From assembly GCF_017876595.1 (NCBI RefSeq), contig NZ_JAGIOG010000001.1, positions 2,852,001-2,916,000 on the forward strand: DNA of 64,000 nucleotides. Reading direction: 5' to 3'. The notes under the pieces were generated by a model, which ran no database searches, was not told the DNA's origin, and was given only the letters and a program-made list of their open reading frames with translations. This stretch comes from Aeromicrobium fastidiosum (GTDB taxonomy: Bacteria > Actinomycetota > Actinomycetes > Propionibacteriales > Nocardioidaceae). A program made the position numbers and the translations under genes. Of the stretch, positions 1 to 64,000 are shown one piece after another (position 1 is the first letter of the stretch; the number at the start of each line of letters is the position of its first letter).

Positions 1-1
1 C

Positions 2-571
2 GTGTCTGGCCAGCAGGTGGCGACCTGGCTGACCCAAGCACTACGACGAGCGAACACCCTCGCGGACGTCACCGGTGAGTTCATCCAAGCCGCAGGACCT
101 CTGCTGACCGGCGCGTACTCCCAGTGGCGGACCCTCGTGGGGCATGAGGTGGATGCGTCGGAGTTCCTTCAGGTCCTGGTCGTGGGCTCCGAAGGCGGTT
201 CGTACCGTGCTGTGGAGATCCAGGCTGGCTTGTCGGGTTCTGGCGGTGTGGCCCTGTTCCCGACCTACTACGGGCCTGCTGACAATGCTCGCGTTCTCGT
301 TGCTGGCGCCATCGACTACGACCTGATGGCCCACTCGGACGTCGGCAGGATGGTGCGCTTCGCAGACATGGTGCAGCTCGGCGCTTCTTCTATCCCGGCT
401 GTACCGGATCTGTCTGCTCACCTCACCGCAGACCAGTACGAGCAGCACGCACGACGACTGGTCGAAGCCGTCTTGTCTCGTGAGCAAGCGGGCGGGCGAC
501 TTCAGCTTCCTGACGGGTGGCCCGCCGTGGTGCCGACGGTGGCCGGCCCGGTGCATGCGATCGGCTTCTAG
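2..571 (+). CDS. Hypothetical protein, possibly 5'-truncated by window edge
   Basis: This is a 189-residue open frame that begins with GTG at the second base of the window, so the true start could lie upstream. The protein is soluble-looking: no signal peptide or membrane segment is visible. The composition is normal for a high-GC actinobacterium. The C-terminal half is rich in short helices (around residues 135-165). I recognise no family. The next gene on the same strand begins about 115 bases downstream and is equally uncharacterised, so no function can be drawn from context. The reading frame is supported by GC-rich third codon positions. Confidence 0.6.
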   Translation: MSGQQVATWLTQALRRANTLADVTGEFIQAAGPLLTGAYSQWRTLVGHEVDASEFLQVLVVGSEGGSYRAVEIQAGLSGSGGVALFPTYYGPADNARVLVAGAIDYDLMAHSDVGRMVRFADMVQLGASSIPAVPDLSAHLTADQYEQHARRLVEAVLSREQAGGRLQLPDGWPAVVPTVAGPVHAIGF

Positions 572-687
572 TTCGCCGGCAACGCGCGCACGATCGGCAG
601 AGTTGTCGGCGTCTCGTCCTAGGCTGCTGGTCATGAGCTCGAACTTGGCCACCTGTCCGTCCTCTCGTCGGCGCAAGGGCGAGTGAC

Positions 688-951
688 GTGTCATCCGAGG
701 TGCTGGAACTCCAGCTGGACCTGAGCGCCCATGGGGGTGCTCGGGTCATCGAGGCCCGCCTACCTAGGTCCGCCTTCGGGCGCCTGAGCGTGGGTGACGT
801 CGTCATGGTTGTAGATGACTCTGTCGAGCAGCGCCTCTACCTGGTGGCCGAGCTGAGCAATGGCGACCGGGACGTGCGCCTACTGGCCGTTGACCCCGTC
901 TCGGCTGCCGCCGACCGCCCGGCAGGTACTGACGGCGCGGACCGGGCCTAG
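688..951 (+). CDS. Small hypothetical protein (87 aa)
   Basis: The frame starts at GTG 688, preceded by an AGGGCGAGTG stretch that can serve as a ribosome binding site. The 87-residue product is acidic and ends in a low-complexity Ala/Asp/Gly tail. The middle (about residues 28-65) reads like a compact beta-barrel fold with alternating hydrophobic residues (GDVVMVVDD, RLYLVAEL). I recognise no family. It lies on the same strand as the preceding hypothetical gene and converges on the gene ending at 1000. Confidence 0.5.
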   Translation: MSSEVLELQLDLSAHGGARVIEARLPRSAFGRLSVGDVVMVVDDSVEQRLYLVAELSNGDRDVRLLAVDPVSAAADRPAGTDGADRA

Positions 952-999
952 AACTTCGCGCCCCGGCGTTCGCGGACCGCGGGCTCCGGGCGTGCGGGG

Positions 1000-2046
1000 T
1001 CAGCCGAAGATCCGCTTGAACAGCGAGGGCTTCTTCGCAGCACGGGCTGAAATGGCGTCCAGGTCGATCTCGTAGGTGATGGTCAGGCCGCCGTCGGCGT
1101 CGCGCTTGGGCGAGGGGACGCACACGCACGGGGGCTTCTGGCAGTCCAGGTGCGGCACCGGCATCGACGCCTCGACCTCGTCGTGGGTGTACGTGCGCGC
1201 TGGCAACGTCTGGCATGGCGGGCACGGGCACCGCATGAACACGAGCTCGGGGTAGCGCGACAGTGACGCCAACGTGGACTGGACCCGCAAGGTTGCGGCC
1301 TGGACCCAGTCGCGGCCCTCGGCGTGCAGGAACTGGGCCTGCTCGTAGTAGACCGAGGAGAGCCCGAACGTGTCGTTGTCCTTGGACAGCTCGATGACGC
1401 GCCGGTTGCTCAGCGCCCAGTACACGTCTCCCAGCAGGGCAGGTGTTCCGAACCTGGCGGTCAGCTCGTCGGCCTGGGCGTCGAACGCTGCCTCGTCGAA
1501 CCCGATGCGCCCAGCCAGCAAGAGGACCTTGTTCCGCTCACGTGCTGCGGCGTCGGACACCTTCAGCTCGGCGGCCTGCTCGAGGGTGAACAGCTGCGCC
1601 TGTCCGGCACGCTTGCGGACCACGATGCCGACACCGCACTCCGGGCACGTCGCGGACTTGGCAGGCTTCTCGGGCAGGACGACGCCGCACCCCGGGCACG
1701 CCGGCGGCGCGTCAGCCTCCTTCGCCGCGGCCACCATCTCGTTGACCTTGCGCAGGCGTGCGGCCATCTTCGGGGCGCCGGACCCTGGTGCGGCAGGTTG
1801 GCTGTCGTACCGCTGCAAGATCGCGAGCTCGCCTGCGAGGTCGCCGCGCTTGCGGTAGATGATGGCGATCTGTTCGTAGTAGAACGGGGGAACACCGTGG
1901 CCGGTGGACTTGGCTTCGCTCTCGACAGCCTTCACGAGTCCGTTCAGCAGGGTCAGGGCTTCGTCGAGCCGGTCGTCGCGCTTGAGCTCCTTGACCTTGT
2001 CGACCCAGTCCGTGTAGTGCTTGCCCCGGTAGTTGCCGGCGGTCAC
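1000..2046 (-). CDS. Hypothetical protein with TPR-like N-terminus and zinc ribbon
   Basis: The product is 348 residues. Residues 1-80 look like helical repeats of the TPR type (DEALTLLNGLVKAVESEAK, then YYEQIAIIYRKRGDLAGELAIL). A CPGCG ... CPECG double-knuckle at about residues 115-140 should bind one zinc ion. A second Cys-rich stretch near residues 268-308 (CPCPPC and CQKPPCVC) may bind another. The GTG start overlaps the stop of the upstream membrane-protein gene in a GTGA arrangement, so the two are probably translated as a coupled pair. The function is unknown. A role as a scaffold or sensor is only a guess from the repeats and zinc sites. Confidence 0.6.
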   Translation of the reverse strand: MTAGNYRGKHYTDWVDKVKELKRDDRLDEALTLLNGLVKAVESEAKSTGHGVPPFYYEQIAIIYRKRGDLAGELAILQRYDSQPAAPGSGAPKMAARLRKVNEMVAAAKEADAPPACPGCGVVLPEKPAKSATCPECGVGIVVRKRAGQAQLFTLEQAAELKVSDAAARERNKVLLLAGRIGFDEAAFDAQADELTARFGTPALLGDVYWALSNRRVIELSKDNDTFGLSSVYYEQAQFLHAEGRDWVQAATLRVQSTLASLSRYPELVFMRCPCPPCQTLPARTYTHDEVEASMPVPHLDCQKPPCVCVPSPKRDADGGLTITYEIDLDAISARAAKKPSLFKRIFG

Positions 2047-2453
2047 GTTGTTCTCCTGCCCTCGTCAACCAGACGCTGCGCGCTGACGCGAGCTCGGAAC
2101 GCGTAGTAGAGAAGCACGAAGAGTGCCCCGATGACGCACACCGCGTACACGACGATGTCCGCTCCTTCAGCATCAAAGCAAGCCTGTGCGGCTACCGCCA
2201 TGGCAGTGCCTAGGGCAACCATGGGAACGATGAGCTTCATGCGCTTTCGGCATCGCCGGATGGTTCCTGTACCAAAACCTTCGAGGTAGGGCTCCCAGTG
2301 GTCGAGTACCGCGTACAGAGACAGAAGCACGGCGGCGGCGGTCCCAACGATCCGCAGACGCCCGCTGGCGACGTCTTCAGGCGAACCGACCAGCCAGCCG
2401 ATGACGGCGCCAACGGCAAGGCACAGGATGGCCGTCAACAACAGCCTGCTCAT
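2043..2453 (-). CDS. Hypothetical four-helix membrane protein
   Basis: From the ATG at 2453 the product is 136 residues with four hydrophobic segments: about residues 4-22, 33-50, 70-90 and 99-118. The C-terminal tail is basic and cytosolic-looking (RARVSAQRLVDEGRR). GTG codons further upstream (2504 and 2522) would add a Pro/Ser-rich leader and cannot be excluded. I chose the ATG because the hydrophobic segment begins right after it. Its stop overlaps the GTG of the zinc-ribbon gene downstream, which indicates co-transcription. No family was recognised. Confidence 0.5.
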   Translation of the reverse strand: MSRLLLTAILCLAVGAVIGWLVGSPEDVASGRLRIVGTAAAVLLSLYAVLDHWEPYLEGFGTGTIRRCRKRMKLIVPMVALGTAMAVAAQACFDAEGADIVVYAVCVIGALFVLLYYAFRARVSAQRLVDEGRRTT

Positions 2454-2592
2454 GGCCTCGATTTCACCGGACTCATCCGACGGTTCGGGCGGAGGGCTGC
2501 TCACTACGTCATCCAACCGCACTGTCGCCTGCCCGCGCAGTTGAACACTCCGAGATCCTGGCCGCCGCAAGCTTTGCCCGGACCGTGTTGAC

Positions 2593-2844
2593 ATGCTCAC
2601 CGACAACGGCTTCCTCGCTAACGCTTGCGCCGGTCTGTACAACGTTGCCGTCACCGGCGGATGCATCTGGCTCTTCTTCCTGACCACGGTCCCGCTAGCG
2701 GCGTACCACCGTTTCATGGGGGAATGGCACGACGCGAGACCCCTACACAAAGTCGGCTACGTTTTGGCCTGGGTGGTAGGCGGCACCTTCGCGGTCGCAT
2801 GTTGGTTCGCGATCCCGGTGCTCATCGACCGCCGTCCCTTCTGA
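2593..2844 (+). CDS. Small two-helix membrane protein
   Basis: This 83-residue product begins at ATG 2593. It has two clear hydrophobic segments (about residues 15-36 and 56-77) joined by a charged loop (RFMGEWHDARPLHK). It reads divergently from the membrane-protein gene at 2043-2453. No family was recognised. The size and topology fit a small integral membrane protein. The 54 bases that follow, up to the converging regulator gene, hold nothing recognisable. Confidence 0.4.
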   Translation: MLTDNGFLANACAGLYNVAVTGGCIWLFFLTTVPLAAYHRFMGEWHDARPLHKVGYVLAWVVGGTFAVACWFAIPVLIDRRPF

Positions 2845-2898
2845 CGCAGACCGAGGCATCGAACCCGGCGCGGGACGTCGCACGCTCGGCGACTCGGG

Positions 2899-3246
2899 CT
2901 AGCGGACGTCCGATCGTCCGTCCGGGAGTGCGCGCCAGACCGCTGGCGTCTCGGAGCTGGCGGTGACGAGGCCCCGGTCGGCTAACGCCTTCAGGATGCG
3001 AGGAGTGTTTGTCGACGCGATGCCCGTCTTGGTGGCAACCTCCGCTGCCGTCAGCCCTGTGGCAGACGTTGCCGCCACAGCATCTAGGACCTTCTGCTGC
3101 GACCTGCCTAGGGACCGCCCGAGTGTCGCAGCTGCTGCGGCTGGCGGTGGAGACGTATCCTCTTCTCGGAGACGTTCGGCGAACGCCACAAGCGCGCGCC
3201 CGACATCTTCAGCGAGAGACGCGATCGCGTCTTGTCGAGATGTCAT
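2899..3246 (-). CDS. Winged-helix transcriptional regulator (MarR/IclR-like)
   Basis: The protein is 115 residues. The C-terminal half contains a winged helix-turn-helix: a helix around residues 48-58 (QQKVLDAVAA), the HTH around 65-92 (LTAAEVATKTGIASTNTPRIL) and a wing (GLVTASSETPAVWRA). The N-terminal 35 residues are a probable dimerisation helix followed by a Pro/Ala linker. It therefore probably binds DNA. The region upstream of its start carries two direct copies of TGATAGT (3254-3260 and 3272-3278), 18 bases apart, which could be an autoregulatory site. The next gene on its 5' side is the restriction enzyme gene at 3392, so it may control that gene. This is inferred from adjacency only. 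Confidence 0.65.
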   Translation of the reverse strand: MTSRQDAIASLAEDVGRALVAFAERLREEDTSPPPAAAAATLGRSLGRSQQKVLDAVAATSATGLTAAEVATKTGIASTNTPRILKALADRGLVTASSETPAVWRALPDGRSDVR

Positions 3247-3345
3247 AGCAACATGATAGTCGCGATGATGGTGATAGTAGATGGCATCGTGTTACGACCT
3301 GTGACAAGTCGATGAAACGCGACAGCTGATATCCAGGTAGTAGAA

Positions 3346-3384
3346 GCGGAAGGACCCCGGCCGAATCGACCGGGGTCCTTCCGC
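3346..3384 (-). terminator. Rho-independent-type terminator after the restriction gene
   Basis: A perfect 15-bp stem (GCGGAAGGACCCCGG paired with CCGGGGTCCTTCCGC) encloses a 9-base loop and lies 7 bases past the stop of the minus-strand restriction gene. The run after the stem on the minus strand (TTCTACTACC) is only moderately U-rich. The hairpin is very stable and probably ends transcription of the restriction gene. Confidence 0.7.
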
Positions 3385-3391
3385 ATACTGG

Positions 3392-4732
3392 TTAGGCCAG
3401 CAGGATCTCTTCGGGCCTTCGGTGAGCTACCGACGTCGCGTGAGCATCGAACGCCGATGCGAGAAATGCGTCTACGTCGCCTCCGAACGACTCCGCAGCG
3501 ATGTTGAGGACTTCTTCGACGAGTGTCTTTCCGTGAATCAGTACGACGGGGTACTGATCGTCAACAATTTCGATCTGAGCTTGCCTTGAGAAGCTGCCAG
3601 TGGTGACGAAGACCCCGACCCATCCCCGTTTGAGTCGGGCAACAAGCCGCGCCACCTCGTCGGGACTGATCGACGACGAGGTTTGCTTGCACTTGGCCTG
3701 TCCGAGCACCACGATTGGGGTGGTTGATCCACCAAAGCCGATGTCGAGTCGGCCGACGAAATCCAGTCCACCGTCGCCTCCGGCCTTCGTGATCCAACCG
3801 TCCCGGTAGCTAGCTCCGGAGCTACCAAGAACACGGCCAGCAACCCTTGCGGCGAGACTCTCGAAGGCGTGCTTGTTGTCGTCAAACTGGTGATAGATGC
3901 GCTCGAGTACGTCCGCCTGGTCAGAGCCTGCTGGCGGCTGTTGATCGGACTTGGCCAATACGCGGGAGCTGATCACACGGCGTCTCACACGAGAGATAGA
4001 CGCCTTTCCCTCTCGAGTCCACCGCTCCCATGCGTCAGGGGCGTGACGAAGGGTTTGGGCGCTCGACAGTTCGGGGTTGCGGCGGTCGTCGATCCATCGG
4101 AAGTCGAACCGGTCCTCGCGGTCTGACAGATCAACCACGCACAGGTCGACGACGATGTTGGGAAACGTGATACCCGTGATGGGGTCCTTCTGGACGACAT
4201 GCTCCAGACGCTCGATGACGGCGACACCACAGAAGTCGACGTACCCCTTGTCAACGCGGACGTTGCCTATGAATTGCGGTACTGCTCGAAAGATCAGGAT
4301 GGGGGGAGCGTCCAGTCGCTCGGATTCGACAGGACTCGCGTGAAGGTTCCACGCTTCCAGCAGTGCTCCGTTGCCTGGCGTGCTGCCGACCGGGCCCATC
4401 GTCGACACTTTGTGGTCGCCGAAGTATCGGACGTGGCCGTAGTCAAGCGAGAAGACATCTTGCCAGGGGGTCGTCGCGACCCCTGCTTTCCAAGGACTAG
4501 ACCGAAGAGCTAGAAGCGGACGGCGCTCAACTCCGTCGTGGGTCACGGTGGAAACGCGATTGATCCCACTCTCTAGGAGAATTCGCTTCCCTGTGGGAAC
4601 TTCGGGATCACGAGTCAAGTAGTGAAAATTCGTGAATCCATTGAGTTCGGGAATGCTCCTGTCAGCGCCTTTGGAGTAGCGCAGGACCTCGCCCACCGCT
4701 GGCCATCTGATGTCCATCCTGGACGAGGTCAA
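3392..4732 (-). CDS. Modification-dependent (type IV, AspBHI-like) restriction endonuclease
   Basis: The 446-residue protein has two parts. The N-terminal 250 residues (PAVGEVLRYSKGADRSIPELNGFTN... onward) match what I know of the AspBHI-type N-terminal domain, which recognises 5-methylcytosine contexts through an SRA-like fold. The C-terminal part is an Mrr-type PD-(D/E)XK nuclease: GGDGGLDFVG carries the metal-binding Asp (about D324), and GQAK gives the Gln and Lys of the QxK half-motif (about Q345 and K347). It should therefore cut DNA carrying modified cytosine, as a defence against modified phage or foreign methylated DNA. No methyltransferase is adjacent, which fits a type IV enzyme. 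Its base composition is visibly less GC-rich than the core genes, suggesting horizontal transfer. A strong hairpin follows the gene. Confidence 0.78.
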   Translation of the reverse strand: MTSSRMDIRWPAVGEVLRYSKGADRSIPELNGFTNFHYLTRDPEVPTGKRILLESGINRVSTVTHDGVERRPLLALRSSPWKAGVATTPWQDVFSLDYGHVRYFGDHKVSTMGPVGSTPGNGALLEAWNLHASPVESERLDAPPILIFRAVPQFIGNVRVDKGYVDFCGVAVIERLEHVVQKDPITGITFPNIVVDLCVVDLSDREDRFDFRWIDDRRNPELSSAQTLRHAPDAWERWTREGKASISRVRRRVISSRVLAKSDQQPPAGSDQADVLERIYHQFDDNKHAFESLAARVAGRVLGSSGASYRDGWITKAGGDGGLDFVGRLDIGFGGSTTPIVVLGQAKCKQTSSSISPDEVARLVARLKRGWVGVFVTTGSFSRQAQIEIVDDQYPVVLIHGKTLVEEVLNIAAESFGGDVDAFLASAFDAHATSVAHRRPEEILLA

Positions 4733-4992
4733 GGTGACGTCCTTGAGGTTCGACTATCGGCGAGAAGCTCTCGTTTGCGCACGGCATCAGCGTGGCACAT
4801 GCAACGCCAGGACGTTGTAGCTAATCGTGTCTGTAGTGCCGGGTGCTGCCCGTGAAGGACGGCGTGCGCCGACATCTGACTCGCGCCCGGTACTCCGACA
4901 GATAGTTGTCCACGTGGCGGCGCTTCGCCTGAAAGTGTTGTCGGACCCTGTCTCTAGAGTGGGAGAAAGGTTGAGACGGCGGGGGTTTTCGG

Positions 4993-6243
4993 GTGTTGGA
5001 AGATCGGCAGGTCATCGAGCAGGTGGTCGTGCGTCGTGAGGCGCTGGCCGCGCTCGAGGCTGCCGAGGCGGTCGACATGCTGGACTTCGTCGACCGCGCC
5101 CGTGCCGCTGGCGAAATGGCGAGTGAGGCGCAGGGACGTCGTCGGGTCGATGCGGCGGTGCACGAGCTGTCGCTCGCGATGCGGCTACCGGTCCCTACGG
5201 TCGAACGCCGTGTGGCCCGTGCCCGGCGGTTGCGGTCGAGCATGCCCGACGTGTGGCAGGCGTGGCTCGACGGACGCATCAGCACCACCCACGTCACGGC
5301 CATCGACCGCGCCGCGACGCGTCTGGTCCACGCGGAGTCGGTGGCCGCGTTGGATGACGTCGCCGTCGAGCGGGTGGGTCGGTTGACGCCGGGTCAGGCG
5401 ACCCGGTGGCTGGACCGGTGGGTCGAACGCACCGAAGCCACCGAATCGGCCCGCCGCCATGAACGTGCCCACGCCGACCGCAAGGTCTCCTCCCGGCCGT
5501 TGGGTGACGGGATGACCCGCCTGACCGCAGACGTCGCCTCCACCGACGCTGCGGCAGTCATGCAGTCGCTCACCGGCACCGCGCATGGGCTGCCTGCTGA
5601 TGACGGTCGGACGATCGACCAGGCGCGTGCTGACCTCATGGTCGACGCGCTGCTCGGTCGTGAGCCCGGTGGGCTCGGGTACAAGGCGGTCATCGGTGTC
5701 ACGGTCCCGCTGTCATCCCTCTTGGGATTCAGCGATGTCCCGGGCGAGCTGACGGACCGGTCCGCGACGATCCCGGCGCACATCGTGCGGGCCGCGATGG
5801 CCGACGAACATTCGCTGCTCTACCGGTTGGTCACCGATGACGTCGGCAACCTGATGACCGTCACCTGGCTCGGAAGGTTCGCACCCACCCGGTTGGCGCA
5901 GGTGCTGGAGTTCCGCGACGGCACCAGCGTCTTTCCGACCAGTACCGTCCCAGCCAGAGCCTGCGACACCGACCACAGTGACCCCTGGCCCGCCGAAACC
6001 TCCGCTGCGAACACTGGACCGTTGAACCGGCGTGCACACAACCTCAAGACCGAGGGACACCTGAGGCTTCGACAACCCGCGCCCGGGGTCTTCGAATGGA
6101 CCACCAGCACCGGGCACACCTACACACGCACCCCAGAACCGTTACCTATCGCGAGCTGGGATAACGAAGCCCCAGAGCTACCCGCCGACCCCTGGGCCGA
6201 CGAGTTCGCCGAAATGGTCGAGTACCTGAGCCAGACCGTCTAG
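4993..6243 (+). CDS. DUF222 / HNH endonuclease domain protein (13E12 repeat family)
   Basis: The 416-residue protein starts at GTG 4993. Residues 1-290 form the DUF222 helical region typical of the 13E12 repeat family, a group of actinobacterial genes that behave like a dispersed repeat. The C-terminal HNH region is recognisable but degenerate. The CDTDH motif is present near residue 325. The usual 'NL.PLCRRHH' segment is changed to GPLNRRAHNL, losing the second Cys and one His. The nuclease may therefore be impaired. The roughly 260 bases between this gene and the restriction gene contain no other gene. A second, intact-looking member lies at 48466-49596. Confidence 0.88.
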   Translation: MLEDRQVIEQVVVRREALAALEAAEAVDMLDFVDRARAAGEMASEAQGRRRVDAAVHELSLAMRLPVPTVERRVARARRLRSSMPDVWQAWLDGRISTTHVTAIDRAATRLVHAESVAALDDVAVERVGRLTPGQATRWLDRWVERTEATESARRHERAHADRKVSSRPLGDGMTRLTADVASTDAAAVMQSLTGTAHGLPADDGRTIDQARADLMVDALLGREPGGLGYKAVIGVTVPLSSLLGFSDVPGELTDRSATIPAHIVRAAMADEHSLLYRLVTDDVGNLMTVTWLGRFAPTRLAQVLEFRDGTSVFPTSTVPARACDTDHSDPWPAETSAANTGPLNRRAHNLKTEGHLRLRQPAPGVFEWTTSTGHTYTRTPEPLPIASWDNEAPELPADPWADEFAEMVEYLSQTV

Positions 6244-6244
6244 C

Positions 6245-6772
6245 TCAGTGCGCGTAGGTGCCGTGGATGATCGCGCGCCCCAACGTCTTGAACGCGAGGT
6301 TGAAGCTCACGACCGCGGGGGAGGCCGAGGCGTCCACGCCGAGCGTCTCCTCGCCGACGGCGTGCACCACGAAGTAGTAGCGGTGCACCTGGTCACCCTG
6401 CGGGGGAGCGGCACCCATGAAGTCGAGCGAGCCGCCGTCATTGCTCACGTGGAAGGCCGCACCCGGCAGTGAGTCGTCCGACGCACCAGCACCCGTGTCG
6501 AGCGAGGTGACGTCGGCCGGGATGTCGACGGCCACCCAGTGCCAGAAGCCCGACGGCGTCGGAGCGTCCGGGTCGAAGCACGTCACGACGAACGACTTCG
6601 TGCCCTCCGGCGCACCGCTCCACGACAGCTGCGGCGACGTGTTGCCGGCATCGGCGACCTGGTCGTCCTTGAGCGGCTCGCCGTCGGCGACGTCGTCGCT
6701 CGTGACGGTGAAGCTCGCCACCGAGGGCAGCAGGTCGTACGGATCGGGTGTGACGGGTCGGTCGAGGCTCAT
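6245..6772 (-). CDS. YbhB/YbcL family Raf kinase inhibitor-like (PEBP) protein
   Basis: The 175-residue protein matches the bacterial PEBP family in length and motif order. [19 protein letters not shown] (about residues 67-85) is the characteristic anion-pocket segment, [10 protein letters not shown] (about 134-143) is the central strand, and the C-terminus ends in GTYAH. Bacterial members have no settled biochemical role; phosphatidylethanolamine binding is inferred from eukaryotic relatives. I chose the ATG at 6772 because the conserved N-terminus ([18 protein letters not shown]) follows it closely. The gene is divergent from the rRNA methylase gene with only 18 bases between starts, so promoters must overlap. 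Confidence 0.9.
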
Positions 6773-6790
6773 GACCTCTACGCTAGCCCG

Positions 6791-7594
6791 GTGGCTCAGA
6801 TCGTACGACTCGACGACCTCGACGATCCGCGACTCCGCGACTACACCGACCTCCGCGACGTCCAGCTGCGACTGAGGCTCGAGTCCGAGCGCGGGCTGTT
6901 CCTCGCCGAGGGCGAGAAGGTCGTGCGCCGAGCGGTCGAGTCGGGCCACCGTCCCCGATCGTTCCTGATGTCGCCACGGTGGCTCGAGGGTCTCGCCGAC
7001 GTCCTCGACACCACCGACGCGCCCTGCTTCGTGCTCGACGACGCATCGATCGAGCGGCTCACCGGCTTCCACGTGCACCGCGGCTCCCTCGCCGCCCTCG
7101 AGCGCCCCGACCTGCCGACGCCCCGCGAGGTGCTCGACGCCGCGCGCCGCGTCGTGATCATCGAGGACCTCGTCGACCACACCAACGTCGGAGCCATCTT
7201 CCGCAGTGTCGCCGCCCTCGGCTTCGACGCCGTGCTGCTGTCACCCCGCTGCGCCGACCCGCTCTACCGACGCGCGATCAAGGTGTCGATGGGATCGGTC
7301 TTCTGGCTGCCCTACGCCCGTGTCGACGACTGGTACGGCGCGCCGCAGCTGCTGCGCGACGCCGGCTACACGACGTACGCGATGACCTTGGCCGACGACT
7401 CCGTGCCCCTCGACGAGGTGCCCCGCGACGTCGAACGGCTCGCGCTCGTGGTCGGCTCGGAGGGCCACGGCCTGACGCCGCACTGGGAGCAGCAGGCCGA
7501 CCACCGCGTCACGATCCCCATGGCCGCCGACATCGACTCGCTCAACGTCGCCTCGTCGGTGGCGGTGGCGTGCTGGGAGCTCAGACCGCGCTGA
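6791..7594 (+). CDS. TrmH/SpoU-family RNA 2'-O-ribose methyltransferase
   Basis: The 267-residue protein carries the three SPOUT motifs: NVGAIFRS (132-139), VVGSEGHGL (220-228) and [18 protein letters not shown] (242-259). These form the trefoil knot that binds S-adenosylmethionine. Residues 1-100 are an L30e-like substrate-binding domain containing [14 protein letters not shown]. Such enzymes methylate ribose 2'-hydroxyls in rRNA or tRNA. Which nucleotide is modified cannot be read from the sequence. I chose GTG 6791, since longer frames would run through the divergent PEBP gene. It converges on and overlaps by 14 bases the gene ending at 7581. Confidence 0.9.
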
Positions 7595-8486
7595 CGTCGC
7601 CGGCAGGAACCGCAGAGGACGTATGCCCCAACGGGTGCCGCGTCAGCTGGTCGGACTGTGCGAGCACCCGGCTCAGGTAGTCGGCGACCTGCTCGCGATC
7701 GGGATCGGCCGGGCTCGGGCGCGCGCAGTCGTCGCGCTCGTGGAGCAGGCACTCCAGGACGGCCCGGTCGGCCGGTCCGATCAACTCGGCGACGAGCAGC
7801 AGCTCGATGAGCTCGGCACCGCTGACCCGGCGCATCAGGTCGTCCGCGTCGAGCGTCGCCCGGCGGGCGGACGTGCGCAGGATCGCGAAGTCGTCATCGG
7901 CCAGGTGCGCGAACGCCAGCGCCGCATAGCTGCTCCATGCCGCGACGACCGCCGGCCGGCGCAAGTCGTGCTGCAGGCAGACGCGGGCGGTGTCGAACTC
8001 GCTGATCGACGTCTGCAGCAGCCTGCTGATGTGACTCACGACGGCGCGCCGCTGGCGAGCAACAGGGGAGACGGGGGAGTCCGTGAGGTGCTCCGACAGC
8101 TCGCACAGTGCCAGGAACGTCGAGACGACCTGGGGGACGACATCGCCCGGGACGTCACCCTGCTCGGTCACGAGCTGCGCCAGGGCATCCGGCTCCGTCG
8201 AGCCAGCCTCGAGCAGCGGCGCATATGTCGCACGCATCGCCTCGCCCAGCACGCCCGGGCGGTCGTCCGACTCGCGGTAGCCGACCCACACCGGCGTCGG
8301 CACGCCCGCGGACGTCACGAAGTCCAGCGACTCAAGCAGCTCGCGGACGCGATCGGCGTCGTCCTCGGGGATGCCGTTGGCGGCGAGGTGCTTGGCGGTG
8401 ACGGTCGACGGCATGGTGCCGCGCTCGACCAGGCGGAGGGCGCGGCGGACGTCACGGACGTCGCTGACGTACGGCAGATCCGACAT
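7581..8486 (-). CDS. Hypothetical protein, DUF5343-like N-terminus
   Basis: The protein is 301 residues. The first 95 residues (LPYVSDVRDVRRALRLVERGTMP ... AKHLAANGI ... GVPTPVWVGYRESD) look like a winged-helix segment of the DUF5343 type. The rest is alpha-helical with an HDLRRPAVVAAWSSYAALAFAHL stretch (about 172-194) resembling proteins that hold TIGR/HEPN-like helices. No catalytic motif is evident. It is separated from the deformylase gene by about 90 bases on the same strand and may share its transcript in reverse order, deformylase first. The family assignment is from memory of pattern only. Confidence 0.55.
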   Translation of the reverse strand: MSDLPYVSDVRDVRRALRLVERGTMPSTVTAKHLAANGIPEDDADRVRELLESLDFVTSAGVPTPVWVGYRESDDRPGVLGEAMRATYAPLLEAGSTEPDALAQLVTEQGDVPGDVVPQVVSTFLALCELSEHLTDSPVSPVARQRRAVVSHISRLLQTSISEFDTARVCLQHDLRRPAVVAAWSSYAALAFAHLADDDFAILRTSARRATLDADDLMRRVSGAELIELLLVAELIGPADRAVLECLLHERDDCARPSPADPDREQVADYLSRVLAQSDQLTRHPLGHTSSAVPAGDVSAV

Positions 8487-8573
8487 GACCCTCCCTGATC
8501 ATCGGCGCAGTGGACCCACGCTACCGGTCAGAAGGCTCACTGTGACAAGAAAGGATGTCTCCAGCGCGACGCC

Positions 8574-9200
8574 TCAGCGCTCGATGACGTCCTCGTCGAC
8601 GAGGATCGTGACGGGCCAGTCGTCGGGGTAGTTGTCGGCGAGCTCGTCGTGCTGCTTGTAGAGCTTCTTGCGCGCCCGCTCGGGGACGCGATCGCCGAAC
8701 ACCGTGCCGTAGAGGTGGTCGGTCTCGTGCTGCAGGCAGCGGGCCAACAGCCCGGTGCCCTCGAACGCGACCGGCTCGCCGTTCTCGTCGACGCCGGTGA
8801 CGCGGGCGAGGTCGGGACGTGCGCAACCGGTGAACGCGCCGGGCAGCGACAGGCAGCCCTCGTCGGCGTCCTCGAGGTTGCGGTCCTTGCCCTCGGGCAG
8901 GACGAGTACGGGGTTGCAGACGACACCCGTGACCATGACGTCGTCGTCATCAGGGCAGTCGAACACGAACACCTTGAGGTCGACGCCCACCTGGTTGGCC
9001 GCGAGGCCGACCCCGCGGGCGGCGTACATCGTCGCGACCATGTCGGCCACGAGGGTGCGCAGCTCGTCGTCGAAGACCGTGACGTCGGCCAGCTCGTGGT
9101 GCATCACGGGAGTGCCCCACCGCGTGATGGGTCGCACTGAACCGCCGCCGGGCAGGGGACGGGACTGCGACGCGCTGGACGGTGTGTCGGTGCTGGGCAC
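8574..9200 (-). CDS. def: Peptide deformylase
   Basis: The 208-residue protein has all three deformylase motifs: GVGLAANQ (63-70), EGCLSLP (114-120) and HETDH (158-162). The Cys and two His bind the catalytic metal and the Glu is the general base. The enzyme removes the formyl group from the N-terminal Met of new proteins. There is a roughly 20-residue Ser/Pro-rich N-terminal extension compared with the minimal enzyme. The start at 9200 is an ATG with GAGG a few bases upstream. The 230 bases between this gene and the dehydrogenase gene hold the divergent promoters and a palindromic operator. Confidence 0.95.
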   Translation of the reverse strand: MPSTDTPSSASQSRPLPGGGSVRPITRWGTPVMHHELADVTVFDDELRTLVADMVATMYAARGVGLAANQVGVDLKVFVFDCPDDDDVMVTGVVCNPVLVLPEGKDRNLEDADEGCLSLPGAFTGCARPDLARVTGVDENGEPVAFEGTGLLARCLQHETDHLYGTVFGDRVPERARKKLYKQHDELADNYPDDWPVTILVDEDVIER

Positions 9201-9350
9201 GGGGCGGTGCTCCTCTGTGTCGATGTGGTCGTCGTCGTCGGCGGTCGCGGGGTGACCTGGCCGACCGACCAGAACAGGCTAACGAGAACATCGTCAGCGT
9301 GGTTCTCTGGTCCCCGCCTGTGAGGTCGGATACCATGGGTATGTAGAAAC

Positions 9351-9365
9351 GTAACTCTCAGTTAC
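9351..9365 (+). promoter_or_regulatory. Palindromic operator upstream of the acyl-CoA dehydrogenase pair
   Basis: GTAACTCTCAGTTAC is a perfect inverted repeat (6-bp arms, 3-bp spacer), centred 75 bases before the GTG of the first dehydrogenase gene. It stands in a locally AT-rich patch that probably contains the promoter. The form fits a TetR- or MarR-type lipid-metabolism repressor. The regulator itself is not identified; the MarR gene at 12064 is one candidate. Confidence 0.5.
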
Positions 9366-9432
9366 AGTCATCACGGGGTGGGCACCTCAGTCCAACCCGT
9401 CGTCGCAGCACCGCAGTCACCTAGGAGTCCTT

Positions 9433-10749
9433 GTGGCCACTCGTCGCGATCCCATGGGCATCGGCCTGGCGGTCCTCAACCGCATCGCCAGCTCGCCGAC
9501 CATCGACAAGCTCAAACTTCGCAAGACCACCGAGCGCGCCGTCTACGAGGGTGCCAAGGGTGGCTTCCGCGTGGCCGGCGCGACGACCCGCGCCTTCAAG
9601 CGCGTCAAGGGTGGCGGCAAGCCGACCCGCCTCGCGCGGACGTCCGACAGCGGTGTCTTCGACCTCGAGCCCACCGAGGACCAGCAGATGATCGTCGGCG
9701 TCATCAAGGAGTTCGCCGCCGAGGTGCTCCGCCCGGGCGCGGCTGACGCCGAGAGCAGCAACGACACCTCCAAGGAGGTGCTCGCGCAGACCAGCGACTT
9801 CGGCCTGACGCTGCTCAACATCCCCGAGAGCCTGGGCGGACTGTCCGAGGACCGCTCGGCCGTCACGGGCGTCCTCGTGGCCGAGGCCCTCGCCGAGGGC
9901 GACATGGGCCAGGCCGTCGCGTGCCTAGCACCCGCCGCCGTCGCCACGGCGATCTCGCTGTGGGGCTCCGACGCCCAGCAGCAGACCTACCTGCCGGCCT
10001 TCTCCGGTGACGACGTGCCCGCCTCCGCGCTGGCCGTCGCCGAGCCGCGGGTGCTGTTCGACCCCTTCGAGCTGCAGACCACGGCGGTCAAGACCGACGC
10101 CGGCCTCGTGATCAACGGCGTCAAGTCCGCCGTCGTCCGCGGCAGCGAGGCCGAGCTGTTCGTCGTCGCAGTCGACGTCGAGGGCAGCGGCCCCACCCTC
10201 GTGCTCGTCGAGTCGAGCAACCCCGGCGTGACGATCGAGGCAGACCCCAGCATGGGCCTGCGGGCAGCCGGTCTCAGCCGGCTGGTCCTCACCGACGTCA
10301 CAGTGGCGGCCGACGCCGTCCTCGGGGACGGGTCGGCCGACGACTACCGCGAGTGCATCCGTCTCTCGCGCCTCGCCTGGGCCGGGCTCGCTCTCGGCAC
10401 GGGTCGCGCCGTGCTCGACTACGTGTCCGACTACGTCAAGACGCGCTCGGCCTTCGGTGAGCCCATCGCCCACCGCCAGGCCGTCGCGTTCATGGTCGCC
10501 AACATCGCGATCGAGCTCGAGGGCATGCGCCTCGTGACCCTCAAGGCCGCCTCGCGCGCCGAGCAGGGCATGGACTTCGCCCGTGAGGTCGCGCTCGCCC
10601 GCCGCCTCACGTCGGAGTACGGCATGAAGATCGGCACCGACGGCGTCCAGCTGCTCGGTGGTCACGGCTTCGTCAAGGAGCACCCGGTGGAGCGGTGGTA
10701 TCGCGACCTGCGAGCCGTCGGCCTGATGGAAGGAGCAGTCCTCGTCTGA
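9433..10749 (+). CDS. Acyl-CoA dehydrogenase family protein (FadE24-like)
   Basis: The 438-residue protein has the acyl-CoA dehydrogenase layout. A helical N-terminal domain covers about residues 75-175, the beta-domain about 176-290 and the C-terminal helical domain about 300-430, the last ending in GTDGVQLLGGHGFVKEHPVERWYRDLRAV. A 70-residue basic N-terminal extension precedes it. Together with the gene 14 bases downstream it resembles the mycobacterial fadE24-fadE23 pair. It should oxidise an acyl-CoA or steroid-like thioester using FAD. The general base that is normally a Glu is not obvious, so it may be the non-catalytic partner of a heteromeric enzyme. It is probably controlled by the palindrome at 9351. 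Confidence 0.82.
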   Translation: MATRRDPMGIGLAVLNRIASSPTIDKLKLRKTTERAVYEGAKGGFRVAGATTRAFKRVKGGGKPTRLARTSDSGVFDLEPTEDQQMIVGVIKEFAAEVLRPGAADAESSNDTSKEVLAQTSDFGLTLLNIPESLGGLSEDRSAVTGVLVAEALAEGDMGQAVACLAPAAVATAISLWGSDAQQQTYLPAFSGDDVPASALAVAEPRVLFDPFELQTTAVKTDAGLVINGVKSAVVRGSEAELFVVAVDVEGSGPTLVLVESSNPGVTIEADPSMGLRAAGLSRLVLTDVTVAADAVLGDGSADDYRECIRLSRLAWAGLALGTGRAVLDYVSDYVKTRSAFGEPIAHRQAVAFMVANIAIELEGMRLVTLKAASRAEQGMDFAREVALARRLTSEYGMKIGTDGVQLLGGHGFVKEHPVERWYRDLRAVGLMEGAVLV

Positions 10750-10763
10750 GGGCGGACAACACC

Positions 10764-11981
10764 ATGATCAATCTCGAGACCCCCCGCAAGTTCCGACCGT
10801 TCATCAAGCAGGCCCACCAGGTCGCCGACGAGTTCCTGCGCGCCAACTCGCGCAAGTACGACCTCGCCGAGCACGCCTACCCCAAGGAGCTCGACCTCCT
10901 CGCGTCGCTCGTCGACGGCATGGGCGACTCCGGCCAGGGCCAGGGTGCCGGTGCCGCGGCGGTCGGCAACCAGGACGACGACAAGGCGACCAAGGGCAAG
11001 GTGAAGAACGGCACCAACATGTCGTCCGTGCTCTCGATCATCGAGATGTGCTGGGCCGATGTGGGCCTGCTGCTCTCGATGCCCCGCCAGGGCCTCGGCA
11101 ACTCGGCGATCGCCTCGGTCGCCAACGAGGAGCAGCTCGAGCGCTTCAAGGGCACGTGGGCCGCGATGGCGATCACCGAGCCCGGCACGGGCTCCGACTC
11201 GGCCAATATCGTCACGACGGCGGTCAAGGACGGCGACGCCTACATCCTCAACGGCGAGAAGATCTACGTGACGTCGGGCGAGCGCGCCGACTCCGTCGTC
11301 GTCTGGGCGACGCTCGACAAGAGCATGGGCCGCGCGGCGATCAAGTCGTTCCTCGTGCCCAAGAGCCTCCCGGGCATCCGGGTCGAGCGCCTCGAGCACA
11401 AGCTCGGCATCCGCGCGTCGGACACCGCGGTCATCCTGCTCGACAACTGCCGCGTGCCGGCCGAGAACCTCCTGGGCAACCCGGAGATCGACACCAAGCA
11501 AGGCTTCGCCGGTGCCATGGCGACGTTCGACAACACGCGTCCGCTGGTCGCCGGCATGGCCGTGGGCTGCGCCCGCGCCGCGATCGAGGAGACACGCGAG
11601 CTGCTCGAGAAGGCCGGCGTCGTGATCGACTACGACCGTCCCGCGCAGACGCAGTCGTACGCCGCCGCGACGTTCATCGCGATGGAGGCCGACTGGGAGG
11701 CAGCGCTGCTGCTGACGCTCGAGGCCGCGTGGCTGGCCGACAACCGCAAGCCCAACTCGATGGAGGCCTCGATGGCCAAGGCCAAGGCGGGACGTGTCGG
11801 CAACGACATCACGCTGCGGTGCGTCGAGCTCGCCAGCACGCTGGGCTACAGCGAGAACGAGCTCATCGAGAAGTGGTCGCGCGACTCCAAGATCCTCGAC
11901 ATCTTCGAGGGGACGCAGCAGATCCAGCAGCTCATCGTGGCTCGCCGTCTGCTCAACCTCAGCTCGTCCGAGCTGCGCTGA
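10764..11981 (+). CDS. Acyl-CoA dehydrogenase family protein (FadE23-like)
   Basis: The 405-residue protein begins at ATG 10764, 14 bases after the preceding stop. It has the flavin-binding ITEPGTGSDSANI segment (about 139-151), the LNGEKIYVTSGERAD segment (about 162-176) and a C-terminal ENELIEKWSRDSKILDIFEGTQQIQQLIVARRL. That last segment contains the EGT(Q)Q-type FAD motif of acyl-CoA dehydrogenases. An unusual Gly/Ala-rich insertion with many charged residues lies near residues 50-80. It forms an operon with the upstream paralogue and ends at a strong terminator. The family is certain; the substrate is unknown. Confidence 0.88.
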   Translation: MINLETPRKFRPFIKQAHQVADEFLRANSRKYDLAEHAYPKELDLLASLVDGMGDSGQGQGAGAAAVGNQDDDKATKGKVKNGTNMSSVLSIIEMCWADVGLLLSMPRQGLGNSAIASVANEEQLERFKGTWAAMAITEPGTGSDSANIVTTAVKDGDAYILNGEKIYVTSGERADSVVVWATLDKSMGRAAIKSFLVPKSLPGIRVERLEHKLGIRASDTAVILLDNCRVPAENLLGNPEIDTKQGFAGAMATFDNTRPLVAGMAVGCARAAIEETRELLEKAGVVIDYDRPAQTQSYAAATFIAMEADWEAALLLTLEAAWLADNRKPNSMEASMAKAKAGRVGNDITLRCVELASTLGYSENELIEKWSRDSKILDIFEGTQQIQQLIVARRLLNLSSSELR

Positions 11982-12005
11982 GACCGAGCGGAGCGACACC
12001 ACCCA

Positions 12006-12050
12006 CGACCGTGCACCCCCTCGGACCTCGAGGAGGTGCACGGTCGTTCT
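12006..12050 (+). terminator. Terminator after the acyl-CoA dehydrogenase operon
   Basis: CGACCGTGCACCCCCTCG pairs with CGAGGAGGTGCACGGTCG (18-bp stem, one mismatch) around a 5-base loop, followed by TTCT. It begins 25 bases after the stop of the second dehydrogenase gene and separates it from the MarR gene. Confidence 0.75.
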
Positions 12051-12063
12051 ATAGGGTTCGGGC

Positions 12064-12513
12064 ATGACGAATGAACTCCCAGCCGGCCTCGACGTCGACT
12101 TCGAGCTGACGCGCTTCGTCCGCCGTGTCCGTAACCGCACGCTGCGGCACCTCGGAGACATCCACCCCAAGCTCGACTACGGCAACTTCATGTTCCTGCT
12201 CGCGATCGTCGACGCGCCCGACGGCATCCGCGGTTCCGAGCTCGCCGAGGACCTCGGCGTGCACAAGTCGACTGCCAGCCGGTCGGTCGCCACGCTCGAA
12301 CGTCTCGGGCTCGTGACGCGCGTCCCCGACCCCGACGACGGTCGCGCGCAGCTGCTGGTCGCCGAGCCCGTCGCGACCCAGCGCGTGGCGGAGTACCGTC
12401 GCCGCAGCCACGACCGGCTCGTCACCCTGATCGACGACTGGACGCCCGACGAGGTCGCATCGTTCGCCCGCAGCCTCACGCGGCTCAACGACCGCGCCGA
12501 GCGCGACTTCTGA
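12064..12513 (+). CDS. MarR-family transcriptional regulator
   Basis: The protein is 149 residues. The winged helix-turn-helix is clear: IRGSELAEDLGVHKSTASRSVATLERLGLVTRVPDPDDGRAQLL (about 56-99), with the wing Asp-Asp-Gly-Arg that is a MarR hallmark. Helices at both ends form the dimer interface. It starts at ATG 12064, only 14 bases past the dehydrogenase terminator. It is followed 10 bases later by a DUF952 gene, so those two are likely co-transcribed. It could regulate the dehydrogenase pair through the 9351 palindrome. This is inferred from position only. Confidence 0.9.
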   Translation: MTNELPAGLDVDFELTRFVRRVRNRTLRHLGDIHPKLDYGNFMFLLAIVDAPDGIRGSELAEDLGVHKSTASRSVATLERLGLVTRVPDPDDGRAQLLVAEPVATQRVAEYRRRSHDRLVTLIDDWTPDEVASFARSLTRLNDRAERDF

Positions 12514-12523
12514 GGCGGACGCC

Positions 12524-12856
12524 GTGCAGATCTTCCACCTCGCCCTGCAGAGCGCCTGGACCGACGCCCAGGCCAACGGCACCTACCGGGTCTCGACCTT
12601 GGGCCTCGACCTCGACGACGTGGGCTTCATCCACTGCTCGCAGGCCGAGCAGGTCGACGGCGTCCACGAGCGCTACTACGGCGGAGTGACGGAGCCGGTC
12701 ATCCGGCTGACGATCGACACCGACCTGCTGACGTCGCCGTGGCAACTCGACGACGTGCCGGGCCAGCCGCTGCCATTCCCGCACGTGTACGGCCCCGTCA
12801 ACGTCGACGCCGTCGTGTCGGCCGAGCCGTACGTCAGAGGCTCAGCATCGTCTTGA
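12524..12856 (+). CDS. DUF952 family protein
   Basis: The 110-residue protein begins at GTG 12524 and fits DUF952: the N-terminal IFHLALQSAWTDAQANGTY, then DVGFIHCSQAEQVDGVHERYY and a C-terminal FPHVYGPVNVDAVV. These features recall ADP-ribosyltransferase-like folds, and the family has no established role. It follows the MarR gene by 10 bases. Its 3' end overlaps the convergent alcohol dehydrogenase gene by 23 bases. Confidence 0.85.
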   Translation: MQIFHLALQSAWTDAQANGTYRVSTLGLDLDDVGFIHCSQAEQVDGVHERYYGGVTEPVIRLTIDTDLLTSPWQLDDVPGQPLPFPHVYGPVNVDAVVSAEPYVRGSASS

Positions 12857-13880
12857 TCGCCGTGCGCTCGTCCATCGCGCGGTAGCCATCGGCCACCTGG
12901 TCGAGCGGCACGGTCAGGTCGAACACGTCGCCCGGGGTGATGCTGCCGTCGAGCACGTCGGGCAGCAGCTCCTCGATGTAGCCGCGGACCGGGGCGATGC
13001 CGCCGGCCAGGCCGATGTTGCGACCGAACATCTGCGGGACGTTGAGCTGGACGTCGTGGGGCACGCCGACGTAGCCGATGCGGCCGCCGGGACGGGCCGA
13101 GAGCATCGCCTGCTTCATGCTGTCGCCGGTGCCCACGCACTCCAGCACGAAGTCGGCACCGATGCCGTCGAGCATCTCGCGCACGGCCGCTGCGCCCTCC
13201 TTGCCGCGCTCGGCGACGACCTCGTCGGCACCGAACCGGCGCGCGATCTGCTGGCGGCTCTCGTGCCGCGACATGGCGACGACCCGGGCAGCGCCGAGGC
13301 GCTTGGAGGCCAGCACCGCGCTGAGTCCGACGGCCCCGTCGCCGACGACCACGACGGTGCTGCCGGCGGTGACACCTGCCGAGACGGCGGCATGGTGGCC
13401 GGTCGGGAAGACGTCGCTGAGCGTCAGCAGCTGCGTGACCATCTCCTGGGACGGCTGAGAGGGCGTCGCGACGAGCGTCCCGTCGGCCCACGGCACGCGC
13501 ACGAGCTCGCCCTGTCCGCCGTCGGTGGCGTGGCCCTGCTTGTCGGGGTGGCCCCAGAAGCCGCCGTTGGTGCACGACGTGTGGACGCCGCGCACGCACA
13601 GGGCGCACGTGTTGTCGGAGAACGTGAACGGCGAGATGACGAAGTCGCCCGGGGTCAGGGACGACACGGCGTCGCCGACCTGCTCGACGACGCCCACGAA
13701 CTCGTGCCCGATGCGGGTCGGCTCGTTGACGGGGTTGAGCCCGCGGTAGGGCCACAGGTCGGAGCCGCAGACGCAGGCCGCGACGACCCGCACGATGGCG
13801 TCGGTGCCGAGCTGCAGCTGGGGGTCGTCGACGTCGTCGAGGCGGATGTCACGGGGGGCATGGAGGACGGTGGCGCGCAT
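12834..13880 (-). CDS. Zinc-dependent alcohol dehydrogenase (MDR family)
   Basis: From ATG 13880 the protein is 348 residues. The GroES-like domain holds CVCGSDLWPYRG (catalytic-zinc Cys near residue 36), GHEFVG (about 59) and a reduced structural-zinc loop CALCVRGVHTSC with three Cys. The Rossmann domain shows VVVVGDGAVGLSAV (about 167-180), the NAD(P)-binding turn. It should oxidise an alcohol or reduce an aldehyde with NAD(P). The substrate is unknown. A GTG seven codons upstream is an alternative start. It is transcribed divergently from the FKBP gene. Confidence 0.88.
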   Translation of the reverse strand: MRATVLHAPRDIRLDDVDDPQLQLGTDAIVRVVAACVCGSDLWPYRGLNPVNEPTRIGHEFVGVVEQVGDAVSSLTPGDFVISPFTFSDNTCALCVRGVHTSCTNGGFWGHPDKQGHATDGGQGELVRVPWADGTLVATPSQPSQEMVTQLLTLSDVFPTGHHAAVSAGVTAGSTVVVVGDGAVGLSAVLASKRLGAARVVAMSRHESRQQIARRFGADEVVAERGKEGAAAVREMLDGIGADFVLECVGTGDSMKQAMLSARPGGRIGYVGVPHDVQLNVPQMFGRNIGLAGGIAPVRGYIEELLPDVLDGSITPGDVFDLTVPLDQVADGYRAMDERTAIKTMLSL

Positions 13881-13939
13881 GGTGCCCAGTCTGTCAGGCA
13901 CGCGCTGCGACGGCTCGGCGATGTGGAAGGATCGAGACC

Positions 13940-14299
13940 ATGACTGACAAGCCTGAGATCGACTTCATCGAGGGGCCCGCGCCCACCGAGCTCACCATCA
14001 CCGACCTGATCGTCGGCGACGGCCCCGAGGCCGTGCCCGGCGGACTCGTCGACGTCCACTACGTCGGTGTCGAGTTCGACACCGGCGAGCAGTTCGACGC
14101 CTCCTGGGACCGTGGCCAGTCGGCCAAGTTCCCCCTCCCGCAGCTCATCGCCGCGTGGCAGCAGGGCATCCCGGGCATGAAGGTCGGCGGACGTCGCCAG
14201 CTGATCTGCCCGCCCGAGCTGGCCTACGGCCCCGCCGGTGGCGGACACCGCCTGTCGGGCAAGACCCTCGTCTTCGTGATCGACCTGCTCGGAGTCTGA
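13940..14299 (+). CDS. FKBP-type peptidyl-prolyl cis-trans isomerase
   Basis: The 119-residue protein is a single FKBP domain: VDVHYVGVEFDTGEQFDASW (about 36-55), FPLPQLIAAWQQGIPGMKVGGRRQL (about 62-86), PPELAYG (90-96) and FVIDLLGV at the end. It catalyses cis-trans isomerisation of X-Pro bonds during protein folding. It has no signal peptide, so it acts in the cytosol. It begins at ATG 13940 with GGAAGG about 10 bases upstream. Confidence 0.93.
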   Translation: MTDKPEIDFIEGPAPTELTITDLIVGDGPEAVPGGLVDVHYVGVEFDTGEQFDASWDRGQSAKFPLPQLIAAWQQGIPGMKVGGRRQLICPPELAYGPAGGGHRLSGKTLVFVIDLLGV

Positions 14300-14378
14300 G
14301 AGCGACTCCGACCTTCGGCCACGGCGGTGTAGTCGCTCGGCCGATGCGCGAGGGCCAGCGTCCTGGTGGACTGACGGC

Positions 14379-15074
14379 ATGACCGTCACTCTGCTCGGGA
14401 CGCTGGCCCTTCTCGCGCTCGTCGACAGCACGAGCTTCGGGACGCTGTTGATCCCGATCTGGTTGATGCTGGCACCGGGACGCCTGCGGCCCGGACGCAT
14501 CCTCGTGTTCCTCGCGTCAGTGGCGACGTTCTACCTTGCCCTCGGCCTGCTGCTCGTCGCCGGTGTCGCGAGCTTCTCGGACGAGATCTCCGACGCCCTC
14601 GACACCCGGCCCGTGCAGGTGGCGCAGGTCGTGCTCGGTGCCGCGCTGCTCGGCGCGGGTCTGTGGGTGGGCATGCGCAAGAAGCGGGACGGATCCGGAC
14701 GCCTGATGCGCTGGCGTGAGCGTGCCGTCGGCGACGAGGGTTCGGTGCGTGGGCTCATGGCGCTCGCCCTGACCGCGGCGCTCATCGAGGCGGCGTCGAT
14801 GGTGCCGTACCTCGCCGCGATCGGGCTGATCGGCACCTCCGACCTGTCCGGTGCCGCGATCGTCGCGACGCTCGTCGGCTACTGCCTCGTGATGATCCTG
14901 CCGGCGCTGCTCCTGCTGGCCGGTCGCATCGGCGCTGCGCGCCAGGTCGAGCCGGTGCTGCGACGCATCAACGACTGGATGGCGCGCACGGGTCAGGAGA
15001 ACACCGCATGGATCCTGGGCATCATCGGCGTCCTCATCGCGTCGTCGGCGCTGCAAGCCCTCGGCGTCCTCTGA
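14379..15074 (+). CDS. GAP family (Sap/LysE-like) membrane protein
   Basis: The 231-residue protein has six hydrophobic segments (about residues 3-28, 37-60, 75-96, 121-145, 152-182 and 210-229). It belongs by pattern to the GAP family of actinobacteria, some members of which help export glycopeptidolipid or sulfolipid precursors. Substrate and pathway are not visible here. The central cytosolic loop is basic (RKKRDGSGRLMRWRERA). It begins at ATG 14379 and converges on hrpA with a hairpin between. Confidence 0.78.
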   Translation: MTVTLLGTLALLALVDSTSFGTLLIPIWLMLAPGRLRPGRILVFLASVATFYLALGLLLVAGVASFSDEISDALDTRPVQVAQVVLGAALLGAGLWVGMRKKRDGSGRLMRWRERAVGDEGSVRGLMALALTAALIEAASMVPYLAAIGLIGTSDLSGAAIVATLVGYCLVMILPALLLLAGRIGAARQVEPVLRRINDWMARTGQENTAWILGIIGVLIASSALQALGVL

Positions 15075-15076
15075 GA

Positions 15077-15094
15077 CTGGCCGGGGCCGGCCAG
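15077..15094. terminator. Bidirectional hairpin between convergent genes
   Basis: CTGGCCGG and CCGGCCAG form a perfect 8-bp stem in the 21 bases between the ends of the GAP-family gene and hrpA. It has no U-run, so its role as a shared terminator is an inference from position and stability. Confidence 0.5.
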
Positions 15095-15095
15095 C

Positions 15096-18000
15096 TCAGA
15101 GCGCGTCGACGAGGGCTGTGACGCGCTTGACCGAGACCGGGAACGCCGTGCGCAGCCCCTGCGCGAGCAGGCCGATGCGCAGCTCCTCCAGCGCCCACCG
15201 CACGTGCTGCACCCGCGGCGACAGCCGCGCCCACACCGACAGCTCGGCCGTCCGCGCGTGGAAGCGGGCCTCGAGGTCCTGAGCCGCCAGCAGGTCGTCG
15301 GTCAACGGCGCCGCGAGCCGCTTGGCCGCAGCCTGCAGGTAGAGCGGCAGGCGGCGCAGCTGGTCGACACCGACGTCGCGGATGAAGCCGGGGTAGATGA
15401 GCCACGACAGCTGCACGCGGACGTCCTCGCCCGCCTCGGTGGACGGCAGGGGAGTCACGTCGCCGAGCGCCCGCAGCGTCGCGATGACGCCCTGCACGGC
15501 CCGCTCGGTCGTGCCGTACGCCTCGGGGCGGACGGCATCGTGCAGCAGCGACCACGTGGCCTCGTCCCACACCGGCCCGCCGTGACGCACCACGAGCGAC
15601 TCCAGCGCCGCGAGCCAGCACTCCTCGATGACCGCGGCGGCATCGCCGTGCGGGCCGGTCGACAGCAGCAGCTTGGCGTGCAGGTCGAGGGACCGGCCTA
15701 GCTGCGGCACGGGTGTCGCGAGGCTGAACGACAGCAGCCGTGCCTGCGCCTTGACCATCGCGACCTGCTGCTCCTCGGCGGTGTCGAGGATGCGCAGCCC
15801 CAGCGACGTCCCCTCGTCGACCAGCGACGGGTAGCCCGTGACCTGCCCCGCCGTGATGGTCGGCTCGATCGTGCCGACGTCCCACGAGCGGATGCCCGAC
15901 CGCTCCTCCTGTCGGGCGACCTTGGTCAGGTCGGCTCGCACGTGGCTCGACAGCTCGCTGCGCAGCGCTGCGAGGTCCTTGCCACGTCCGAGCTCCATTC
16001 CCGCACCGTCGACGACGCGGAACGTGACGCGCAGGTGTGACGGCAGGGCGTCGAAGTCGAAGTCGTCAGGGGAGACGACGGTGCCGTTGAGCATCCGCAT
16101 CTGCCGGGCGAGCTCGGCGCTGAGGTCGGACGCACCCGGGTCCATCGCCTCGACCAGGCGGGGTGCGAACTGACCGGCAGGGACGAACTCGCGACGCAGC
16201 CGCTTGGGCATCGACCGGACCAGCTCGGTGACGAGCTCGACGCGGTGCCCGGGCACGTGCCAGTCGAAGGCGCGGTCGTCGACGACCATGAGCTGGGCGA
16301 GCGGCAGGTCGACCGTCACGCCGTCGTCGCTCATGCCGGGCTCGAAGGCATAGGTCAGCGGGTAGGACGCGCCGTCGGAGTGCCACTCGCGCGGGAACTC
16401 CTCGTCAGCGTCGTCGGTGCCGTGCGACAGCATCGCGGGGTCGAACGTGAGCAGGTCGGGCTGGGTCTGCCGGGTCTTCTTCCACCACGTGTCGAAATGG
16501 CGGGTCGACACGACGTCGGCCGGCACGCGCTGGTCGTAGAACGCGTAGAGGGTGTCGTCGTCGACCCGCAGGTCGCGGCGGCGCAGGCGCTCCTCGAGCT
16601 CCTCGACGCTCGCGATCATCCGCTGGTTGGCCGCGAAGAAGGCGTGGTTCGTCTTCCACTCGCCCTGCACCAGGGCGTGCCGGATGAACAGGTCGCGCGA
16701 CGTGACGGGGTCGATGCGGCCGAACTGCACGAGCCGGTCGGCCACGAGCGGGATGCCGAACAGCAGCAGCTTCTCGCGGGCCATGACGGCACCGCGGCGG
16801 GTCGACCAGTGAGGCTCGCTGTACGAGCGGTTGATGAGGTGCTCGCCGGCGGCCTCGACCCACTCGGGCTGGATCTTGGCCGCGGTGCGACCCCACAGGC
16901 GTCCGGTCTCGACGAGCTCGCCGACCATGACCATGCGCGGGGTCTTCTTGGCCAGCCCCGACCCCGGGAAGATCATGAACTTGGCCTGACGCGCGCCGAG
17001 GTACTCCCGGCCGTCCGCGTCCTTCAGCCCGATGTGCGACAGCAGGCCCGACAGCAGCGCCTGGTGGATGCGGTCGGGGTCGGCGCCGACAGCGCCGGGC
17101 TTGAGGCCCAGCTCCTTGGCGGTGCGGCGCAGCTGGGAGTGGACGTCCTGCCACTCGCGGATGCGCAGCCAGTGCAGGTACTCGTCACGGCACAGCCGGC
17201 GGAACGCCGAGCTCGACAGCTCGTCGCGCATCTCGCGGACGTACTTCCAGAGCGTCAGGTACGACAGGAAGTCGGAGTCGGGCTCGCGGAACCGGCGGTG
17301 CTTCTCGTCGGCGGCCTGCTGGTGCTCGAGGGGACGCTCACGGGGGTCCTGGATCGACATCGCGGCGACGATCACGAGCACGTCGCCGAGGCAGCCGAGC
17401 CGGTCGGCGGCGAGCAGCATCCGGGCGAGACGCGGATCGGTCGGCAGTGTCGACATGCGACGACCGATCTTGGTCAGCCGGGTGCTGCCCTTCGTGGACG
17501 TGTCGAGGGCACCCAGCTCGTACAGCAGGTTGAGTCCGTCGCTGACGGCGCGCGAGTCGGGCGGGTCGAGGAACGGGAAGTCCTTGATGTCGCCGAGGTC
17601 GAGCGAGGCCATCTGCAGCAGCACCGACGCCAGGTTGGTGCGCTGGATCTCCGGGTCGGTGAACTCCGGACGGCCGTCGTGGTCCTCCTCGGAGTACAGG
17701 CGGATGCAGATGCCGTCGGCGACGCGACCGCACCGCCCGGCGCGCTGCGAGGCGCTGGCCTGGGAGATCGGCTCGATCGGCAGCCGCTGCACCTTGAGTC
17801 GCTGGCTGAACCGCGAGATGCGGGCGAAGCCCGGGTCGATGACGTAGCGGATGCCCGGCACCGTCAGCGACGTCTCGGCGACGTTGGTCGCGAGCACGAT
17901 GCGACGTCCGGCATGGGAGCTGAAGATCTTCTGCTGGTCGGCGGCGGCGAGGCGTCCGTACAGCGGCAGGATCTCGGTGCGCGGGTACTTGCGACCGCTG

Positions 18001-18716
18001 AGGAACTCGGCCGCGTCGCGGATCTCGCGCTCGCCCGACATGAACACGAGGATGTCGCCGGAGCCGTCCTTCGAGCCCGTCGAGAACAGCTCCTCGACCG
18101 CGTGCGCCAAGGCGTCGAGCTCGTTGTCGGCGCCCGTCTCTGCCAGCGGCCGGTAGCGGATCTCGACGGGGAACGTACGTCCGCTGACCTCGATGATCGG
18201 GGCGTCGAACATCTCCGCGAAGCGCTCGACGTCGATCGTGGCGGACGTGATGACGACCTTGAGGTCGGGGCGGCGGGGGAGCAGCTGCTTGAGGTAGCCG
18301 AGCAGGAAGTCGATCGACAGGGACCGTTCGTGGGCCTCGTCGATGATGATCGTGTCGTAGCGGGAGAGCCGCCGGTCGCGCTGCAGCTCGGCCAGCAGCA
18401 GACCGTCCGTGACGAGCCGGATGGCCGTCGACTCGCTGGTCTGGTCGTCGAAGCGCACGGCGTATCCGACCTCGCCGCCCAGCTCGACCTCGCACTCGTC
18501 CGCGATGCGCTTGGCCACCGACCGCGCGGCGATGCGGCGCGGCTGGGTGTGCGCGATCGAGCGGCGTCCGAGCTCGTAGGCGATCTTGGGCAGCTGCGTG
18601 GTCTTGCCGGAGCCGGTCTCGCCAGCGACGACCACGACCTGGTGGTCGCGGATCGCGGCGGCGATGTCGTCGTGCCGCTCGGAGATGGGCAGCGCGGCTG
18701 GGTACTCGATCTTCAC
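15096..18716 (-). CDS. hrpA: ATP-dependent RNA helicase HrpA
   Basis: The 1206-residue protein is a full-length HrpA-type DEAH-box helicase. It shows motif I GETGSGKT (32-39), motif II DEAH (126-129), motif III SAT (158-160) and motif VI QRAGRCGR (324-331). The helicase-associated winged-helix and OB-fold regions follow, with the long C-terminal DUF3418 part. It unwinds RNA with ATP; in E. coli it helps rescue stalled ribosomes and process mRNA. The GTG start overlaps the stop of the CPBP protease gene as GTGA, so translation is probably coupled. It is the last gene of a three-gene run that begins at 20391. Confidence 0.95.
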   Translation of the reverse strand: MKIEYPAALPISERHDDIAAAIRDHQVVVVAGETGSGKTTQLPKIAYELGRRSIAHTQPRRIAARSVAKRIADECEVELGGEVGYAVRFDDQTSESTAIRLVTDGLLLAELQRDRRLSRYDTIIIDEAHERSLSIDFLLGYLKQLLPRRPDLKVVITSATIDVERFAEMFDAPIIEVSGRTFPVEIRYRPLAETGADNELDALAHAVEELFSTGSKDGSGDILVFMSGEREIRDAAEFLSGRKYPRTEILPLYGRLAAADQQKIFSSHAGRRIVLATNVAETSLTVPGIRYVIDPGFARISRFSQRLKVQRLPIEPISQASASQRAGRCGRVADGICIRLYSEEDHDGRPEFTDPEIQRTNLASVLLQMASLDLGDIKDFPFLDPPDSRAVSDGLNLLYELGALDTSTKGSTRLTKIGRRMSTLPTDPRLARMLLAADRLGCLGDVLVIVAAMSIQDPRERPLEHQQAADEKHRRFREPDSDFLSYLTLWKYVREMRDELSSSAFRRLCRDEYLHWLRIREWQDVHSQLRRTAKELGLKPGAVGADPDRIHQALLSGLLSHIGLKDADGREYLGARQAKFMIFPGSGLAKKTPRMVMVGELVETGRLWGRTAAKIQPEWVEAAGEHLINRSYSEPHWSTRRGAVMAREKLLLFGIPLVADRLVQFGRIDPVTSRDLFIRHALVQGEWKTNHAFFAANQRMIASVEELEERLRRRDLRVDDDTLYAFYDQRVPADVVSTRHFDTWWKKTRQTQPDLLTFDPAMLSHGTDDADEEFPREWHSDGASYPLTYAFEPGMSDDGVTVDLPLAQLMVVDDRAFDWHVPGHRVELVTELVRSMPKRLRREFVPAGQFAPRLVEAMDPGASDLSAELARQMRMLNGTVVSPDDFDFDALPSHLRVTFRVVDGAGMELGRGKDLAALRSELSSHVRADLTKVARQEERSGIRSWDVGTIEPTITAGQVTGYPSLVDEGTSLGLRILDTAEEQQVAMVKAQARLLSFSLATPVPQLGRSLDLHAKLLLSTGPHGDAAAVIEECWLAALESLVVRHGGPVWDEATWSLLHDAVRPEAYGTTERAVQGVIATLRALGDVTPLPSTEAGEDVRVQLSWLIYPGFIRDVGVDQLRRLPLYLQAAAKRLAAPLTDDLLAAQDLEARFHARTAELSVWARLSPRVQHVRWALEELRIGLLAQGLRTAFPVSVKRVTALVDAL

Positions 18717-19486
18717 TTCAGTCCGAGCCTATCGGCGAGCAGCAAGTAGCCGACGAACGCCACCACGTCGAGGATCGTGTGCGCGATGACGAGCGGCATG
18801 ACGCGCTTGGTGCGGTGGAACCAATAGCCGAAGACCAGCCCCATCACGAAGTTGCCGATGCCGGGCCCGACGCCCTGGTAGAGGTGGTAGCTGCCGCGCA
18901 GGGCCGCCGCTGCGACGATCGTCGCGGCCGTGCCCCAGCCGCGCTGCGTCAGGCGCGTCATGAGGTATCCGATGACGATGACCTCCTCGAGGATCGCGTT
19001 CTGCAGCGCAGCGAGGATCAGCACCGGGACGGTCCACCAGTAGGCGATGTCGGGGGCCGGGATGATCTGGGCTGTGATGCCCAACAGGCGTCCGATGCCG
19101 TAGAGACCGAGCCCGGGCAGACCGATGACCGCGGCGAGCGCCATGCCCCACAGGACGTCGAACCGCAGGTGGTGCCGGTCGAGGCCGAGCCGTTCGCTGA
19201 CGCGCTCCTTCACGGGGTCGAGCGACAGCAGGTACAGCGCGAGCGCGACGGGGACGAGCGCGAACCCGATGCCCAGCACCTGGTAGACGAAGTCGAAGAC
19301 CTCGCGGTTGTCTCGGGACGCGTTGAGCGTCGCGGTCTGGCCCTCGATGCCACCGGGCAGGGTCGCCTTGCGGATCAGGCTGACCACCGCGTAGACGCCG
19401 GAGGCGCCCAGCGACAGGCCCAGGACGATCCAGGTCTCGACCGCGAGCCGCCTGTCGGTGGCCCGGGTGGGGTCGGACGAGGTCAC
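18713..19486 (-). CDS. CPBP family intramembrane glutamic protease
   Basis: The 257-residue protein has about seven membrane segments. The CPBP motifs are EE at 167-168 (LEEVIVIGYL), H201 in GSYHLYQG and H236 in IAHTILD. The Arg usual after the first motif is replaced (EEVIVIG), as seen in some actinobacterial members. The family cleaves prenylated proteins or acts in bacteriocin maturation and immunity. The GTG at 19486 overlaps the stop of the zinc peptidase gene (GTGA), and its own stop overlaps the GTG of hrpA in the same way. Confidence 0.85.
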   Translation of the reverse strand: MTSSDPTRATDRRLAVETWIVLGLSLGASGVYAVVSLIRKATLPGGIEGQTATLNASRDNREVFDFVYQVLGIGFALVPVALALYLLSLDPVKERVSERLGLDRHHLRFDVLWGMALAAVIGLPGLGLYGIGRLLGITAQIIPAPDIAYWWTVPVLILAALQNAILEEVIVIGYLMTRLTQRGWGTAATIVAAAALRGSYHLYQGVGPGIGNFVMGLVFGYWFHRTKRVMPLVIAHTILDVVAFVGYLLLADRLGLK

Positions 19487-20391
19487 AGGTCGTCGGTGGC
19501 GAACGTGTCGCAGGAGTTGACGGTGCCGGCGTCGTACCCGGCCGTGAACCACTTCTGGCGCGACTCGCTGGAGCCGTGTGTCCAGGTGTCCTGGTTGACG
19601 CTTCCGCCGCCCAGCTCCTCCTGGATGTGGTCGTCGCCGACCGCGGAGGCCGCCGAGAGTGCCGAGTCGATGTCGGCCTGCGTCAGTGGCTTCAGCAGGG
19701 TGTTGCCGTCGGCGTCCTCGGTGGTCGAGGCGTTCTTCGCCCACACGCCGGCCATGCAGTCGGCCATCAGCTCGATGCGGACGCCGCCGCTCCTCGGGCC
19801 GGTCTTGCCGTCCTGGCCCTTCTCGAGCAGACCGAGGATGTTCTCGACGTGGTGGCCGTACTCGTGCGCCACGACGTACTCCTGGGCGAGCGCACCGCCG
19901 TCGGCGCCGTACGTCGACTCCAGCTCGTCGAAGAAGCTCGCGTCGATGTAGATGCGCTCGTCGGACGGGCAGTAGAACGGGCCGGTCTGGTTGGACGCCG
20001 TGCCGCACGGAGACTGGGTCTGGCCCTGGTAGATGACGGTCTTGGCGGCGCGGTACTGACGGCTGACGTCGGCTGGCAGTGCCTCGGTCCAGTAGTCCTG
20101 GACGCTGTTGACCGTCCCGATGATGCGGCACGTCGTGTCGCGGTTGGCGTCGGCACCGGTCTTGCACTGGTCGAACGTCGTGGTCGACTCCGTGCCGCCG
20201 GTGGCCACCTGGCTCGTGTCGAAGGGGCTCCCGTTGGTGGCACCCGTGATGACCGACGGGTCGACGCCGAGGAAGACCGCCACCAGCGTGATCACGAGAC
20301 CGCCGATGCCGCCGCCGATCGCGAGCCCTCCTCGGGATCCACCGCCGGTGACCTGGCTCGTGTCCAGCTTGGCGCCGTCGTTGAAGCTCAT
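19483..20391 (-). CDS. ypfJ: Neutral zinc metallopeptidase (YpfJ-like)
   Basis: The 302-residue protein has a short cytosolic N-terminus, one membrane anchor (about residues 22-43) and an extracytoplasmic domain with the zinc motif HEYGH (176-180) and a third ligand in RIELMADCMAGVW (Glu near 207). Four Cys residues are spaced for disulfides. The family is a membrane-anchored metallopeptidase with unknown substrates. The start at ATG 20391 lies 51 bases from the divergent DUF445 gene. It leads a coupled operon with the CPBP protease and hrpA. Confidence 0.88.
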   Translation of the reverse strand: MSFNDGAKLDTSQVTGGGSRGGLAIGGGIGGLVITLVAVFLGVDPSVITGATNGSPFDTSQVATGGTESTTTFDQCKTGADANRDTTCRIIGTVNSVQDYWTEALPADVSRQYRAAKTVIYQGQTQSPCGTASNQTGPFYCPSDERIYIDASFFDELESTYGADGGALAQEYVVAHEYGHHVENILGLLEKGQDGKTGPRSGGVRIELMADCMAGVWAKNASTTEDADGNTLLKPLTQADIDSALSAASAVGDDHIQEELGGGSVNQDTWTHGSSESRQKWFTAGYDAGTVNSCDTFATDDL

Positions 20392-20442
20392 GGGTGAGGA
20401 GTCTACGCAGCGAGATGGCTTCGGACCCGGGATAGTTGCCGT

Positions 20443-21723
20443 GTGACCACGACACAGACCGCCCCCGGACTCGCGCTGCCCGAGGAGATGTCGGCGGGCG
20501 ACGCCCTCCGCCTCAAGGGGCTGCGCCGCATGCGCGCGCTGGCCCTGTCGTTGCTGGTGCTCGCCGCCGTCGTCTACGTGCTGACGCGCGAGCACGACAC
20601 GGGCTGGCTCGGCTACGTCAACGCGGGCTCGGAGGCCGCGATGGTCGGCGCGATCGCCGACTGGTTCGCGGTCACGGCGCTGTTCCGTCACCCGCTCGGG
20701 CTGCCGATCCCGCACACCGCGATCATCCCCAACCGCAAGGAATCGCTGGGGGAGAGCCTGCAGGAGTTCGTGGCCGACAACTTCCTCAAGGAGGACGTCA
20801 TCCGCGAGCGCATCGGCTCGGCGGGAGTCAGTCGGCGGGTCGGCGAGTGGGTCATCGACGGACGGCACGCCGACCGCATCGTCCGTGAGGGGTCGCGGAT
20901 CCTGTCCGACGCACTGGGGCAGGTCAAGGAGTCCGATGTGGCCGCGGTGATCCAGGAGGCGCTCATCCCGCGGCTCAAGGAGGAGGAGCTCAGCCCCGTC
21001 GTCGGCCAGCTGCTCGACGAGGTGCTGCGCGACGACGCCCACCGCGGGCTCGTCGACCTCGCCGTCGACGAGTTGGCGCGCTGGCTCGACCACAACCACG
21101 ACGAGGTCGCGGCGCTGATCGAGAACCGGGCACCGTCGTGGACGCCCCAGTGGCTCGACAAGCGGGTGTCGACGTGGGTGCACGAGCAGGTCGTCGAGTG
21201 GGTCGCCGAGATCGGCCGAACCCCCGACCACAACGCACGCATCGCGCTCGACAGCTGGCTGCGCGACCTCGCGGCCGACCTGCAGCACGATCCCGACACG
21301 ATGGAGCGCTTCGAGCGGCTCAAGGTGCGCATGCTGACGCAGGACCGGGTCAGCTCGACGTCGATCGCGCTGTGGGACGCCCTGCGCCGGGCCATGATCG
21401 GGTCGCTCGGCGACGAGACCGGCCTGCTCCGCACGCGGGCCAAGGACGAGATCGAGCGGTTCGGCCGCCGGCTCATCGACGACGAGCAGCTGAGCACCCG
21501 CGTCGACACGACGATCTCCAACATCGCCGCCTACGCCGTCAACAACTACGGGCACGAGGTCGCGACGATCATCTCGGCGACCGTCAACCGCTGGGACGGC
21601 AAGGAGACCGCCGACCGCATCGAGCTGCACGTCGGCCGCGACCTGCAATTCATCCGCATCAACGGCACCGTCGTGGGCGGGCTGGCCGGTCTCGTCATCC
21701 ATGCCGTCTCGACGGTGATCTGA
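20443..21723 (+). CDS. DUF445 domain-containing membrane protein
   Basis: The 426-residue protein begins at GTG 20443. It has an N-terminal membrane segment (about 24-43), the DUF445 signature GSEAAMVGAIADWFAVTALFRHPLGLPIPHTAIIP (about 67-101), a long amphipathic helical region (about 110-390) and a C-terminal membrane segment (NGTVVGGLAGLVIHAVSTVI). The fold suggests a membrane-tethered helical bundle, but no function is established for the family. The 150 bases that follow carry the DnaA-box-like array. Confidence 0.9.
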   Translation: MTTTQTAPGLALPEEMSAGDALRLKGLRRMRALALSLLVLAAVVYVLTREHDTGWLGYVNAGSEAAMVGAIADWFAVTALFRHPLGLPIPHTAIIPNRKESLGESLQEFVADNFLKEDVIRERIGSAGVSRRVGEWVIDGRHADRIVREGSRILSDALGQVKESDVAAVIQEALIPRLKEEELSPVVGQLLDEVLRDDAHRGLVDLAVDELARWLDHNHDEVAALIENRAPSWTPQWLDKRVSTWVHEQVVEWVAEIGRTPDHNARIALDSWLRDLAADLQHDPDTMERFERLKVRMLTQDRVSSTSIALWDALRRAMIGSLGDETGLLRTRAKDEIERFGRRLIDDEQLSTRVDTTISNIAAYAVNNYGHEVATIISATVNRWDGKETADRIELHVGRDLQFIRINGTVVGGLAGLVIHAVSTVI

Positions 21724-21757
21724 ACCCTCGACCCTGTCTGGAGACTCAGTCCACAAG

Positions 21758-21819
21758 TGTGGACAACCTGTGGGTAACTTCGGGTGAACTGTGGGTGACG
21801 GGCGTCACAGTGTGGACAT
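21758..21819 (-). promoter_or_regulatory. Phased array of DnaA-box-like 9-mers
   Basis: Five related 9-mers lie in one orientation: TGTGGACAA (21758), TGTGGGTAA (21769), TTCGGGTGA (21779), TGTGGGTGA (21790) and TGTGGACAT (21811). Successive starts are 11, 10, 11 and 21 bases apart, close to whole turns of the helix. The first is the exact complement of TTGTCCACA, the actinobacterial DnaA-box consensus; the others have one to four changes. TCCACA-AG-TGTGGA at 21750-21763 also forms a palindrome. A DnaA-binding or titration site is the simplest reading. No dnaA, dnaN or AT-rich unwinding region is nearby, so it is not taken as the origin. Confidence 0.4.
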
Positions 21820-21873
21820 CTCAAACAGATGCCGTGCGATGGCTGACTTACCCCGGCATGGCAGGCTGAAACC

Positions 21874-22128
21874 ATGAGCTCCGTGTCGAATCCATCCTTC
21901 ACCCGCGTCCGGCTGAGGGAGGGATACCGCATCGAGGACGTCGACGGGTTCCTGGCGGGCGTCCGCCCGTTGCTCGACGGACGGCTGCCCAACAACGAGC
22001 TCGCCGACCGCATCGAGAGCGTACGGTTCGCCCCGGTCCGGCTGCGTCCCGGCTACGACATGGACGAGGTCGACAGCCACCTCGAGCAGCTGCTCACCCT
22101 GGCATCGCAGGGGCACCCGCGCATCTGA
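21874..22128 (+). CDS. Small protein with two DivIVA-like N-terminal motifs
   Basis: The 84-residue protein contains two copies of the short motif found at the start of DivIVA/Wag31 domains: FTRVRLREGYRIEDVDGFLAG (about 9-29) and FAPVRLRPGYDMDEVDSHLEQL (about 51-72). No coiled coil follows, unlike true DivIVA. Such mini-proteins could bind membranes or curved septal sites. That is an inference from the motif. It is a stand-alone gene between the DnaA-box-like array and the tRNA gene, starting at ATG 21874. Confidence 0.65.
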   Translation: MSSVSNPSFTRVRLREGYRIEDVDGFLAGVRPLLDGRLPNNELADRIESVRFAPVRLRPGYDMDEVDSHLEQLLTLASQGHPRI

Positions 22129-22222
22129 CGTCCACCAGAGCGCTCGCGGGGACACCGGGGTTCGGCGTCCGGTTGACCCTTTGCTAGAGTTCAGTGCTGC
22201 ACCGCGCTCGTCTCGAGCGCAT

Positions 22223-22307
22223 GTCCGGGTGGCGGAATGGTAGACGCGCTAGCTTGAGGTGCTAGTGCCCTGTTAGGGGCGTGGGGGTTCAAGTCCCCCC
22301 TCGGACA
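22223..22307 (+). tRNA. tRNA-Leu (GAG)
   Basis: All arms fold. The 7-bp acceptor stem is GTCCGGG with CTCGGAC. The D-arm is GGCGGAATGGTAGAC. The anticodon stem CTAGC/GCTAG encloses TTGAGGT, giving anticodon GAG. There is a long variable arm, as class II tRNAs have, and the T-arm is GGGGGTTCAAGTCCCCC. The discriminator base is A and CCA is not encoded. A TAGAGT hexamer at 22185-22190 is a plausible -10 box. The last 20 bases coincide with the left copy of the 24-bp repeat that bounds the integrated element. Confidence 0.95.
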
Positions 22308-22311
22308 CAAG
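22288..22311 (+). repeat. attL: left 24-bp direct repeat (tRNA-Leu 3' end)
   Basis: The segment begins TTCAAGTCCCCCCTCGGACA and continues for four more bases. It is identical to 27285-27308. It covers the T-loop, the acceptor 3' strand and the first bases beyond the tRNA, so insertion leaves the tRNA intact. Confidence 0.88.
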
Positions 22312-22345
22312 GCCTGACCTGCGGAAACGCCGGTCAGGCCTTTTT
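22310..22345 (+). terminator. Terminator directly after tRNA-Leu
   Basis: AGGCCTGACC and GGTCAGGCCT form a perfect 10-bp stem with a 12-base loop, followed by TTT and a short U-rich stretch. It lies just inside the element, so the tRNA now ends at an element-borne terminator. Confidence 0.8.
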
Positions 22346-22385
22346 GCATGCACACCACGGGCACGCGGACGCCTAAACTGGTCTT

Positions 22386-22796
22386 GTGATTGCAGTGAAG
22401 TCCAACACGACCAGCGCTGGCTGCGAGCGATTCAGGGTTCGCTACCGCGAGGGCGAAGGACGCGCCGTCAATCCCACATCGCGGACATTCGCAACCTGTA
22501 CTCAAGCCGACACTTTCCGCAAAGAACTCGACGCTCTCGGCTGGAAGGAAGCTACCGAGCGAGACGACAACCGGCGCAACAGCACAGGGGTAGTCACGCT
22601 CGAGGAGTACGCCAACGACTACTTCGACACTCTGGCGAATGTCACAGCAGGGACGAAGATCTCCTGCCGCCGGATTTACGAGCGCGCCTGGTCGAGGCCG
22701 CTCGCCCACCAGCGCCTCGACGACATCGAACGCATGTCCATCCAGCGCGTGATCGTGAGCCTTGGTGATCTCGGAGGGCAGGGGTCAGCCGCCTGA
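22386..22796 (+). pseudogene. Phage integrase N-terminal fragment
   Basis: The 136 residues look like the N-terminal part of an actinophage tyrosine integrase. There is an arm-binding beta region (about 8-25: GCERFRVRYREGEGR), then the linker and the start of the core-binding SAM-like helices (TLEEYANDYFDTLANVTAGTKISCRRIYER). The catalytic domain with its R-H-x-x-R-Y residues is absent. After about residue 128 the frame runs into GGQGSAA and overlaps the end of a convergent gene by 12 bases. The usual length is 370-420 residues, so about two thirds is missing. Location beside attL is typical for such an integrase. Confidence 0.75.
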
Positions 22797-23444
22797 CAGG
22801 GGCTCGGCAGCAGGTGGTTCTTGGTACAGACCAAGCACCTTCAGTACGTAGTCTTCGACATCCGGGGTTTTCTTCTCGAACGCCGCATCTTCAGCGCCCT
22901 GCGCACGCCATCGGGACAGCGCCGCGATCATCTGCGCAATGTGCTTGCTTGCTTTCGAGCCGTCTTTCAGTGTGTCGCCCTTATAGCCCGCAAACCGCTG
23001 ACCCTGAAGGCTCACCCATCCAGCGACGTGCGGATGGTCTCCGATCTCGCGCACTACAAAGAGCGTGAGCGACTCTCGGTATGGTTCCGCAGCAGCGCGC
23101 TTGTCTTCCGCCGATGTGCCAGGCTCGCGAATCACGCGGACAGCCGCATACCCGGCCGACACTACAGCGGCGATCGATTCGGATACTCGTGCTAGGCGCG
23201 CGCGGTTATCTACAGCGTCGGCCTCGAGTCTCGAGTCCTTTGCCTCACCTCGTCTGGTCAGCGTGAAGACCAGTAAAGCGCCAGCAAGTCCGACCAAGGC
23301 GGCAAGCGAGCCTTGAGCTAGCAGTTCGAGCCAGTAGCCAAGTCCTGTGTCTGGTTGTTCAAGCACGACCCGAATTGGCTCAACTGGCGATGGCGCGCTG
23401 GGCGGAGTCGGCGTTGGTGCGTGCATTCGGCATTCATACCGCAC
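22785..23444 (-). CDS. Hypothetical single-pass membrane protein
   Basis: The 219-residue product has a Pro-rich N-terminus, one membrane segment (about residues 40-62: LLAQGSLAALVGLAGALLVFTL) followed by a basic stop-transfer RRGEAK, and a long helical cytosolic region. I recognise no family. The start may be GTG 23444 or ATG 23426. It converges on the integrase fragment. Because it sits within the tRNA-bounded element and has no core homologue known to me, it is probably cargo, possibly a membrane sensor or exclusion protein. That role is speculative. Confidence 0.5.
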   Translation of the reverse strand: MRYECRMHAPTPTPPSAPSPVEPIRVVLEQPDTGLGYWLELLAQGSLAALVGLAGALLVFTLTRRGEAKDSRLEADAVDNRARLARVSESIAAVVSAGYAAVRVIREPGTSAEDKRAAAEPYRESLTLFVVREIGDHPHVAGWVSLQGQRFAGYKGDTLKDGSKASKHIAQMIAALSRWRAQGAEDAAFEKKTPDVEDYVLKVLGLYQEPPAAEPLSGG

Positions 23445-23490
23445 GTCCGGCCCTACGCGTTCTGTTTCGACCAGCGGCGACGTGTGGGCG

Positions 23491-23670
23491 CTAGATCACC
23501 ACGCCACTGACGTCATGTTCGTTCGGTGCGAGATCGCATTCATACCTACTCCATCGCAGTTCTTCGCCACGTGTCTGAGCCGTCGCGAAGAACTGCTTGA
23601 CGAACTTGATCTCGGATCCGCACTCGGGGCATTTGAACGGCGTCTTCTGACGGTCATATCGGACACTCAT
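23491..23670 (-). CDS. Small zinc-knuckle protein (59 aa)
   Basis: The frame from ATG 23670 encodes 59 residues: a basic start (MSVRYDRQK), FKCPECGSEI with a CxxC knuckle at residues 14-17, a helical stretch KFVKQFFATAQTRGEELRW and a third Cys in SRYECDL. Codon composition is consistent with coding. It resembles small phage-encoded Cys-rich proteins of unknown role. It lies about 45 bases upstream of the membrane-protein gene on the same strand, so the two could be one transcript. The family is not recognised. Confidence 0.5.
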   Translation of the reverse strand: MSVRYDRQKTPFKCPECGSEIKFVKQFFATAQTRGEELRWSRYECDLAPNEHDVSGVVI

Positions 23671-23811
23671 CCATCGAAAGTAGCCGAGACCTCCGACGAA
23701 CCGGGACGCAAGCTATACCGAGTCGGAGAGCATCTGGCTGCGTCTCGGCCCATTCGTGCGGCATTCAGAGTTCGTGCACGTCCGCCGCTGTTCCGCGCCC
23801 GCGCCCGCGCA

Positions 23812-24032
23812 CAGAACCGACACGACGACGCGCAGACCACCAAGACCGGAGCCGACGCCGTCGCCGTCATCAGCGAGACCGCTGTCGAGCTCCTCGCCCC
23901 CTGTGTGCCGAGCTGCGCGCAGCGCACGACGACCTCGCCGATCTGCGTACCGAGGTCCGCAGTGTCCGCGCCGAGCTCGACGAGTACCACCGCCGCTACG
24001 GGCCGCTCAAGCCCGCAGCTGCCACAGACTGA
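23812..24032 (+). pseudogene. Frameshifted phage coiled-coil protein fragment
   Basis: Two adjoining frames join into one sensible sequence: RHDDAQTTKTGADAVAVISE and TAVELLA in one frame, then LCAELRAAHDDLADLRTEVR and SVRAELDEYHRRYGPLKPA in another. The break is at a run of Cs in CTCGCCCCCTGTG (about 23893-23905). Adding one C would restore a single frame. The result is a helical coiled-coil protein ending at TGA 24030-24032, like small actinophage proteins encoded just before the lysin. The 5' end is not defined. Confidence 0.5.
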
Positions 24033-24097
24033 CCCGCTCTTCACCCTCAGCCTGCCGTCTTCGACGTCGGGCTCCCACCCATGCCTAGGAGGCAGTC

Positions 24098-24992
24098 ATG
24101 ACGAACACCCCAGCCCAGGCGCTCACGCGCGCGAAGGCGTAGGTCGGACCAGATCGGCTCGTGCCTGGCCGAGTGCATCAACCCGGCGTACAACCCGCCG
24201 CTCCCGATTTCGGGCCCGTGGACGTTTGAGGGCAACGGCAAGGCGTGGGCCTACAACTACTGGCTCGCGGCGGTCGAGCACGGCAAGGTCGTCAAGACGT
24301 CCGACCCGACGAAGATCCCTGCCGGCGCGCTGCTGTTCCACACCCCCCGGAAGGGCGCGACGACCAACGGCGGCAAGGCTGGCCACGTCGCCATTAAGGC
24401 CGACGGCGGCGGGGGGCTGTACGAGATCTCCACGGACCAGCCCCGCAACGGCCGGTGGGGTCGCGTGAAGGTCGCCGACGCCGAGCGGGCCTGAGGCAAG
24501 AAGCTCGTCGGCTACATCATCGTCACAGGCGACGGCGTCCGCCTCATGCCCGACCCCGTCACGGCAACCCCGAAGCCGCCCGTCTTCGCTCCGGCCGCGC
24601 CTGCGTGGTTCGGGATCGACCTCCGCAACCTCGCCGGCTTCGACTTCGTCCGCGGCGCGAAGACGATCGAGCAGCGGATCCCCGCGATCGTCAACGACAT
24701 CGCGAAGGTCGGCCGCGACATCGTTTGCGTCCTCGAGCTCCCCAACCCGCAGGTCAAGAACTTCACCCGCCGCATGGCCAAGGCCGTCGCCGCGCTCGTC
24801 GGGTCCGTCGCCACCGCGCTGCTGGCCGTCTACGCCTCCGACACCCCGGTCAAGAAGGTGCTGACCGTCGTGGCGATCGTCGCGACAGTTGTCGGCACGT
24901 GTGCCGTCCCGAACCGGCCGGCCGCCAACCAGTTGGAGCCAGAGCTCGCGCTCGGCGACGAGTCCGCAGCGTTCGACGATGAGCTGCCGTGA
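24098..24992 (+). pseudogene. Broken phage lysin (CHAP/NlpC-like) with C-terminal membrane region
   Basis: A good ribosome site (AGGAGG) precedes ATG 24098. The first 14 codons (MTNTPAQALTRAKA) run into TAG. In another frame the gene resumes with IGSCLAECINPAYNPP, KIPAGALLFHTPRKG and KAGHVAIKADGGGGLYE, a Cys...His pattern like a CHAP or NlpC peptidoglycan hydrolase. A second stop, TGA at 24492-24494, falls where Trp is expected (ERA-*-GKKLVGYIIV). The frame then continues to 24992. Residues near the end (AVAALVGSVATALLAVY and VLTVVAIVATVVGTCAVP) are two membrane segments typical of actinophage holin-like proteins. There are thus at least two nonsense codons and one frameshift, and the lysin is dead. 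Confidence 0.75.
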
Positions 24993-25276
24993 GCGACTCG
25001 CCGGTAGTCGTGGTGCGCGAGGGCTGGGACCGCCGCGAGGAGGTCGGGGACGCGAAAGCGCTGCTGACGTACCCGGCCGGAGTCGTGTCCTTCGAGCACG
25101 TCTGTGACCGTGGTGGCCGAGGTGTCATCGTGTGCGCGCCGCGGCTGCAGTTCGAGGGTGGACACACGCTCACCCGGTCCGATGCCGACAGCCCGGCGAC
25201 CGTCCAGCCGTCGATCCTCTGCGACGACTGCGGCACGCACGGCTTCGTCACCGACGGCGTCTGGCGGTCGTGCTGA
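24989..25276 (+). CDS. DUF6527-like phage protein
   Basis: The 95-residue protein starts at GTG 24989, overlapping the stop of the lysin remnant (GTGA). The central pattern HVCDRGGRGVIVCAP ... PSILCDDCGTHGFVTDGVW resembles DUF6527, small Cys-containing proteins frequent in actinophage tail/lysis regions. The Cys set (CD, CAP, CDDC) could bind zinc. It appears intact, unlike its upstream neighbour. Assignment is from the pattern of Cys and the PSI...C...F(V/I)xDGxV ending. Confidence 0.55.
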   Translation: MSDSPVVVVREGWDRREEVGDAKALLTYPAGVVSFEHVCDRGGRGVIVCAPRLQFEGGHTLTRSDADSPATVQPSILCDDCGTHGFVTDGVWRSC

Positions 25277-25350
25277 TGAGGTTCGTCCGCAACCTCGCCG
25301 CCTTCATCGGCTTCGCCGTCGAGGACAGCATGCTGGTGAATCTAGGCTGA
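25276..25350 (+). CDS. Very small protein (24 aa), possible 3'-truncated gene
   Basis: ATG 25276 overlaps the preceding stop in a TGATG junction, the usual sign of translational coupling. The 24 codons encode MRFVRNLAAFIGFAVEDSML plus four residues, an amphipathic helix-like segment. The end overlaps the convergent membrane gene by 9 bases. It may be the start of a phage gene whose rest was lost when foreign DNA joined here. Confidence 0.35.
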   Translation: MRFVRNLAAFIGFAVEDSMLVNLG

Positions 25351-26058
25351 TCGTTTGTGACGACGCGATTCGTGACGTGCTCGCCGCCACCGGCGCCACC
25401 TTTTCGGGGTATTTCGGACGGAAGCAAGCGCGGCCTCAACGTCTTCGCGCGACTTCCATCCCTCCCAAAGCGTTGCCGCGACCCAGCGGAGCAGTACTAC
25501 GAAGATGATGAGGTATCCGAGACCTGATCCGACTGTCGGCACCCATTGCGGTAGATCCAGCGAATTGCCGTCATCTTGGTTCGCGGAGGGATCGATGAGC
25601 GACGTCAAGTCTTCGGTGTAGCCACCTACCACGTCCCTGTATTCGTCAGCCGATAGCAGGCATTGGGCAGTGTCGGGCGTGGTCGACGGCTGGCAGTACC
25701 AGTGTCGGCGATCTCCGATTTCCGCCGCTACGAGCACGACGATTCGTCCAGTGCTTTCAAATGAGATGATCGAGCCGGGGAAGGGACGCGGGTCTCTGTA
25801 GTCAAAATTGGGCCGAGGTATGGCCCCTGACTCGTAGGCTTTCTGTTTAGCAGCGATCGCCGGCGCAAGGATGGCCACGACGGCGACTAAGAGCCACGCG
25901 ACGGCGGTACGGTCTGACTTCGTGAGGATTCTAGGAGGTCCGTTTGCGGCGTGTCGTCGGGGCACGGGGAGAACGTATCGGGACCGGGGTGCATCGCGAC
26001 GTGTTCTGGAAATTTCACGATTGTGGGGATTCTTTAGGGCGCGTGGCACCAAGTACAT
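25342..26058 (-). CDS. Hypothetical two-helix membrane protein
   Basis: The product (up to about 238 residues from ATG 26058) has a basic N-terminus, a membrane segment (TAVAWLLVAVVAILAPAIAA), an external domain of about 110 residues with two Cys (WYCQPSTTPDTAQCLL), a second membrane segment (GLGYLIIFVVLLRWVAATLW) and a very basic C-terminal tail (RRWRRARHESRRHKR). GTG 25965 would give a more usual 207-residue form that drops the odd leader, and I cannot decide between them. No family was recognised. It is probably cargo of the integrated element. Confidence 0.5.
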   Translation of the reverse strand: MYLVPRALKNPHNREISRTRRDAPRSRYVLPVPRRHAANGPPRILTKSDRTAVAWLLVAVVAILAPAIAAKQKAYESGAIPRPNFDYRDPRPFPGSIISFESTGRIVVLVAAEIGDRRHWYCQPSTTPDTAQCLLSADEYRDVVGGYTEDLTSLIDPSANQDDGNSLDLPQWVPTVGSGLGYLIIFVVLLRWVAATLWEGWKSREDVEAALASVRNTPKRWRRWRRARHESRRHKRSA

Positions 26059-26339
26059 GCTCAAGCGGGACGAGCACCACGATGGTGATCGATACCGCTG
26101 GCCCCTCGGGGCCTCGTCGCGCCCGTCGGTCCACTAATCCACCGACACGCGCTACCGGATCAAGCTGGCAGGAAGGACTCGATGCCCTAGAGCCTCGCGC
26201 CATTCGGGATGACTATCTTCACGGTCAGCTTTCGCACTTGTAGGACGAGCCAGTCGTTCGCTGTCGTCGATCGCGACAGCACATCTGGGGGTTCTCCGCT
26301 GCGACCGATTTGTCGCAATCGGCCCCTACCGTCGCAGTC

Positions 26340-26510
26340 ATGCAGCTCACCGCCACTATCCGCACTCGCCCCGCCGAAGGAGCCAAGAAGGGCGACAGCC
26401 TCGCCATGGAAGTCCTCACCGAAACCGCCGACGACTACGACGCCGCCCTCGCCCAGCTCGACGCCCGCGTCCCCGACGGATGGCAGAAGCTCTCCGTCCG
26501 AGCCCACTGA
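26340..26510 (+). CDS. Small hypothetical protein (56 aa)
   Basis: ATG 26340 opens a 56-codon frame: MQLTATIRTRPAEGAKKGDS, then LAMEVLTETADDYDAALAQL and DARVPDGWQKLSVRAH. It has a compact beta-alpha-beta look and strongly GC-rich third positions in contrast to its flanks, which supports real coding. Similar small proteins occur in actinophages and actinobacterial islands, but I do not know a family name. It stands alone in the right half of the element. Confidence 0.5.
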   Translation: MQLTATIRTRPAEGAKKGDSLAMEVLTETADDYDAALAQLDARVPDGWQKLSVRAH

Positions 26511-26536
26511 GAGTGGACGCAGCAGCGGGTTGGCAG

Positions 26537-26992
26537 TCACTCATGTGGTGAGGCGGTCACGTGTTCTATCGCGTAGAGCACCCGGCAGTCGACGGAGCCG
26601 CAAATGCACCCGCCCCCTTGATCGCGAGGCTTGTGCGTCTTACCGATGAACTCGACCTTGGCCTGCCATTGATCACGAGATCGAAGTGCGAACCGGACCT
26701 TGGTCCGCGCCTCCTTCAGCTCCCGCTCGTTTCTGTTCAGGAGCTTTCGCATCTGGTGGTAAAACTCTCGGACTCGGTCGAAATCGGTGACCAACCGCGT
26801 CTCTCGTCTCTCCGATGATTCGCCATGAATTGCGTAGTGCTCACGACAGTCGTCGCAGTAAGACCGACCGGCATTCTCGTCCTGAGGTTTCGCCCTGAAT
26901 GGGAGCTGGCAGCACGCGCAGAGGCCCCGTGACACATCCAGTACGCGGCGGGGTTGATCCGAGAAGGGGTTGTTGAGACGGCGTGTCGGCAT
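26537..26992 (-). CDS. Hypothetical zinc-binding protein
   Basis: The 151-residue protein has a treble-clef-like Cys set: CACCQLPF near residue 25 and YCDDC near 46, which together could hold one zinc. A long charged helix follows (about 68-105), then a second Cys group GGCICGSVDCRVL near residues 127-139. The arrangement suggests a nucleic-acid binding protein related to phage HNH-less zinc-finger proteins. No catalytic HNH residues are evident. It is the last recognisable gene before attR. Confidence 0.5.
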   Translation of the reverse strand: MPTRRLNNPFSDQPRRVLDVSRGLCACCQLPFRAKPQDENAGRSYCDDCREHYAIHGESSERRETRLVTDFDRVREFYHQMRKLLNRNERELKEARTKVRFALRSRDQWQAKVEFIGKTHKPRDQGGGCICGSVDCRVLYAIEHVTASPHE

Positions 26993-27284
26993 GGATAAAC
27001 GCTATCGCCGCGCTCCGACAGTCGTGCTCGATCCAGCGTATGCATGTGAATAGGTACATGTCACGGCACGCCGAGGGTGACGAGAGTCGTCGTTCAGTCT
27101 TACCGTCGGGCTATCTCATCCAGCGAGATGCACGACCTTCGAAATCTATGTCCGAATCCGTGTGTCCCGTGTGCTCACGCAGCGCCGCCTCGTGGAGCTT
27201 AGGTCGTCTATGCACTGACTTTTATGCTGCAATTCTAGTGCAGAACGCTTCACTGCTGACTTGGCGCTACGGCATCCAAACGAA

Positions 27285-27308
27285 TTCAAGTCCCCCCTCG
27301 GACACAAG
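27285..27308 (+). repeat. attR: right 24-bp direct repeat
   Basis: This copy is identical over 24 bases to 22288-22311, the 3' end of tRNA-Leu. It is preceded by unrelated AT-richer sequence and followed by a hairpin that was probably the original tRNA terminator. It marks the right end of the integrated element. Confidence 0.88.
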
Positions 27309-27311
27309 AAC

Positions 27312-27350
27312 ACAACCCCGCTCAGACCACGGTCTGGGCGGGGTTGTTTG
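27312..27350 (+). terminator. Terminator past attR, likely the original tRNA-Leu terminator
   Basis: ACAACCCCGCTCAGACC pairs with GGTCTGGGCGGGGTTGT (17 bp with one G-T pair) and is followed by TTG. It lies 4 bases past attR, the same distance at which the element-borne hairpin follows the tRNA. It therefore probably served tRNA-Leu before insertion. Confidence 0.7.
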
Positions 27351-27564
27351 TGTGGGCGGGGTCCTTGACTGCGTTGGGGATCGCTTGTCAGGGTGTTTCC
27401 TTCGCGGCGCGTCTCTGTAGGTCGTTGCGGCTGCCGGGGTGCCGCCGGTGGGCACGGTCACGTGCGAACATCATCGGGGCCGCGGCTGCGGCAGACCGTT
27501 GCACGCAGAGCGGCCACACGGACCGTCCTGCTCCAGGGACCGCGCACGTCAGAAGGTGGACACG

Positions 27565-28134
27565 ATGGCCAGACCCAACACCCTGTCAACGCGCATGGCT
27601 GTTGTCCTGTGCCTGGCCGCACTCCTCGTCAGCGGCGTTCTGGCGGCCGTCGTGGCCATCCAGAAGGCGACCTCCCACTCCGTCGAAGCCAAGGAACAGA
27701 AGCAGAACGTGGCGGACGCCAAACGGGTCTTCTCCTACCCGACCGGTGCAGTCGAGACCTGGAAGCGGGCGCGAGTGTGCCCCAAGCTGCAGGCCTACTG
27801 CGACGACCCTTCGGTACATGCCGCAGCAAAGTTCAGCCTGACCATGACACCGCAGGAAGTGTGCGACAGCGCAGTCGCGTGGGCCACCCAGGCCAAGATG
27901 CAGACGATGAGCGTCGTTCCGGAGGAAAGCACCCAGCCGTTCACGCCCGAGACCGCCCAGCAGCTGTGCGAATCCAGGGGAAGCGAGAGCCTCGTGTTCG
28001 CCCGCACTGTTCCCGGCCGCCCACGCATCCCGTTCACGGCGGAGGTGTACGTGGTCGGTGAGCCCAAGCCGGGCAAGGCACCAGAGGACAGCGCTGGGCT
28101 GTTCGACATGTACCTGGGAACGACTGAGCGCTGA
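27565..28134 (+). CDS. Hypothetical membrane-anchored/exported protein
   Basis: The 189-residue product starts at ATG 27565, 8 bases after an AGAAGG ribosome site. It has an N-terminal membrane segment (about residues 10-30) and then an extracytoplasmic domain of about 155 residues with four Cys (VCPKLQAYC, EVCDSAV, QLCESRG) that could form two disulfides. It lacks a lipobox. No family was recognised. It is the first chromosomal gene right of the element. Confidence 0.55.
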   Translation: MARPNTLSTRMAVVLCLAALLVSGVLAAVVAIQKATSHSVEAKEQKQNVADAKRVFSYPTGAVETWKRARVCPKLQAYCDDPSVHAAAKFSLTMTPQEVCDSAVAWATQAKMQTMSVVPEESTQPFTPETAQQLCESRGSESLVFARTVPGRPRIPFTAEVYVVGEPKPGKAPEDSAGLFDMYLGTTER

Positions 28135-28330
28135 CCAAGACCCCCGCGTTGCGGGGCGGGGGCGCGAGCCCGGGCTGCCTCACGATGACGCCTCTTGCTG
28201 CGGCCGCGTACCTCGACCGTCGGCTCGCCACGGTGCACGACGACCGGTCCCAGCGAAACCGGCCGCCATGGCCTCGACCTGATCCCTCCTCCTTCGGAAG
28301 GGGGATGTTTGTCGTGGTCGACGAGGTGAA

Positions 28331-29527
28331 TCACCTCGGGGTGATGACGCAGTCGCTCTGCGTGAAGACGCTGACGCCGGACGTGGCGTCGTAGGACGAC
28401 GTCGCCTCGAACGCCGAGATGTATGCGCGCGCGCCCGCTCCCGTCGGGCTGTCGTACTCGGTGCTCAGAACAGTGCTGAGATTCGTTGCTCTGTCATCGG
28501 GCACCGGCACGAGGCCAGACGCCCGGACCGCCGCGTCGAACGCCTCAGTCACCTCGTCGCCGGGGAATCGCGCTCCCTCCTGCACCGAGTAGCGATTCTC
28601 CCTCTGCCATCCGGGCTGCTCGTCGCAAGGACGGAACGCGCTCTCGGACTCCCAGGACACCTTTCCTGCGAGCGCCTTCTTGAGCGACTCGTCGAGGGCG
28701 TCCTGCCTGGCAACGACTTCAGGTGGCAGCGACGTGGGTTTCGGCCCGTTGACCTCGACGGACGTCGGCTCCCGGCGCTGGCCTCCGACGTCATCGTCCT
28801 CGTGGTCGGGATTGAACGCCGCCACCATGGCACCGATTCCGATCACCAAGAACAACGCCACGACGATGCCGATGGCAGCCGTAGTCCTGGGGTGCATCAC
28901 GGCTGCTGGCACGACGCCGGGGAACTCCCGTGCGATGTCCTCGTCGCCGTAGACGCCACCGACTCGCACGCCCAGCACGAACACGATGTCGTCCAGGTTG
29001 TCCACGCCCCACTGCCGCTGGTCCAGTCGCGCGAATCCGCTCGGAGTCCAGAGCACCACGTTGGCCGCGAACGAGGTCACGCCGAGCGCGAGGTACTGGA
29101 ACGCTGCGGCTTGCATCTCATCGTCGACTCGCAGGGTGACGGTCTTGCCTCTCCAGTTCCGGGACCTGACGGCCCCGTTGGCTGGATCCAGCGTCAGCTT
29201 CTTCACCAACATGCCGGCGACGGGCAGCGCGCATGCTCCTATGAGCGTCGCGATGAGAAGGAGAGTCGCGACAACGCCAAGTCCCCTGAGAAACGCGATC
29301 GTGGGGATCCCGAGAAGGAGGATGGCCAGGAGGAACTTTCGCGAGCCGTCGAACTCGGACCAGAACGTCCTGAGCGTGGGTCGAACCGTCAGGACAGGCA
29401 GACGGGCGGTCGTTCTACCTGCGAACGCCTGCTTGTACGCGTACAGGTTCTGGTGATGTGCGCACACCAGATTCCCGTCGGTGCATCCGCAGTCAGGGCT
29501 GAACGTGTCATCAGTCTTGTCAGGCAT
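28331..29527 (-). CDS. Hypothetical membrane protein with N-terminal Cys motif
   Basis: The 398-residue product (ATG 29527) begins with a cytosolic segment containing CGCTDGNLVCAHH, a possible metal-binding knuckle. Two membrane helices follow (about 62-80 and 84-108), then a cytosolic PH-like region around 110-200, a third membrane helix (about 213-235: TTAAIGIVVALFLVIGIGAMVAAF) and an external C-terminal domain with two Cys. No family was recognised. A hairpin-rich 200 bases separates it from the convergent exported-protein gene. Confidence 0.55.
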   Translation of the reverse strand: MPDKTDDTFSPDCGCTDGNLVCAHHQNLYAYKQAFAGRTTARLPVLTVRPTLRTFWSEFDGSRKFLLAILLLGIPTIAFLRGLGVVATLLLIATLIGACALPVAGMLVKKLTLDPANGAVRSRNWRGKTVTLRVDDEMQAAAFQYLALGVTSFAANVVLWTPSGFARLDQRQWGVDNLDDIVFVLGVRVGGVYGDEDIAREFPGVVPAAVMHPRTTAAIGIVVALFLVIGIGAMVAAFNPDHEDDDVGGQRREPTSVEVNGPKPTSLPPEVVARQDALDESLKKALAGKVSWESESAFRPCDEQPGWQRENRYSVQEGARFPGDEVTEAFDAAVRASGLVPVPDDRATNLSTVLSTEYDSPTGAGARAYISAFEATSSYDATSGVSVFTQSDCVITPR

Positions 29528-29712
29528 GCGACTCCTTGTCCGTGGGGTCACGAATTTAGATGTTGGCCTGGATCATCGCGATGCCTGCCTTCTTGCGCGT
29601 CACGGCACGTCCCCGAGGCGGGGACCTTCGTCCACACGATCACGGTCGATGGGCCGTGCTGCTGATCGGCTTGCGGGGGCACGGTGGAGGCACACCGTCC
29701 TCAGGAGCAGCC

Positions 29713-29883
29713 ATGACCACCACCCAACCCGTCGTCGTCGCGATCGTCGACAAGCAGCCGAGCGCACTGCGCGTCGCGGTCGACGAGGTCCGTTCGTCCG
29801 GTTCGCCCCTGCGGGTCATCCACGCGACAGGCTTCGCGCTCACGTACGCGATTGGACGCCAGTTCGGGTCCGCGGTCGCTTGA
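29713..29883 (+). pseudogene. Universal stress protein N-terminal fragment (56 aa)
   Basis: The frame from ATG 29713 (ribosome site CAGGAGC) reads MTTTQPVVVAIVDKQPSALR, then VAVDEVRSSGSPLRVIHATG and a short tail. The first 42 residues match the beta1-alpha1-beta2 start of a universal stress protein domain (usually VVVGVDGS.SS..AL..A..EA...G..L.VVHA). The nucleotide-binding Gly-x2-Gly-x9-Gly loop that comes later is absent, and the frame ends at 56 residues instead of about 140. The Asp of the usual VDGS is changed to VDKQ. It is a truncated remnant or, less likely, a mini-protein. Confidence 0.5.
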
Positions 29884-29933
29884 CTGCGTGAAGCCAGCTC
29901 GCGTACCTGGGACGGTCTGAGACCGTGGAGAGC

Positions 29934-31010
29934 ATGACGTCTTCCCCTCATGCACTGATCGTCGGAGCCACCGGCATCTCCGGCACCGCCCTCGCCGAGC
30001 GCCTCGTCGGTGAGGGCTGGGACGTCACGGGCCTGTCCCGCAGCCGGACGCTCGACCTGGACGGGGTGACAGACGTGCGGGTCGACCTGCAGTCGGCCGA
30101 TGACACCCGTCGGGCGCTCTCGGGCCAGGCGTTCACGCACGTCTTCATCACGGCCTGGGTGCGGGGTGCGACCGAGGACGAGAACATCGCCGTCAACAGC
30201 GCGATCGTCCGCAACCTGCTCGACGCCGTCCGGCCTGCCGGGTCGGTGCAGCACGTCGCGCTGATGACGGGCCTCAAGCACTACATGGGCCCGTTCGAGG
30301 CGTACGGCAAGGGCGAGGTGCGCGACACCCCCTTCCGTGAGGACGAGGAGCGCCTCCCGTACCCGAACTTCTACTACGCCCAGGAGGACGTCCTCTGGGA
30401 GGCCGCGGCGCGCGACGGCTTCACGTGGAGCGTCCACCGTGCGCACACCGTCATCGGCACCGCCGTCGGCAACGCGATGAACATGGCGCAGACCCTGGCC
30501 GTCCAGGCGGCGATCTGCCGCGAGCACGGCCGACCATTCGTGTTCCCGGGCTCGCAGACCCAGTGGGACGGTCTGACCGACATGACGGACGCCGGCCTGC
30601 TGGCCGAGCACATGCAGTGGGCCGCGACGACGCCCGAGGCGGCGAACACCTCGTTCAACATCGCCAACGGTGACGTCTTCCGCTGGCGCTGGATGTGGCC
30701 CCGCATCGCCGAGCTGCTCGGCGTCGAGCCGGAGGGGTTCGCCGATGCGCCGCGTCCCCTCGAGCAGCAGGTGGCCGGGGCGGCGGACGACTGGCAGGTC
30801 GTCAGCGAACGCCACGGTCTGGCCGTCGAAGACGTCGACCAGCTGGCCTCGTGGTGGCACACCGACGCTGATCTGGGCCGTGACTTCGAGTGCCTGACCG
30901 ACATGCGCCGCAGCCGGCAGGCGGGGTTCAAGGAGAGCCGCACGACGGTCGACTGCTTCGCGCGGGTCTTCGACGACCTGCGACGTCGCAACCTCATCCC
31001 GCCGCTGTAG
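29934..31010 (+). CDS. PRISE-type SDR oxidoreductase (progesterone 5-beta-reductase/iridoid synthase-like)
   Basis: The 358-residue protein has an N-terminal Rossmann fold with GATGISG (about 10-16). It also has the marks of the PRISE subgroup: LMTGLKHYMGPFEAYG (about 113-128), YPNFYYAQEDVLWE (about 144-157, with the catalytic-type Tyr-Tyr), WSVHRAHTVIG (about 167-177) and an SFNIANGDVFRWRWMWPRIAE region near 243-262. Such enzymes reduce activated C=C bonds with NADPH. In bacteria the substrates are mostly unknown. I chose ATG 29934 over GTG 29925. It converges on the permease gene with a 17-base overlap. Confidence 0.85.
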   Translation: MTSSPHALIVGATGISGTALAERLVGEGWDVTGLSRSRTLDLDGVTDVRVDLQSADDTRRALSGQAFTHVFITAWVRGATEDENIAVNSAIVRNLLDAVRPAGSVQHVALMTGLKHYMGPFEAYGKGEVRDTPFREDEERLPYPNFYYAQEDVLWEAAARDGFTWSVHRAHTVIGTAVGNAMNMAQTLAVQAAICREHGRPFVFPGSQTQWDGLTDMTDAGLLAEHMQWAATTPEAANTSFNIANGDVFRWRWMWPRIAELLGVEPEGFADAPRPLEQQVAGAADDWQVVSERHGLAVEDVDQLASWWHTDADLGRDFECLTDMRRSRQAGFKESRTTVDCFARVFDDLRRRNLIPPL

Positions 31011-31575
31011 TCCCCGGCTCGGGACGGGTCGTCCCGACCCACCCACCGAGCAGGCGGGCCGTGAGGACGGCCGCGACGGCCTCGGCCGCGAGCAGGCCGA
31101 CGAGGACGAGCAGCTGGACCTCGGCCGCCTCCGCGGGGGAGGCGCCGCCCAGCAGCAGGCCGACGAATGCGCCGGGCAGCGTGACGAGCCCGGCGCTGCG
31201 CGTCTGGTCGATCGCCGGGATCAGCGCGCGACCGGCTGCCACCCGACCCAGTGCCGCGGTGGCCTGCCGCGGAGTGGCCCCGAGGGCGAGCCATCCCTCG
31301 ACCTCGCCCCAGTCGCGGGCGTCGCAGCCGATGCGCCGCGCGGAGGTGGCCGTCGCGGCGACGACCATGACGCCGAGGTAGAGCACGACCCATCCGGGGT
31401 GTCGGAACACGAACGCGATGACGAGCGCCACGACGACGAGTTGGACGGCTCCTCGGGCGACCGCCACGACGGCGTCGGCCCGCACGCGCACGCCGGCGAC
31501 GGTGACGGTCAGCAACGCGATGGCCAGGAGCACCGCCACCGCAGCGGCGGAACGTGCCGGGTCGAGGGTGCTCAT
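30994..31575 (-). CDS. FetB/UPF0014 iron-export permease-like protein, internally shortened
   Basis: The 193-residue protein has hydrophobic segments at about residues 10-28, 38-56, 62-76, 132-146 and 153-177. The conserved segments LALGATPRQATAALGR, ALIPAIDQTRSAGLVTLPGAFVGLLLGG and the QL.VL tail identify UPF0014/FetB. Members are normally about 240-265 residues. Here RRIGCDARDWGEVEGWLALGATP runs straight from the second hydrophobic block to the cytosolic loop. About 60 residues that normally hold a membrane hairpin with the IPxAGMxxGNxM signature are missing. No FetA-type ATPase gene is adjacent. It may be non-functional. Confidence 0.75.
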   Translation of the reverse strand: MSTLDPARSAAAVAVLLAIALLTVTVAGVRVRADAVVAVARGAVQLVVVALVIAFVFRHPGWVVLYLGVMVVAATATSARRIGCDARDWGEVEGWLALGATPRQATAALGRVAAGRALIPAIDQTRSAGLVTLPGAFVGLLLGGASPAEAAEVQLLVLVGLLAAEAVAAVLTARLLGGWVGTTRPEPGTTAAG

Positions 31576-31619
31576 ACGAGCAGTGTGCCGCGGCGAACCC
31601 CGTCGCGTAGATTGCGGCC

Positions 31620-31943
31620 ATGGCGAGCTGGCGACGACCGACCAACGCCCCGGACAGTCACGGGGCGTGGCTCTGTCCGTGCTGCGGCCACCGCACGCTC
31701 GAGGGCGCTGGCGACTACGACCTGTGCCCCGTGTGCTTCTGGGAGGACGCCGGCGATCAGCTGCGCTGGCCGACCATGACCGACGGGCCGAACGGCATCA
31801 GCCTGATCGAGGCTCAGCGCACCTTCGCCGAGGTCGGAGCGTGCGCGCAGGCGTTCGTCCCGCAGACGCGCGATCCCTGGCCGGGCGAGGAGCGCGAGGC
31901 CGGGTGGCGGGTCCTTGACCCCGAGCTCGACGACTTCGAGTGA
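31620..31943 (+). CDS. CPCC-type cysteine-rich protein
   Basis: The 107-residue protein contains the family signature LCPCCGHRTLEG (about 18-29) and YDLCPVCFWEDAGDQLRWP (about 33-51). Its two CxxC pairs should bind one zinc ion, and the C-terminal half is charged. CPCC proteins are common small genes in actinobacteria with no known role. It begins at ATG 31620, 44 bases from the divergent permease gene. Confidence 0.85.
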   Translation: MASWRRPTNAPDSHGAWLCPCCGHRTLEGAGDYDLCPVCFWEDAGDQLRWPTMTDGPNGISLIEAQRTFAEVGACAQAFVPQTRDPWPGEEREAGWRVLDPELDDFE

Positions 31944-32084
31944 GGACCTGACGACCCTGACAACGTCCCGTGGCCCGAGCATCACGAAGCCTTGTACTGG
32001 TGGCGGCCGACGTACTTCCGCCGTTCCGAGAACAGGCGCACCGGGCCTGCGCCGCGACGACCGCCGTCGAATGCGGCGGAGACG

Positions 32085-32603
32085 ATGATGGCGCGCATCA
32101 TCGAGGTCGCGCCCGAGACGGCCGACATCGACCTACGCATCCGTCAGCAGTGGACCGAACCCGCGGTCATGCCGTTTTGCGGCGAGCTGGCGAGCTTCGT
32201 CGCCGAGGCGGCGCTGCGCGGCGACACTGAACTCGCCCTGCGGATCATGGACGAGCTCGAGGCCGGGCTCGCGAGCGGCGACGGCTACGCCGGCACCTGC
32301 GTGAGCATCGGCTTCCTCGAGCCGCAGTACGACCGGGGCGAGGACGGCGAGGCGTGGCCGCCGGCCGAGAGTCTCGGCTTCCGCACCGAGGAGATGGCCG
32401 CGTTCGTCGACTCGTGGCCGAAGCACGTCAGGGCCGAGCTGCGACGTCAGATGGCTTACGAGGCCAAGGCCGAGCGCCGCGAACGACGACTGTGGGGTCC
32501 TCCGCAGCCGGACGGATCGTGGCGGCCGACGTACCGCTGGAAGCTGAGGCACCCGATCCTGTGGTGGAAGATGCGACACGCGGGCATCAGCTTCGCCGGG
32601 TGA
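32085..32603 (+). CDS. Hypothetical protein (DUF7674-like)
   Basis: From ATG 32085 the product is 172 residues. It has an N-terminal helical part, then MPFCGELASFVAEAALRGDTELALRIMDELEAGLASGD (about 25-62). That is a helical-repeat pattern I associate with the DUF7674 group, followed by CVSIGFLEPQY. The last 30 residues are basic and Trp-rich (SWRPTYRWKLRHPILWWKMRH). A TTG at 31992 would extend it through a copy of the WRPTY-coding sequence, discussed under findings. The function is unknown. Confidence 0.6.
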   Translation: MMARIIEVAPETADIDLRIRQQWTEPAVMPFCGELASFVAEAALRGDTELALRIMDELEAGLASGDGYAGTCVSIGFLEPQYDRGEDGEAWPPAESLGFRTEEMAAFVDSWPKHVRAELRRQMAYEAKAERRERRLWGPPQPDGSWRPTYRWKLRHPILWWKMRHAGISFAG

Positions 32604-32611
32604 CCGGCTGA

Positions 32612-32980
32612 TCAGTCCTGGCGGCGCACGAGGATGTCCTGCCAGTCGGCGGGCAGACGCTCGGCAGGCCCCGGCGCGGACTGCGTCACGGGGTGGTGGT
32701 GCGGTGCGACGAGCTCGGGGCCGTCGAAGGCGTTCTGCGACGCGAAGTCCCAGAACCAGTCCTCGCCGGGCTCGAAGCTCTGCATCACGGTGTGGCCCGT
32801 CTCGGTGAAGTGGGCAGTCGCATGGCGCGACAGTGAATCGTCGCAGCAGCCGATGTGCCCGCACCGCGCGCAGCGTCGCAGGTGGAACCACCAGCCGCCG
32901 GTCTGCTCGCACTCCACACAGCCGGTGCCGGTGGGCGGCACCTCGGGGACGAGGTCGTCGGTGTCGATCTGCACGGTCAT
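32612..32980 (-). CDS. UBP-type zinc finger protein
   Basis: The 122-residue protein is a ZnF-UBP domain: GCVECEQTGGWWFHLRRCARCGHIGCCDDSLSRHATAHFTETGHTVMQSFEPGEDWFWDF. It has four CxxC/CC Cys and three His in the canonical order to bind zinc. In eukaryotes this domain binds ubiquitin tails. In actinobacteria stand-alone copies are common and unexplained. The C-terminus is a Pro/Ala linker. It starts at ATG 32980 with GGAGG about 5 bases upstream. Confidence 0.88.
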   Translation of the reverse strand: MTVQIDTDDLVPEVPPTGTGCVECEQTGGWWFHLRRCARCGHIGCCDDSLSRHATAHFTETGHTVMQSFEPGEDWFWDFASQNAFDGPELVAPHHHPVTQSAPGPAERLPADWQDILVRRQD

Positions 32981-33145
32981 TCCTCCCGAAGGTCTTGGCT
33001 CGACCCGGCTGGGGTGCCGACGCCATTCTTACCTGCCGACCTCGCTCACGTCCCGTCTTGAGCGCGGATCATGCCGGGTGGACGGTCCGCCCACGGCGTC
33101 ACTGACGCCCGAGGCGCGGTCGTCGAGCAGGTCGTCCCGCTCGAG

Positions 33146-33784
33146 CTACGAGTCGGCGCGTTCGTGCTGCGCCCGGGTCATCATGGCCGTTGCCACGGCA
33201 CCTGTGATCGCTCCGACGACACCGATGCCCACGACCATGAGCACGACTGCCACCGCACGTCCTTCGGTGGACACGGGGTAGAAGTCGCCGTAGCCGATCG
33301 TCGTCACCGTGGCGCACGCCCACCACACGGCGTCGCCGAAGCTCGAGATGTTGGCTCCCGATGCATCGCGTTCGGCATCGAGCACCGCCACGGCCCCGAG
33401 CAGGACTGCTGCGACGGCGGACCCCGAGACGTAGACGAGAGCGCGGACGGCCAGGGTGTTCGATGCGGAGCGATCCATGATGCGCACCAGCGCCAGCAGC
33501 CTGAGCAGACGCAGGGGGCGCAGCATCGGCACAGCGATGAGGACGACGTCGTACCAGTGGCTGATCGCGTACTCGCCGCGGCGGTCCGCGAGCGACAGGC
33601 GAGCGATGAAGTCGACGGCGAAGGCGACCCAGACGGTCCACGAGACGATGCTGAAGAACTCGCGCCACCCCGTGTCCAGGCGCGGGTCGAGCACCGGCCA
33701 CGCATAGGCGGTCAGGAAGGCGACAGCGAGCAGCAGCAGCGGAATCTCGGAACGGCGCTCCCAACGCTCGACACGACTCATCAC
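33146..33784 (-). CDS. Voltage-gated-type potassium channel
   Basis: The 212-residue protein has the six-segment layout of a small Kv-like channel. S1-S3 lie within residues 13-88, an S4-like helix with spaced arginines at 89-102 (RPLRLLRLLALVR), S5 at about 113-136, the pore helix, the selectivity filter TTIGYGD (161-167) and S6 at about 177-200. It should pass K+ across the cytoplasmic membrane. No RCK or cyclic-nucleotide domain follows. There are two consecutive ATG codons at the start and the first is used here. Confidence 0.92.
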   Translation of the reverse strand: MMSRVERWERRSEIPLLLLAVAFLTAYAWPVLDPRLDTGWREFFSIVSWTVWVAFAVDFIARLSLADRRGEYAISHWYDVVLIAVPMLRPLRLLRLLALVRIMDRSASNTLAVRALVYVSGSAVAAVLLGAVAVLDAERDASGANISSFGDAVWWACATVTTIGYGDFYPVSTEGRAVAVVLMVVGIGVVGAITGAVATAMMTRAQHERADS

Positions 33785-33844
33785 ACCATTGTCGCTGGTT
33801 CACGACAGGCTGTTCAGCATGGCCATCGCTGCTAGCCTCCGGTC

Positions 33845-34591
33845 ATGATCGGCACAGTGCTCGCGCTCGGTGGTGGTGGCTTCTCGATGTCGGACGACGG
33901 CACGTCCGCGATCGACTACTTCCTGCTCGAGCTGACGGGCCGCAGTCGTCCGCGGGTCTGCTTCGTCCCCACCGCGAGCGGCGACGCCGACGGCTACAGC
34001 CAGTCGTTCGAGGCCGCCTTCGCGGGCCGAGCGGACACGTCGGTGTTGTCGCTGTTCAGCCACGACCCGTGGGGATGGAGCGACCCGGCGATGCTGCTGG
34101 AGCAGGACGTCGTCTACGTGGGCGGCGGCTCGACCGCGAACCTGCTGGCGGTGTGGCGGCTGCACGGCCTGCCCGACCTGCTGGTCGAGGCGGCGGCGAA
34201 CGGCACGATCCTGGCCGGTGTCAGCGCGGGGATGAACTGCTGGTTCGCCGGCTCGTCGACCGACTCGTTCGGGCCGCTCGCACCCTTGACCGACGGGCTC
34301 GGCCTGATCGACGCGACGGCGTGCCCGCACTACCTCGGCGAGCCCGGGCGGCGCGAGAAGTACGTGGGCTGGGTCGCCGATGGGTCGCTCGGTGACGGGT
34401 ATGCGGTGGACGACTTCACGGCCCTGCTGTTCCGCGACGGGTCCCTCGTCGAGGCGGTGTCGGAGCGTCCCGGCAAGCCTGCCTTCCGCGTCGAGCGGGT
34501 GGACCACGACCGGGCGGTCGAGATCGACCTCCCGGTTCGAGTGCTGCCCAATCAGACCGTCAGCACCAGTCCGGCCGCGAAGACCAGATAG
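33845..34591 (+). CDS. pepE: Peptidase E (S51 family dipeptidase)
   Basis: The 248-residue protein fits family S51. It has LALGGGGF at the N-terminus, FVPTASGDADGY (about 40-51), the strand VVYVGGGSTANLLAVW (about 89-104), the nucleophile Ser127 in LAGVSAGMNCWF and a His in CPHY (about 161-164). The family cuts Asp-X dipeptides or cyanophycin fragments. Peptidase-E-like proteins of this size are common in actinobacteria. Its 3' end overlaps the convergent exchanger gene by 40 bases. Confidence 0.88.
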   Translation: MIGTVLALGGGGFSMSDDGTSAIDYFLLELTGRSRPRVCFVPTASGDADGYSQSFEAAFAGRADTSVLSLFSHDPWGWSDPAMLLEQDVVYVGGGSTANLLAVWRLHGLPDLLVEAAANGTILAGVSAGMNCWFAGSSTDSFGPLAPLTDGLGLIDATACPHYLGEPGRREKYVGWVADGSLGDGYAVDDFTALLFRDGSLVEAVSERPGKPAFRVERVDHDRAVEIDLPVRVLPNQTVSTSPAAKTR

Positions 34592-35598
34592 AACCCGCCC
34601 GCGTAGAACAGCTTTGCCGCAGTGAACGACTTCTGGTGCATGACCCACAGCAGGTAGCCGACCGAGGCGAGTGTCGCGAAGCCGGCGAGCATCAGCGGGG
34701 TGTCGAACTTCCAGCTCGTGAAGCCGATGCCGATCGCCGACGGAACGGTTGCCTGGATCATCATCGAGCCCGAGATGTTGGCCAGCGCGAGGTTGGCCTT
34801 GCCCTGGCGCACCCAGATGATCGCGTTCATGATCTCGGGCAGCTCGGTCGCGATGGGCGACAGCAGCAGGGCGACGACGACGGCCGGGAGCCCGAGGGCG
34901 GGGCCGGCCCACTCGAGCTGCTTCACGAACACCTGCGATGCCGCGAAGATCACGACCAGGGAGCCGATGGTCTGCGCCACGACGAACCACGTGCCCGGGG
35001 TCGCGGTCTTCGGACGCAGCTTGAGCGGCTCGAGGTCATCCGCCGACGCGTCCTCGCCGTCGCTGGTCATCTCGCGGTAGAAGTAGACGCCGTACGCGGC
35101 GAGGAACAGCAGGCCGAGCCACGGCTTGATCGCGAACGCGACGAGGCCGAGTGCCACCTTGAACGCGAAGATGCTCAGGAACCAGACCTGGTCGCGGGCG
35201 AGACGGCGGGTGTCGATGCCCTCGTCGACGCGCAGGTCGTGGCCCGCCGGTGCGGAGTCGCCCGGGCCGGCCATCGCCAGCGCCTTGGCCCGGGTCTTGC
35301 GGAACCGCAGGAACAGCATGGCTCCCGTGACGGCGTACGCGAGCGTGCCGACGACGAGCGGGCCGCCCATCGCGGCACCGACGGCGATGTCGTTGCCGTT
35401 CTTCTCGCTGCCGAACAGCACCGCCATGAGAGTCACGACCGACTCGGGCAGCGCGGTGCCCGCTGCGGCGAGGATCGTGCCGACGGCGACGCCGCCGACC
35501 TTCATGCGGACGCCGAGCCACTCGATCGCGTTGACGAACCACTCGCACGACAGGTAGATCGCGACGGCGCAGACGACCAGCAGGAGCACGTGGACCAT
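34552..35598 (-). CDS. Sodium/calcium exchanger family (CaCA) transporter
   Basis: From ATG 35598 the product is 348 residues with about ten membrane segments. Both alpha repeats are present: GGVAVGTILAAAGTALPESV (about 35-54) and LSPIATELPEIMNAI (about 255-269), whose acidic residues coordinate the cation. Between them is an acidic cytosolic loop (EMTSDGEDASADDLEP). It should exchange Ca2+ or another cation for H+ or Na+. An in-frame upstream extension to 35709 is not needed. The DtxR-family regulator gene lies just upstream in the same direction, which suggests metal-dependent control and perhaps a substrate other than Ca2+. Confidence 0.88.
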   Translation of the reverse strand: MVHVLLLVVCAVAIYLSCEWFVNAIEWLGVRMKVGGVAVGTILAAAGTALPESVVTLMAVLFGSEKNGNDIAVGAAMGGPLVVGTLAYAVTGAMLFLRFRKTRAKALAMAGPGDSAPAGHDLRVDEGIDTRRLARDQVWFLSIFAFKVALGLVAFAIKPWLGLLFLAAYGVYFYREMTSDGEDASADDLEPLKLRPKTATPGTWFVVAQTIGSLVVIFAASQVFVKQLEWAGPALGLPAVVVALLLSPIATELPEIMNAIIWVRQGKANLALANISGSMMIQATVPSAIGIGFTSWKFDTPLMLAGFATLASVGYLLWVMHQKSFTAAKLFYAGGFYLVFAAGLVLTV

Positions 35599-35663
35599 GC
35601 GTCCGACGCTATGGGCGCGCAGGGCCGGGGCAAACGGCGTCTCCCCAACAGCAGAGTTCGGGT

Positions 35664-36416
35664 TTACGAACTCTCGGCTCCGACGTGCTCGCACGACGGG
35701 TAGTGGCAACCGTCCGCGACGGCCCGGTTGACGGGCGGAGTCGAGCCGATCCAGAGCGCGGCGACGGCCTGCAAACCCAGGTCGAGGGTCGTCGACCCGT
35801 CCGCGGTGTCGACCCGCACCTCAGTGGCACCGCCGAACGGCTTGAGGCCCGTCACGGTCAACCCGACGTCGAGCACCAGGCCGTGCTCGGCGAACCAGCG
35901 CAGCAGCTCGGGGTCGTCGTCGTCGATGCGGACGACGTGCCCGCCCTCGCCCTCGCCGAGCTCGCCGAGGGGACGCGCGACGGGCCGGTGCAGGACGCCG
36001 TCGGCGGTCGGGATCGCGTCGCCGTGGGGATCGCGCCACGGGTGACCCAGCCGCCGGTCCATCCGGTCGAGCATGAGGTCGGAGATCGCGTGCTCCAGCA
36101 CCTCCGCCTCGTCGTGCACCTCGTCCCAGCCGTAGTCGAGTGCCGTGACGAGGTAGGTCTCGATCAGCCGATGGCGTCGCACCATCCGCAGGGCCCGGGC
36201 GAGGCCGGCATCCGTGAGAGCGACGGCACCGTAGCGCTCGTGCTCGACCAGACCGTCGTCCGTGAGGCGCTTGACCATCTCCGAGACCGAAGACGTCGAT
36301 GAGCGGAGTCGGGCCGCGATGTCACCGACGGTGCGTGCGCTCTCGTCCCACTCGCCGACTGAGAAGATCGCCTTCAGGCAGTCCTCGACCGCAACCACAT
36401 TGCGTCTGTTGGCCAC
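35664..36416 (-). CDS. DtxR/MntR-family metal-dependent transcriptional regulator
   Basis: From GTG 36416 the protein is 250 residues. It has an N-terminal winged HTH (VEDCLKAIF ... RTVGDIAARLRSSTSSVSEMVKRLTDDGLVEHERYGAVALTDAG, about 8-70), a dimerisation and metal-binding domain with HRLIETYLV and DEVHDEAEVLEHAISD (about 75-115), and a C-terminal FeoA/SH3-like domain (about 165-235). The DEVH..AE..EH set is the usual Mn/Fe binding pattern. It should repress metal-uptake genes, or activate export, in response to Mn2+ or Fe2+. It lies 65 bases upstream of the exchanger gene on the same strand and divergent from the gene at 36466. Confidence 0.9.
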   Translation of the reverse strand: MANRRNVVAVEDCLKAIFSVGEWDESARTVGDIAARLRSSTSSVSEMVKRLTDDGLVEHERYGAVALTDAGLARALRMVRRHRLIETYLVTALDYGWDEVHDEAEVLEHAISDLMLDRMDRRLGHPWRDPHGDAIPTADGVLHRPVARPLGELGEGEGGHVVRIDDDDPELLRWFAEHGLVLDVGLTVTGLKPFGGATEVRVDTADGSTTLDLGLQAVAALWIGSTPPVNRAVADGCHYPSCEHVGAESS

Positions 36417-36465
36417 CCCGAGAGGATACGACAGCGCGCTTGACCGCTGCTGGAACACTCGCGGC

Positions 36466-36876
36466 ATGGATACCGTGCGTGCGTTCGTCTACTACCGCGA
36501 GAACTACCTGATGGGCGTCGCCCGCCCCGGAGCCCTGACGTCCGACGGCAGCCACCTCACGCTGCAGTCCAACGACCTGCAAGTCGTGTGGCAGGCGCCT
36601 GTGAGCGACGTCCGGGTCAAGAAGGGCATGGGCATCCTGACCGTCAGCATCAAGGGCGAGAAGGCGTCGATCCTCACGGCGGTCGGCGGCAGGACGTCAC
36701 CCCGGCCCTCCGACGAGCTCACGGCGCTGCTCGAGTCGGGTCATGGGATCGCCGACGCTCCGTCGGTCAGGGACGCTCAGTACGTCTCGTGGCGGGGGAT
36801 GCCGAGCGTCGGGGCCTACGCCCAGGGTCAGAAGGCGCTGCGCGCGATGTTCGAGTCGCTGGGCGTGCTTGACTGA
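36466..36876 (+). CDS. Hypothetical protein (136 aa)
   Basis: The frame from ATG 36466 encodes a mixed alpha/beta protein. The first 70 residues alternate hydrophobic and polar residues in beta-strand fashion (LTLQSNDLQVVWQAPVSDVRVKKGMGILTVSIKGEKASIL), reminiscent of PH-like bacterial domains. The end is helical (YAQGQKALRAMFESLGVLD). It is divergent from the DtxR gene with 49 bases between starts. It is followed by the AAA/VWA operon 60 bases later. Confidence 0.6.
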   Translation: MDTVRAFVYYRENYLMGVARPGALTSDGSHLTLQSNDLQVVWQAPVSDVRVKKGMGILTVSIKGEKASILTAVGGRTSPRPSDELTALLESGHGIADAPSVRDAQYVSWRGMPSVGAYAQGQKALRAMFESLGVLD

Positions 36877-36935
36877 CCGCGACGGCGACGGCTGGAGCGC
36901 CCTCCACCGTTGCGCGCCGGAGTAGCGTTTCAAGG

Positions 36936-38336
36936 GTGACTGCACCCACGACTCCCGCCCCGTCCATCTCGACCGCCGGCGAGCTGCGCGCCTCCGGGCA
37001 CGTGCTCAAGACCCTGCGCGCCGAGATCCGCGACAACCTCCTCGCCGCACTGCGAGAGGGCCGCGATCCGTGGCCCGGCCTGCACGGCTTCGAGTCGACC
37101 GTCATCCCGCAGCTCGAGCGTGCGCTGATCGCGGGGCATGACATCGTCCTGCTGGGCGAGCGCGGGCAGGGCAAGACCCGCCTGCTGCGGACGATGGTCG
37201 GCCTGCTCGACGAGTGGTCGCCGGTCATCGACGGGTCCGAGCTCGGCGAGCACCCGTACGAGCCCATCACGACCGGCAGCCTGCGCAGGGCCGCCGAGCT
37301 GGGCGACGACCTGCCGGTCGCGTGGCGCTCGCGCGACGAGCGGTACGCCGAGAAGCTGGCGACCCCCGACACGTCCGTCGCCGACCTCATCGGCGACGTC
37401 GACCCCATGAAGGTCGCCGAGGGCCGTAGCCTGGGCGACCCGGAGACCATCCACTTCGGGCTCATCCCGCGAAGCCACCGCGGCATCGTCGCGATCAACG
37501 AGCTGCCCGACCTCGCCGAGCGCATCCAGGTCGCGATGCTCAACGTCATGGAGGAGCGCGACATCCAGATCCGCGGCTACGTGCTGCGGCTGCCGCTCGA
37601 CGTGCTGGTCGTGGCCAGCGCCAACCCCGAGGACTACACCAACCGTGGCCGCATCATCACGCCGCTGAAGGATCGCTTCGGTGCCGAGATCCGCACGCAC
37701 TACCCGACCGAGCTGGTCGACGAGGTCGCCGTCATCCGGCAGGAGGCCGAGCTCGTCGCCGAGGTGCCCGACTACCTGGTCGAGATCTTGGCCCGCTTCA
37801 CCCGCGCGTTGCGCGAGTCGTCCGCGGTCGACCAGCGCAGCGGCGTCAGCGCACGCTTCGCGATCGCGGGTGCCGAGACCATCGCCGCCGCGGCGATCCA
37901 CCGCGCCACCCGCCAGGGAGAGGACGTCGCCGTGGCCCGTCCGGTCGACCTCGAGACCGCGGTCGACGTGCTCGGGGGCAAGATCGAGTTCGAGTCGGGC
38001 GAGGAGGGGCGCGAGGACGAGATCCTCGACCACCTGCTGCGCACCGCGACGGCCCAGACCGTCCGTGAGCACTTCCGCGGCATCGACTTCACGCTGCTGG
38101 TCGAGGCGATCGAGAACGGCGCGATGGTCACGACGGGCGAGCAGGTCACGGCCCGCGACTTCCTCACCGGGCTGCCGACCCTCGGCGAGTCCGAGCTGTA
38201 CGACGAGGTCGGCGACCGCCTCGGCGCGACCAACGACGGCCAGCGTGCCGGTGCGATCGAGCTGGCGCTCGAGGGGCTCTTCCTCTCGCGCCAGATCAGC
38301 AAGGACAGCGGCGGCGGCGAGACGATCTATGGCTAG
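36936..38336 (+). CDS. MoxR/ChlI-like AAA+ ATPase (Rv0958 type)
   Basis: The 466-residue protein starts at GTG 36936. Walker A is GERGQGKT (74-81) and the Walker B region is GIVAINELPDL (183-193), with Asn before the Glu. Sensor 1 is in VLVVASANPEDYTNRGRIITPLKDRFGAEI (about 221-250), the ChlI-like signature. The C-terminal lid is helical. It resembles M. tuberculosis Rv0958 and the ATPase half of MoxR-VWA chaperone systems, which use ATP to remodel or insert cofactors into partner proteins. The next gene, a VWA protein, begins 8 bases before its stop, so the two act together. Confidence 0.88.
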   Translation: MTAPTTPAPSISTAGELRASGHVLKTLRAEIRDNLLAALREGRDPWPGLHGFESTVIPQLERALIAGHDIVLLGERGQGKTRLLRTMVGLLDEWSPVIDGSELGEHPYEPITTGSLRRAAELGDDLPVAWRSRDERYAEKLATPDTSVADLIGDVDPMKVAEGRSLGDPETIHFGLIPRSHRGIVAINELPDLAERIQVAMLNVMEERDIQIRGYVLRLPLDVLVVASANPEDYTNRGRIITPLKDRFGAEIRTHYPTELVDEVAVIRQEAELVAEVPDYLVEILARFTRALRESSAVDQRSGVSARFAIAGAETIAAAAIHRATRQGEDVAVARPVDLETAVDVLGGKIEFESGEEGREDEILDHLLRTATAQTVREHFRGIDFTLLVEAIENGAMVTTGEQVTARDFLTGLPTLGESELYDEVGDRLGATNDGQRAGAIELALEGLFLSRQISKDSGGGETIYG

Positions 38337-40380
38337 GGCCAATCGCAGGCTCACCCGCGCGTCCCGCTACGGCAGGTACGAGGGTGGCCCCGATCCGCTG
38401 GCACCGCCGGTCGACCTCACCGAGGCGCTGGCGCAGATCGGCGACGACGTCATGGCCGGCTACTCGCCCGAGCTCGCGATGCGGGAGTTCCTGCGTCGCG
38501 GGGGCCAGGACCAGACGGGGCTCGACGACCTTGCGCGTCGTGTGCAGGACAAGCGCCGCGAGCTGGCGCAGAAGCACAATCTCGACGGCACGCTGCAGGA
38601 GATCAAGGAGCTGCTCGACAAGGCGGTGCTGGCCGAGCGGGGCCAACTGGCCCGCGACGTCGAGATGGACGACGCCGACCGCACCCTGGCCGAGATGCAG
38701 CTCGACAACCTGCCGCCGTCGCCAGCGGCGGCCGTCAGCGAGCTCAACGGCTACGACTGGAGGAGCAGCGAGGCCCGCGAGGACTTCGAGAAGATCAAGG
38801 ACCTGCTCGGCCGCGAGATGCTCGACCAGCGCTTCGCCGGCATGAAGGACGCCCTCGAGAACGCGACGGACGAGGACCGCGCCGCGATCAACGAGATGCT
38901 CGGCGACCTCAACCAGCTGCTCGAGCAGCACCGCAGCGGTGAGGGGACGCAGGAGCAGTTCGACGAGTTCATGGCCAAGCACGGACAGTTCTTCCCCGAG
39001 AACCCGCAGACCGTCGACGAGCTGCTCGACACCCTCGCGCAGCGCTCGGCCGCGGCCCAGCGGATGCGCAACTCGATGACCGCCGAGCAGCGGGCCGAGC
39101 TCGACCAGCTGGCCCAGGAGGCGTTCGGCTCGCCCGAGCTGATGCAGTCGCTCGCACAGCTCGACGGCAACCTGCAGGCGATGCGTCCCGGCGAGGACTG
39201 GGGCGGTTCGGAGCGCATGGACGGCGACGAGGGCCTGGGCCTCGGTGACGGCACCGGTGTGTTCCAGGACATCGCCGACCTCGACTCGCTGGCCGAGCAG
39301 CTCGCCCAGTCGTACAACGGCTCCCGGATGGACGATCTCGACCTCGACAAGCTGGCCCAGCAGCTCGGACCGGAGGCCGCCGTCGACGCCCGCACGCTGC
39401 AGCAGCTCGAGCAGGCGCTGCGCGACTCCGGCACGCTCAAGCGCGGCTCGGACGGACAGCTCAAGCTGACGCCCAAGGCCATGCGGCAGCTGGGCAAGGC
39501 GCTGCTGCGCGACGTCGCGAACAAGATGTCCGGACGCCACGGCGCCCGCGACGTCCGTCAGTCGGGTGCCGCCGGCGAGCGCTCGGGCGCCACCCGCGAG
39601 TGGGCGTTCGGCGACACCGAGCCGTGGGACGTCACCCGCACGATCACCAACGCCCTGACCCGCACGGCGGGTGAGGGCGGGACAACCGGTGCCGGCGTCC
39701 GGATCGAGATCGGCGACGTCGAGGTGCAGGAGACCGAGGCCCGCACGCAGGCCTGCGTCGCCCTGCTGGTCGATACCTCGTTCTCGATGGCGATGGACGG
39801 TCGCTGGGTGCCGATGAAGCGCACCGCGCTCGCGCTGCACACCCTCATCAAGAGTCGGTTCCGCGGCGACGACCTGCAGCTCATCGCGTTCGGCCGTCAT
39901 GCCGAGGTCATGGACATCGAGCAGCTCACGGGCCTCGACGCGATGTACGCCAAGGGCACCAACCTGCACCACGCGCTGCTGCTGGCCAACCGGCACTTCC
40001 GCAAGCAACCCAACGCCCAGCCGGTGCTGCTGATCGTCACCGACGGCGAGCCGACGTCGCACCTCGAGAGCAGCGGCGAGGTCTACTTCGAGTACCCGCC
40101 GCATCCGCTGACGATCGCCTACGCCGTGCGCGAGCTCGACAATGCCACGCGGCTCGGTGCGCAGACGACGTTCTTCCGTCTGGGGGAGGACCCGGGCCTG
40201 GCCCGGTTCATCCAGTCGATGGCGCACCGTGCGGGCGGCACGGTCGTCGCTCCCGAGCTGGACGATCTGGGGGCCGCGGTGGTCGGCTCGTACCTCGGCT
40301 CACGCACGTCCCGCGGGGGAGCAGGAGGCGGTGGCCTCGACGGGATGTGGGGCGGCGGTCGCGGCTTCTGGGCCGGCTGA
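38329..40380 (+). CDS. VWA domain-containing protein, partner of the AAA+ ATPase (Rv0959 type)
   Basis: The 683-residue protein begins at ATG 38329, overlapping the ATPase gene by 8 bases. The N-terminal 430 residues are acidic and helical, rich in Gln/Glu/Asp/Leu. The C-terminal von Willebrand A domain has the MIDAS motif DTSFS (about 482-486), a conserved Thr in KGTNLHHAL and the Asp of IVTDGEPTSH. It ends in a Gly-rich tail. In the MoxR-VWA model the ATPase and this adaptor together activate a metalloenzyme or other target. No target gene is adjacent. Confidence 0.88.
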   Translation: MARANRRLTRASRYGRYEGGPDPLAPPVDLTEALAQIGDDVMAGYSPELAMREFLRRGGQDQTGLDDLARRVQDKRRELAQKHNLDGTLQEIKELLDKAVLAERGQLARDVEMDDADRTLAEMQLDNLPPSPAAAVSELNGYDWRSSEAREDFEKIKDLLGREMLDQRFAGMKDALENATDEDRAAINEMLGDLNQLLEQHRSGEGTQEQFDEFMAKHGQFFPENPQTVDELLDTLAQRSAAAQRMRNSMTAEQRAELDQLAQEAFGSPELMQSLAQLDGNLQAMRPGEDWGGSERMDGDEGLGLGDGTGVFQDIADLDSLAEQLAQSYNGSRMDDLDLDKLAQQLGPEAAVDARTLQQLEQALRDSGTLKRGSDGQLKLTPKAMRQLGKALLRDVANKMSGRHGARDVRQSGAAGERSGATREWAFGDTEPWDVTRTITNALTRTAGEGGTTGAGVRIEIGDVEVQETEARTQACVALLVDTSFSMAMDGRWVPMKRTALALHTLIKSRFRGDDLQLIAFGRHAEVMDIEQLTGLDAMYAKGTNLHHALLLANRHFRKQPNAQPVLLIVTDGEPTSHLESSGEVYFEYPPHPLTIAYAVRELDNATRLGAQTTFFRLGEDPGLARFIQSMAHRAGGTVVAPELDDLGAAVVGSYLGSRTSRGGAGGGGLDGMWGGGRGFWAG

Positions 40381-40389
40381 CTGTCGTGG

Positions 40390-41166
40390 TCAGGACTGTT
40401 GGTGCTCCTTGCGGAAGTCCTCGAGCTCGTCCAACAGCACCTTCGCGGCTCGCCGGCTGATCTTCTCTGAGCTCCGCTGACGCAGCCAGCCGACCAGCTG
40501 CGTTCCGGCGATGAAGTCGACGTCCTGCACGCGTGCTGCCGGCGGAACGTCGTGACTGATCGGTCCCCACAACGCGACGAGGGGCGTAACGACGACCGAC
40601 CGCTCATCGGCCCTGCGACGAGCCGTGTGCTCGCGCTTGAAGTACCCGAGGTGTCGCAGGACGGACGTCGCGCGCCCCGCTGACTTGAGTGCCGCCCCGG
40701 CCGATCGTTCGATGTCGCTGCCGATCGTGCTGCTGCGCCACTTGGAGTCAATGGCGACGAGCCCCCCTCCCCGGGTGACGACGAGGTGGTCGATGTCGCC
40801 CCCTGAGACCGTGATGCTGTCGACCCATCCCCAGATGAGCCTCCGGCGCTTGGCCTTCTTGAGTTCGTCCCGGGTGAACGTCTCGCCGAAGTCACCGCGC
40901 ATCTGTCGGACGGCATCTTGGTTGGCGGCGATGAAGGAGATGCGGAGCGTGAAGTAGAGAATCGCCACGATGGCTGCGTGGAGGGCACCCAGTAGGTACG
41001 TCACCACGGGGCCGTCGCCGAAGGCGTGGAGAAGCGCCCAAGTGCCGATGCTGAAACTGATGATCTCGACGGCGACGACGACCACGATGCTACGCCGGTT
41101 CTTGCGCAGGAAGGCACCCCACAGCGATCGAAGCTGCCTGCCCGAGTAGGTGCGCGTCGACGACAT
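40390..41166 (-). CDS. Membrane-anchored NERD (nuclease-related) domain protein
   Basis: The 258-residue protein has a basic start, two hydrophobic segments (about 26-46 and 55-74) and then a NERD domain: GDIDHLVVTRGGGLVAIDSKWRSSTI (about 120-145) with the Asp and IDSKW that mirror the PD-(D/E)XK nuclease core. Other conserved parts are VTPLVALWGP and GTQLVGWLRQ. NERD proteins are suspected membrane-proximal nucleases or DNA-binding proteins. It lies convergent to the VWA gene with 9 bases between stops. Confidence 0.8.
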   Translation of the reverse strand: MSSTRTYSGRQLRSLWGAFLRKNRRSIVVVVAVEIISFSIGTWALLHAFGDGPVVTYLLGALHAAIVAILYFTLRISFIAANQDAVRQMRGDFGETFTRDELKKAKRRRLIWGWVDSITVSGGDIDHLVVTRGGGLVAIDSKWRSSTIGSDIERSAGAALKSAGRATSVLRHLGYFKREHTARRRADERSVVVTPLVALWGPISHDVPPAARVQDVDFIAGTQLVGWLRQRSSEKISRRAAKVLLDELEDFRKEHQQS

Positions 41167-41206
41167 GCACAGATCAGATCACCTGGCAGGGTCACCAACC
41201 GGTCGG

Positions 41207-42685
41207 TCAGGCCTCGCCGGCGATGAGGAACGTGTCGCCGGACTTCTCGAGCTGCAGCGTCACGGAGTCCTCGCGGGGATCGTCCTTCTTCTTGTACGAG
41301 TACGTGTAGGACACCCGCAGCGTGGCGGGATCGGCTTCGACCTGCTTGACGTTGACGTCGGTCACGTCCTTCCAGAAGCCCTTGTATCCCTTGATGCCCT
41401 TGCTCTCCTCCTGGAAGGCGGGGGTCAGCAGCGTGAAGCCCGTGTCGGGGTCGCTCGCCGCAGTCGTCAGGTAGTCGGCCACGAAGCCCTCGAGCGCCTG
41501 AGCGGTGACGCCGTCGACGGCTTCGGGCTCGGTCGGGGTCGCGTCCGTGGCAGCGGGCTGCTGGCTGGTGCCCGTCGCGCTGGGCAGGTCGTCCGCGGGG
41601 TCTTTGCCGTCGCCGCGCCCGAAGGCGATGAACGCGACCAGCGCGACGAGGACGCCAGCCGCCGCGACGGCGGCCCAGAACGCGGGAGGACGCCTGCGCG
41701 CGGCGGGTGTGGCGACTGGTGCCGTCGGCGCAGGTGCCTCCGTCGCGACCGGCGGAGCGAGCGGACGGAACGCCGTCGTCGGCACGGGCTCGGGGGCGGC
41801 GGTAGGTGTCGGCGCACTCTCAGGAACCGGCGCGGCCACGGTGTCGGTGAATGCGGCGAACCCCTGCGTCGACTCCAGGTCGATCGTCGGCACGGGGCTG
41901 AGTGGCTGACCCGCTGCGGTGGCCTCGACGGCGTCCATCGTGGGACGCGCCGCGGGGTCGTGCTGCATCATCGACGCCACGAGCGTCGTCAGCGGGTCGT
42001 TGCCGTCCAGACGCGGGGGCTCGTCGTTCACGATCTGGTACATCGTGCCGAGCACGTTGTCGCTGACCGCATAGGGCGGCTGGCCCGACAGCGCGTGGAA
42101 CAGCGTCGCGCCGAGCGACCAGACGTCGCTGGCGCTGGTGGCCGGGCGGCCGCTGGCGACCTCGGGCGACAGGTAGGCGGGGGAGCCCGTGACCATGCCG
42201 GTCTGCGTCAGCGACGCATCGGCTTGCGCGCGGGCCACGCCGAAGTCGGACAGCTTCGCGACCCCGGCGCTCGTGAGCAGGATGTTGGAGGGCTTGACGT
42301 CGCGGTGCACGATGCCGTGGGCGTGCGCAGCCGCCAGGGCACCGGCGACCTGCCCGGCGATGGAGGCGAGCTCGGCGGGCGGCACGAAACCGCGGTCGGC
42401 GATCAGCGCAGCGAGGGTGGGCCCGTCGACGTGCTCCATGACGAGCCACTGGTAGCCGTCCTCGTCGACGAGGTCGTAGACGGCGACGACGTTCTGGTGG
42501 TTGATGCGGGCGGCGAGGTGGGCCTCGCGCTCGGCGCGCTCGAGATCAGGGGCGACGCCGCCGGCAGCCATGCCGATCTGCTTGATCGCGACGTCCCGGT
42601 TGAGGACGGTGTCGTGGCCGAGCCAGACCGAGCCCATGCCGCCGCGACCGATCTCGCGGTCGAGCTCGTACCTGCCTGCGAGCAT
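41207..42685 (-). CDS. Serine/threonine protein kinase (PknB-like, no PASTA domains)
   Basis: The 492-residue protein has a complete Hanks-type kinase domain: Gly-loop GRGGMGSV (13-20), Lys35 in VAIKQ, the catalytic loop HRDVKPSN (127-134), DFG (147-149) and GSPAYLSPE (167-175). A Pro/Ala/Thr-rich juxtamembrane segment follows (about 280-332), then one membrane helix (336-355) and an external domain of about 135 residues that resembles NTF2-like sensor folds rather than PASTA repeats. It should sense an extracellular signal and phosphorylate cytosolic proteins. It is a single gene, divergent from the gene at 42790. Confidence 0.92.
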   Translation of the reverse strand: MLAGRYELDREIGRGGMGSVWLGHDTVLNRDVAIKQIGMAAGGVAPDLERAEREAHLAARINHQNVVAVYDLVDEDGYQWLVMEHVDGPTLAALIADRGFVPPAELASIAGQVAGALAAAHAHGIVHRDVKPSNILLTSAGVAKLSDFGVARAQADASLTQTGMVTGSPAYLSPEVASGRPATSASDVWSLGATLFHALSGQPPYAVSDNVLGTMYQIVNDEPPRLDGNDPLTTLVASMMQHDPAARPTMDAVEATAAGQPLSPVPTIDLESTQGFAAFTDTVAAPVPESAPTPTAAPEPVPTTAFRPLAPPVATEAPAPTAPVATPAARRRPPAFWAAVAAAGVLVALVAFIAFGRGDGKDPADDLPSATGTSQQPAATDATPTEPEAVDGVTAQALEGFVADYLTTAASDPDTGFTLLTPAFQEESKGIKGYKGFWKDVTDVNVKQVEADPATLRVSYTYSYKKKDDPREDSVTLQLEKSGDTFLIAGEA

Positions 42686-42789
42686 GCCGCCGCCTCCTTG
42701 ATCGATTCAGTCCTCGTCGGTCCAGCTCCCGACGTCCCAACATAGGCGCTGGCACCACGACCTGCCGGGCAGGTGCGAAAATCAGGCGT

Positions 42790-43410
42790 GTGACCCAAGA
42801 CCGCGAGTTTCAGCCGCTGCGGCGGGGCACCTGGACCGGTGCCGATGGCCTCGTGATGCTGGCGATCTTCATGGTGCTCGCGGTGGTGGCCGTTGTCGCG
42901 CTGCTGGCCGACCAGGACTGGTGGGCCGCCCCGGCGCTCTTCGCCGTCGTCGTGGGCGTGACGGCGCCCATCGCCTTCATCGCCGTCTGGCGCCATGGCG
43001 TCAGCCGGACGATCGTGGTCACGCCCGACACCGTGGAGCTGGTGAAGGGTGGGCACCGCAGCACCGTCCGGACCGTCGTGCACCGGGACGTCGAGAGCTA
43101 CGGGGCTGCGTTCGCGCCGGTGCTGCGCGGCTGGACGACGAACGCCAGCGACCGGATCCTCCTGATGACGGACGGTCGGGAGAGCATCTGGGTGCACCCG
43201 TTGTGGGGTGCCGAGACGCAGCGGGCCATCGCGGCCGAGCTCGGGGTGCAGCTCAGGGAGACGCCGGCGAGACGGTTCGAGCTGAAGGCGTCCGTGGGCA
43301 TGCGGTCGCCGTTCGTGGAGCGCAGACCGTTCGTCTCCGGCCTGCTCCTCGCACTGTCGGTCGTCGTCGTGGTGTTCGCGGTGGCGGCGGCCGCCGGGCT
43401 GATCGACTGA
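42790..43410 (+). CDS. Hypothetical membrane protein with PH-like domain
   Basis: The 206-residue product begins at GTG 42790. It has two N-terminal membrane helices (about 19-41 and 46-67), then a beta-rich cytosolic stretch (SRTIVVTPDTVELVKGGHRSTVRTVVHRDVESYG...) resembling bacterial PH domains. A third membrane helix lies at the C-terminus (about 180-203). No family was assigned. Its divergent neighbour is the kinase gene, so a membrane-signalling link is possible but unproven. Confidence 0.6.
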   Translation: MTQDREFQPLRRGTWTGADGLVMLAIFMVLAVVAVVALLADQDWWAAPALFAVVVGVTAPIAFIAVWRHGVSRTIVVTPDTVELVKGGHRSTVRTVVHRDVESYGAAFAPVLRGWTTNASDRILLMTDGRESIWVHPLWGAETQRAIAAELGVQLRETPARRFELKASVGMRSPFVERRPFVSGLLLALSVVVVVFAVAAAAGLID

Positions 43411-43422
43411 GCGGGAGCAGGA

Positions 43423-44958
43423 TCACCAGGTGTCGATGGCGGCACCGCTGCCGGTGAGCCGTCCGTCGCGGGCCGCGGCGGACACGAGCTGCGCCACGAG
43501 CCCGCGGGTCTCAGCGGGATCGATGACGTCGTCGATCTCGAAGTGCCGGGCGACGTTGAGCGCGCTGGCGTTGGCCTGCGCGTGGGCCGTGAGCTCTCGC
43601 ACCTGGCGCTCGCGCTCATCCGGGTCGTCGATCGCCTCGAGCTCCTTGCGCATCGCGAGGCGGACGGCTCCCTCCAGGCCCATGGCGCCAAGGTGTGCGC
43701 CGGGCCAGCCCACGGTCATGAGCGGCTCGTGGGTGCTGCCGCCGAGCATCGCCTGGGCCCCGAGGCCGTAGGCGCGCCGCAGGACGACGCCGATGAGGGG
43801 CACGCGCATGCGGGCGGCGGCAACCAACAGGCGGGACGTGTGCCGCACGAGTCCGGTCTGCTCGGCGTCGGCGCCGACCATCATCCCCGGGGTGTCGACG
43901 AGCGAGACGACCGCGAAGCCGTGGGCATCGCACAGCTGCAGGAAGCGGGCGGCCTTGTCGCCGGCGTCGGCGGTGATCGCCCCGGCGGTGTGGCGCGTGT
44001 CGTTGGCGATCAGCCCGATGGTGCGGCCCTCGATCCGTCCGAGCGCCGTGACCAGTTCCGGCGCGAACGCGGGGCGCAGGACGGTGACGCTGTCGTCGTC
44101 GCAGAGGGTCTCGATGATCGGCAGGACGTCGTACGCGGTGCGCTCGCCCTCGGGGACGGCTTCGCGCAGCGTGGCCTGCTCGGATGCCGTCCAGTCGTCG
44201 ACCGGTCCGAGGAAGTAGCCCAGCAGGTGCCGGGCCTCGGCGACGACGTCCTCGCCGTCGACCACGACGTCGACCACGCCGTTGGCGGTCATGACGTCGA
44301 TCGGACCGACGTCGGCGGCGGCCACGTCGCCGAGCCCGCCGCCGGCGATCATCGCCGGGCCACCCATGCCGAGCGACGCTTGCGGGGTCGCGACGATCAG
44401 GTCGGCGCAGCCCGCGATGACGGCGTTGCCGGCGAAGCAGTTGCCGTCCACCACGGCGATGCGCGGGACCCTCCCCGACAGACGTGCCCATGCGGCGAAG
44501 GTCGTGACGTCGAGCGCCGAGACGAGCGGGATGTCGGTGTCGCCGGGCCGTCCGCCGCCACCCGAGGCGAAGAACACGGTCGGCAGCGCGAGCCGTGCGA
44601 CGACGTCGAGAAGCCGGTCGGTCTTGCGGTGGCCGCGCATGCCCTGGGTGCCGGCCATGACGAGGTAGTCGTACGACATCACGGCGCAGGCGTGGCCGTC
44701 GACGGTGGCAAGGCCGCCCACGATGCCGTCGGCCACGGTGCGGTCGAGCAGGTCGTCGACGCTGCGGCGCGAGGCCTGCGCGGCGGTGACGAAGCGTCCG
44801 TACTCCACGAAGCTGCCGGGATCGACCAGGGCGGCGACGTTCTCGCGGGCGGTGCGCCCGCCCCGCGCGTGGAGCCGATCGACAGCGTCGGGGCGGGCCG
44901 CGTCCTCAGTGAGGGCACGACGGGCGAGGAGGTCGAGGAGCTCGGGTCGGATCGTCAC
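43423..44958 (-). CDS. Acyl-CoA carboxylase carboxyltransferase (beta) subunit
   Basis: The 511-residue protein has both crotonase-like halves of the biotin-dependent carboxyltransferase. The N-half contains GRTARENVAALVDPGSFVEYG (about 34-54) and the acyl-CoA oxyanion segment FFASGGGGRPGD. The C-half contains GLIANDTRHTAGAITADAGDKAARFLQLCDAHGFAVVSLVDTPGMMVG (about 315-361). It transfers carboxylate from carboxybiotin to acetyl-, propionyl- or a related acyl-CoA. It is somewhat divergent from the main AccD5, suggesting a special substrate. No biotin carboxylase gene is adjacent. It lies divergent from furA. Confidence 0.88.
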   Translation of the reverse strand: MTIRPELLDLLARRALTEDAARPDAVDRLHARGGRTARENVAALVDPGSFVEYGRFVTAAQASRRSVDDLLDRTVADGIVGGLATVDGHACAVMSYDYLVMAGTQGMRGHRKTDRLLDVVARLALPTVFFASGGGGRPGDTDIPLVSALDVTTFAAWARLSGRVPRIAVVDGNCFAGNAVIAGCADLIVATPQASLGMGGPAMIAGGGLGDVAAADVGPIDVMTANGVVDVVVDGEDVVAEARHLLGYFLGPVDDWTASEQATLREAVPEGERTAYDVLPIIETLCDDDSVTVLRPAFAPELVTALGRIEGRTIGLIANDTRHTAGAITADAGDKAARFLQLCDAHGFAVVSLVDTPGMMVGADAEQTGLVRHTSRLLVAAARMRVPLIGVVLRRAYGLGAQAMLGGSTHEPLMTVGWPGAHLGAMGLEGAVRLAMRKELEAIDDPDERERQVRELTAHAQANASALNVARHFEIDDVIDPAETRGLVAQLVSAAARDGRLTGSGAAIDTW

Positions 44959-45025
44959 GCTCGCACGCTAACAGCCGGGTTGCCGGGGCCCGGGGTGACG
45001 ATCAGGCGAACGCTGCGTGTCGTTC

Positions 45026-45040
45026 CTTGACTCATTCAAG
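45026..45040 (+). promoter_or_regulatory. Palindrome in the furA promoter
   Basis: CTTGA-CTCAT-TCAAG is a perfect inverted repeat with 5-bp arms, ending 20 bases before the furA ATG in an AT-rich stretch. TTGACT inside it could be a -35 hexamer. A FurA autoregulatory site at this position is known in mycobacteria, so FurA binding here is a reasonable inference. Confidence 0.5.
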
Positions 45041-45060
45041 TTTGGCCGTAATCTGGTCAC

Positions 45061-45488
45061 ATGCCCACCGCGCCGGAGATCGAGCAGCTCATCCGAGCCG
45101 CCGAACTGCGCGTCACGCGGCCCCGAGTCGCGGTGCTCACCGCGGTTCACGAGCACCCGCACGCCGACACCGACAGCCTCATCGGGGCCGTCCGTGCCGA
45201 GGCCGGCGACGTGTCGCACCAGGCGGTGTACGACGTCCTCAAGGCGCTGACCGGGGCCGGCCTCGTCCGGCGCATCCAGCCATCCGGCTCGCTGTCTCGC
45301 TACGAGGCACGCGTCGGCGACAACCACCACCACGTGGTGTGCCGCTCGTGCGGGTCGATCGCCGACGTCGACTGCGCCCACGGCAGCGCGCCGTGCCTCG
45401 TCGCGTCGGACAGCCACGGCTACGACATCGACGAGGCCGAGGTCATCTACTGGGGCACGTGCCCCGCCTGCGCCGCGACCCGCGCCTC

Positions 45489-45492
<4 letters not shown>
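45061..45492 (+). CDS. furA: FurA, Fur-family peroxide/iron-sensing repressor
   Basis: The 143-residue protein has the Fur winged HTH ([21 protein letters not shown] ... [23 protein letters not shown]), the metal-binding HHH (89-91) and two structural-zinc CxxC pairs (C94/C97 and C134/C137). Standing directly upstream of katG on the same strand, it is the FurA type that represses katG and itself. Repression is lifted by peroxide oxidation in relatives. The start is ATG 45061. Confidence 0.93.
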
Positions 45493-47787
<2,295 letters not shown>

Positions 47788-47803
47788 TCGCTTCGGTTCG
47801 CAC

Positions 47804-47839
47804 AGAGCCCCCGCCAGCGTTGATGCTGGCGGGGGCTCT
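47804..47839 (+). terminator. Terminator after katG
   Basis: AGAGCCCCCGCCAGC and GCTGGCGGGGGCTCT make a perfect 15-bp stem with a 6-base loop (GTTGAT), beginning 16 bases past the katG stop. There is no long U-run, as is common in actinobacteria. Confidence 0.8.
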
Positions 47840-47984
47840 GGCGTTGACCTTCTGCGCGGTGCCTTCGAACTCTCGCGCGGCGTGCACGGTGAGCGCGTCG
47901 AGCGCGGTCTTGGAGCTGGAGGCGACCATCGACGGCTGGCCCGACCAGGCTCCTTCCTCGCCGATGGACCCGCGCCTGCATCGC

Positions 47985-48335
47985 TCATGAGCGATGTTGG
48001 GCGACGTTGACCACGTGGCCATCAGGACTTCGGACGAAGAACCGGCGGATGCCCCATGGTTCGTCGGTGATCGGGTGGACGATCTCGTAGCCACGCCGCT
48101 GAGCCTCCTCGTAGGCGGTGTCGACGTCATCGACCTTGATGGTCATGGCGGAGTCCTCTGGTGCCGTCGCATCCCGTGTCACTACCTGGACGCACGCTCC
48201 CGAGTCCGCGGAGGTGAACCGGGCCACCCAGCCCTGGTTCATTCCGTCGTCGGTGAGCCCGAGGAACCCGAAGAACTCCCTCGCCCGCTCGATGTCGTCG
48301 GTGTGCAGGTTGGCGATGGCTTCTACTGCTTTCAT
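47985..48335 (-). CDS. VOC family (glyoxalase/bleomycin resistance-like) protein
   Basis: The 116-residue protein has the paired beta-alpha-beta-beta-beta modules of a VOC fold: MKAVEAIANLHTDDIERAREFFGFLGLT at the start and a second half with VDDVDTAYEEAQRRGYEIVHPITDEPWGIRRFFVRSPDGHVVNV. The metal-ligand Glu near the end is replaced by Asn, so metal catalysis is doubtful; binding or resistance roles are possible. It is a single gene between the katG terminator and the divergent DUF222/HNH gene. Confidence 0.85.
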   Translation of the reverse strand: MKAVEAIANLHTDDIERAREFFGFLGLTDDGMNQGWVARFTSADSGACVQVVTRDATAPEDSAMTIKVDDVDTAYEEAQRRGYEIVHPITDEPWGIRRFFVRSPDGHVVNVAQHRS

Positions 48336-48465
48336 CGTTCAAGTCTGGCACCGCCTCGACGCAGCAACCACCCAGCAGCGGTCGCTGTTCGGTTGTCGAT
48401 CGGTTGTGCACAGGCTGCGATCGCAGCGAAAACGGGGTGTCGGTGGCGGCGTCTAGGTTGGATGT

Positions 48466-49596
48466 ATGGCCACCACCGCAGCTGTTCCGATCGACGTCTT
48501 GACCGACGTCGTTCGTGAACGTGCGCGGGCCGAGGCTCGAGAGGTCGCGTTGATGCTGGAGTTCCGCGATCGTGAGCTGGAACGGATCGAGGCGGAGGCT
48601 GAGTCGCCGATGCGGCGGCTGGTCGAGCGTGGTGCGATCGCGTTGGCGATCGGTGAGGCGATGGGGTTCAGCGAGGGGCAGGTGCAGCACCGGTTGTCGT
48701 TCGCCGACACGGTCCGTGATCACTCGCCGACCACGTGGAACGCCTTCACCGACGGGCGCATCGATTTGGCGCGGGTGCGGGAGATCGGGCACACGATCAG
48801 TCAACTGAAGCGGGCCGAGTCGGTGCACCGCCTCGACGCCAAGGTCGTCGAGTACGCCGAGACCCACACCGTCGCGGAGCTGCGGGCTTGGTTGAAGCGG
48901 TTCGTGCGCAGGGTTGAGGCCGACCTGGCCACAGAACGGGCCGAGGACGAGCGGGCCAAGCGGCACGTGTCCGTGCAGCACGGTGATGACTCGATGGGGT
49001 TCCTGGGCGCGTACCTGCCATCGCATGAGTTGGCTGCTGTAGCTGACCGGCTCCGGAAAGAAGCCCGCCGGCCGGCCGACCCGGGCGATAACCGCACTGT
49101 GGCGCAGCGCGAGGCTGACCTGGTCGCCGCCTGGCTCCTGGGATCGGATGTCGCCGAAGGTGTCATCGATGCGAACATCGGCGTCACCATCGACGCCGAC
49201 GTCCTGGCCGGCGCGAATCCTGGGTTCGCGGAGTCCACCGACGGCACCTGGGGTGTCCCGGCTGCGTGGATCGCAGCGGTCATCGCGTCCGGGTCCACGT
49301 TCTGGCACCGGATCGTCGTCGACCCAGTCAGTGACGACGTCCTGGCCCATGAGTACGTGGGTCGGTTCGCCCCGGACGTCCTCAACATCGCCCTCAGGTT
49401 CTTGTACGGGACGTGTCAGGGCCCGGGATGCGTGGTCCCGGCCGAACGATGCGACATCGACCACCGAGTTCCCTGGCCACACGGCCCGACACGGGGTGAC
49501 AACCTCGGGCCACTGTGCCGAAGACACCACACCTACAAGGGGCATGGGCTCCTGCACTGGAGCACCAGACCCCAGCCGGAACGACCGGCAGCCTGA
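48466..49596 (+). CDS. DUF222 / HNH endonuclease domain protein (13E12 repeat family)
   Basis: The 376-residue protein starts at ATG 48466. Residues 1-270 are DUF222. The HNH motif is intact: CDIDHRVPWPHGPTRGDNLG and PLCRRHHTYKGHG (about 325-357), with both metal-side Cys and the catalytic His. It is therefore likely an active nuclease, unlike the degenerate copy at 4993. Members of this family are dispersed like mobile repeats in actinobacteria. Directly after its stop lies a 115-bp fragment of katG, which suggests that this gene arrived by a recombination event near katG. Confidence 0.9.
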   Translation: MATTAAVPIDVLTDVVRERARAEAREVALMLEFRDRELERIEAEAESPMRRLVERGAIALAIGEAMGFSEGQVQHRLSFADTVRDHSPTTWNAFTDGRIDLARVREIGHTISQLKRAESVHRLDAKVVEYAETHTVAELRAWLKRFVRRVEADLATERAEDERAKRHVSVQHGDDSMGFLGAYLPSHELAAVADRLRKEARRPADPGDNRTVAQREADLVAAWLLGSDVAEGVIDANIGVTIDADVLAGANPGFAESTDGTWGVPAAWIAAVIASGSTFWHRIVVDPVSDDVLAHEYVGRFAPDVLNIALRFLYGTCQGPGCVVPAERCDIDHRVPWPHGPTRGDNLGPLCRRHHTYKGHGLLHWSTRPQPERPAA

Positions 49597-49615
49597 ACAC
49601 GGCGACCCGTGTAGC

Positions 49616-49730
49616 GCTCGTGACGACGGCGTGGGCCTCGGTCGCACCGACGCGACGCAGGAGCAGACCGGCGTCGAGTCGTTCGGGCTGATGGAGCCCA
49701 CGCACGACGGGCTCCGCAACGTCCTCCGCG
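49616..49730 (+). pseudogene. katG fragment with internal deletion
   Basis: Bases 49616-49640 match katG 46989-47013 with one change, and 49640-49730 match katG from 47272 onward at roughly 80 percent ([15 protein letters not shown] versus [15 protein letters not shown]). The roughly 260 katG bases between the two blocks are missing and the reading frame changes at the junction. It is a non-coding relic of a second katG or of a partial duplication. Confidence 0.75.
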
Positions 49731-49751
49731 TTTGCTGCCAACGCGAAGCAC

Positions 49752-50774
49752 CTACTCGCCCAACAGGCCCAGGTCACGAAGGGCGCGAGCCGTGGCCTCC
49801 AGCGCATCGGAGCTCGAGCGCGGAGTCCAGCCCAGGACGGTCCGGGCCTTCTCGCTCGAGACCCGGCGCACCTTGCCCAGCTCGCCGACCATGCCGGCCA
49901 TTCCCGGGTCGGTCCTGGCGGCCTGGTGCACGGCCTCGTCGGGGAGCAGAGGCAGCTCGGGGAGGTCGTGTCCGACCGCGGCACGCAGGATCCGTGCGAC
50001 CTCCTGGAACGTCAGCGGTTCTCCGGTCGAGGCCAAGAACCGCTCGCCGGCGGCCGCCGGGTCGGTCATCGCTCGGAGATGCAGGTCCGCCGCATCGCGG
50101 ACGTCGACCACTGTCGTCGCGAGCCGTGGAACCGCCGGCATGGCGGTCATCATCTGGTGCGCGAGACCGGTCGAGGCCGACAGGTCTGACGTCAGGGGAG
50201 GGCCGAAGATGCCGACGGGGTTGACGACCGCGAGCTCGAGGTCCCCACCCTCCGAGTCCATGAAGTCCCAGGCGGCCCGCTCCGCCAGGGCCTTGGACCT
50301 GATGTAGGCGCTGAGCGGCGCGTCGACGTTGGTCCACGTGTGCTCGTCGAACGCCTCGTCCGTCGGTTCGTGTCCGTAGCCGACGGCGGCGAACGACGAC
50401 GTCATGACGACCCGGTCGACACCGGCGTCACGCGACGCGCGGAGCACTCGCAGCGCGCCTTCGCGAGCGGGGCGGATCACGTCGTCATCGCTGTCGGGCA
50501 TCGCCGGTGGGAATGGGGAGGCCACGTGCAGGACGAAGCGGACTCCCTCGACGGCGTCGTTCCACCCGTCGTCCTCGGACAGGTCGGCCACGACGAGCTG
50601 CAGAGCATCCCCGCTCTGAACCCCGGCCGAGGCCAGCGCTTCACGCAGCTCGTCCTCGCGGCCCAGGTCACGCACCGTGGTCCGTACCCGATGGCCGGAG
50701 CCGAGCAGCTGAGCAATCACGTGAGTGCCGAGGAAGCCAGTGCCTCCTGTGACGAGCACCTGGTCGTCGGTCAT
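49752..50774 (-). CDS. Extended SDR / dihydroflavonol reductase-like NAD(P)-dependent oxidoreductase
   Basis: The 340-residue protein has the Rossmann motif VLVTGGTGFLGTHV (about 6-19), a downstream strand VVMTSSFAAVGYG (about 121-133) and the catalytic YIRSKALAE with Tyr and Lys (about 157-165). The C-terminal substrate domain is typical of dihydroflavonol-4-reductase-like extended SDRs. It reduces a ketone or aldehyde with NADPH. It is the third gene of the TetR / quinone oxidoreductase / SDR operon, 24 bases after the second. Confidence 0.88.
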   Translation of the reverse strand: MTDDQVLVTGGTGFLGTHVIAQLLGSGHRVRTTVRDLGREDELREALASAGVQSGDALQLVVADLSEDDGWNDAVEGVRFVLHVASPFPPAMPDSDDDVIRPAREGALRVLRASRDAGVDRVVMTSSFAAVGYGHEPTDEAFDEHTWTNVDAPLSAYIRSKALAERAAWDFMDSEGGDLELAVVNPVGIFGPPLTSDLSASTGLAHQMMTAMPAVPRLATTVVDVRDAADLHLRAMTDPAAAGERFLASTGEPLTFQEVARILRAAVGHDLPELPLLPDEAVHQAARTDPGMAGMVGELGKVRRVSSEKARTVLGWTPRSSSDALEATARALRDLGLLGE

Positions 50775-50798
50775 GGTGTTTCTCCTCTTCGCATGGAT

Positions 50799-51701
50799 TC
50801 AGTCGAAGGTCAGCACGAGCTTGTCGTGCGTCTCGCCCGACTCGAGCAATCTGTGTGCCTGGGCCGCCTCCGTGATCGGCACTACCCGCCGCCGCTTGAG
50901 GCGCAGTGTCCCGGCGGCGAGCATCGGCACCGTCACGGCGAGCGCGCCCGGCGCACGATCGGGGCCGGGGTGCGACATGAGCGCCCCAGAGGACGCGACC
51001 TCTGGACCGCCGGTCAGGGTGACGACCCTGCTGGGGTCGCCGACAGCCGCGACGGCGGCCGTCAGACCGCCGCGTCCCGCCGCGTCGATGACGGCATCGA
51101 CGCGGCGGGCGACGCGGTCGAAGACGTTGTCGTCGTGTTTCACGAACTCGCCGCCGAGCTCTCGGACGAGCTCTGCATCTCGCTGGCGTGCCGCTCCGAC
51201 GACGCGGACCCCGTTCGCACGGGCAAGCTGCACGATGATCGATCCGACCGAACCTGCAGCACCCAGGACGACCAAGGTCTCTCCCCGTGCGGCGTGGCTC
51301 TGGAGCAAGGTGCCGACCGCTGCCTCGGCGGACGCCGGCAGCGCGGCCGCGTCGATCCAGCTCACCGACGGGGGCTTCGGATGCCAGACCGATGTGCGCA
51401 CCAGCTCGCCGTAACCTCCCTGGTCAGCGAGCAGCGCAGCGACCTCGTCACCCACGGCTGCATCGGCACCGATACCGACGGCCTCGACGACCCCGGCTGC
51501 CTCGAAGCCGAGGACGTCTCCTGCGCGCTGGGGGAAGACGGCGGCCAGGTGACCCGCGCGGATGTGAAGGTCTGTCGGGCCCACCCCGGCCGCCTTGACG
51601 CGGATGACCACCTCGCCCGGCCCTGGCTCAGGGGCCGGCACCTCCTGCCACTCGAGCACGTCGGGCGCACCGAACTCCGTCATCACCATCGCGTGGGACA
51701 T
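50799..51701 (-). CDS. NADP-dependent quinone oxidoreductase-like MDR protein
   Basis: The 300-residue protein begins at ATG 51701, 7 bases after AAGGAG. The GroES-like part (about 1-115) has no zinc Cys set. The nucleotide-binding fold has LVVLGAAGSVGSIIVQLARANG (about 139-160), the AxxGxxG motif of quinone reductase/zeta-crystallin proteins. It should reduce quinones or enones with NADPH. It is flanked by a TetR regulator upstream and an SDR downstream in one operon. Confidence 0.88.
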   Translation of the reverse strand: MSHAMVMTEFGAPDVLEWQEVPAPEPGPGEVVIRVKAAGVGPTDLHIRAGHLAAVFPQRAGDVLGFEAAGVVEAVGIGADAAVGDEVAALLADQGGYGELVRTSVWHPKPPSVSWIDAAALPASAEAAVGTLLQSHAARGETLVVLGAAGSVGSIIVQLARANGVRVVGAARQRDAELVRELGGEFVKHDDNVFDRVARRVDAVIDAAGRGGLTAAVAAVGDPSRVVTLTGGPEVASSGALMSHPGPDRAPGALAVTVPMLAAGTLRLKRRRVVPITEAAQAHRLLESGETHDKLVLTFD

Positions 51702-51715
51702 CTGTTTCTCCTTCG

Positions 51716-52261
51716 TCATGCCAGTAGTCGGTGACACAGGCGTGCCAGGGCTGCGCGCAGCTCGTCGTCGGGCAGTGCGTCGAGCGCGCGAAGCGCTGGT
51801 TTGAGGTCCTGCAGGAAAGCCAGGCCAGCGAGCTGATCGACGGTGGGCTGACGATCGAGGACCGCCGCAGCGAACCGGCCCATGAGCGCGTCCACCCGCT
51901 CCTTGACCTCCGGCTGCGCCCGCACCGCCGGGTCGGCGAAGTCGACCGGGGCGACCGTGCGGTAGGCGGTGACCGCGTTGTCGACATAGGCGGCGATCAT
52001 CCGCTCGCGGCGCACCTCGCTCGAGGCCTCCGACTCGAAGGACTCGAGCAGTGCCTCCAACGCGGAGACCCGCTCGTCCAGGAGCGCATGGAGGATCGCC
52101 GCCTTGGTCTTGAAGTAGTAGTAGACATTCGCCTTCTGGACGCCCATGGCGTCTGCGATGTCCTGCAGCGACGTGCCCGCGAACCCGCGGTCGGCGAACA
52201 GCTGCCGCGCGGTGTTCAGCACCGCCTGCTTGGTGCGCTTGGCCTGCTCGGCTCTCGTCAT
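51716..52261 (-). CDS. TetR-family transcriptional regulator
   Basis: From ATG 52261 the protein is 181 residues. The DNA-binding HTH is ARQLFADRGFAGTSLQDIADAMGVQKANVYYYFKTKAAIL (about 18-57), a standard TetR N-terminus. The rest is the helical ligand-binding domain. It is the first gene of the three-gene operon 52261-49752 and is expected to control it and be relieved by an aldehyde, quinone or drug-like ligand. The AT-rich stretch just upstream (52268-52300) likely holds the promoter and operator. Confidence 0.9.
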   Translation of the reverse strand: MTRAEQAKRTKQAVLNTARQLFADRGFAGTSLQDIADAMGVQKANVYYYFKTKAAILHALLDERVSALEALLESFESEASSEVRRERMIAAYVDNAVTAYRTVAPVDFADPAVRAQPEVKERVDALMGRFAAAVLDRQPTVDQLAGLAFLQDLKPALRALDALPDDELRAALARLCHRLLA

Positions 52262-52367
52262 GGGTCCCACTCTACATTTCATTAGCCAATCGACAAGTGA
52301 AAAGTTCGGACGTGCGCCGTGACCGGGCAGGCAGCAAAGTCGCTCGTGACCCGTGTAGCGTCCGGGC

Positions 52368-54089
52368 GTGGCCAGTACCCGCCGATCGAAGGCCCGCCGA
52401 CGAAGCTCGTCGCCTCGGGGTGGCAAGGCGCCAGCGCCGCTGCCGGTCGCGGGGCCGGGGGAGCGCCTGTGGGTGCTCGACGTCCCGTACGGGACGCAGG
52501 TCGACGGTGCTGCCTGGCACTCGGCGGTCAAGACTCACCTGTTCGTGGGGCGCGCGCTGCCGGTGCACCTCGAGCCGTACGCCCCCACAGCACACACGCT
52601 GGGGCGGTTCATCGAGAACTCCCTCAACCCCGACGACCCGAAGCCAGGCCCTGAGCCGACGGGTGCTCTCGAGCCTCGGAGGATCCAGTTCGAGGCCGCA
52701 GACGCGATCGCCGAACGCGCCGCCGCCGGTGGACGGCAGTTCCTCCTGGCCGACGAGCCGGGCGTGGGCAAGACCATCTCGGCCGTCCTCGGCGCGACGG
52801 CAGTCGGTGACCTTCGCGGTGCCCGGCGCGTTCTCGTCGTCGCCGATCGTCCCGCTGCCATCACGATCGGGCACTGGTGCCGGACGATCACGGCGCTGGG
52901 TGACGGTGGGCTCGAGTGGGTCGTCATCACCTGGGACAGGCTCGACAAGGTCAAGGACCACACCTGGGACGTGATCATCGCCGACGAGGCCCACGCGCTG
53001 CGCCGCACCGAGACCAAGCGGTGGAAGCTCTGGGCGACGATCTCGGGTCACCGGTTGCCGCACGACAAGGCACCGTTCGTCATCGCGACGACCGCGACGC
53101 CCGGGCACACGCCGCTCGAGCTGCCGTACCTCGCTCCCGCCTACGCGCAGGTGCTGGGGGAGCCGATGCGGGAGTGGACGTCTGCGGCGAAACCGGGCCC
53201 CGCGTTCGCCGCCGCGCTCGAGCGTCACGGCGTCGGGGTGGAGCACGGTCGCTACGGCGCGACCTGGACGACCGACCCCGAGCGGCGGGCGGCAGACCTC
53301 CGGCTGGTGCGCGGCTGGCTCGCCGACGAGCGTCCCCCGGCGATGCTGCACCGCGCGGCCTCGTGGGGGCCGGTGCCGATCTCCGGCATGCCGGTGACGC
53401 TCACGCCGATCGAACGGACCGCCTACGAGGCCGAGTGGGGAGAGTTCTGCCGCGAGATGGACCTCGCTCGGCGCGGACGCAGCGTCGCGAAGGGACGAGC
53501 TGCGCTGCTGCGGTTCCGCCAGAAGGCCGGGCTGATCCGGGTCGACTCGACCGTGGCCTGGATCGCCCAGCAGGTGCAGGCTGAGCGGCAGGTCGCGTGC
53601 TCGGTCGAGTTCGTCACGACCGCCGCCGATCCCATCGTCGACCGGTTGCGCGACTCCGGCATCGAGGTGGCGACGATCTACGGCCGCGACCGGTTCGACG
53701 TCGAGGCAGAGCGTCTCCGGTTCCAGACCGGTGGGGCCAAGGTCTGCGTCTTCACCACCGTCGCGTCCATCAGTCTGCACGCCGGCGAGACCCTCGCGGA
53801 CGGCCGACAGGCCAGCACCCAGCCACGAGTCGGCATCTTCCACCAGGCCCGCTTCTCCGGCATCGCCGCACGACAGGTGACCGGCCGCACGCACCGCGAT
53901 CACCAGGTGTCGCCGTGGCACATCGCGTACGCCGAGGGCACCGTCGAGGAACAAGTCGGCAAGGTCATGGTGGAACGGATCGCCGCCGCCTCCGACTCCG
54001 TGGGCAGCGACACCTCCGGCCTCACCGACCTCGCGGCGCTGCTCGGTGCCGACTGGCTGCCGCCCGCAGCGATGACGGCAGACGCCTGA
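52368..54089 (+). CDS. Phage-type SNF2/DEAD superfamily 2 helicase
   Basis: The 573-residue protein begins at GTG 52368 after a basic, Ser-rich leader. Motif I is ADEPGVGKTISAVL (about 128-141), motif II VIIADEAHALRR (about 203-214), motif III VIATTATPGHTP (about 242-253) and motif VI RQVTGRTHRDHQ (about 504-515). This set is of the SNF2-like helicases carried by actinophages and islands. It should translocate on DNA or RNA with ATP. It begins the accessory block that runs to 58.1 kb. A small Cys protein gene follows 37 bases later. Confidence 0.82.
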   Translation: MASTRRSKARRRSSSPRGGKAPAPLPVAGPGERLWVLDVPYGTQVDGAAWHSAVKTHLFVGRALPVHLEPYAPTAHTLGRFIENSLNPDDPKPGPEPTGALEPRRIQFEAADAIAERAAAGGRQFLLADEPGVGKTISAVLGATAVGDLRGARRVLVVADRPAAITIGHWCRTITALGDGGLEWVVITWDRLDKVKDHTWDVIIADEAHALRRTETKRWKLWATISGHRLPHDKAPFVIATTATPGHTPLELPYLAPAYAQVLGEPMREWTSAAKPGPAFAAALERHGVGVEHGRYGATWTTDPERRAADLRLVRGWLADERPPAMLHRAASWGPVPISGMPVTLTPIERTAYEAEWGEFCREMDLARRGRSVAKGRAALLRFRQKAGLIRVDSTVAWIAQQVQAERQVACSVEFVTTAADPIVDRLRDSGIEVATIYGRDRFDVEAERLRFQTGGAKVCVFTTVASISLHAGETLADGRQASTQPRVGIFHQARFSGIAARQVTGRTHRDHQVSPWHIAYAEGTVEEQVGKVMVERIAAASDSVGSDTSGLTDLAALLGADWLPPAAMTADA

Positions 54090-54126
54090 CCAGCGTTCGA
54101 TCGGCCCTCGACTATCGTTCGGGGCG

Positions 54127-54492
54127 ATGATCACTCGACGCGACGCCGCCCAGCGTCTGGACATCCCGCTGGAGATGGCGGCCCGCCACGGACTTCCGGC
54201 GCACCTCACGGAGGACCAACTGAGCGAGATCGAGGGCAACCCGCCACCGTGGCTCGTCCAGTCCCGCACCAACCGCACCAGCAAGAAGCCGGTCTGGGTC
54301 GATCTGGTGTGCGACGTCTGCGGATTCAGCGAGAAGGCCAGGCCCAAGAAGTGGTGGCCGACGTTCACCTACGTCAGCTGCGACTCCCACGACTCGTCCG
54401 AGCTCCCGCCCCCGCGTACCAGCGACCTGCGCGCCGAGGTGCCGGGAGTCGGCAGCAGGTTCATCGGCTGGGTCGACACCACGCTCGACTGA
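54127..54492 (+). CDS. Hypothetical protein with Cys knuckle
   Basis: The 121-residue protein starts at ATG 54127. The N-terminus looks like a helix-turn-helix or Lsr2-like helical segment (TRRDAAQRLDIPLEMAARHGLPAHLTEDQLSEIE). Then WVDLVCDVCGFSEKARPKKWWPTFTYVSCDSH (about 58-89) has CxxC and a later Cys/His that could bind zinc. It follows the helicase gene closely and may be its partner. No family was recognised. Confidence 0.5.
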   Translation: MITRRDAAQRLDIPLEMAARHGLPAHLTEDQLSEIEGNPPPWLVQSRTNRTSKKPVWVDLVCDVCGFSEKARPKKWWPTFTYVSCDSHDSSELPPPRTSDLRAEVPGVGSRFIGWVDTTLD

Positions 54493-54559
54493 GCGATCGT
54501 CGTCCGTCGAGCATGAACCTGACGCGTGCCATGGTCGACGAACGCGCCTCCCTCACCTG

Positions 54560-55105
54560 TTGCAGGACCCTAGCGACGCTCGAGCCCTGGCCGTGCTGCG
54601 CCGCTACTACGCATGGCCGACCGCGACTGCTTCACGGCAGACGACCTCGTGGCCGTCATATTCTTGTCGGTGGACGTGTCGGGCGCAGGCGGCCATCCGG
54701 CTGCTCGATACCCGAGCACAGGCGGTAACGGACCTGCCATCGGTTCTGGGTCCTGGCCGGGATCTCGTCGACGCGGCTGTCGAACTGTGGCCCGCCGACT
54801 GGGCGGGGGTGGAACCTCCACGACGCGCTGCTGACTCTCCCGGTGTCCGACCCACCACGGCGAGCAAGTTGCCGGTCCAAAGGAGGCCTCACCTACGTCC
54901 CATCTACGACTCGGCTCCTAGCCGAACTTATTGGGCCTCATCAACTAGGGAATTCGCTGCGAGCGCATCTGACCGCAGACACCTCCCTCCAAGAGCGCCC
55001 GGTGAGACTGCGACGAAACGCCGATCTCCTTGACAGGTCTGCGCCGTCAGAGTGATCGAAGTCGTGACCTGGATGGGCGGCAAGTACGGGTTCGCGGCTC
55101 TATGA
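54560..55105 (+). pseudogene. DUF6308-like gene broken by several frameshifts
   Basis: Reading across frames restores a sensible order: DARALAVLRRYYAWP, then DRDCFTADDLVAVIFLSVDV, then AQAAIRLLDTRAQAVTDL and GRDLVDAAVELWPADWAG, then LHDALLTLP, GVRPTTASKL and RPHLRPIYDS, then LAELIGPHQLGNSLRAHL and finally VRVIEVVTWMGGKYGFAAL. This matches my memory of the DUF6308 family in length and motif order (ending with a xIxVVxWM strand). At least five frame changes are needed, so the gene is dead. It lies between the helicase block and the STAND nuclease gene. Confidence 0.55.
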
Positions 55106-55335
55106 GCCACGCATCCGAGGCCGGCCTCGTCCAATTCGAGCTTGAGATTCCCAGCGTCGATCTGCTCATCAACGCCGAGGAGAAGTTTGTCCGCGGCTGG
55201 GTTGCCACGTTCCGCAGGCCATCTGTGCCGTCAGCCTCAGTTGGCTCAGCTCCTCTGGTTTGCGCAATGGCTAGCCCGCGCGATTTGGCGCGGTTGGAGC
55301 GTCGAGACCCGTGTGGGCCGCATGCGATGAGATAG
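55102..55335 (+). pseudogene. Possible remnant gene coupled to the DUF6308-like relic
   Basis: ATG 55102 overlaps the TGA of the relic (ATGA). The first 40 codons look genuine (GLVQFELEIPSVDLLINAEE, then KFVRGWVATFRR). After that the sequence is poor in this frame, while another frame reads HLCRQPQLAQLLWFAQWLAR. One frameshift near 55220 would join them. It is probably a decayed small gene just upstream of the STAND nuclease gene. Confidence 0.35.
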
Positions 55336-55342
55336 TGCAACG

Positions 55343-57571
55343 GTGCGAAACTGGCGGACTTTGACCGATATCGATTTTGAAGAGCTTTCGGCGGATTTGC
55401 TTGGTGCGGAGTTTAATACCCGCATTGAGCGTTTCGGCCGAGGAGCGGACGGGGGGATTGACCTCCGCTGGAGAATAGGTTCGGCGAAGTACGGGATTGC
55501 TCAGTGCAAGCATTATCTGGACTCGTCCTTTGGGCAACTCAAAGCATCCGCATCGAAGGAGATCCCGAAGGTTCGCAAGTTAAAACCAGCTCGCTACGTG
55601 TTCGCTACCTCGCGCGAACTTACCGTCCATCAAAAAGGCCAGATCTGTGATCTCTTTGATCCGTGGATGAGGGATCCCAGCGACGTCTTCAGTGGCATGG
55701 ATCTGGATCAGTTGCTGGACAAGAACGAGACGGTCGACCGCAAGCATGTCAAGTTATGGCTAGCGACGGGCGCGCATCTGTTCTGGGCAATGCACCCCGA
55801 GTTGGCCTCGAGATCCGAAGCGTTGCGGGAGCGCATTGATCGAACAATCTCTAACTATGTTGGAATGGGCACATTTGAGCGCGCAAAGAACATTCTCGAA
55901 AAAGAGAAGGTTTGTTTGATTGCGGGGCAGCCTGGCGTTGGGAAAACGGTCTTGGCTCACATGCTTATTGCAGATCATATGCGGCGCGGCTTCGATGTAG
56001 TAGAGGTTTCCGGCGACATCGACGAAGCGTGGACTGCACTTGACCCTAATAGGCCCCAAGTGTTCATTTATGATGACTTCCTAGGTCAACTCGCGTTTTC
56101 TGAAAGGCTTGGGAAGAATGAGGATTCACGGTTGAGCGATTTTGTGGACAAGATTCGTTTTCAGAAATCAACGCGGCTCATCCTTACGACGCGCGAATAC
56201 ATCTTGCGCGACGCCCGGATTGCATACTCGCGCCTTGACGGGATTAGTCGGCGTGGTCGATATATCCTAGAACTGAAGCATTACTCCAGAAACGACCGAG
56301 CTCGGATTCTTTACAATCATGCTTGGCGTTCCGGGCTTAGTCCATCCGCCCTTTCGGAACTCTCGGATGGCGGGTGGAAGCGAATTATCGATCACCCGAA
56401 CTTCAGTCCTAGGTTGGTCGAATACGGCACAAGGCTAGACTGGGATGCTAGCCAGGGATCTTGGCTCGACGCATTCGTGTACGCCCTCGACAACCCTTCG
56501 ACGCTCTGGCGAAGGACATTTGAGAGTCACTTAACGGATCAGGACAGGGCCCTACTTTTCGTTCTCGCGTCGTTTAGTGGGTCCGTCGAGCTGGAAGCGG
56601 TCAAGGTTGCGTACCGAAGTCTCCTCGAACGGCTTTCACTTCCCTTCTCGTCAGCAGCGTTGAAGCGGTCGTTGGAAACGTTGGAGGGGACTTTTATCGC
56701 CGTAAATCAGGACCACCGCGGAGCGGTCGTGCAGTTTCACAATCCCTCCATTGTTGATTTTGTCCTCAATGAGTTGCAGGATGACACGGAGATGCAGCGC
56801 GACCTGATTCGAAGCGCAACTCACTTCGAACAGCTCGAACGTCTGTGGGCATCCCAGACAGCGACTACGACCGTCTCAGATAGGTCTGGCACCAGTGCAT
56901 CCCGGTCGAAAGTGCTTAGCTCTCTCGCCGCCGCTGATTACTCTGCGGCTGCCGATCGCCTATACACTTGCGACCCGCTCGCACCACGCACGAATTACCA
57001 CGGCAGCGCGTCCGAGTCGTTGGAGGACCGTTTCGCATTCGTAGTCAGTCTGCCAGCGGCGTGGCGACCGAAGAAGAAATGGCTGAAGTCGCACGCCGTT
57101 CACCTCCTCTCCCGCTGGACGAACCACAAAGGCGATAAGACGTTGGCGTATGACTTCATCTTCGGGGCGCGCTCCCAAGCGAGGGACTTCTTTCCTCCAG
57201 CTGCGGAGGCTGTGCTTGAGGATTGGCTGAAAGGTGAGCTCTCTGTCACGGAAGACTGGAGGCTCCTCGGTCTATTTCTAGCCTCCGAGGGAACCTATCC
57301 GCTGCCAGGCGATTACGCGGAGCGATTCACCGAGCATGCGGAGGCGGAACTCGAGCGCTGGGATCCTGCGCCGCCGGAGCTATCTACACTTAGATCATTG
57401 AGTGACGATTTCGGTACATATGACCTCGACGCTTACTTCGACGAGGCATCAGAGCGAGAGAACCAGTCAGACGAGGCCACGAGTGAGACCGCACCCGAGT
57501 CCGAGCGAGGGGCGGCCCGGGACCTCAGCGATACTGACTCCGCCATCTCGGCCTATTTTGATCGGTTCTGA
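55343..57571 (+). CDS. Mrr-like nuclease fused to a STAND-type NTPase, predicted antiphage protein
   Basis: The 742-residue protein has two recognisable parts. Residues 1-120 are a restriction-endonuclease-like domain: DFEELSADLL with the first acidic residue (about E14), GRGADGGID (D40) and AQCKHY (Q54/K56), the Mrr form of PD-(D/E)XK. Residues 160-400 are a P-loop NTPase: Walker A GQPGVGKT (195-202), Walker B VFIYDD (240-245) and STRLILTTREYIL as sensor 1, the nSTAND3-like pattern. The C-terminal 340 residues are helical and may be the sensor. The simplest model is that sensing of a phage protein triggers oligomerisation and DNA cleavage. The gene is visibly lower in GC than all neighbours, uses AT-rich codons and has no clear ribosome site before GTG 55343, so it is a recent arrival. 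Confidence 0.8.
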   Translation: MRNWRTLTDIDFEELSADLLGAEFNTRIERFGRGADGGIDLRWRIGSAKYGIAQCKHYLDSSFGQLKASASKEIPKVRKLKPARYVFATSRELTVHQKGQICDLFDPWMRDPSDVFSGMDLDQLLDKNETVDRKHVKLWLATGAHLFWAMHPELASRSEALRERIDRTISNYVGMGTFERAKNILEKEKVCLIAGQPGVGKTVLAHMLIADHMRRGFDVVEVSGDIDEAWTALDPNRPQVFIYDDFLGQLAFSERLGKNEDSRLSDFVDKIRFQKSTRLILTTREYILRDARIAYSRLDGISRRGRYILELKHYSRNDRARILYNHAWRSGLSPSALSELSDGGWKRIIDHPNFSPRLVEYGTRLDWDASQGSWLDAFVYALDNPSTLWRRTFESHLTDQDRALLFVLASFSGSVELEAVKVAYRSLLERLSLPFSSAALKRSLETLEGTFIAVNQDHRGAVVQFHNPSIVDFVLNELQDDTEMQRDLIRSATHFEQLERLWASQTATTTVSDRSGTSASRSKVLSSLAAADYSAAADRLYTCDPLAPRTNYHGSASESLEDRFAFVVSLPAAWRPKKKWLKSHAVHLLSRWTNHKGDKTLAYDFIFGARSQARDFFPPAAEAVLEDWLKGELSVTEDWRLLGLFLASEGTYPLPGDYAERFTEHAEAELERWDPAPPELSTLRSLSDDFGTYDLDAYFDEASERENQSDEATSETAPESERGAARDLSDTDSAISAYFDRF

Positions 57572-57618
57572 CGCCTTCCAGCTGGCGGTCTTGGGCGCCG
57601 TAGCGCCGCTGGATACCG

Positions 57619-58056
57619 TCAGAACGCGACGATCGGCAGCTCGCGGAAGACCACGACGGGTGTGCCTCCCGGCGCGATAGCCGGGATCCGCACCCGGTCG
57701 TGCCGCACCCCGACGCTCACGACGGGCAGGTCCCCGCACGAGCTGAGACCGACGCTGCGGATGTCCCCGGTGTCGGGCGGGCCGCCCATCAGCTGCTCGG
57801 TCATGTACTCGCGATCGGCGTCGGCCGTCTGCTCCGACACCCGCGGACCGCCACGTGTCAGCACGTCGTCGCAGCGCTCGCCGATGGATCTGTGGGCCGT
57901 GGCCCAAGGAGAGTCGGGAGTGGTCGGCGAGGGGGACGCCGATGGCGGCCGAGGATCGTCGCCCAACACCGCGCCCGCCGTGAACACCCCGGCCAGGATC
58001 GCTGCTGACACTGCGAGGCCGATCACCACCGGCTTCAGCTGGATGTCTGGTGTCAC
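57619..58056 (-). CDS. Hypothetical membrane-anchored exported protein
   Basis: From GTG 58056, 6 bases after AAGGGGG, the product is 145 residues: one membrane anchor (about 9-30: VVIGLAVSAAILAGVFTAGAVL), a Ser/Pro-rich spacer and an external domain with two Cys (ERCDDVL and LSSCGDLP). A TTG at 58143 would add a leader with a Cys but lacks a ribosome site. No family was recognised. It converges on the STAND nuclease gene. Confidence 0.5.
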   Translation of the reverse strand: MTPDIQLKPVVIGLAVSAAILAGVFTAGAVLGDDPRPPSASPSPTTPDSPWATAHRSIGERCDDVLTRGGPRVSEQTADADREYMTEQLMGGPPDTGDIRSVGLSSCGDLPVVSVGVRHDRVRIPAIAPGGTPVVVFRELPIVAF

Positions 58057-58269
58057 ACTGCTGCCCCCTTGGGGCACGAGCGAATCGCCGTCGGGCGCCT
58101 TCGTCGTCGCTCGATCGTCCCCGCCGATGGAACAGGCTGTCAAGGAGGATTGATCGGCGCGCGCCGGAAGGCACAGGACTTGTCACGTCGGTGACAAGTT
58201 CTCCACCGCTCGAAGCCCGTCGCAGGTATTAATCACGTCATCGCAGAGAACAGGTCTAGCGTCCGGGTC

Positions 58270-59187
58270 ATGACGATCGCGGGAAGCACTGAGGAACTGC
58301 TGTGGAACGTCTCGCATCAGGCGAGATGGGAGACGGGGCTGACCCGAAATTATGTCAAGGAGATGCACACTGACTTCACTGTCACGGCAGCCACCGAGCA
58401 CGAGGAGACGACCACCGGCAATCTGCTGCGCCATCTTGCGTACTACGGACAGCAGGTAGGAGTGTTGGCAGTGCAGCACACCAAGCGCTTGGAGGGGGGC
58501 TACCAGCGGAAGGGGCGGCAGGTGCATGTCCCAAGCGGTGCGGACCTCGAGCTCGCGGTGGAGATCGGTCCCGGCCTGTGGCTCAATCTGTTGCTGCAGG
58601 CAAAGGCGCTGAAGGTGTCGAAATCCTCAGCAACGTACTCCAGGTGGTCTCCGTCGCAGAACCAGAAGCTGATCGACTGGGCCAACGCTCACGGTCGTGT
58701 CCCGGGGATGTTGCTCTACAACGACCTCTTTCCCCCCTTCGTGAGCTTGGCACCTCCTCAACACTTTCCGGACTACGCGTGTACAGCCTTCGGGGCGTGC
58801 CCGTCGGTCAGTCGGACGCAGTTGGGGGCGTGGGGAACCAATTCCCACTGCGTGGGCCCCGCGATGACGCCGGTGGGTATCAGCATGTGCCTCGACGAGG
58901 CGCTGATGCTGGCCGCGAAGGCGTCGCCATCTCTTCTCCGCGACTTCCACTTCCAGATCGAGCACCTCCTGCATGACGACGAGCACGGCCTCGCTGTCGA
59001 TTCGACGGGTAGGACGCTGGGTGGCCTGGCCACCCCGAACCCACCTGATTGGGCGGCTCGTCTGCTGGCAGCACGGGATGCTCCCGCACCCGAGGTCCTC
59101 GATGTCGACCGGCCGGACATCGACGACCGTCCGGTCGAGGCAGCGGCGCGCGTCTCCGTCGTGATGCCGTTCTTCGATGGACGGTAG
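58270..59187 (+). CDS. DUF6615-like hypothetical protein
   Basis: The 305-residue protein starts at ATG 58270. The central section ELAVEIGPGLWLNLLLQAKALKVSKS...YSRWSPSQNQKLIDWANAHGRVPGMLLYND (about 93-158) matches what I recall of DUF6615. In that family a nuclease-like 'E...W...QAK' core stands ahead of an LI..A....P.Y..YN segment; here the QAK resembles the QxK of restriction-type nucleases. No role is established. The gene is GC-normal and stands alone. Confidence 0.55.
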   Translation: MTIAGSTEELLWNVSHQARWETGLTRNYVKEMHTDFTVTAATEHEETTTGNLLRHLAYYGQQVGVLAVQHTKRLEGGYQRKGRQVHVPSGADLELAVEIGPGLWLNLLLQAKALKVSKSSATYSRWSPSQNQKLIDWANAHGRVPGMLLYNDLFPPFVSLAPPQHFPDYACTAFGACPSVSRTQLGAWGTNSHCVGPAMTPVGISMCLDEALMLAAKASPSLLRDFHFQIEHLLHDDEHGLAVDSTGRTLGGLATPNPPDWAARLLAARDAPAPEVLDVDRPDIDDRPVEAAARVSVVMPFFDGR

Positions 59188-59235
59188 TCGATTGCCAACG
59201 GCGATGAACGTTCGTACTACTTCATACTGAGGCCC

Positions 59236-59829
59236 ATGAGGAAGACCAAGATTGATCGTCGCCTGCTCAAGTCCATGGAGGACGGCCGGATCGCGACGAT
59301 CGTCAGGGACGCTTTCGAGCTCACCTTCACCGACGGGTTCGTGCTCGCGTTGACGGACGACTGGGTGGTTCTGCACTCGCTCGACGGCGTGTACCTCGAC
59401 GGCATCGTGATGCTGCGTCTGCGGGACATCTCACGGGTTCTGTTCCGCGACGACGACGCTTATCACCACCGCGCCATCGCAGCCCTCGGCGAGACGGTCA
59501 CCGAGTTCACCTGCGACGACGACGTGAGCGTGTCCGACCTGCTCGTTCTGGCGTCAGCTCGAGACGGCATCTTCACCTTCTACTGCGAGGTGCTTGAGGA
59601 CGAGCCCCTGATCATCGGCCGACTGATCGAGCTCCGCAAGAAGTCGTTCGACATCCACTACGTCGGACGCGACGGGGAGTGGGCACCTGAGATCGAGCGC
59701 TGGAAGTACCGAGACGTCACCCGCATCGAGGTGGGCGGTCGCTACCTCGACGCGCTCAACCGATTCGCCGACCCGTACTCAGGCGGCGGCACCGAGCCGT
59801 CCGATGATCTCCAAACGGCCGACGCCTGA
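59236..59829 (+). CDS. Hypothetical protein (197 aa)
   Basis: The 197-residue protein from ATG 59236 is rich in beta strands. It appears to hold two copies of one module: FTDGFVLALTDDWVVLHSLDGVYLDGIVMLRLRDISRVLF (about 31-70) and FYCEVLEDEPLIIGRLIELRKKSFDIHYVGRDGEWAPEIERWKYRDVTRIEVGGRY (about 115-170). Each ends in a 'W/L.. RDVTRI' strand typical of Sm-like or PH-like barrels. No family was recognised. It is preceded by the DUF6615-like gene and converges on the reductase gene. Confidence 0.6.
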   Translation: MRKTKIDRRLLKSMEDGRIATIVRDAFELTFTDGFVLALTDDWVVLHSLDGVYLDGIVMLRLRDISRVLFRDDDAYHHRAIAALGETVTEFTCDDDVSVSDLLVLASARDGIFTFYCEVLEDEPLIIGRLIELRKKSFDIHYVGRDGEWAPEIERWKYRDVTRIEVGGRYLDALNRFADPYSGGGTEPSDDLQTADA

Positions 59830-59845
59830 GCCGTCAAGCAGCCAT

Positions 59846-60487
59846 CTACCGCCGGAACGTCACGTGCGTCGTCCCGCTCTCGGCGACCTCGGTCGTCACC
59901 TGGTGGGTGAGCTCGAGCCCCTCGAGTCCGTCCCAGAAGCGGTTGCCGCGCCCCAGCACGATCGGTGCGATCGCGACGTGGAGGTCGTCGACCAGACCGG
60001 CGAGCAAGAAGTCGCGGGCGGTGCTGGCTCCGCCGCCGATACGAACGTCCTGACCGTCGGCGGACGCGACAGCCTCGGCCAGCACGTCCTTGATGGCGCC
60101 GCTGCGGAAGTGGAAGGTTGTGCCGCCCTTGGTCAGCGACGGCCGCGGTGCGGCGTGGGTCAGCACGTAGACCGGCATGTCGAACGGGGGCTCGTCGCCC
60201 CACCAGCCCTCCCAGTCCGGATCGTCCGGGAAGGTGTGCAGGCCGAACATGCCCGCGCCCATGATCTCGGCACCGACGCCCTCGAAGTACGCCCGCGCGT
60301 AGTCGTCCTCGGTGCTGGTCGTCCCTGCTCCGGTGGTGTCGCCGAAGACGCGCTCCTGCATCGTGCGGGTCGACGTGTAGGCCGCCATGAGACGTCCCCA
60401 GTCCTGGCCCATCGGGTTCTCCACATCGTGCCCGCCGGACGTGTAGCCGTCCAGGGAGATGTTGATGTCGGCGCGCACTCGGGTCAT
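59846..60487 (-). CDS. Dihydrofolate reductase/RibD C-terminal domain protein
   Basis: The 213-residue protein is the RibD_C/DHFR-like type common in actinobacteria. It begins MTRVRADINISLDGYTSGG and has the IMGAGMFG segment, PVYVLTHAAPRPSLTKGGTTFHF, then DVRIGGGASTARDFLLAGLVDDLHVAIAPIVLGRG (about 145-180) with the GGA NADPH-binding turn. It should reduce a small substrate with NADPH; the substrate is unknown. It is divergent from the methyltransferase gene with 70 bases between starts. Confidence 0.88.
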   Translation of the reverse strand: MTRVRADINISLDGYTSGGHDVENPMGQDWGRLMAAYTSTRTMQERVFGDTTGAGTTSTEDDYARAYFEGVGAEIMGAGMFGLHTFPDDPDWEGWWGDEPPFDMPVYVLTHAAPRPSLTKGGTTFHFRSGAIKDVLAEAVASADGQDVRIGGGASTARDFLLAGLVDDLHVAIAPIVLGRGNRFWDGLEGLELTHQVTTEVAESGTTHVTFRR

Positions 60488-60557
60488 GTCGGGGTCCTTC
60501 GGCTGGGAGACGCGCCCATTGTGCACCGGGTCGCGGGCACGGCGATACGTTGGCGCC

Positions 60558-61211
60558 ATGACGGATCAGCCCGGGTACGACGCCTTGGCGGATCTGTACG
60601 ACCAGACGTTCCCCGACGGTTACTCGTCCGACGAGGAGCGTGCCGCCGTTGACCGCTTCGACACGGCGCTGGCCGACAGCGGAGCATCCGGACCCGTCGT
60701 CGACGTCGGCTGCGGCACTGGCCACCAAGCGCACGAATTGTCGACAAAGGGGTTCGACGTCATCGGTGTCGACCCGTCCGCCGAGATGCTGGCGCACGCG
60801 CGCCGCCGGTTCCCCGACCTCGCGCTCGTCCAGGACGACGCACGCCTCGGGTCGTTGGGCACCTGGCAGCTCTCCGGCATCCTCGCGAGGTACAGCCTCA
60901 TCCACGTGCCGCCCGAGCAGCTCGCGGACGTCCTTGCCGCATGGGCCATGCGACTGAGGCCGGGCGGCGTCGTGATGACCGCGTTCCAGGCGATCGAGAC
61001 GGATGCCGCGCACGACGTCGAGGAGTTCGACCACGTCGTGGCACCCGCCTGGCGGTGGCGGCCGGACGCGATGTCGGCGATGCTCGCGACCGTCGGCCTC
61101 GCCGAGCGCTGGCGCATGGTCACCCCGCCGGCCGACGGGTTCCGCCGGTTCCCGGAGTGCCACCTGATGCACGTCCGGACATCTCGGCGGGGCGCTGCAC
61201 CAGCTCGATGA
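60558..61211 (+). CDS. Class I SAM-dependent methyltransferase
   Basis: The 217-residue protein starts at ATG 60558. Motif I is VVDVGCGTGHQAHELS (about 47-62), followed by VIGVDPSAEMLAHARRRFP (about 68-86) and QDDARLGSL. The C-terminal half is the substrate lid. The substrate cannot be told. Its last 92 bases overlap the end of the convergent sigma-factor gene, an unusually large overlap. Confidence 0.88.
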   Translation: MTDQPGYDALADLYDQTFPDGYSSDEERAAVDRFDTALADSGASGPVVDVGCGTGHQAHELSTKGFDVIGVDPSAEMLAHARRRFPDLALVQDDARLGSLGTWQLSGILARYSLIHVPPEQLADVLAAWAMRLRPGGVVMTAFQAIETDAAHDVEEFDHVVAPAWRWRPDAMSAMLATVGLAERWRMVTPPADGFRRFPECHLMHVRTSRRGAAPAR

Positions 61212-61707
61212 GCAACGGGTGGGCCGCCAAGGCACGACGCGCCCGGTGCAGTCGGACCCGCGCCGTCCCTGGGCGCATGCCCACGACCGACGCGGCGTCG
61301 GCGATCGACAGCTGCTCCCACTCGGTGAGTCGGATGAGCTCCCGATCGGGCTCCTTGAGCGATGCGAGCGCCTCACGCACCGCCCGCACCGACGGAGCCC
61401 CATCGGCGGACGCGTCGCCTGCCCGGCCGTCGTGGACGCGGACGCGCTCGTGCTCGGCCACACGTCGCCGGGACGTCGTTCGCTCCGCGGCCAGGAGCAG
61501 CCTTCGTGCCGTCCCGAACAGCCAGGCACGCCGCAGCTCCGCTGCCGGAAGGTCATTCATGCGGCGCAGTGCGATGACGAACACCTCGCCGAGGAGGTCC
61601 GCGCCCGACTCGCCGGCCCGGCGACAGAGGTACCCGTGGATCTCGCGTGCGTGCCGGCGGTACAGCTCCTCGACGTCCGCCGGTGTCGCGGGTCGCGGAG
61701 TCACCAT
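61120..61707 (-). CDS. ECF-type RNA polymerase sigma factor
   Basis: From ATG 61707 the product is 195 residues. Region 2 is VEELYRRHAREIHGYLCRRAGESGADLLGEVFVIALRRMNDLPAAELRRAWLFGTARRLL (about 13-72). Region 4 is LASLKEPDRELIRLTEWEQLSIADAASVVGMRPGTARVRLHRARRAL (about 112-158). The final 30 residues, after region 4, run across the end of the methyltransferase gene and are not part of the sigma fold. The ATG overlaps the stop of the upstream membrane-protein gene by 7 bases, so the pair is coupled. Confidence 0.85.
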   Translation of the reverse strand: MVTPRPATPADVEELYRRHAREIHGYLCRRAGESGADLLGEVFVIALRRMNDLPAAELRRAWLFGTARRLLLAAERTTSRRRVAEHERVRVHDGRAGDASADGAPSVRAVREALASLKEPDRELIRLTEWEQLSIADAASVVGMRPGTARVRLHRARRALAAHPLLIELVQRPAEMSGRASGGTPGTGGTRRPAG

Positions 61708-62450
61708 CGTGGGTCGTAGCCGAGCTCGGGGGCGAGCCCGGGCATGCAGGCTTGGCCGTTGAGCGCGGCTGCGGCCGCGGACGGCTGCTCCGAACGGACT
61801 GCCCGCTCGAGGACGGGGAGCCACGAGGCTTCGGACTCGTTCGCTAGCTCGTCGTCGGTGTCCGTGATCGACGGCCAGGTGCGAGCGCTGAGGATCACCG
61901 CCGCGGCCTCGTCCTCGGCGGGCTCGTCACCTGTTCGCAGGGCCGCGGCCCACCGGTCGGTCCACGAGCAGACGGCGTGACTGGCTATCCACAGGCGCAG
62001 CGCCCCCATGGAGACGACCGTGTCCTCGTCGGAGAGGTCACCGACCTCCCAGCTCAGGGCATTGGCTCGCGTCCACAGCGAAGGGAAGTGGATGTCGCGC
62101 GTTGCGCCGTCGAGGACGGTCGCGAAGTCGGGAGCTGCCGGGTCGATCCGCTCCCCGGGACCGCCGAGCTCGAGATCCTCCGCGTCGGACGCGAACCTCC
62201 CGGTGTGCGCGCTCAGCACATTCGCGGTTGCAGCACCGGCGACACCCACAGCCCCGACCGCGACGATGCCGGCGACGACCGTCCTCCAGCGCCGGGTGCG
62301 CCGCACCACTGGCTGACGTCCGGCGCACTCAATCTGCTGCCACAGCTCTGATTCATGCTCGGGGGTCAGCTGCGGCACCTCGGGTGCCGCGGCCCGAAGC
62401 GCTGGGCCGTGGTCGTCCGTCCAGCCGTGATTCGTGTCGTCGTGTGTCAT
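61701..62450 (-). CDS. Membrane protein coupled to the sigma factor, possible anti-sigma factor
   Basis: The 249-residue product (ATG 62450) has a cytosolic N-terminus of about 55 residues, one membrane helix (about 61-81: WRTVVAGIVAVGAVGVAGAATA) and an external domain with two Cys. The topology is that of membrane anti-sigma factors, but there is no recognisable zinc (HxxxCxxC) anti-sigma motif. The order is also reversed, since anti-sigma genes usually follow their sigma gene. The 7-base overlap (ATGGTGA) shows the two are translated together. Confidence 0.55.
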   Translation of the reverse strand: MTHDDTNHGWTDDHGPALRAAAPEVPQLTPEHESELWQQIECAGRQPVVRRTRRWRTVVAGIVAVGAVGVAGAATANVLSAHTGRFASDAEDLELGGPGERIDPAAPDFATVLDGATRDIHFPSLWTRANALSWEVGDLSDEDTVVSMGALRLWIASHAVCSWTDRWAAALRTGDEPAEDEAAAVILSARTWPSITDTDDELANESEASWLPVLERAVRSEQPSAAAAALNGQACMPGLAPELGYDPRW

Positions 62451-62503
62451 CGTCGCTCCCAGATCGTGCCTCAACCTAGAAGTGTCGACGCGTTACATGC
62501 ACA

Positions 62504-62830
62504 TCACCCGATGCGCAGCTCGGTGATCAGCCCGTCGGCCAGCGTGAACCGGTACGCCAGGTCGGCCACGCCGCCGGGAAAGTTGCCCTCGATCCGGATG
62601 CGGGCGACCCAGTGGTCGTCGTCGACGCGCTCGGAGCCGGTCAGCTCGGTCGTGTAGGTGTACTCGCTCGCGGCGGTGCGCAGGAAGCGGTCGATCTCGT
62701 CGGTGCCGCGGAACGTGCTGCCCTGGTCGGTGACCACGGCGTCGGGCGCGAGGGTGACGAGGGTGGCCTCGACGTCGTCGGCAGCGTGGGCGGTCAGGAA
62801 GGTGCTGATGGTGTCAGGAAGAGTTGTCAT
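62504..62830 (-). CDS. SnoaL-like / NTF2-fold protein
   Basis: The 108-residue protein from ATG 62830 reads TISTFLTAHAADDVEATLVTLAPDAVVTDQGSTFRGTDEIDRFLRTAASEYTYTTELTGSERVDDDHWVARIRIEGNFPGGVADLAYRFTLADGLITELRIG, the standard cone-shaped NTF2/SnoaL fold. Such proteins are isomerases, hydrolases or ligand binders. It is transcribed divergently from a MerR regulator with a shared operator, so it is probably the target of that regulator. Confidence 0.85.
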   Translation of the reverse strand: MTTLPDTISTFLTAHAADDVEATLVTLAPDAVVTDQGSTFRGTDEIDRFLRTAASEYTYTTELTGSERVDDDHWVARIRIEGNFPGGVADLAYRFTLADGLITELRIG

Positions 62831-62875
62831 GCCATCACCCTGTGGCGTCCCGGCGGGGGAGACGCAAGCACTGGA

Positions 62876-62892
62876 CTCTCCCCCGGGGAGAG
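62876..62892 (+). promoter_or_regulatory. MerR-type palindromic operator
   Basis: CTCTCCCC-C-GGGGAGAG is a perfect inverted repeat with 8-bp arms, 16 bases before the MerR GTG. TGGACT just left of it could be a -35 hexamer. The long spacer with a central palindrome is the usual MerR/TipA promoter layout. It lies between the divergent SnoaL-like and MerR genes. Confidence 0.6.
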
Positions 62893-62908
62893 GGTGCACA
62901 CTGGGCGC

Positions 62909-63718
62909 GTGCTGGCGATCGGCGAGTTCTCACGGTTCACCCACCTCAGCGTGCGCACGCTGCGCCGGTATCACGACGCCGGCCTGCTCGTGCCCGAGAC
63001 GGTCGACGACGCGACGGGCTATCGCTACTACAGCCCCGACCAGATCCCGACCGCCCAGGTCATCCACCGGCTCCGCGAGCTCGAGGTGCCGCTGTCGGAC
63101 GTCCAGCACATCCTGCGCACACCCGATCCGGACGTCCGCGCCGCGCTCGTCGCAGAGCACCTGCAGCGTCTGGAGTCGCAGCTCGACCGCACCCGGGCGG
63201 CGGTCTCGTCCCTGCGGCGGCTGCTCACCCCCGCCCCGGCACCGCTGCAGGTCGAGCTGCGCTCGGTGCCCGCCACGACGGTCGCCGCCGTCGAGGACGA
63301 CGTGGCGCTCGACGACGTCCTCGCCTGGTACGCCGGCGCGATGGCCGAGCTCGACGCCGTCGTCACGGACCGCGCGGGAGCACCCGGTGGTCTCTTCGAC
63401 AACGCCCTGTTCGAGAACGGCCACGGCCACGTGCTCGTGTACCGACCCACGTCCGAGGCTGCGCACGTCGGCCGCGTCCGCCCCGTCACGCTCCCCGCGG
63501 TCGAGCTGGCGGTAACCACGCACGTGGGCAACCATGACGACATCGAGGTCACCTACGGCGAGCTCGGCTCGTGGGTCGTCGCCAACGCGCTCGCTGTCTC
63601 CGGGCCGGTGCGCGAGACGTACCTCGTGGGGCCGCGCGACACCGCCGACGCATCGGCCTGGCGCACCGAGATCGGGTGGCCCGTCTTCCGGGTCTCGGCA
63701 ACCGCCTCCGACGAGTAG
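62909..63718 (+). CDS. MerR-family transcriptional regulator with GyrI-like effector domain
   Basis: From GTG 62909 the product is 269 residues. The MerR HTH is AIGEFSRFTHLSVRTLRRYHDAGLLVPETVDDATGYRYYSPDQI (about 3-46), followed by a dimerisation helix (about 75-108). The C-terminal 150 residues resemble the GyrI/SOUL-like small-molecule-binding domain of BmrR/TipA-type regulators (LQVELRSVPATTVAAVEDDVALDD..., TYLVGPRDTADASAWRTEIGWPV). It should activate its promoter on binding a lipophilic ligand. It probably controls itself and the divergent SnoaL-like gene. Confidence 0.9.
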   Translation: MLAIGEFSRFTHLSVRTLRRYHDAGLLVPETVDDATGYRYYSPDQIPTAQVIHRLRELEVPLSDVQHILRTPDPDVRAALVAEHLQRLESQLDRTRAAVSSLRRLLTPAPAPLQVELRSVPATTVAAVEDDVALDDVLAWYAGAMAELDAVVTDRAGAPGGLFDNALFENGHGHVLVYRPTSEAAHVGRVRPVTLPAVELAVTTHVGNHDDIEVTYGELGSWVVANALAVSGPVRETYLVGPRDTADASAWRTEIGWPVFRVSATASDE

Positions 63719-63782
63719 CCAACCGAACGGGCAGCCCATCCCGTCTAGAAGGTGACAGCGTCTTCCACACCGAGGAGCCAGC

Positions 63783-64000
63783 GTGCGCCAGACCAGCGAG
63801 GCGGACTACAGCGAGTTCGCCACCACCGCGTGGCCGCGGCTCTACCGCACAGCGGTGATGATCGTCGGCGACCCGCAGCTGGCCGAGGATCTGGTGCAGT
63901 CGGCGTTGGTCAAGACCTACCTCGCGTGGCCTCGGCTCCGCGAGGCGGACAAGGCGCACGCCTTCACCCGCCGTGTCATGGTCAACCTCTCGCACGACTG
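63783..64000 (+). CDS. SigE-family RNA polymerase sigma factor, 3' end outside the window
   Basis: GTG 63783, 6 bases after GAGGAGCC, opens a frame that runs off the window after 72 codons. It reads SEADYSEFATTAWPRLYRTAVMIVGDPQLAEDLVQSALVKTYLAWPRL, the region 2 start of a SigE-family ECF sigma factor (the FxxFVxxxWPxLxRTAxxL pattern). Region 4 is beyond the edge. Confidence 0.85.
   Translation, partial: MRQTSEADYSEFATTAWPRLYRTAVMIVGDPQLAEDLVQSALVKTYLAWPRLREADKAHAFTRRVMVNLSHD

Follow-up and report, generated by a model that had tools for sequence, protein, structure and literature searches.

An intact PDC-S73 gene of Aeromicrobium fastidiosum predicted to encode a single-protein, NLR-like anti-phage defence system

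The 64,000 nt stretch of Aeromicrobium fastidiosum DNA analysed here (the window) contains an intact gene for a protein of 742 residues, in which a Mrr-like nuclease is joined to a STAND NTPase and a helical C-terminus. The gene is an intact member of PDC-S73, a catalogued and widespread candidate family of nuclease-NLRs, and we consider it likely to be a single-protein, NLR-like anti-phage defence system. This reading was favored by the match to PDC-S73, by the order of the domains and the invariant residues, by a C-terminus that diverges far more than the core, by structural similarity to Avs4 and Avs5, by the scattered occurrence of the gene, by the defence-rich neighbourhoods of its relatives and by the low GC content. 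Counted against it were the window copy having no catalogued defence neighbour, the low TM-scores, and the PDC-S73 match ending at residue 506.

The preliminary description had proposed a candidate single-gene antiphage system that might be new. Its domain reading and the defence class were supported in kind, by the invariant nuclease and NTPase residues, the presence of Avs4 and Avs5 among the first five structural matches, the match to a PADLOC candidate family, and the defence-rich neighbourhoods of relatives. The novelty did not hold up: the family is already catalogued and widespread, and the available text of PMC9122126 describes the Mrr_cat-STAND type of fusion.

The gene and the domains of its protein

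The open reading frame starts with GTG and has a single stop codon at its end (Table 1). On the opposite strand, the matching frame was not open and contained many stops. A chance open frame was ruled out by the 742 codons and by 23 invariant columns (M1 included) in 70 aligned rows. The GC content of the gene was 55.4% compared to 68.0% for the window, which bears out the lower GC noted before, and GC3 was 62.5% compared to 88.7% in the upstream helicase gene. Both values are as expected of DNA from elsewhere. The gene is isolated, with a DUF6308 remnant upstream and an ORF on the opposite strand downstream. The inverted repeat over the stop codon could act as a terminator for both convergent transcripts.

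Table 1. Features of the gene, its protein and the surrounding site (window coordinates)
Feature	Position	Strand	Basis
CDS, Mrr-like nuclease + nSTAND3 NTPase + helical C-terminus, PDC-S73 family	55343..57571	+	ORF, Pfam, PADLOC, invariant residues
PD-(D/E)xK nuclease domain, residues 1-110 (E13, D40, Q54, K56)	55343..55672	+	Mrr_cat in 11/14 members; 4 residues invariant in 70/70 rows; model
Helical linker, residues 111-171	55673..55855	+	PADLOC, model; first part (to residue 149-157) in the module common to pAgo-associated TIR proteins
STAND NTPase nucleotide-binding domain, residues 172-333 (Walker A K201, Walker B D244/D245, TTR with R284)	55856..56341	+	PF20720, invariant columns, model
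HD1 + winged-helix-like STAND part, residues 334-481 (P356/R357; NPSxxD 467-472)	56342..56785	+	model secondary structure
Fast-evolving helical C-terminal domain, presumed sensor, residues 482-727	56786..57523	+	12.2% mean identity to relatives; leave-one-out HMM; models
Conserved C-terminal helix, residues 728-742 (consensus IxxLFxxL; F739 in ≥90% of rows)	57524..57568	+	alignment, model
Inverted repeat over stop codon, 18-nt arms, 83% complementary	57565..57625	+	putative terminator between convergent ORFs
Frame-broken DUF6308 remnant (two frames, 54560-55033 and 54613-54834)	54560..55055	+	family scan of neighbours
Conserved helicase-like gene, left flank	52368..54089	+	homology to congener G401 continues to 54500
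RibD_C gene, right flank common to window and G401	59846..60559	-	family scan, blastn

The Pfam family nSTAND3 (PF20720) matched residues 172-328 with 162 bits (E 1.2e-47; curated cut-off 27.2). The match to Mrr_cat (residues 6-63) reached 20 bits, just below the cut-off of 21. In an alignment of 14 members (A1), Mrr_cat was found at E ≤ 0.01 in 11 members, the window copy among them, and nSTAND3 in all 14. A larger alignment (A2) comprised 70 rows: the window copy, two viral contigs and 67 of the 80 genome loci described below, all 67 being single ORFs of 727-799 residues. The other 13 genome loci were left out as short or cut off, interrupted, long, or near-duplicate. Residues E13, D40, Q54, K56, K201, D244, D245 and R284 were invariant in all rows of A2. 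The E...D...QxK motif of Mrr-like PD-(D/E)xK nucleases is therefore intact. The preliminary description had read this motif as E14/D40/Q54-K56; the last three residues were correct, and in the first helix it is E13, not E14, that is the conserved acid. The P-loop STAND NTPase (GQPGVGKT, FIYDD, K201) was found as described there, with the P-loop beginning at residue 195 and FIYDD at residue 241.

The AlphaFold2 model of the whole protein had a mean pLDDT of 83.1 and a pTM of 0.69. It showed an alpha/beta N-terminal domain followed by the helical linker, the NTPase, a helical domain, a winged-helix-like part (two strands, 452-465) and the helical C-terminus. The pLDDT of the nuclease domain was mostly above 90 and about 70 for residues 31-40. 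For residues 334-481, we took the names HD1 and winged helix from the general anatomy of STAND proteins. Since the model places about residues 334-481 in the STAND module, the presumed sensor extends over about residues 482-742 (about 260 residues). The C-terminus of about 340 residues proposed earlier was helical in the model, and the presumed sensor within it is shorter.

Averaged over the relatives, identity to the window protein was 39.8% for the nuclease and 36.4% for the nucleotide-binding domain, 26-28% for the linker, HD1 and winged helix, and 12.7% for residues 482-742. A conserved core with a fast-changing C-terminus is the pattern that a receptor of diverse phage proteins should show; it fits such a role and does not prove it. 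An unrelated, swapped-in sensor was ruled out by a leave-one-out HMM made from the C-termini of 68 relatives found in this analysis (not PADLOC's own PDC-S73 set), with the window copy and its closest relative (L055) excluded. The window C-terminus scored 28.1 bits (E 8.8e-7, a value that may be somewhat flattering as the window copy took part in the underlying alignment), compared to 3.8 bits for the best of 200 shuffles.

Modelled alone, residues 480-742 were again helical (pLDDT 77.6). A fold search of the PDB with the C-terminus only gave no match at E ≤ 0.001; the best match (E 0.24) and those following were generic helical repeats, designed and natural, TPR and HAT included. The view that the C-terminus does not look like the TPR sensor of Avs1-4 was thus weakly borne out. 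A profile match of residues 510-691 to the designed repeat protein 5h7c (E 3.7e-6) was read as helical-repeat composition only. The last helix (732-740) was modelled with high confidence after a low-confidence stretch (713-726). Given this and the conservation of F739, the helix is probably docked against the remainder of the protein.

Relatives, their neighbourhoods and the genomic site

The PADLOC model of PDC-S73 (PDLC05079) matched the window protein with E 4.2e-129 and also matched all 14 members of A1. PDC-S73 is listed as a single-gene defence candidate with a profile length of 752, compared to the 742 residues of the window protein. The best-scoring match stretch (residues 4-506) stops short of the C-terminus of the window copy, which was matched beyond residue 506 by the profile of the relatives found here. 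According to the accessible text of PMC12988326, the PDC families are products of a guilt-by-embedding study, and most of them await validation. A literature search that covered few subscription journals and no bioRxiv preprints yielded no experimental study of PDC-S73.

Scans with the single sequence found no relatives in the viral and genome contig collections (viral_contigs, genome_contigs). The alignment-based scan confirmed at least 97 relatives in genome_contigs, of which 80 loci were kept; they were spread over many bacterial phyla and one archaeon. It also found two loci in viral_contigs. The tree members fell into 10 labelled phylum-level groups. The nearest neighbour of the window copy in the tree was a Streptomyces protein (L055, 48% core identity), joined next by the copy of the congener G214 (SH-aLRT 99 and 95). 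In the genus, broad matches were found in 2 of 49 genomes, the window's own included; a third match covered 30 residues of the P-loop. Among the genomes of the class, the PDC-S73 model matched 33 of 296, and at least three of these matches were broad (G000, G214 and G675; three candidates per genome were scored). The others were short P-loop stretches and, in two genomes, short nuclease stretches. These weak matches were not counted, since the model also matched 7 of 14 control genomes.

Matches were found in 48 plasmid records and in two phage records. Of the 40 plasmid records listed, 33 covered 61-70% of the query, 11 of these at 22-24% identity. The other seven covered only the N-terminal 18-28% and were annotated as TIR-domain protein (five) or restriction endonuclease (one), or were unannotated (one).

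Some relatives deviated from the common form. On a Priestia megaterium plasmid (L052:5992-8329), nuclease and ATPase are annotated as two adjacent ORFs, representing either a split gene or a frameshift. The relative in genome G364 (L003:1489-3876) has an in-frame TAA within the matched stretch and is probably a decayed copy. A Paenibacillus relative (L133:7974-11432) has 1,152 residues, about 400 more than most, and may carry a different or extended C-terminus.

We compared the neighbours of the relatives with control ORFs of the same genomes. For 20 of the 80 genome loci, the six nearest ORFs were set against six control ORFs (120 ORFs per set). The control stretches lay at 20% or 80% of the relative-bearing contig, away from the relative, and were chosen before their content was seen. 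Of 30 loci opened for this test, 10 were left out: seven had no relative-bearing contig or one shorter than about 90 kb, and three (G694, G700 and G704) were dropped to keep 20. A rule of our own, in place of a gene finder, was used to call the ORFs; from the seven first chosen at each locus (140 per set), the seventh was discarded. At E ≤ 1e-20, the neighbour ORFs matched 152 PADLOC families and the control ORFs 6; these numbers count families rather than genes, with many redundant GajA models among them, 25 of the 152 being listed by name. The nearest ORF was PADLOC-positive at 1e-10 in 8 of 20 loci, with AbiEi, SoFic, pAgo, PD-T4-3, BstA, mad3, PDC-S57 and PD-T7-5 as best families. At 1e-20 it was positive in 7 of 20, whereas among the control ORFs no more than 6 of 120 were (Fisher p about 0.0004, with the nearest ORFs set against all six ORFs per control place). 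The mad3 match is one of these seven, and mad3 also occurred once among the controls. On 13 plasmid records, for which there was no control set, the annotated neighbours included SIR2, HEPN, AbiEii, Fic, HipA and NACHT proteins, integrases and transposases.

Two loci showed particular neighbours. In L077, a PDC-S73 relative (7992-10283) is directly preceded on the same strand by a pAgo gene (6383-7933, + strand; PADLOC class I, E 9.4e-139); the nuclease module of PDC-S73 itself resembles pAgo-associated TIR proteins. On the plasmid pPAES01 of Prosthecochloris (L043), positions 944-5479, just upstream of the relative at 5995-8298, carry the Avd and reverse transcriptase genes of a diversity-generating retroelement together with two genes of the formylglycine-generating-enzyme type.

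For the window copy, seven neighbour ORFs were scanned against PADLOC at E ≤ 0.01. No catalogued defence gene was found among them; of the seven, only the helicase gave matches, and all of these were weak (best E 8.6e-6). The preliminary description had placed the gene among decayed genes, which is true for the frame-broken DUF6308 gene just upstream; the other scanned neighbours are open ORFs, several of them with no family match. The helicase gene is conserved with 83-86% identity in 17 fetched stretches of congeners, of which all but L168, which breaks off shortly after the gene, could be judged. In 15 of these 16 nothing was shared directly behind the helicase (blastn, E ≤ 1e-8). In the remaining one, G401, the homology extends to 54500 and is found again from 59846, and between these points lie other genes over about 4.7 kb: a DUF222-type gene (like that at 48466-49596 of the window), an SDR, a TetR regulator and an ORF with no family match, none of them a defence gene. 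As G401 has both flanks and other genes between them, the gene is part of a replaceable segment of about 5.3 kb. The site is variable; a defence hotspot of the genus was not supported, as 15 of 16 stretches share nothing there and G401 has no defence gene. The copy in G214 has other surroundings, as its 14-kb stretch shares nothing with window positions 48000-64000 at E ≤ 1e-8. Copies related to the DUF222 gene of the window (48466-49596, + strand) are numerous in the genus, including several within the same genome (best 84-86% DNA identity).

Proposed mode of action and alternative explanations

In the proposed mode of action, the protein would be inactive at rest, with nucleotide held by the STAND module. 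During infection, the fast-evolving helical C-terminus (residues 482-742) would bind a conserved protein that the phage produces. Nucleotide exchange and oligomerisation of the STAND module would follow, and the oligomer would bring the Mrr-like nuclease domains together. The active nuclease would cut phage and host DNA, and the infection would be aborted.

We weighed this defence switch against three other explanations. The nuclease is Mrr-related and relatives are often annotated as restriction endonuclease, as would be the case if the protein performed a type IV-like restriction. The nuclease would then directly recognise modified or foreign DNA, the NTPase would serve as translocase or loader, and there would be no protein trigger. 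We regard this as improbable: its NTPase belongs to the STAND type (PF20720) and is no known translocase, divergence is greatest in the C-terminus, as expected for a receptor of diverse proteins, and Avs4 and Avs5 are among the top structural matches. The nuclease switch could also be aimed at incoming plasmids or transposons and not mainly at phages, as part of plasmid exclusion or a general conflict between mobile elements. This would agree with the plasmid records that carry relatives and with 2 of 13 fetched plasmid relatives adjoining plasmid replication genes. Some of the nearest neighbours of relatives are known anti-phage genes or are named after phage screens (AbiEi, pAgo, PD-T4-3, PD-T7-5), and the structural kin Avs4 and Avs5 act on phages, as stated in the accessible part of PMC12931631. 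These points argue against plasmids as the main target, and we give this explanation little weight.

There is also a small chance that the window copy was acquired recently, is heading for decay and does nothing in its host. Its GC and GC3 are far from those of the surroundings, a decayed DUF6308 gene lies just upstream, and the gene is rare in the genus. Against this, 742 codons have stayed open, the family-invariant residues are kept, and the model is confident through the core.

A more far-reaching version of the defence reading is possible, if doubtful: PDC-S73 might be a separate, very widespread clade of nuclease-NLRs outside Avs1-5, in which the compact sensor of about 260 residues recognises one conserved phage protein that would be new as a trigger, and the C-terminal helix (IxxLFxxL) acts as an off-state latch. 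If the defence switch works as proposed, the protein belongs to a widespread group of nuclease-NLR receptors, for which we found no experimental tests, and would add a further receptor to those known to sense phage proteins. With a conserved latch-like helix and a conserved core set against a fast-changing sensor, the discovery of the trigger would be directly testable. The single locus is an ordinary, well-preserved example; the family would be of more interest if a new phage trigger were found.

Comparison with known systems

Antiviral STAND proteins consist of an effector, a STAND module and a highly variable C-terminal sensor, as described in the available text of PMC10907252, and the accessible part of PMC8195603 lists REase among the effectors of STAND-type conflict systems. 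The models and the Foldseek results showed that the window protein has the architecture of effector, STAND module and helical C-terminus of Avs (AVAST types 1-5). The preliminary description had proposed a structure comparison as a check of novelty; the best solved match of the whole model was the described defence clade Avs4, with Avs5 in third place. Foldseek gave 51 PDB matches at E ≤ 0.001. The first was Avs4 with phage portal (8dgf_B, E 2.5e-8), followed by SAMD9, EfAvs5 (9jap_A, E 4.9e-7, rank 3) and an AVAST5 filament (9nc9_D, E 2.9e-6, rank 5); two Avs4 chains were within the first five. The top 20 also included an Apaf-1 apoptosome, NRC2, RPP1 and Roq1, and likewise archaeal ORC2, yeast ORC and Clp ATPases. 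TM-scores by query length were 0.18-0.35 for the first five and 0.27-0.35 for Avs4 and Avs5. Because of these low TM-scores and the matching ORC, Clp and AAA+ chains, we understand the likeness to Avs4 and Avs5 as one of shared domains and their order and not of one superposable shape.

AAA+ chains filled the VIA-align list (residues 145-464, Z up to 15.1), and the ends of the protein were barely covered. In a viral structure library, the best match was an NLR-named siphovirus protein (E 8e-7), the others being mostly AAA+ proteins. A phmmer search against PDB sequences gave weak matches only, to the P-loop region plus one enzyme. PADLOC, a library that presumably includes Avs models, gave none of them among its matches up to E ≤ 1.

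The Avs4 alignment comprised 829 columns, gaps included. At 13% identity and a TM-score by query length of 0.35, Avs4, the STAND receptor of the phage portal, differs from the window protein in its far larger sensor, with a chain of more than 1,500 residues. Avs1-Avs4 are described with nuclease effectors in the accessible text of PMC12931631, which also assigns an nSTAND3 NTPase and variable helical C-termini to Avs5. The solved chains of Avs5 (PDB 9jap and 9nc9) share the Pfam NTPase of the window protein and have a similar length (833 and 768 residues). In contrast to the nuclease of the window protein, the effector of Avs5 is a SIR2 domain. The proteins of P4-satellite hotspots described in the available text of PMC9122126, with N-terminal Mrr_cat, STAND NTPase and C-terminal repeats, resemble the window protein in domain order.

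The nuclease and linker of the window protein matched the pAgo-associated families Aga_TIR-PNTD1-PNTD2 (E 6.9e-32, residues 5-149) and Aga_REase-TIR-PNTD1-PNTD2 (E 5.6e-24, residues 6-157). These two models were matched by 14 and 13 of the 14 members of A1. Judging by the family names, the nuclease module is attached there to TIR and Argonaute-partner domains in place of a STAND NTPase. One effector module thus appears to be coupled to two sensing systems, and a nuclease module common to PDC-S73 and Argonaute-associated TIR proteins illustrates the swapping of effectors between defence systems.
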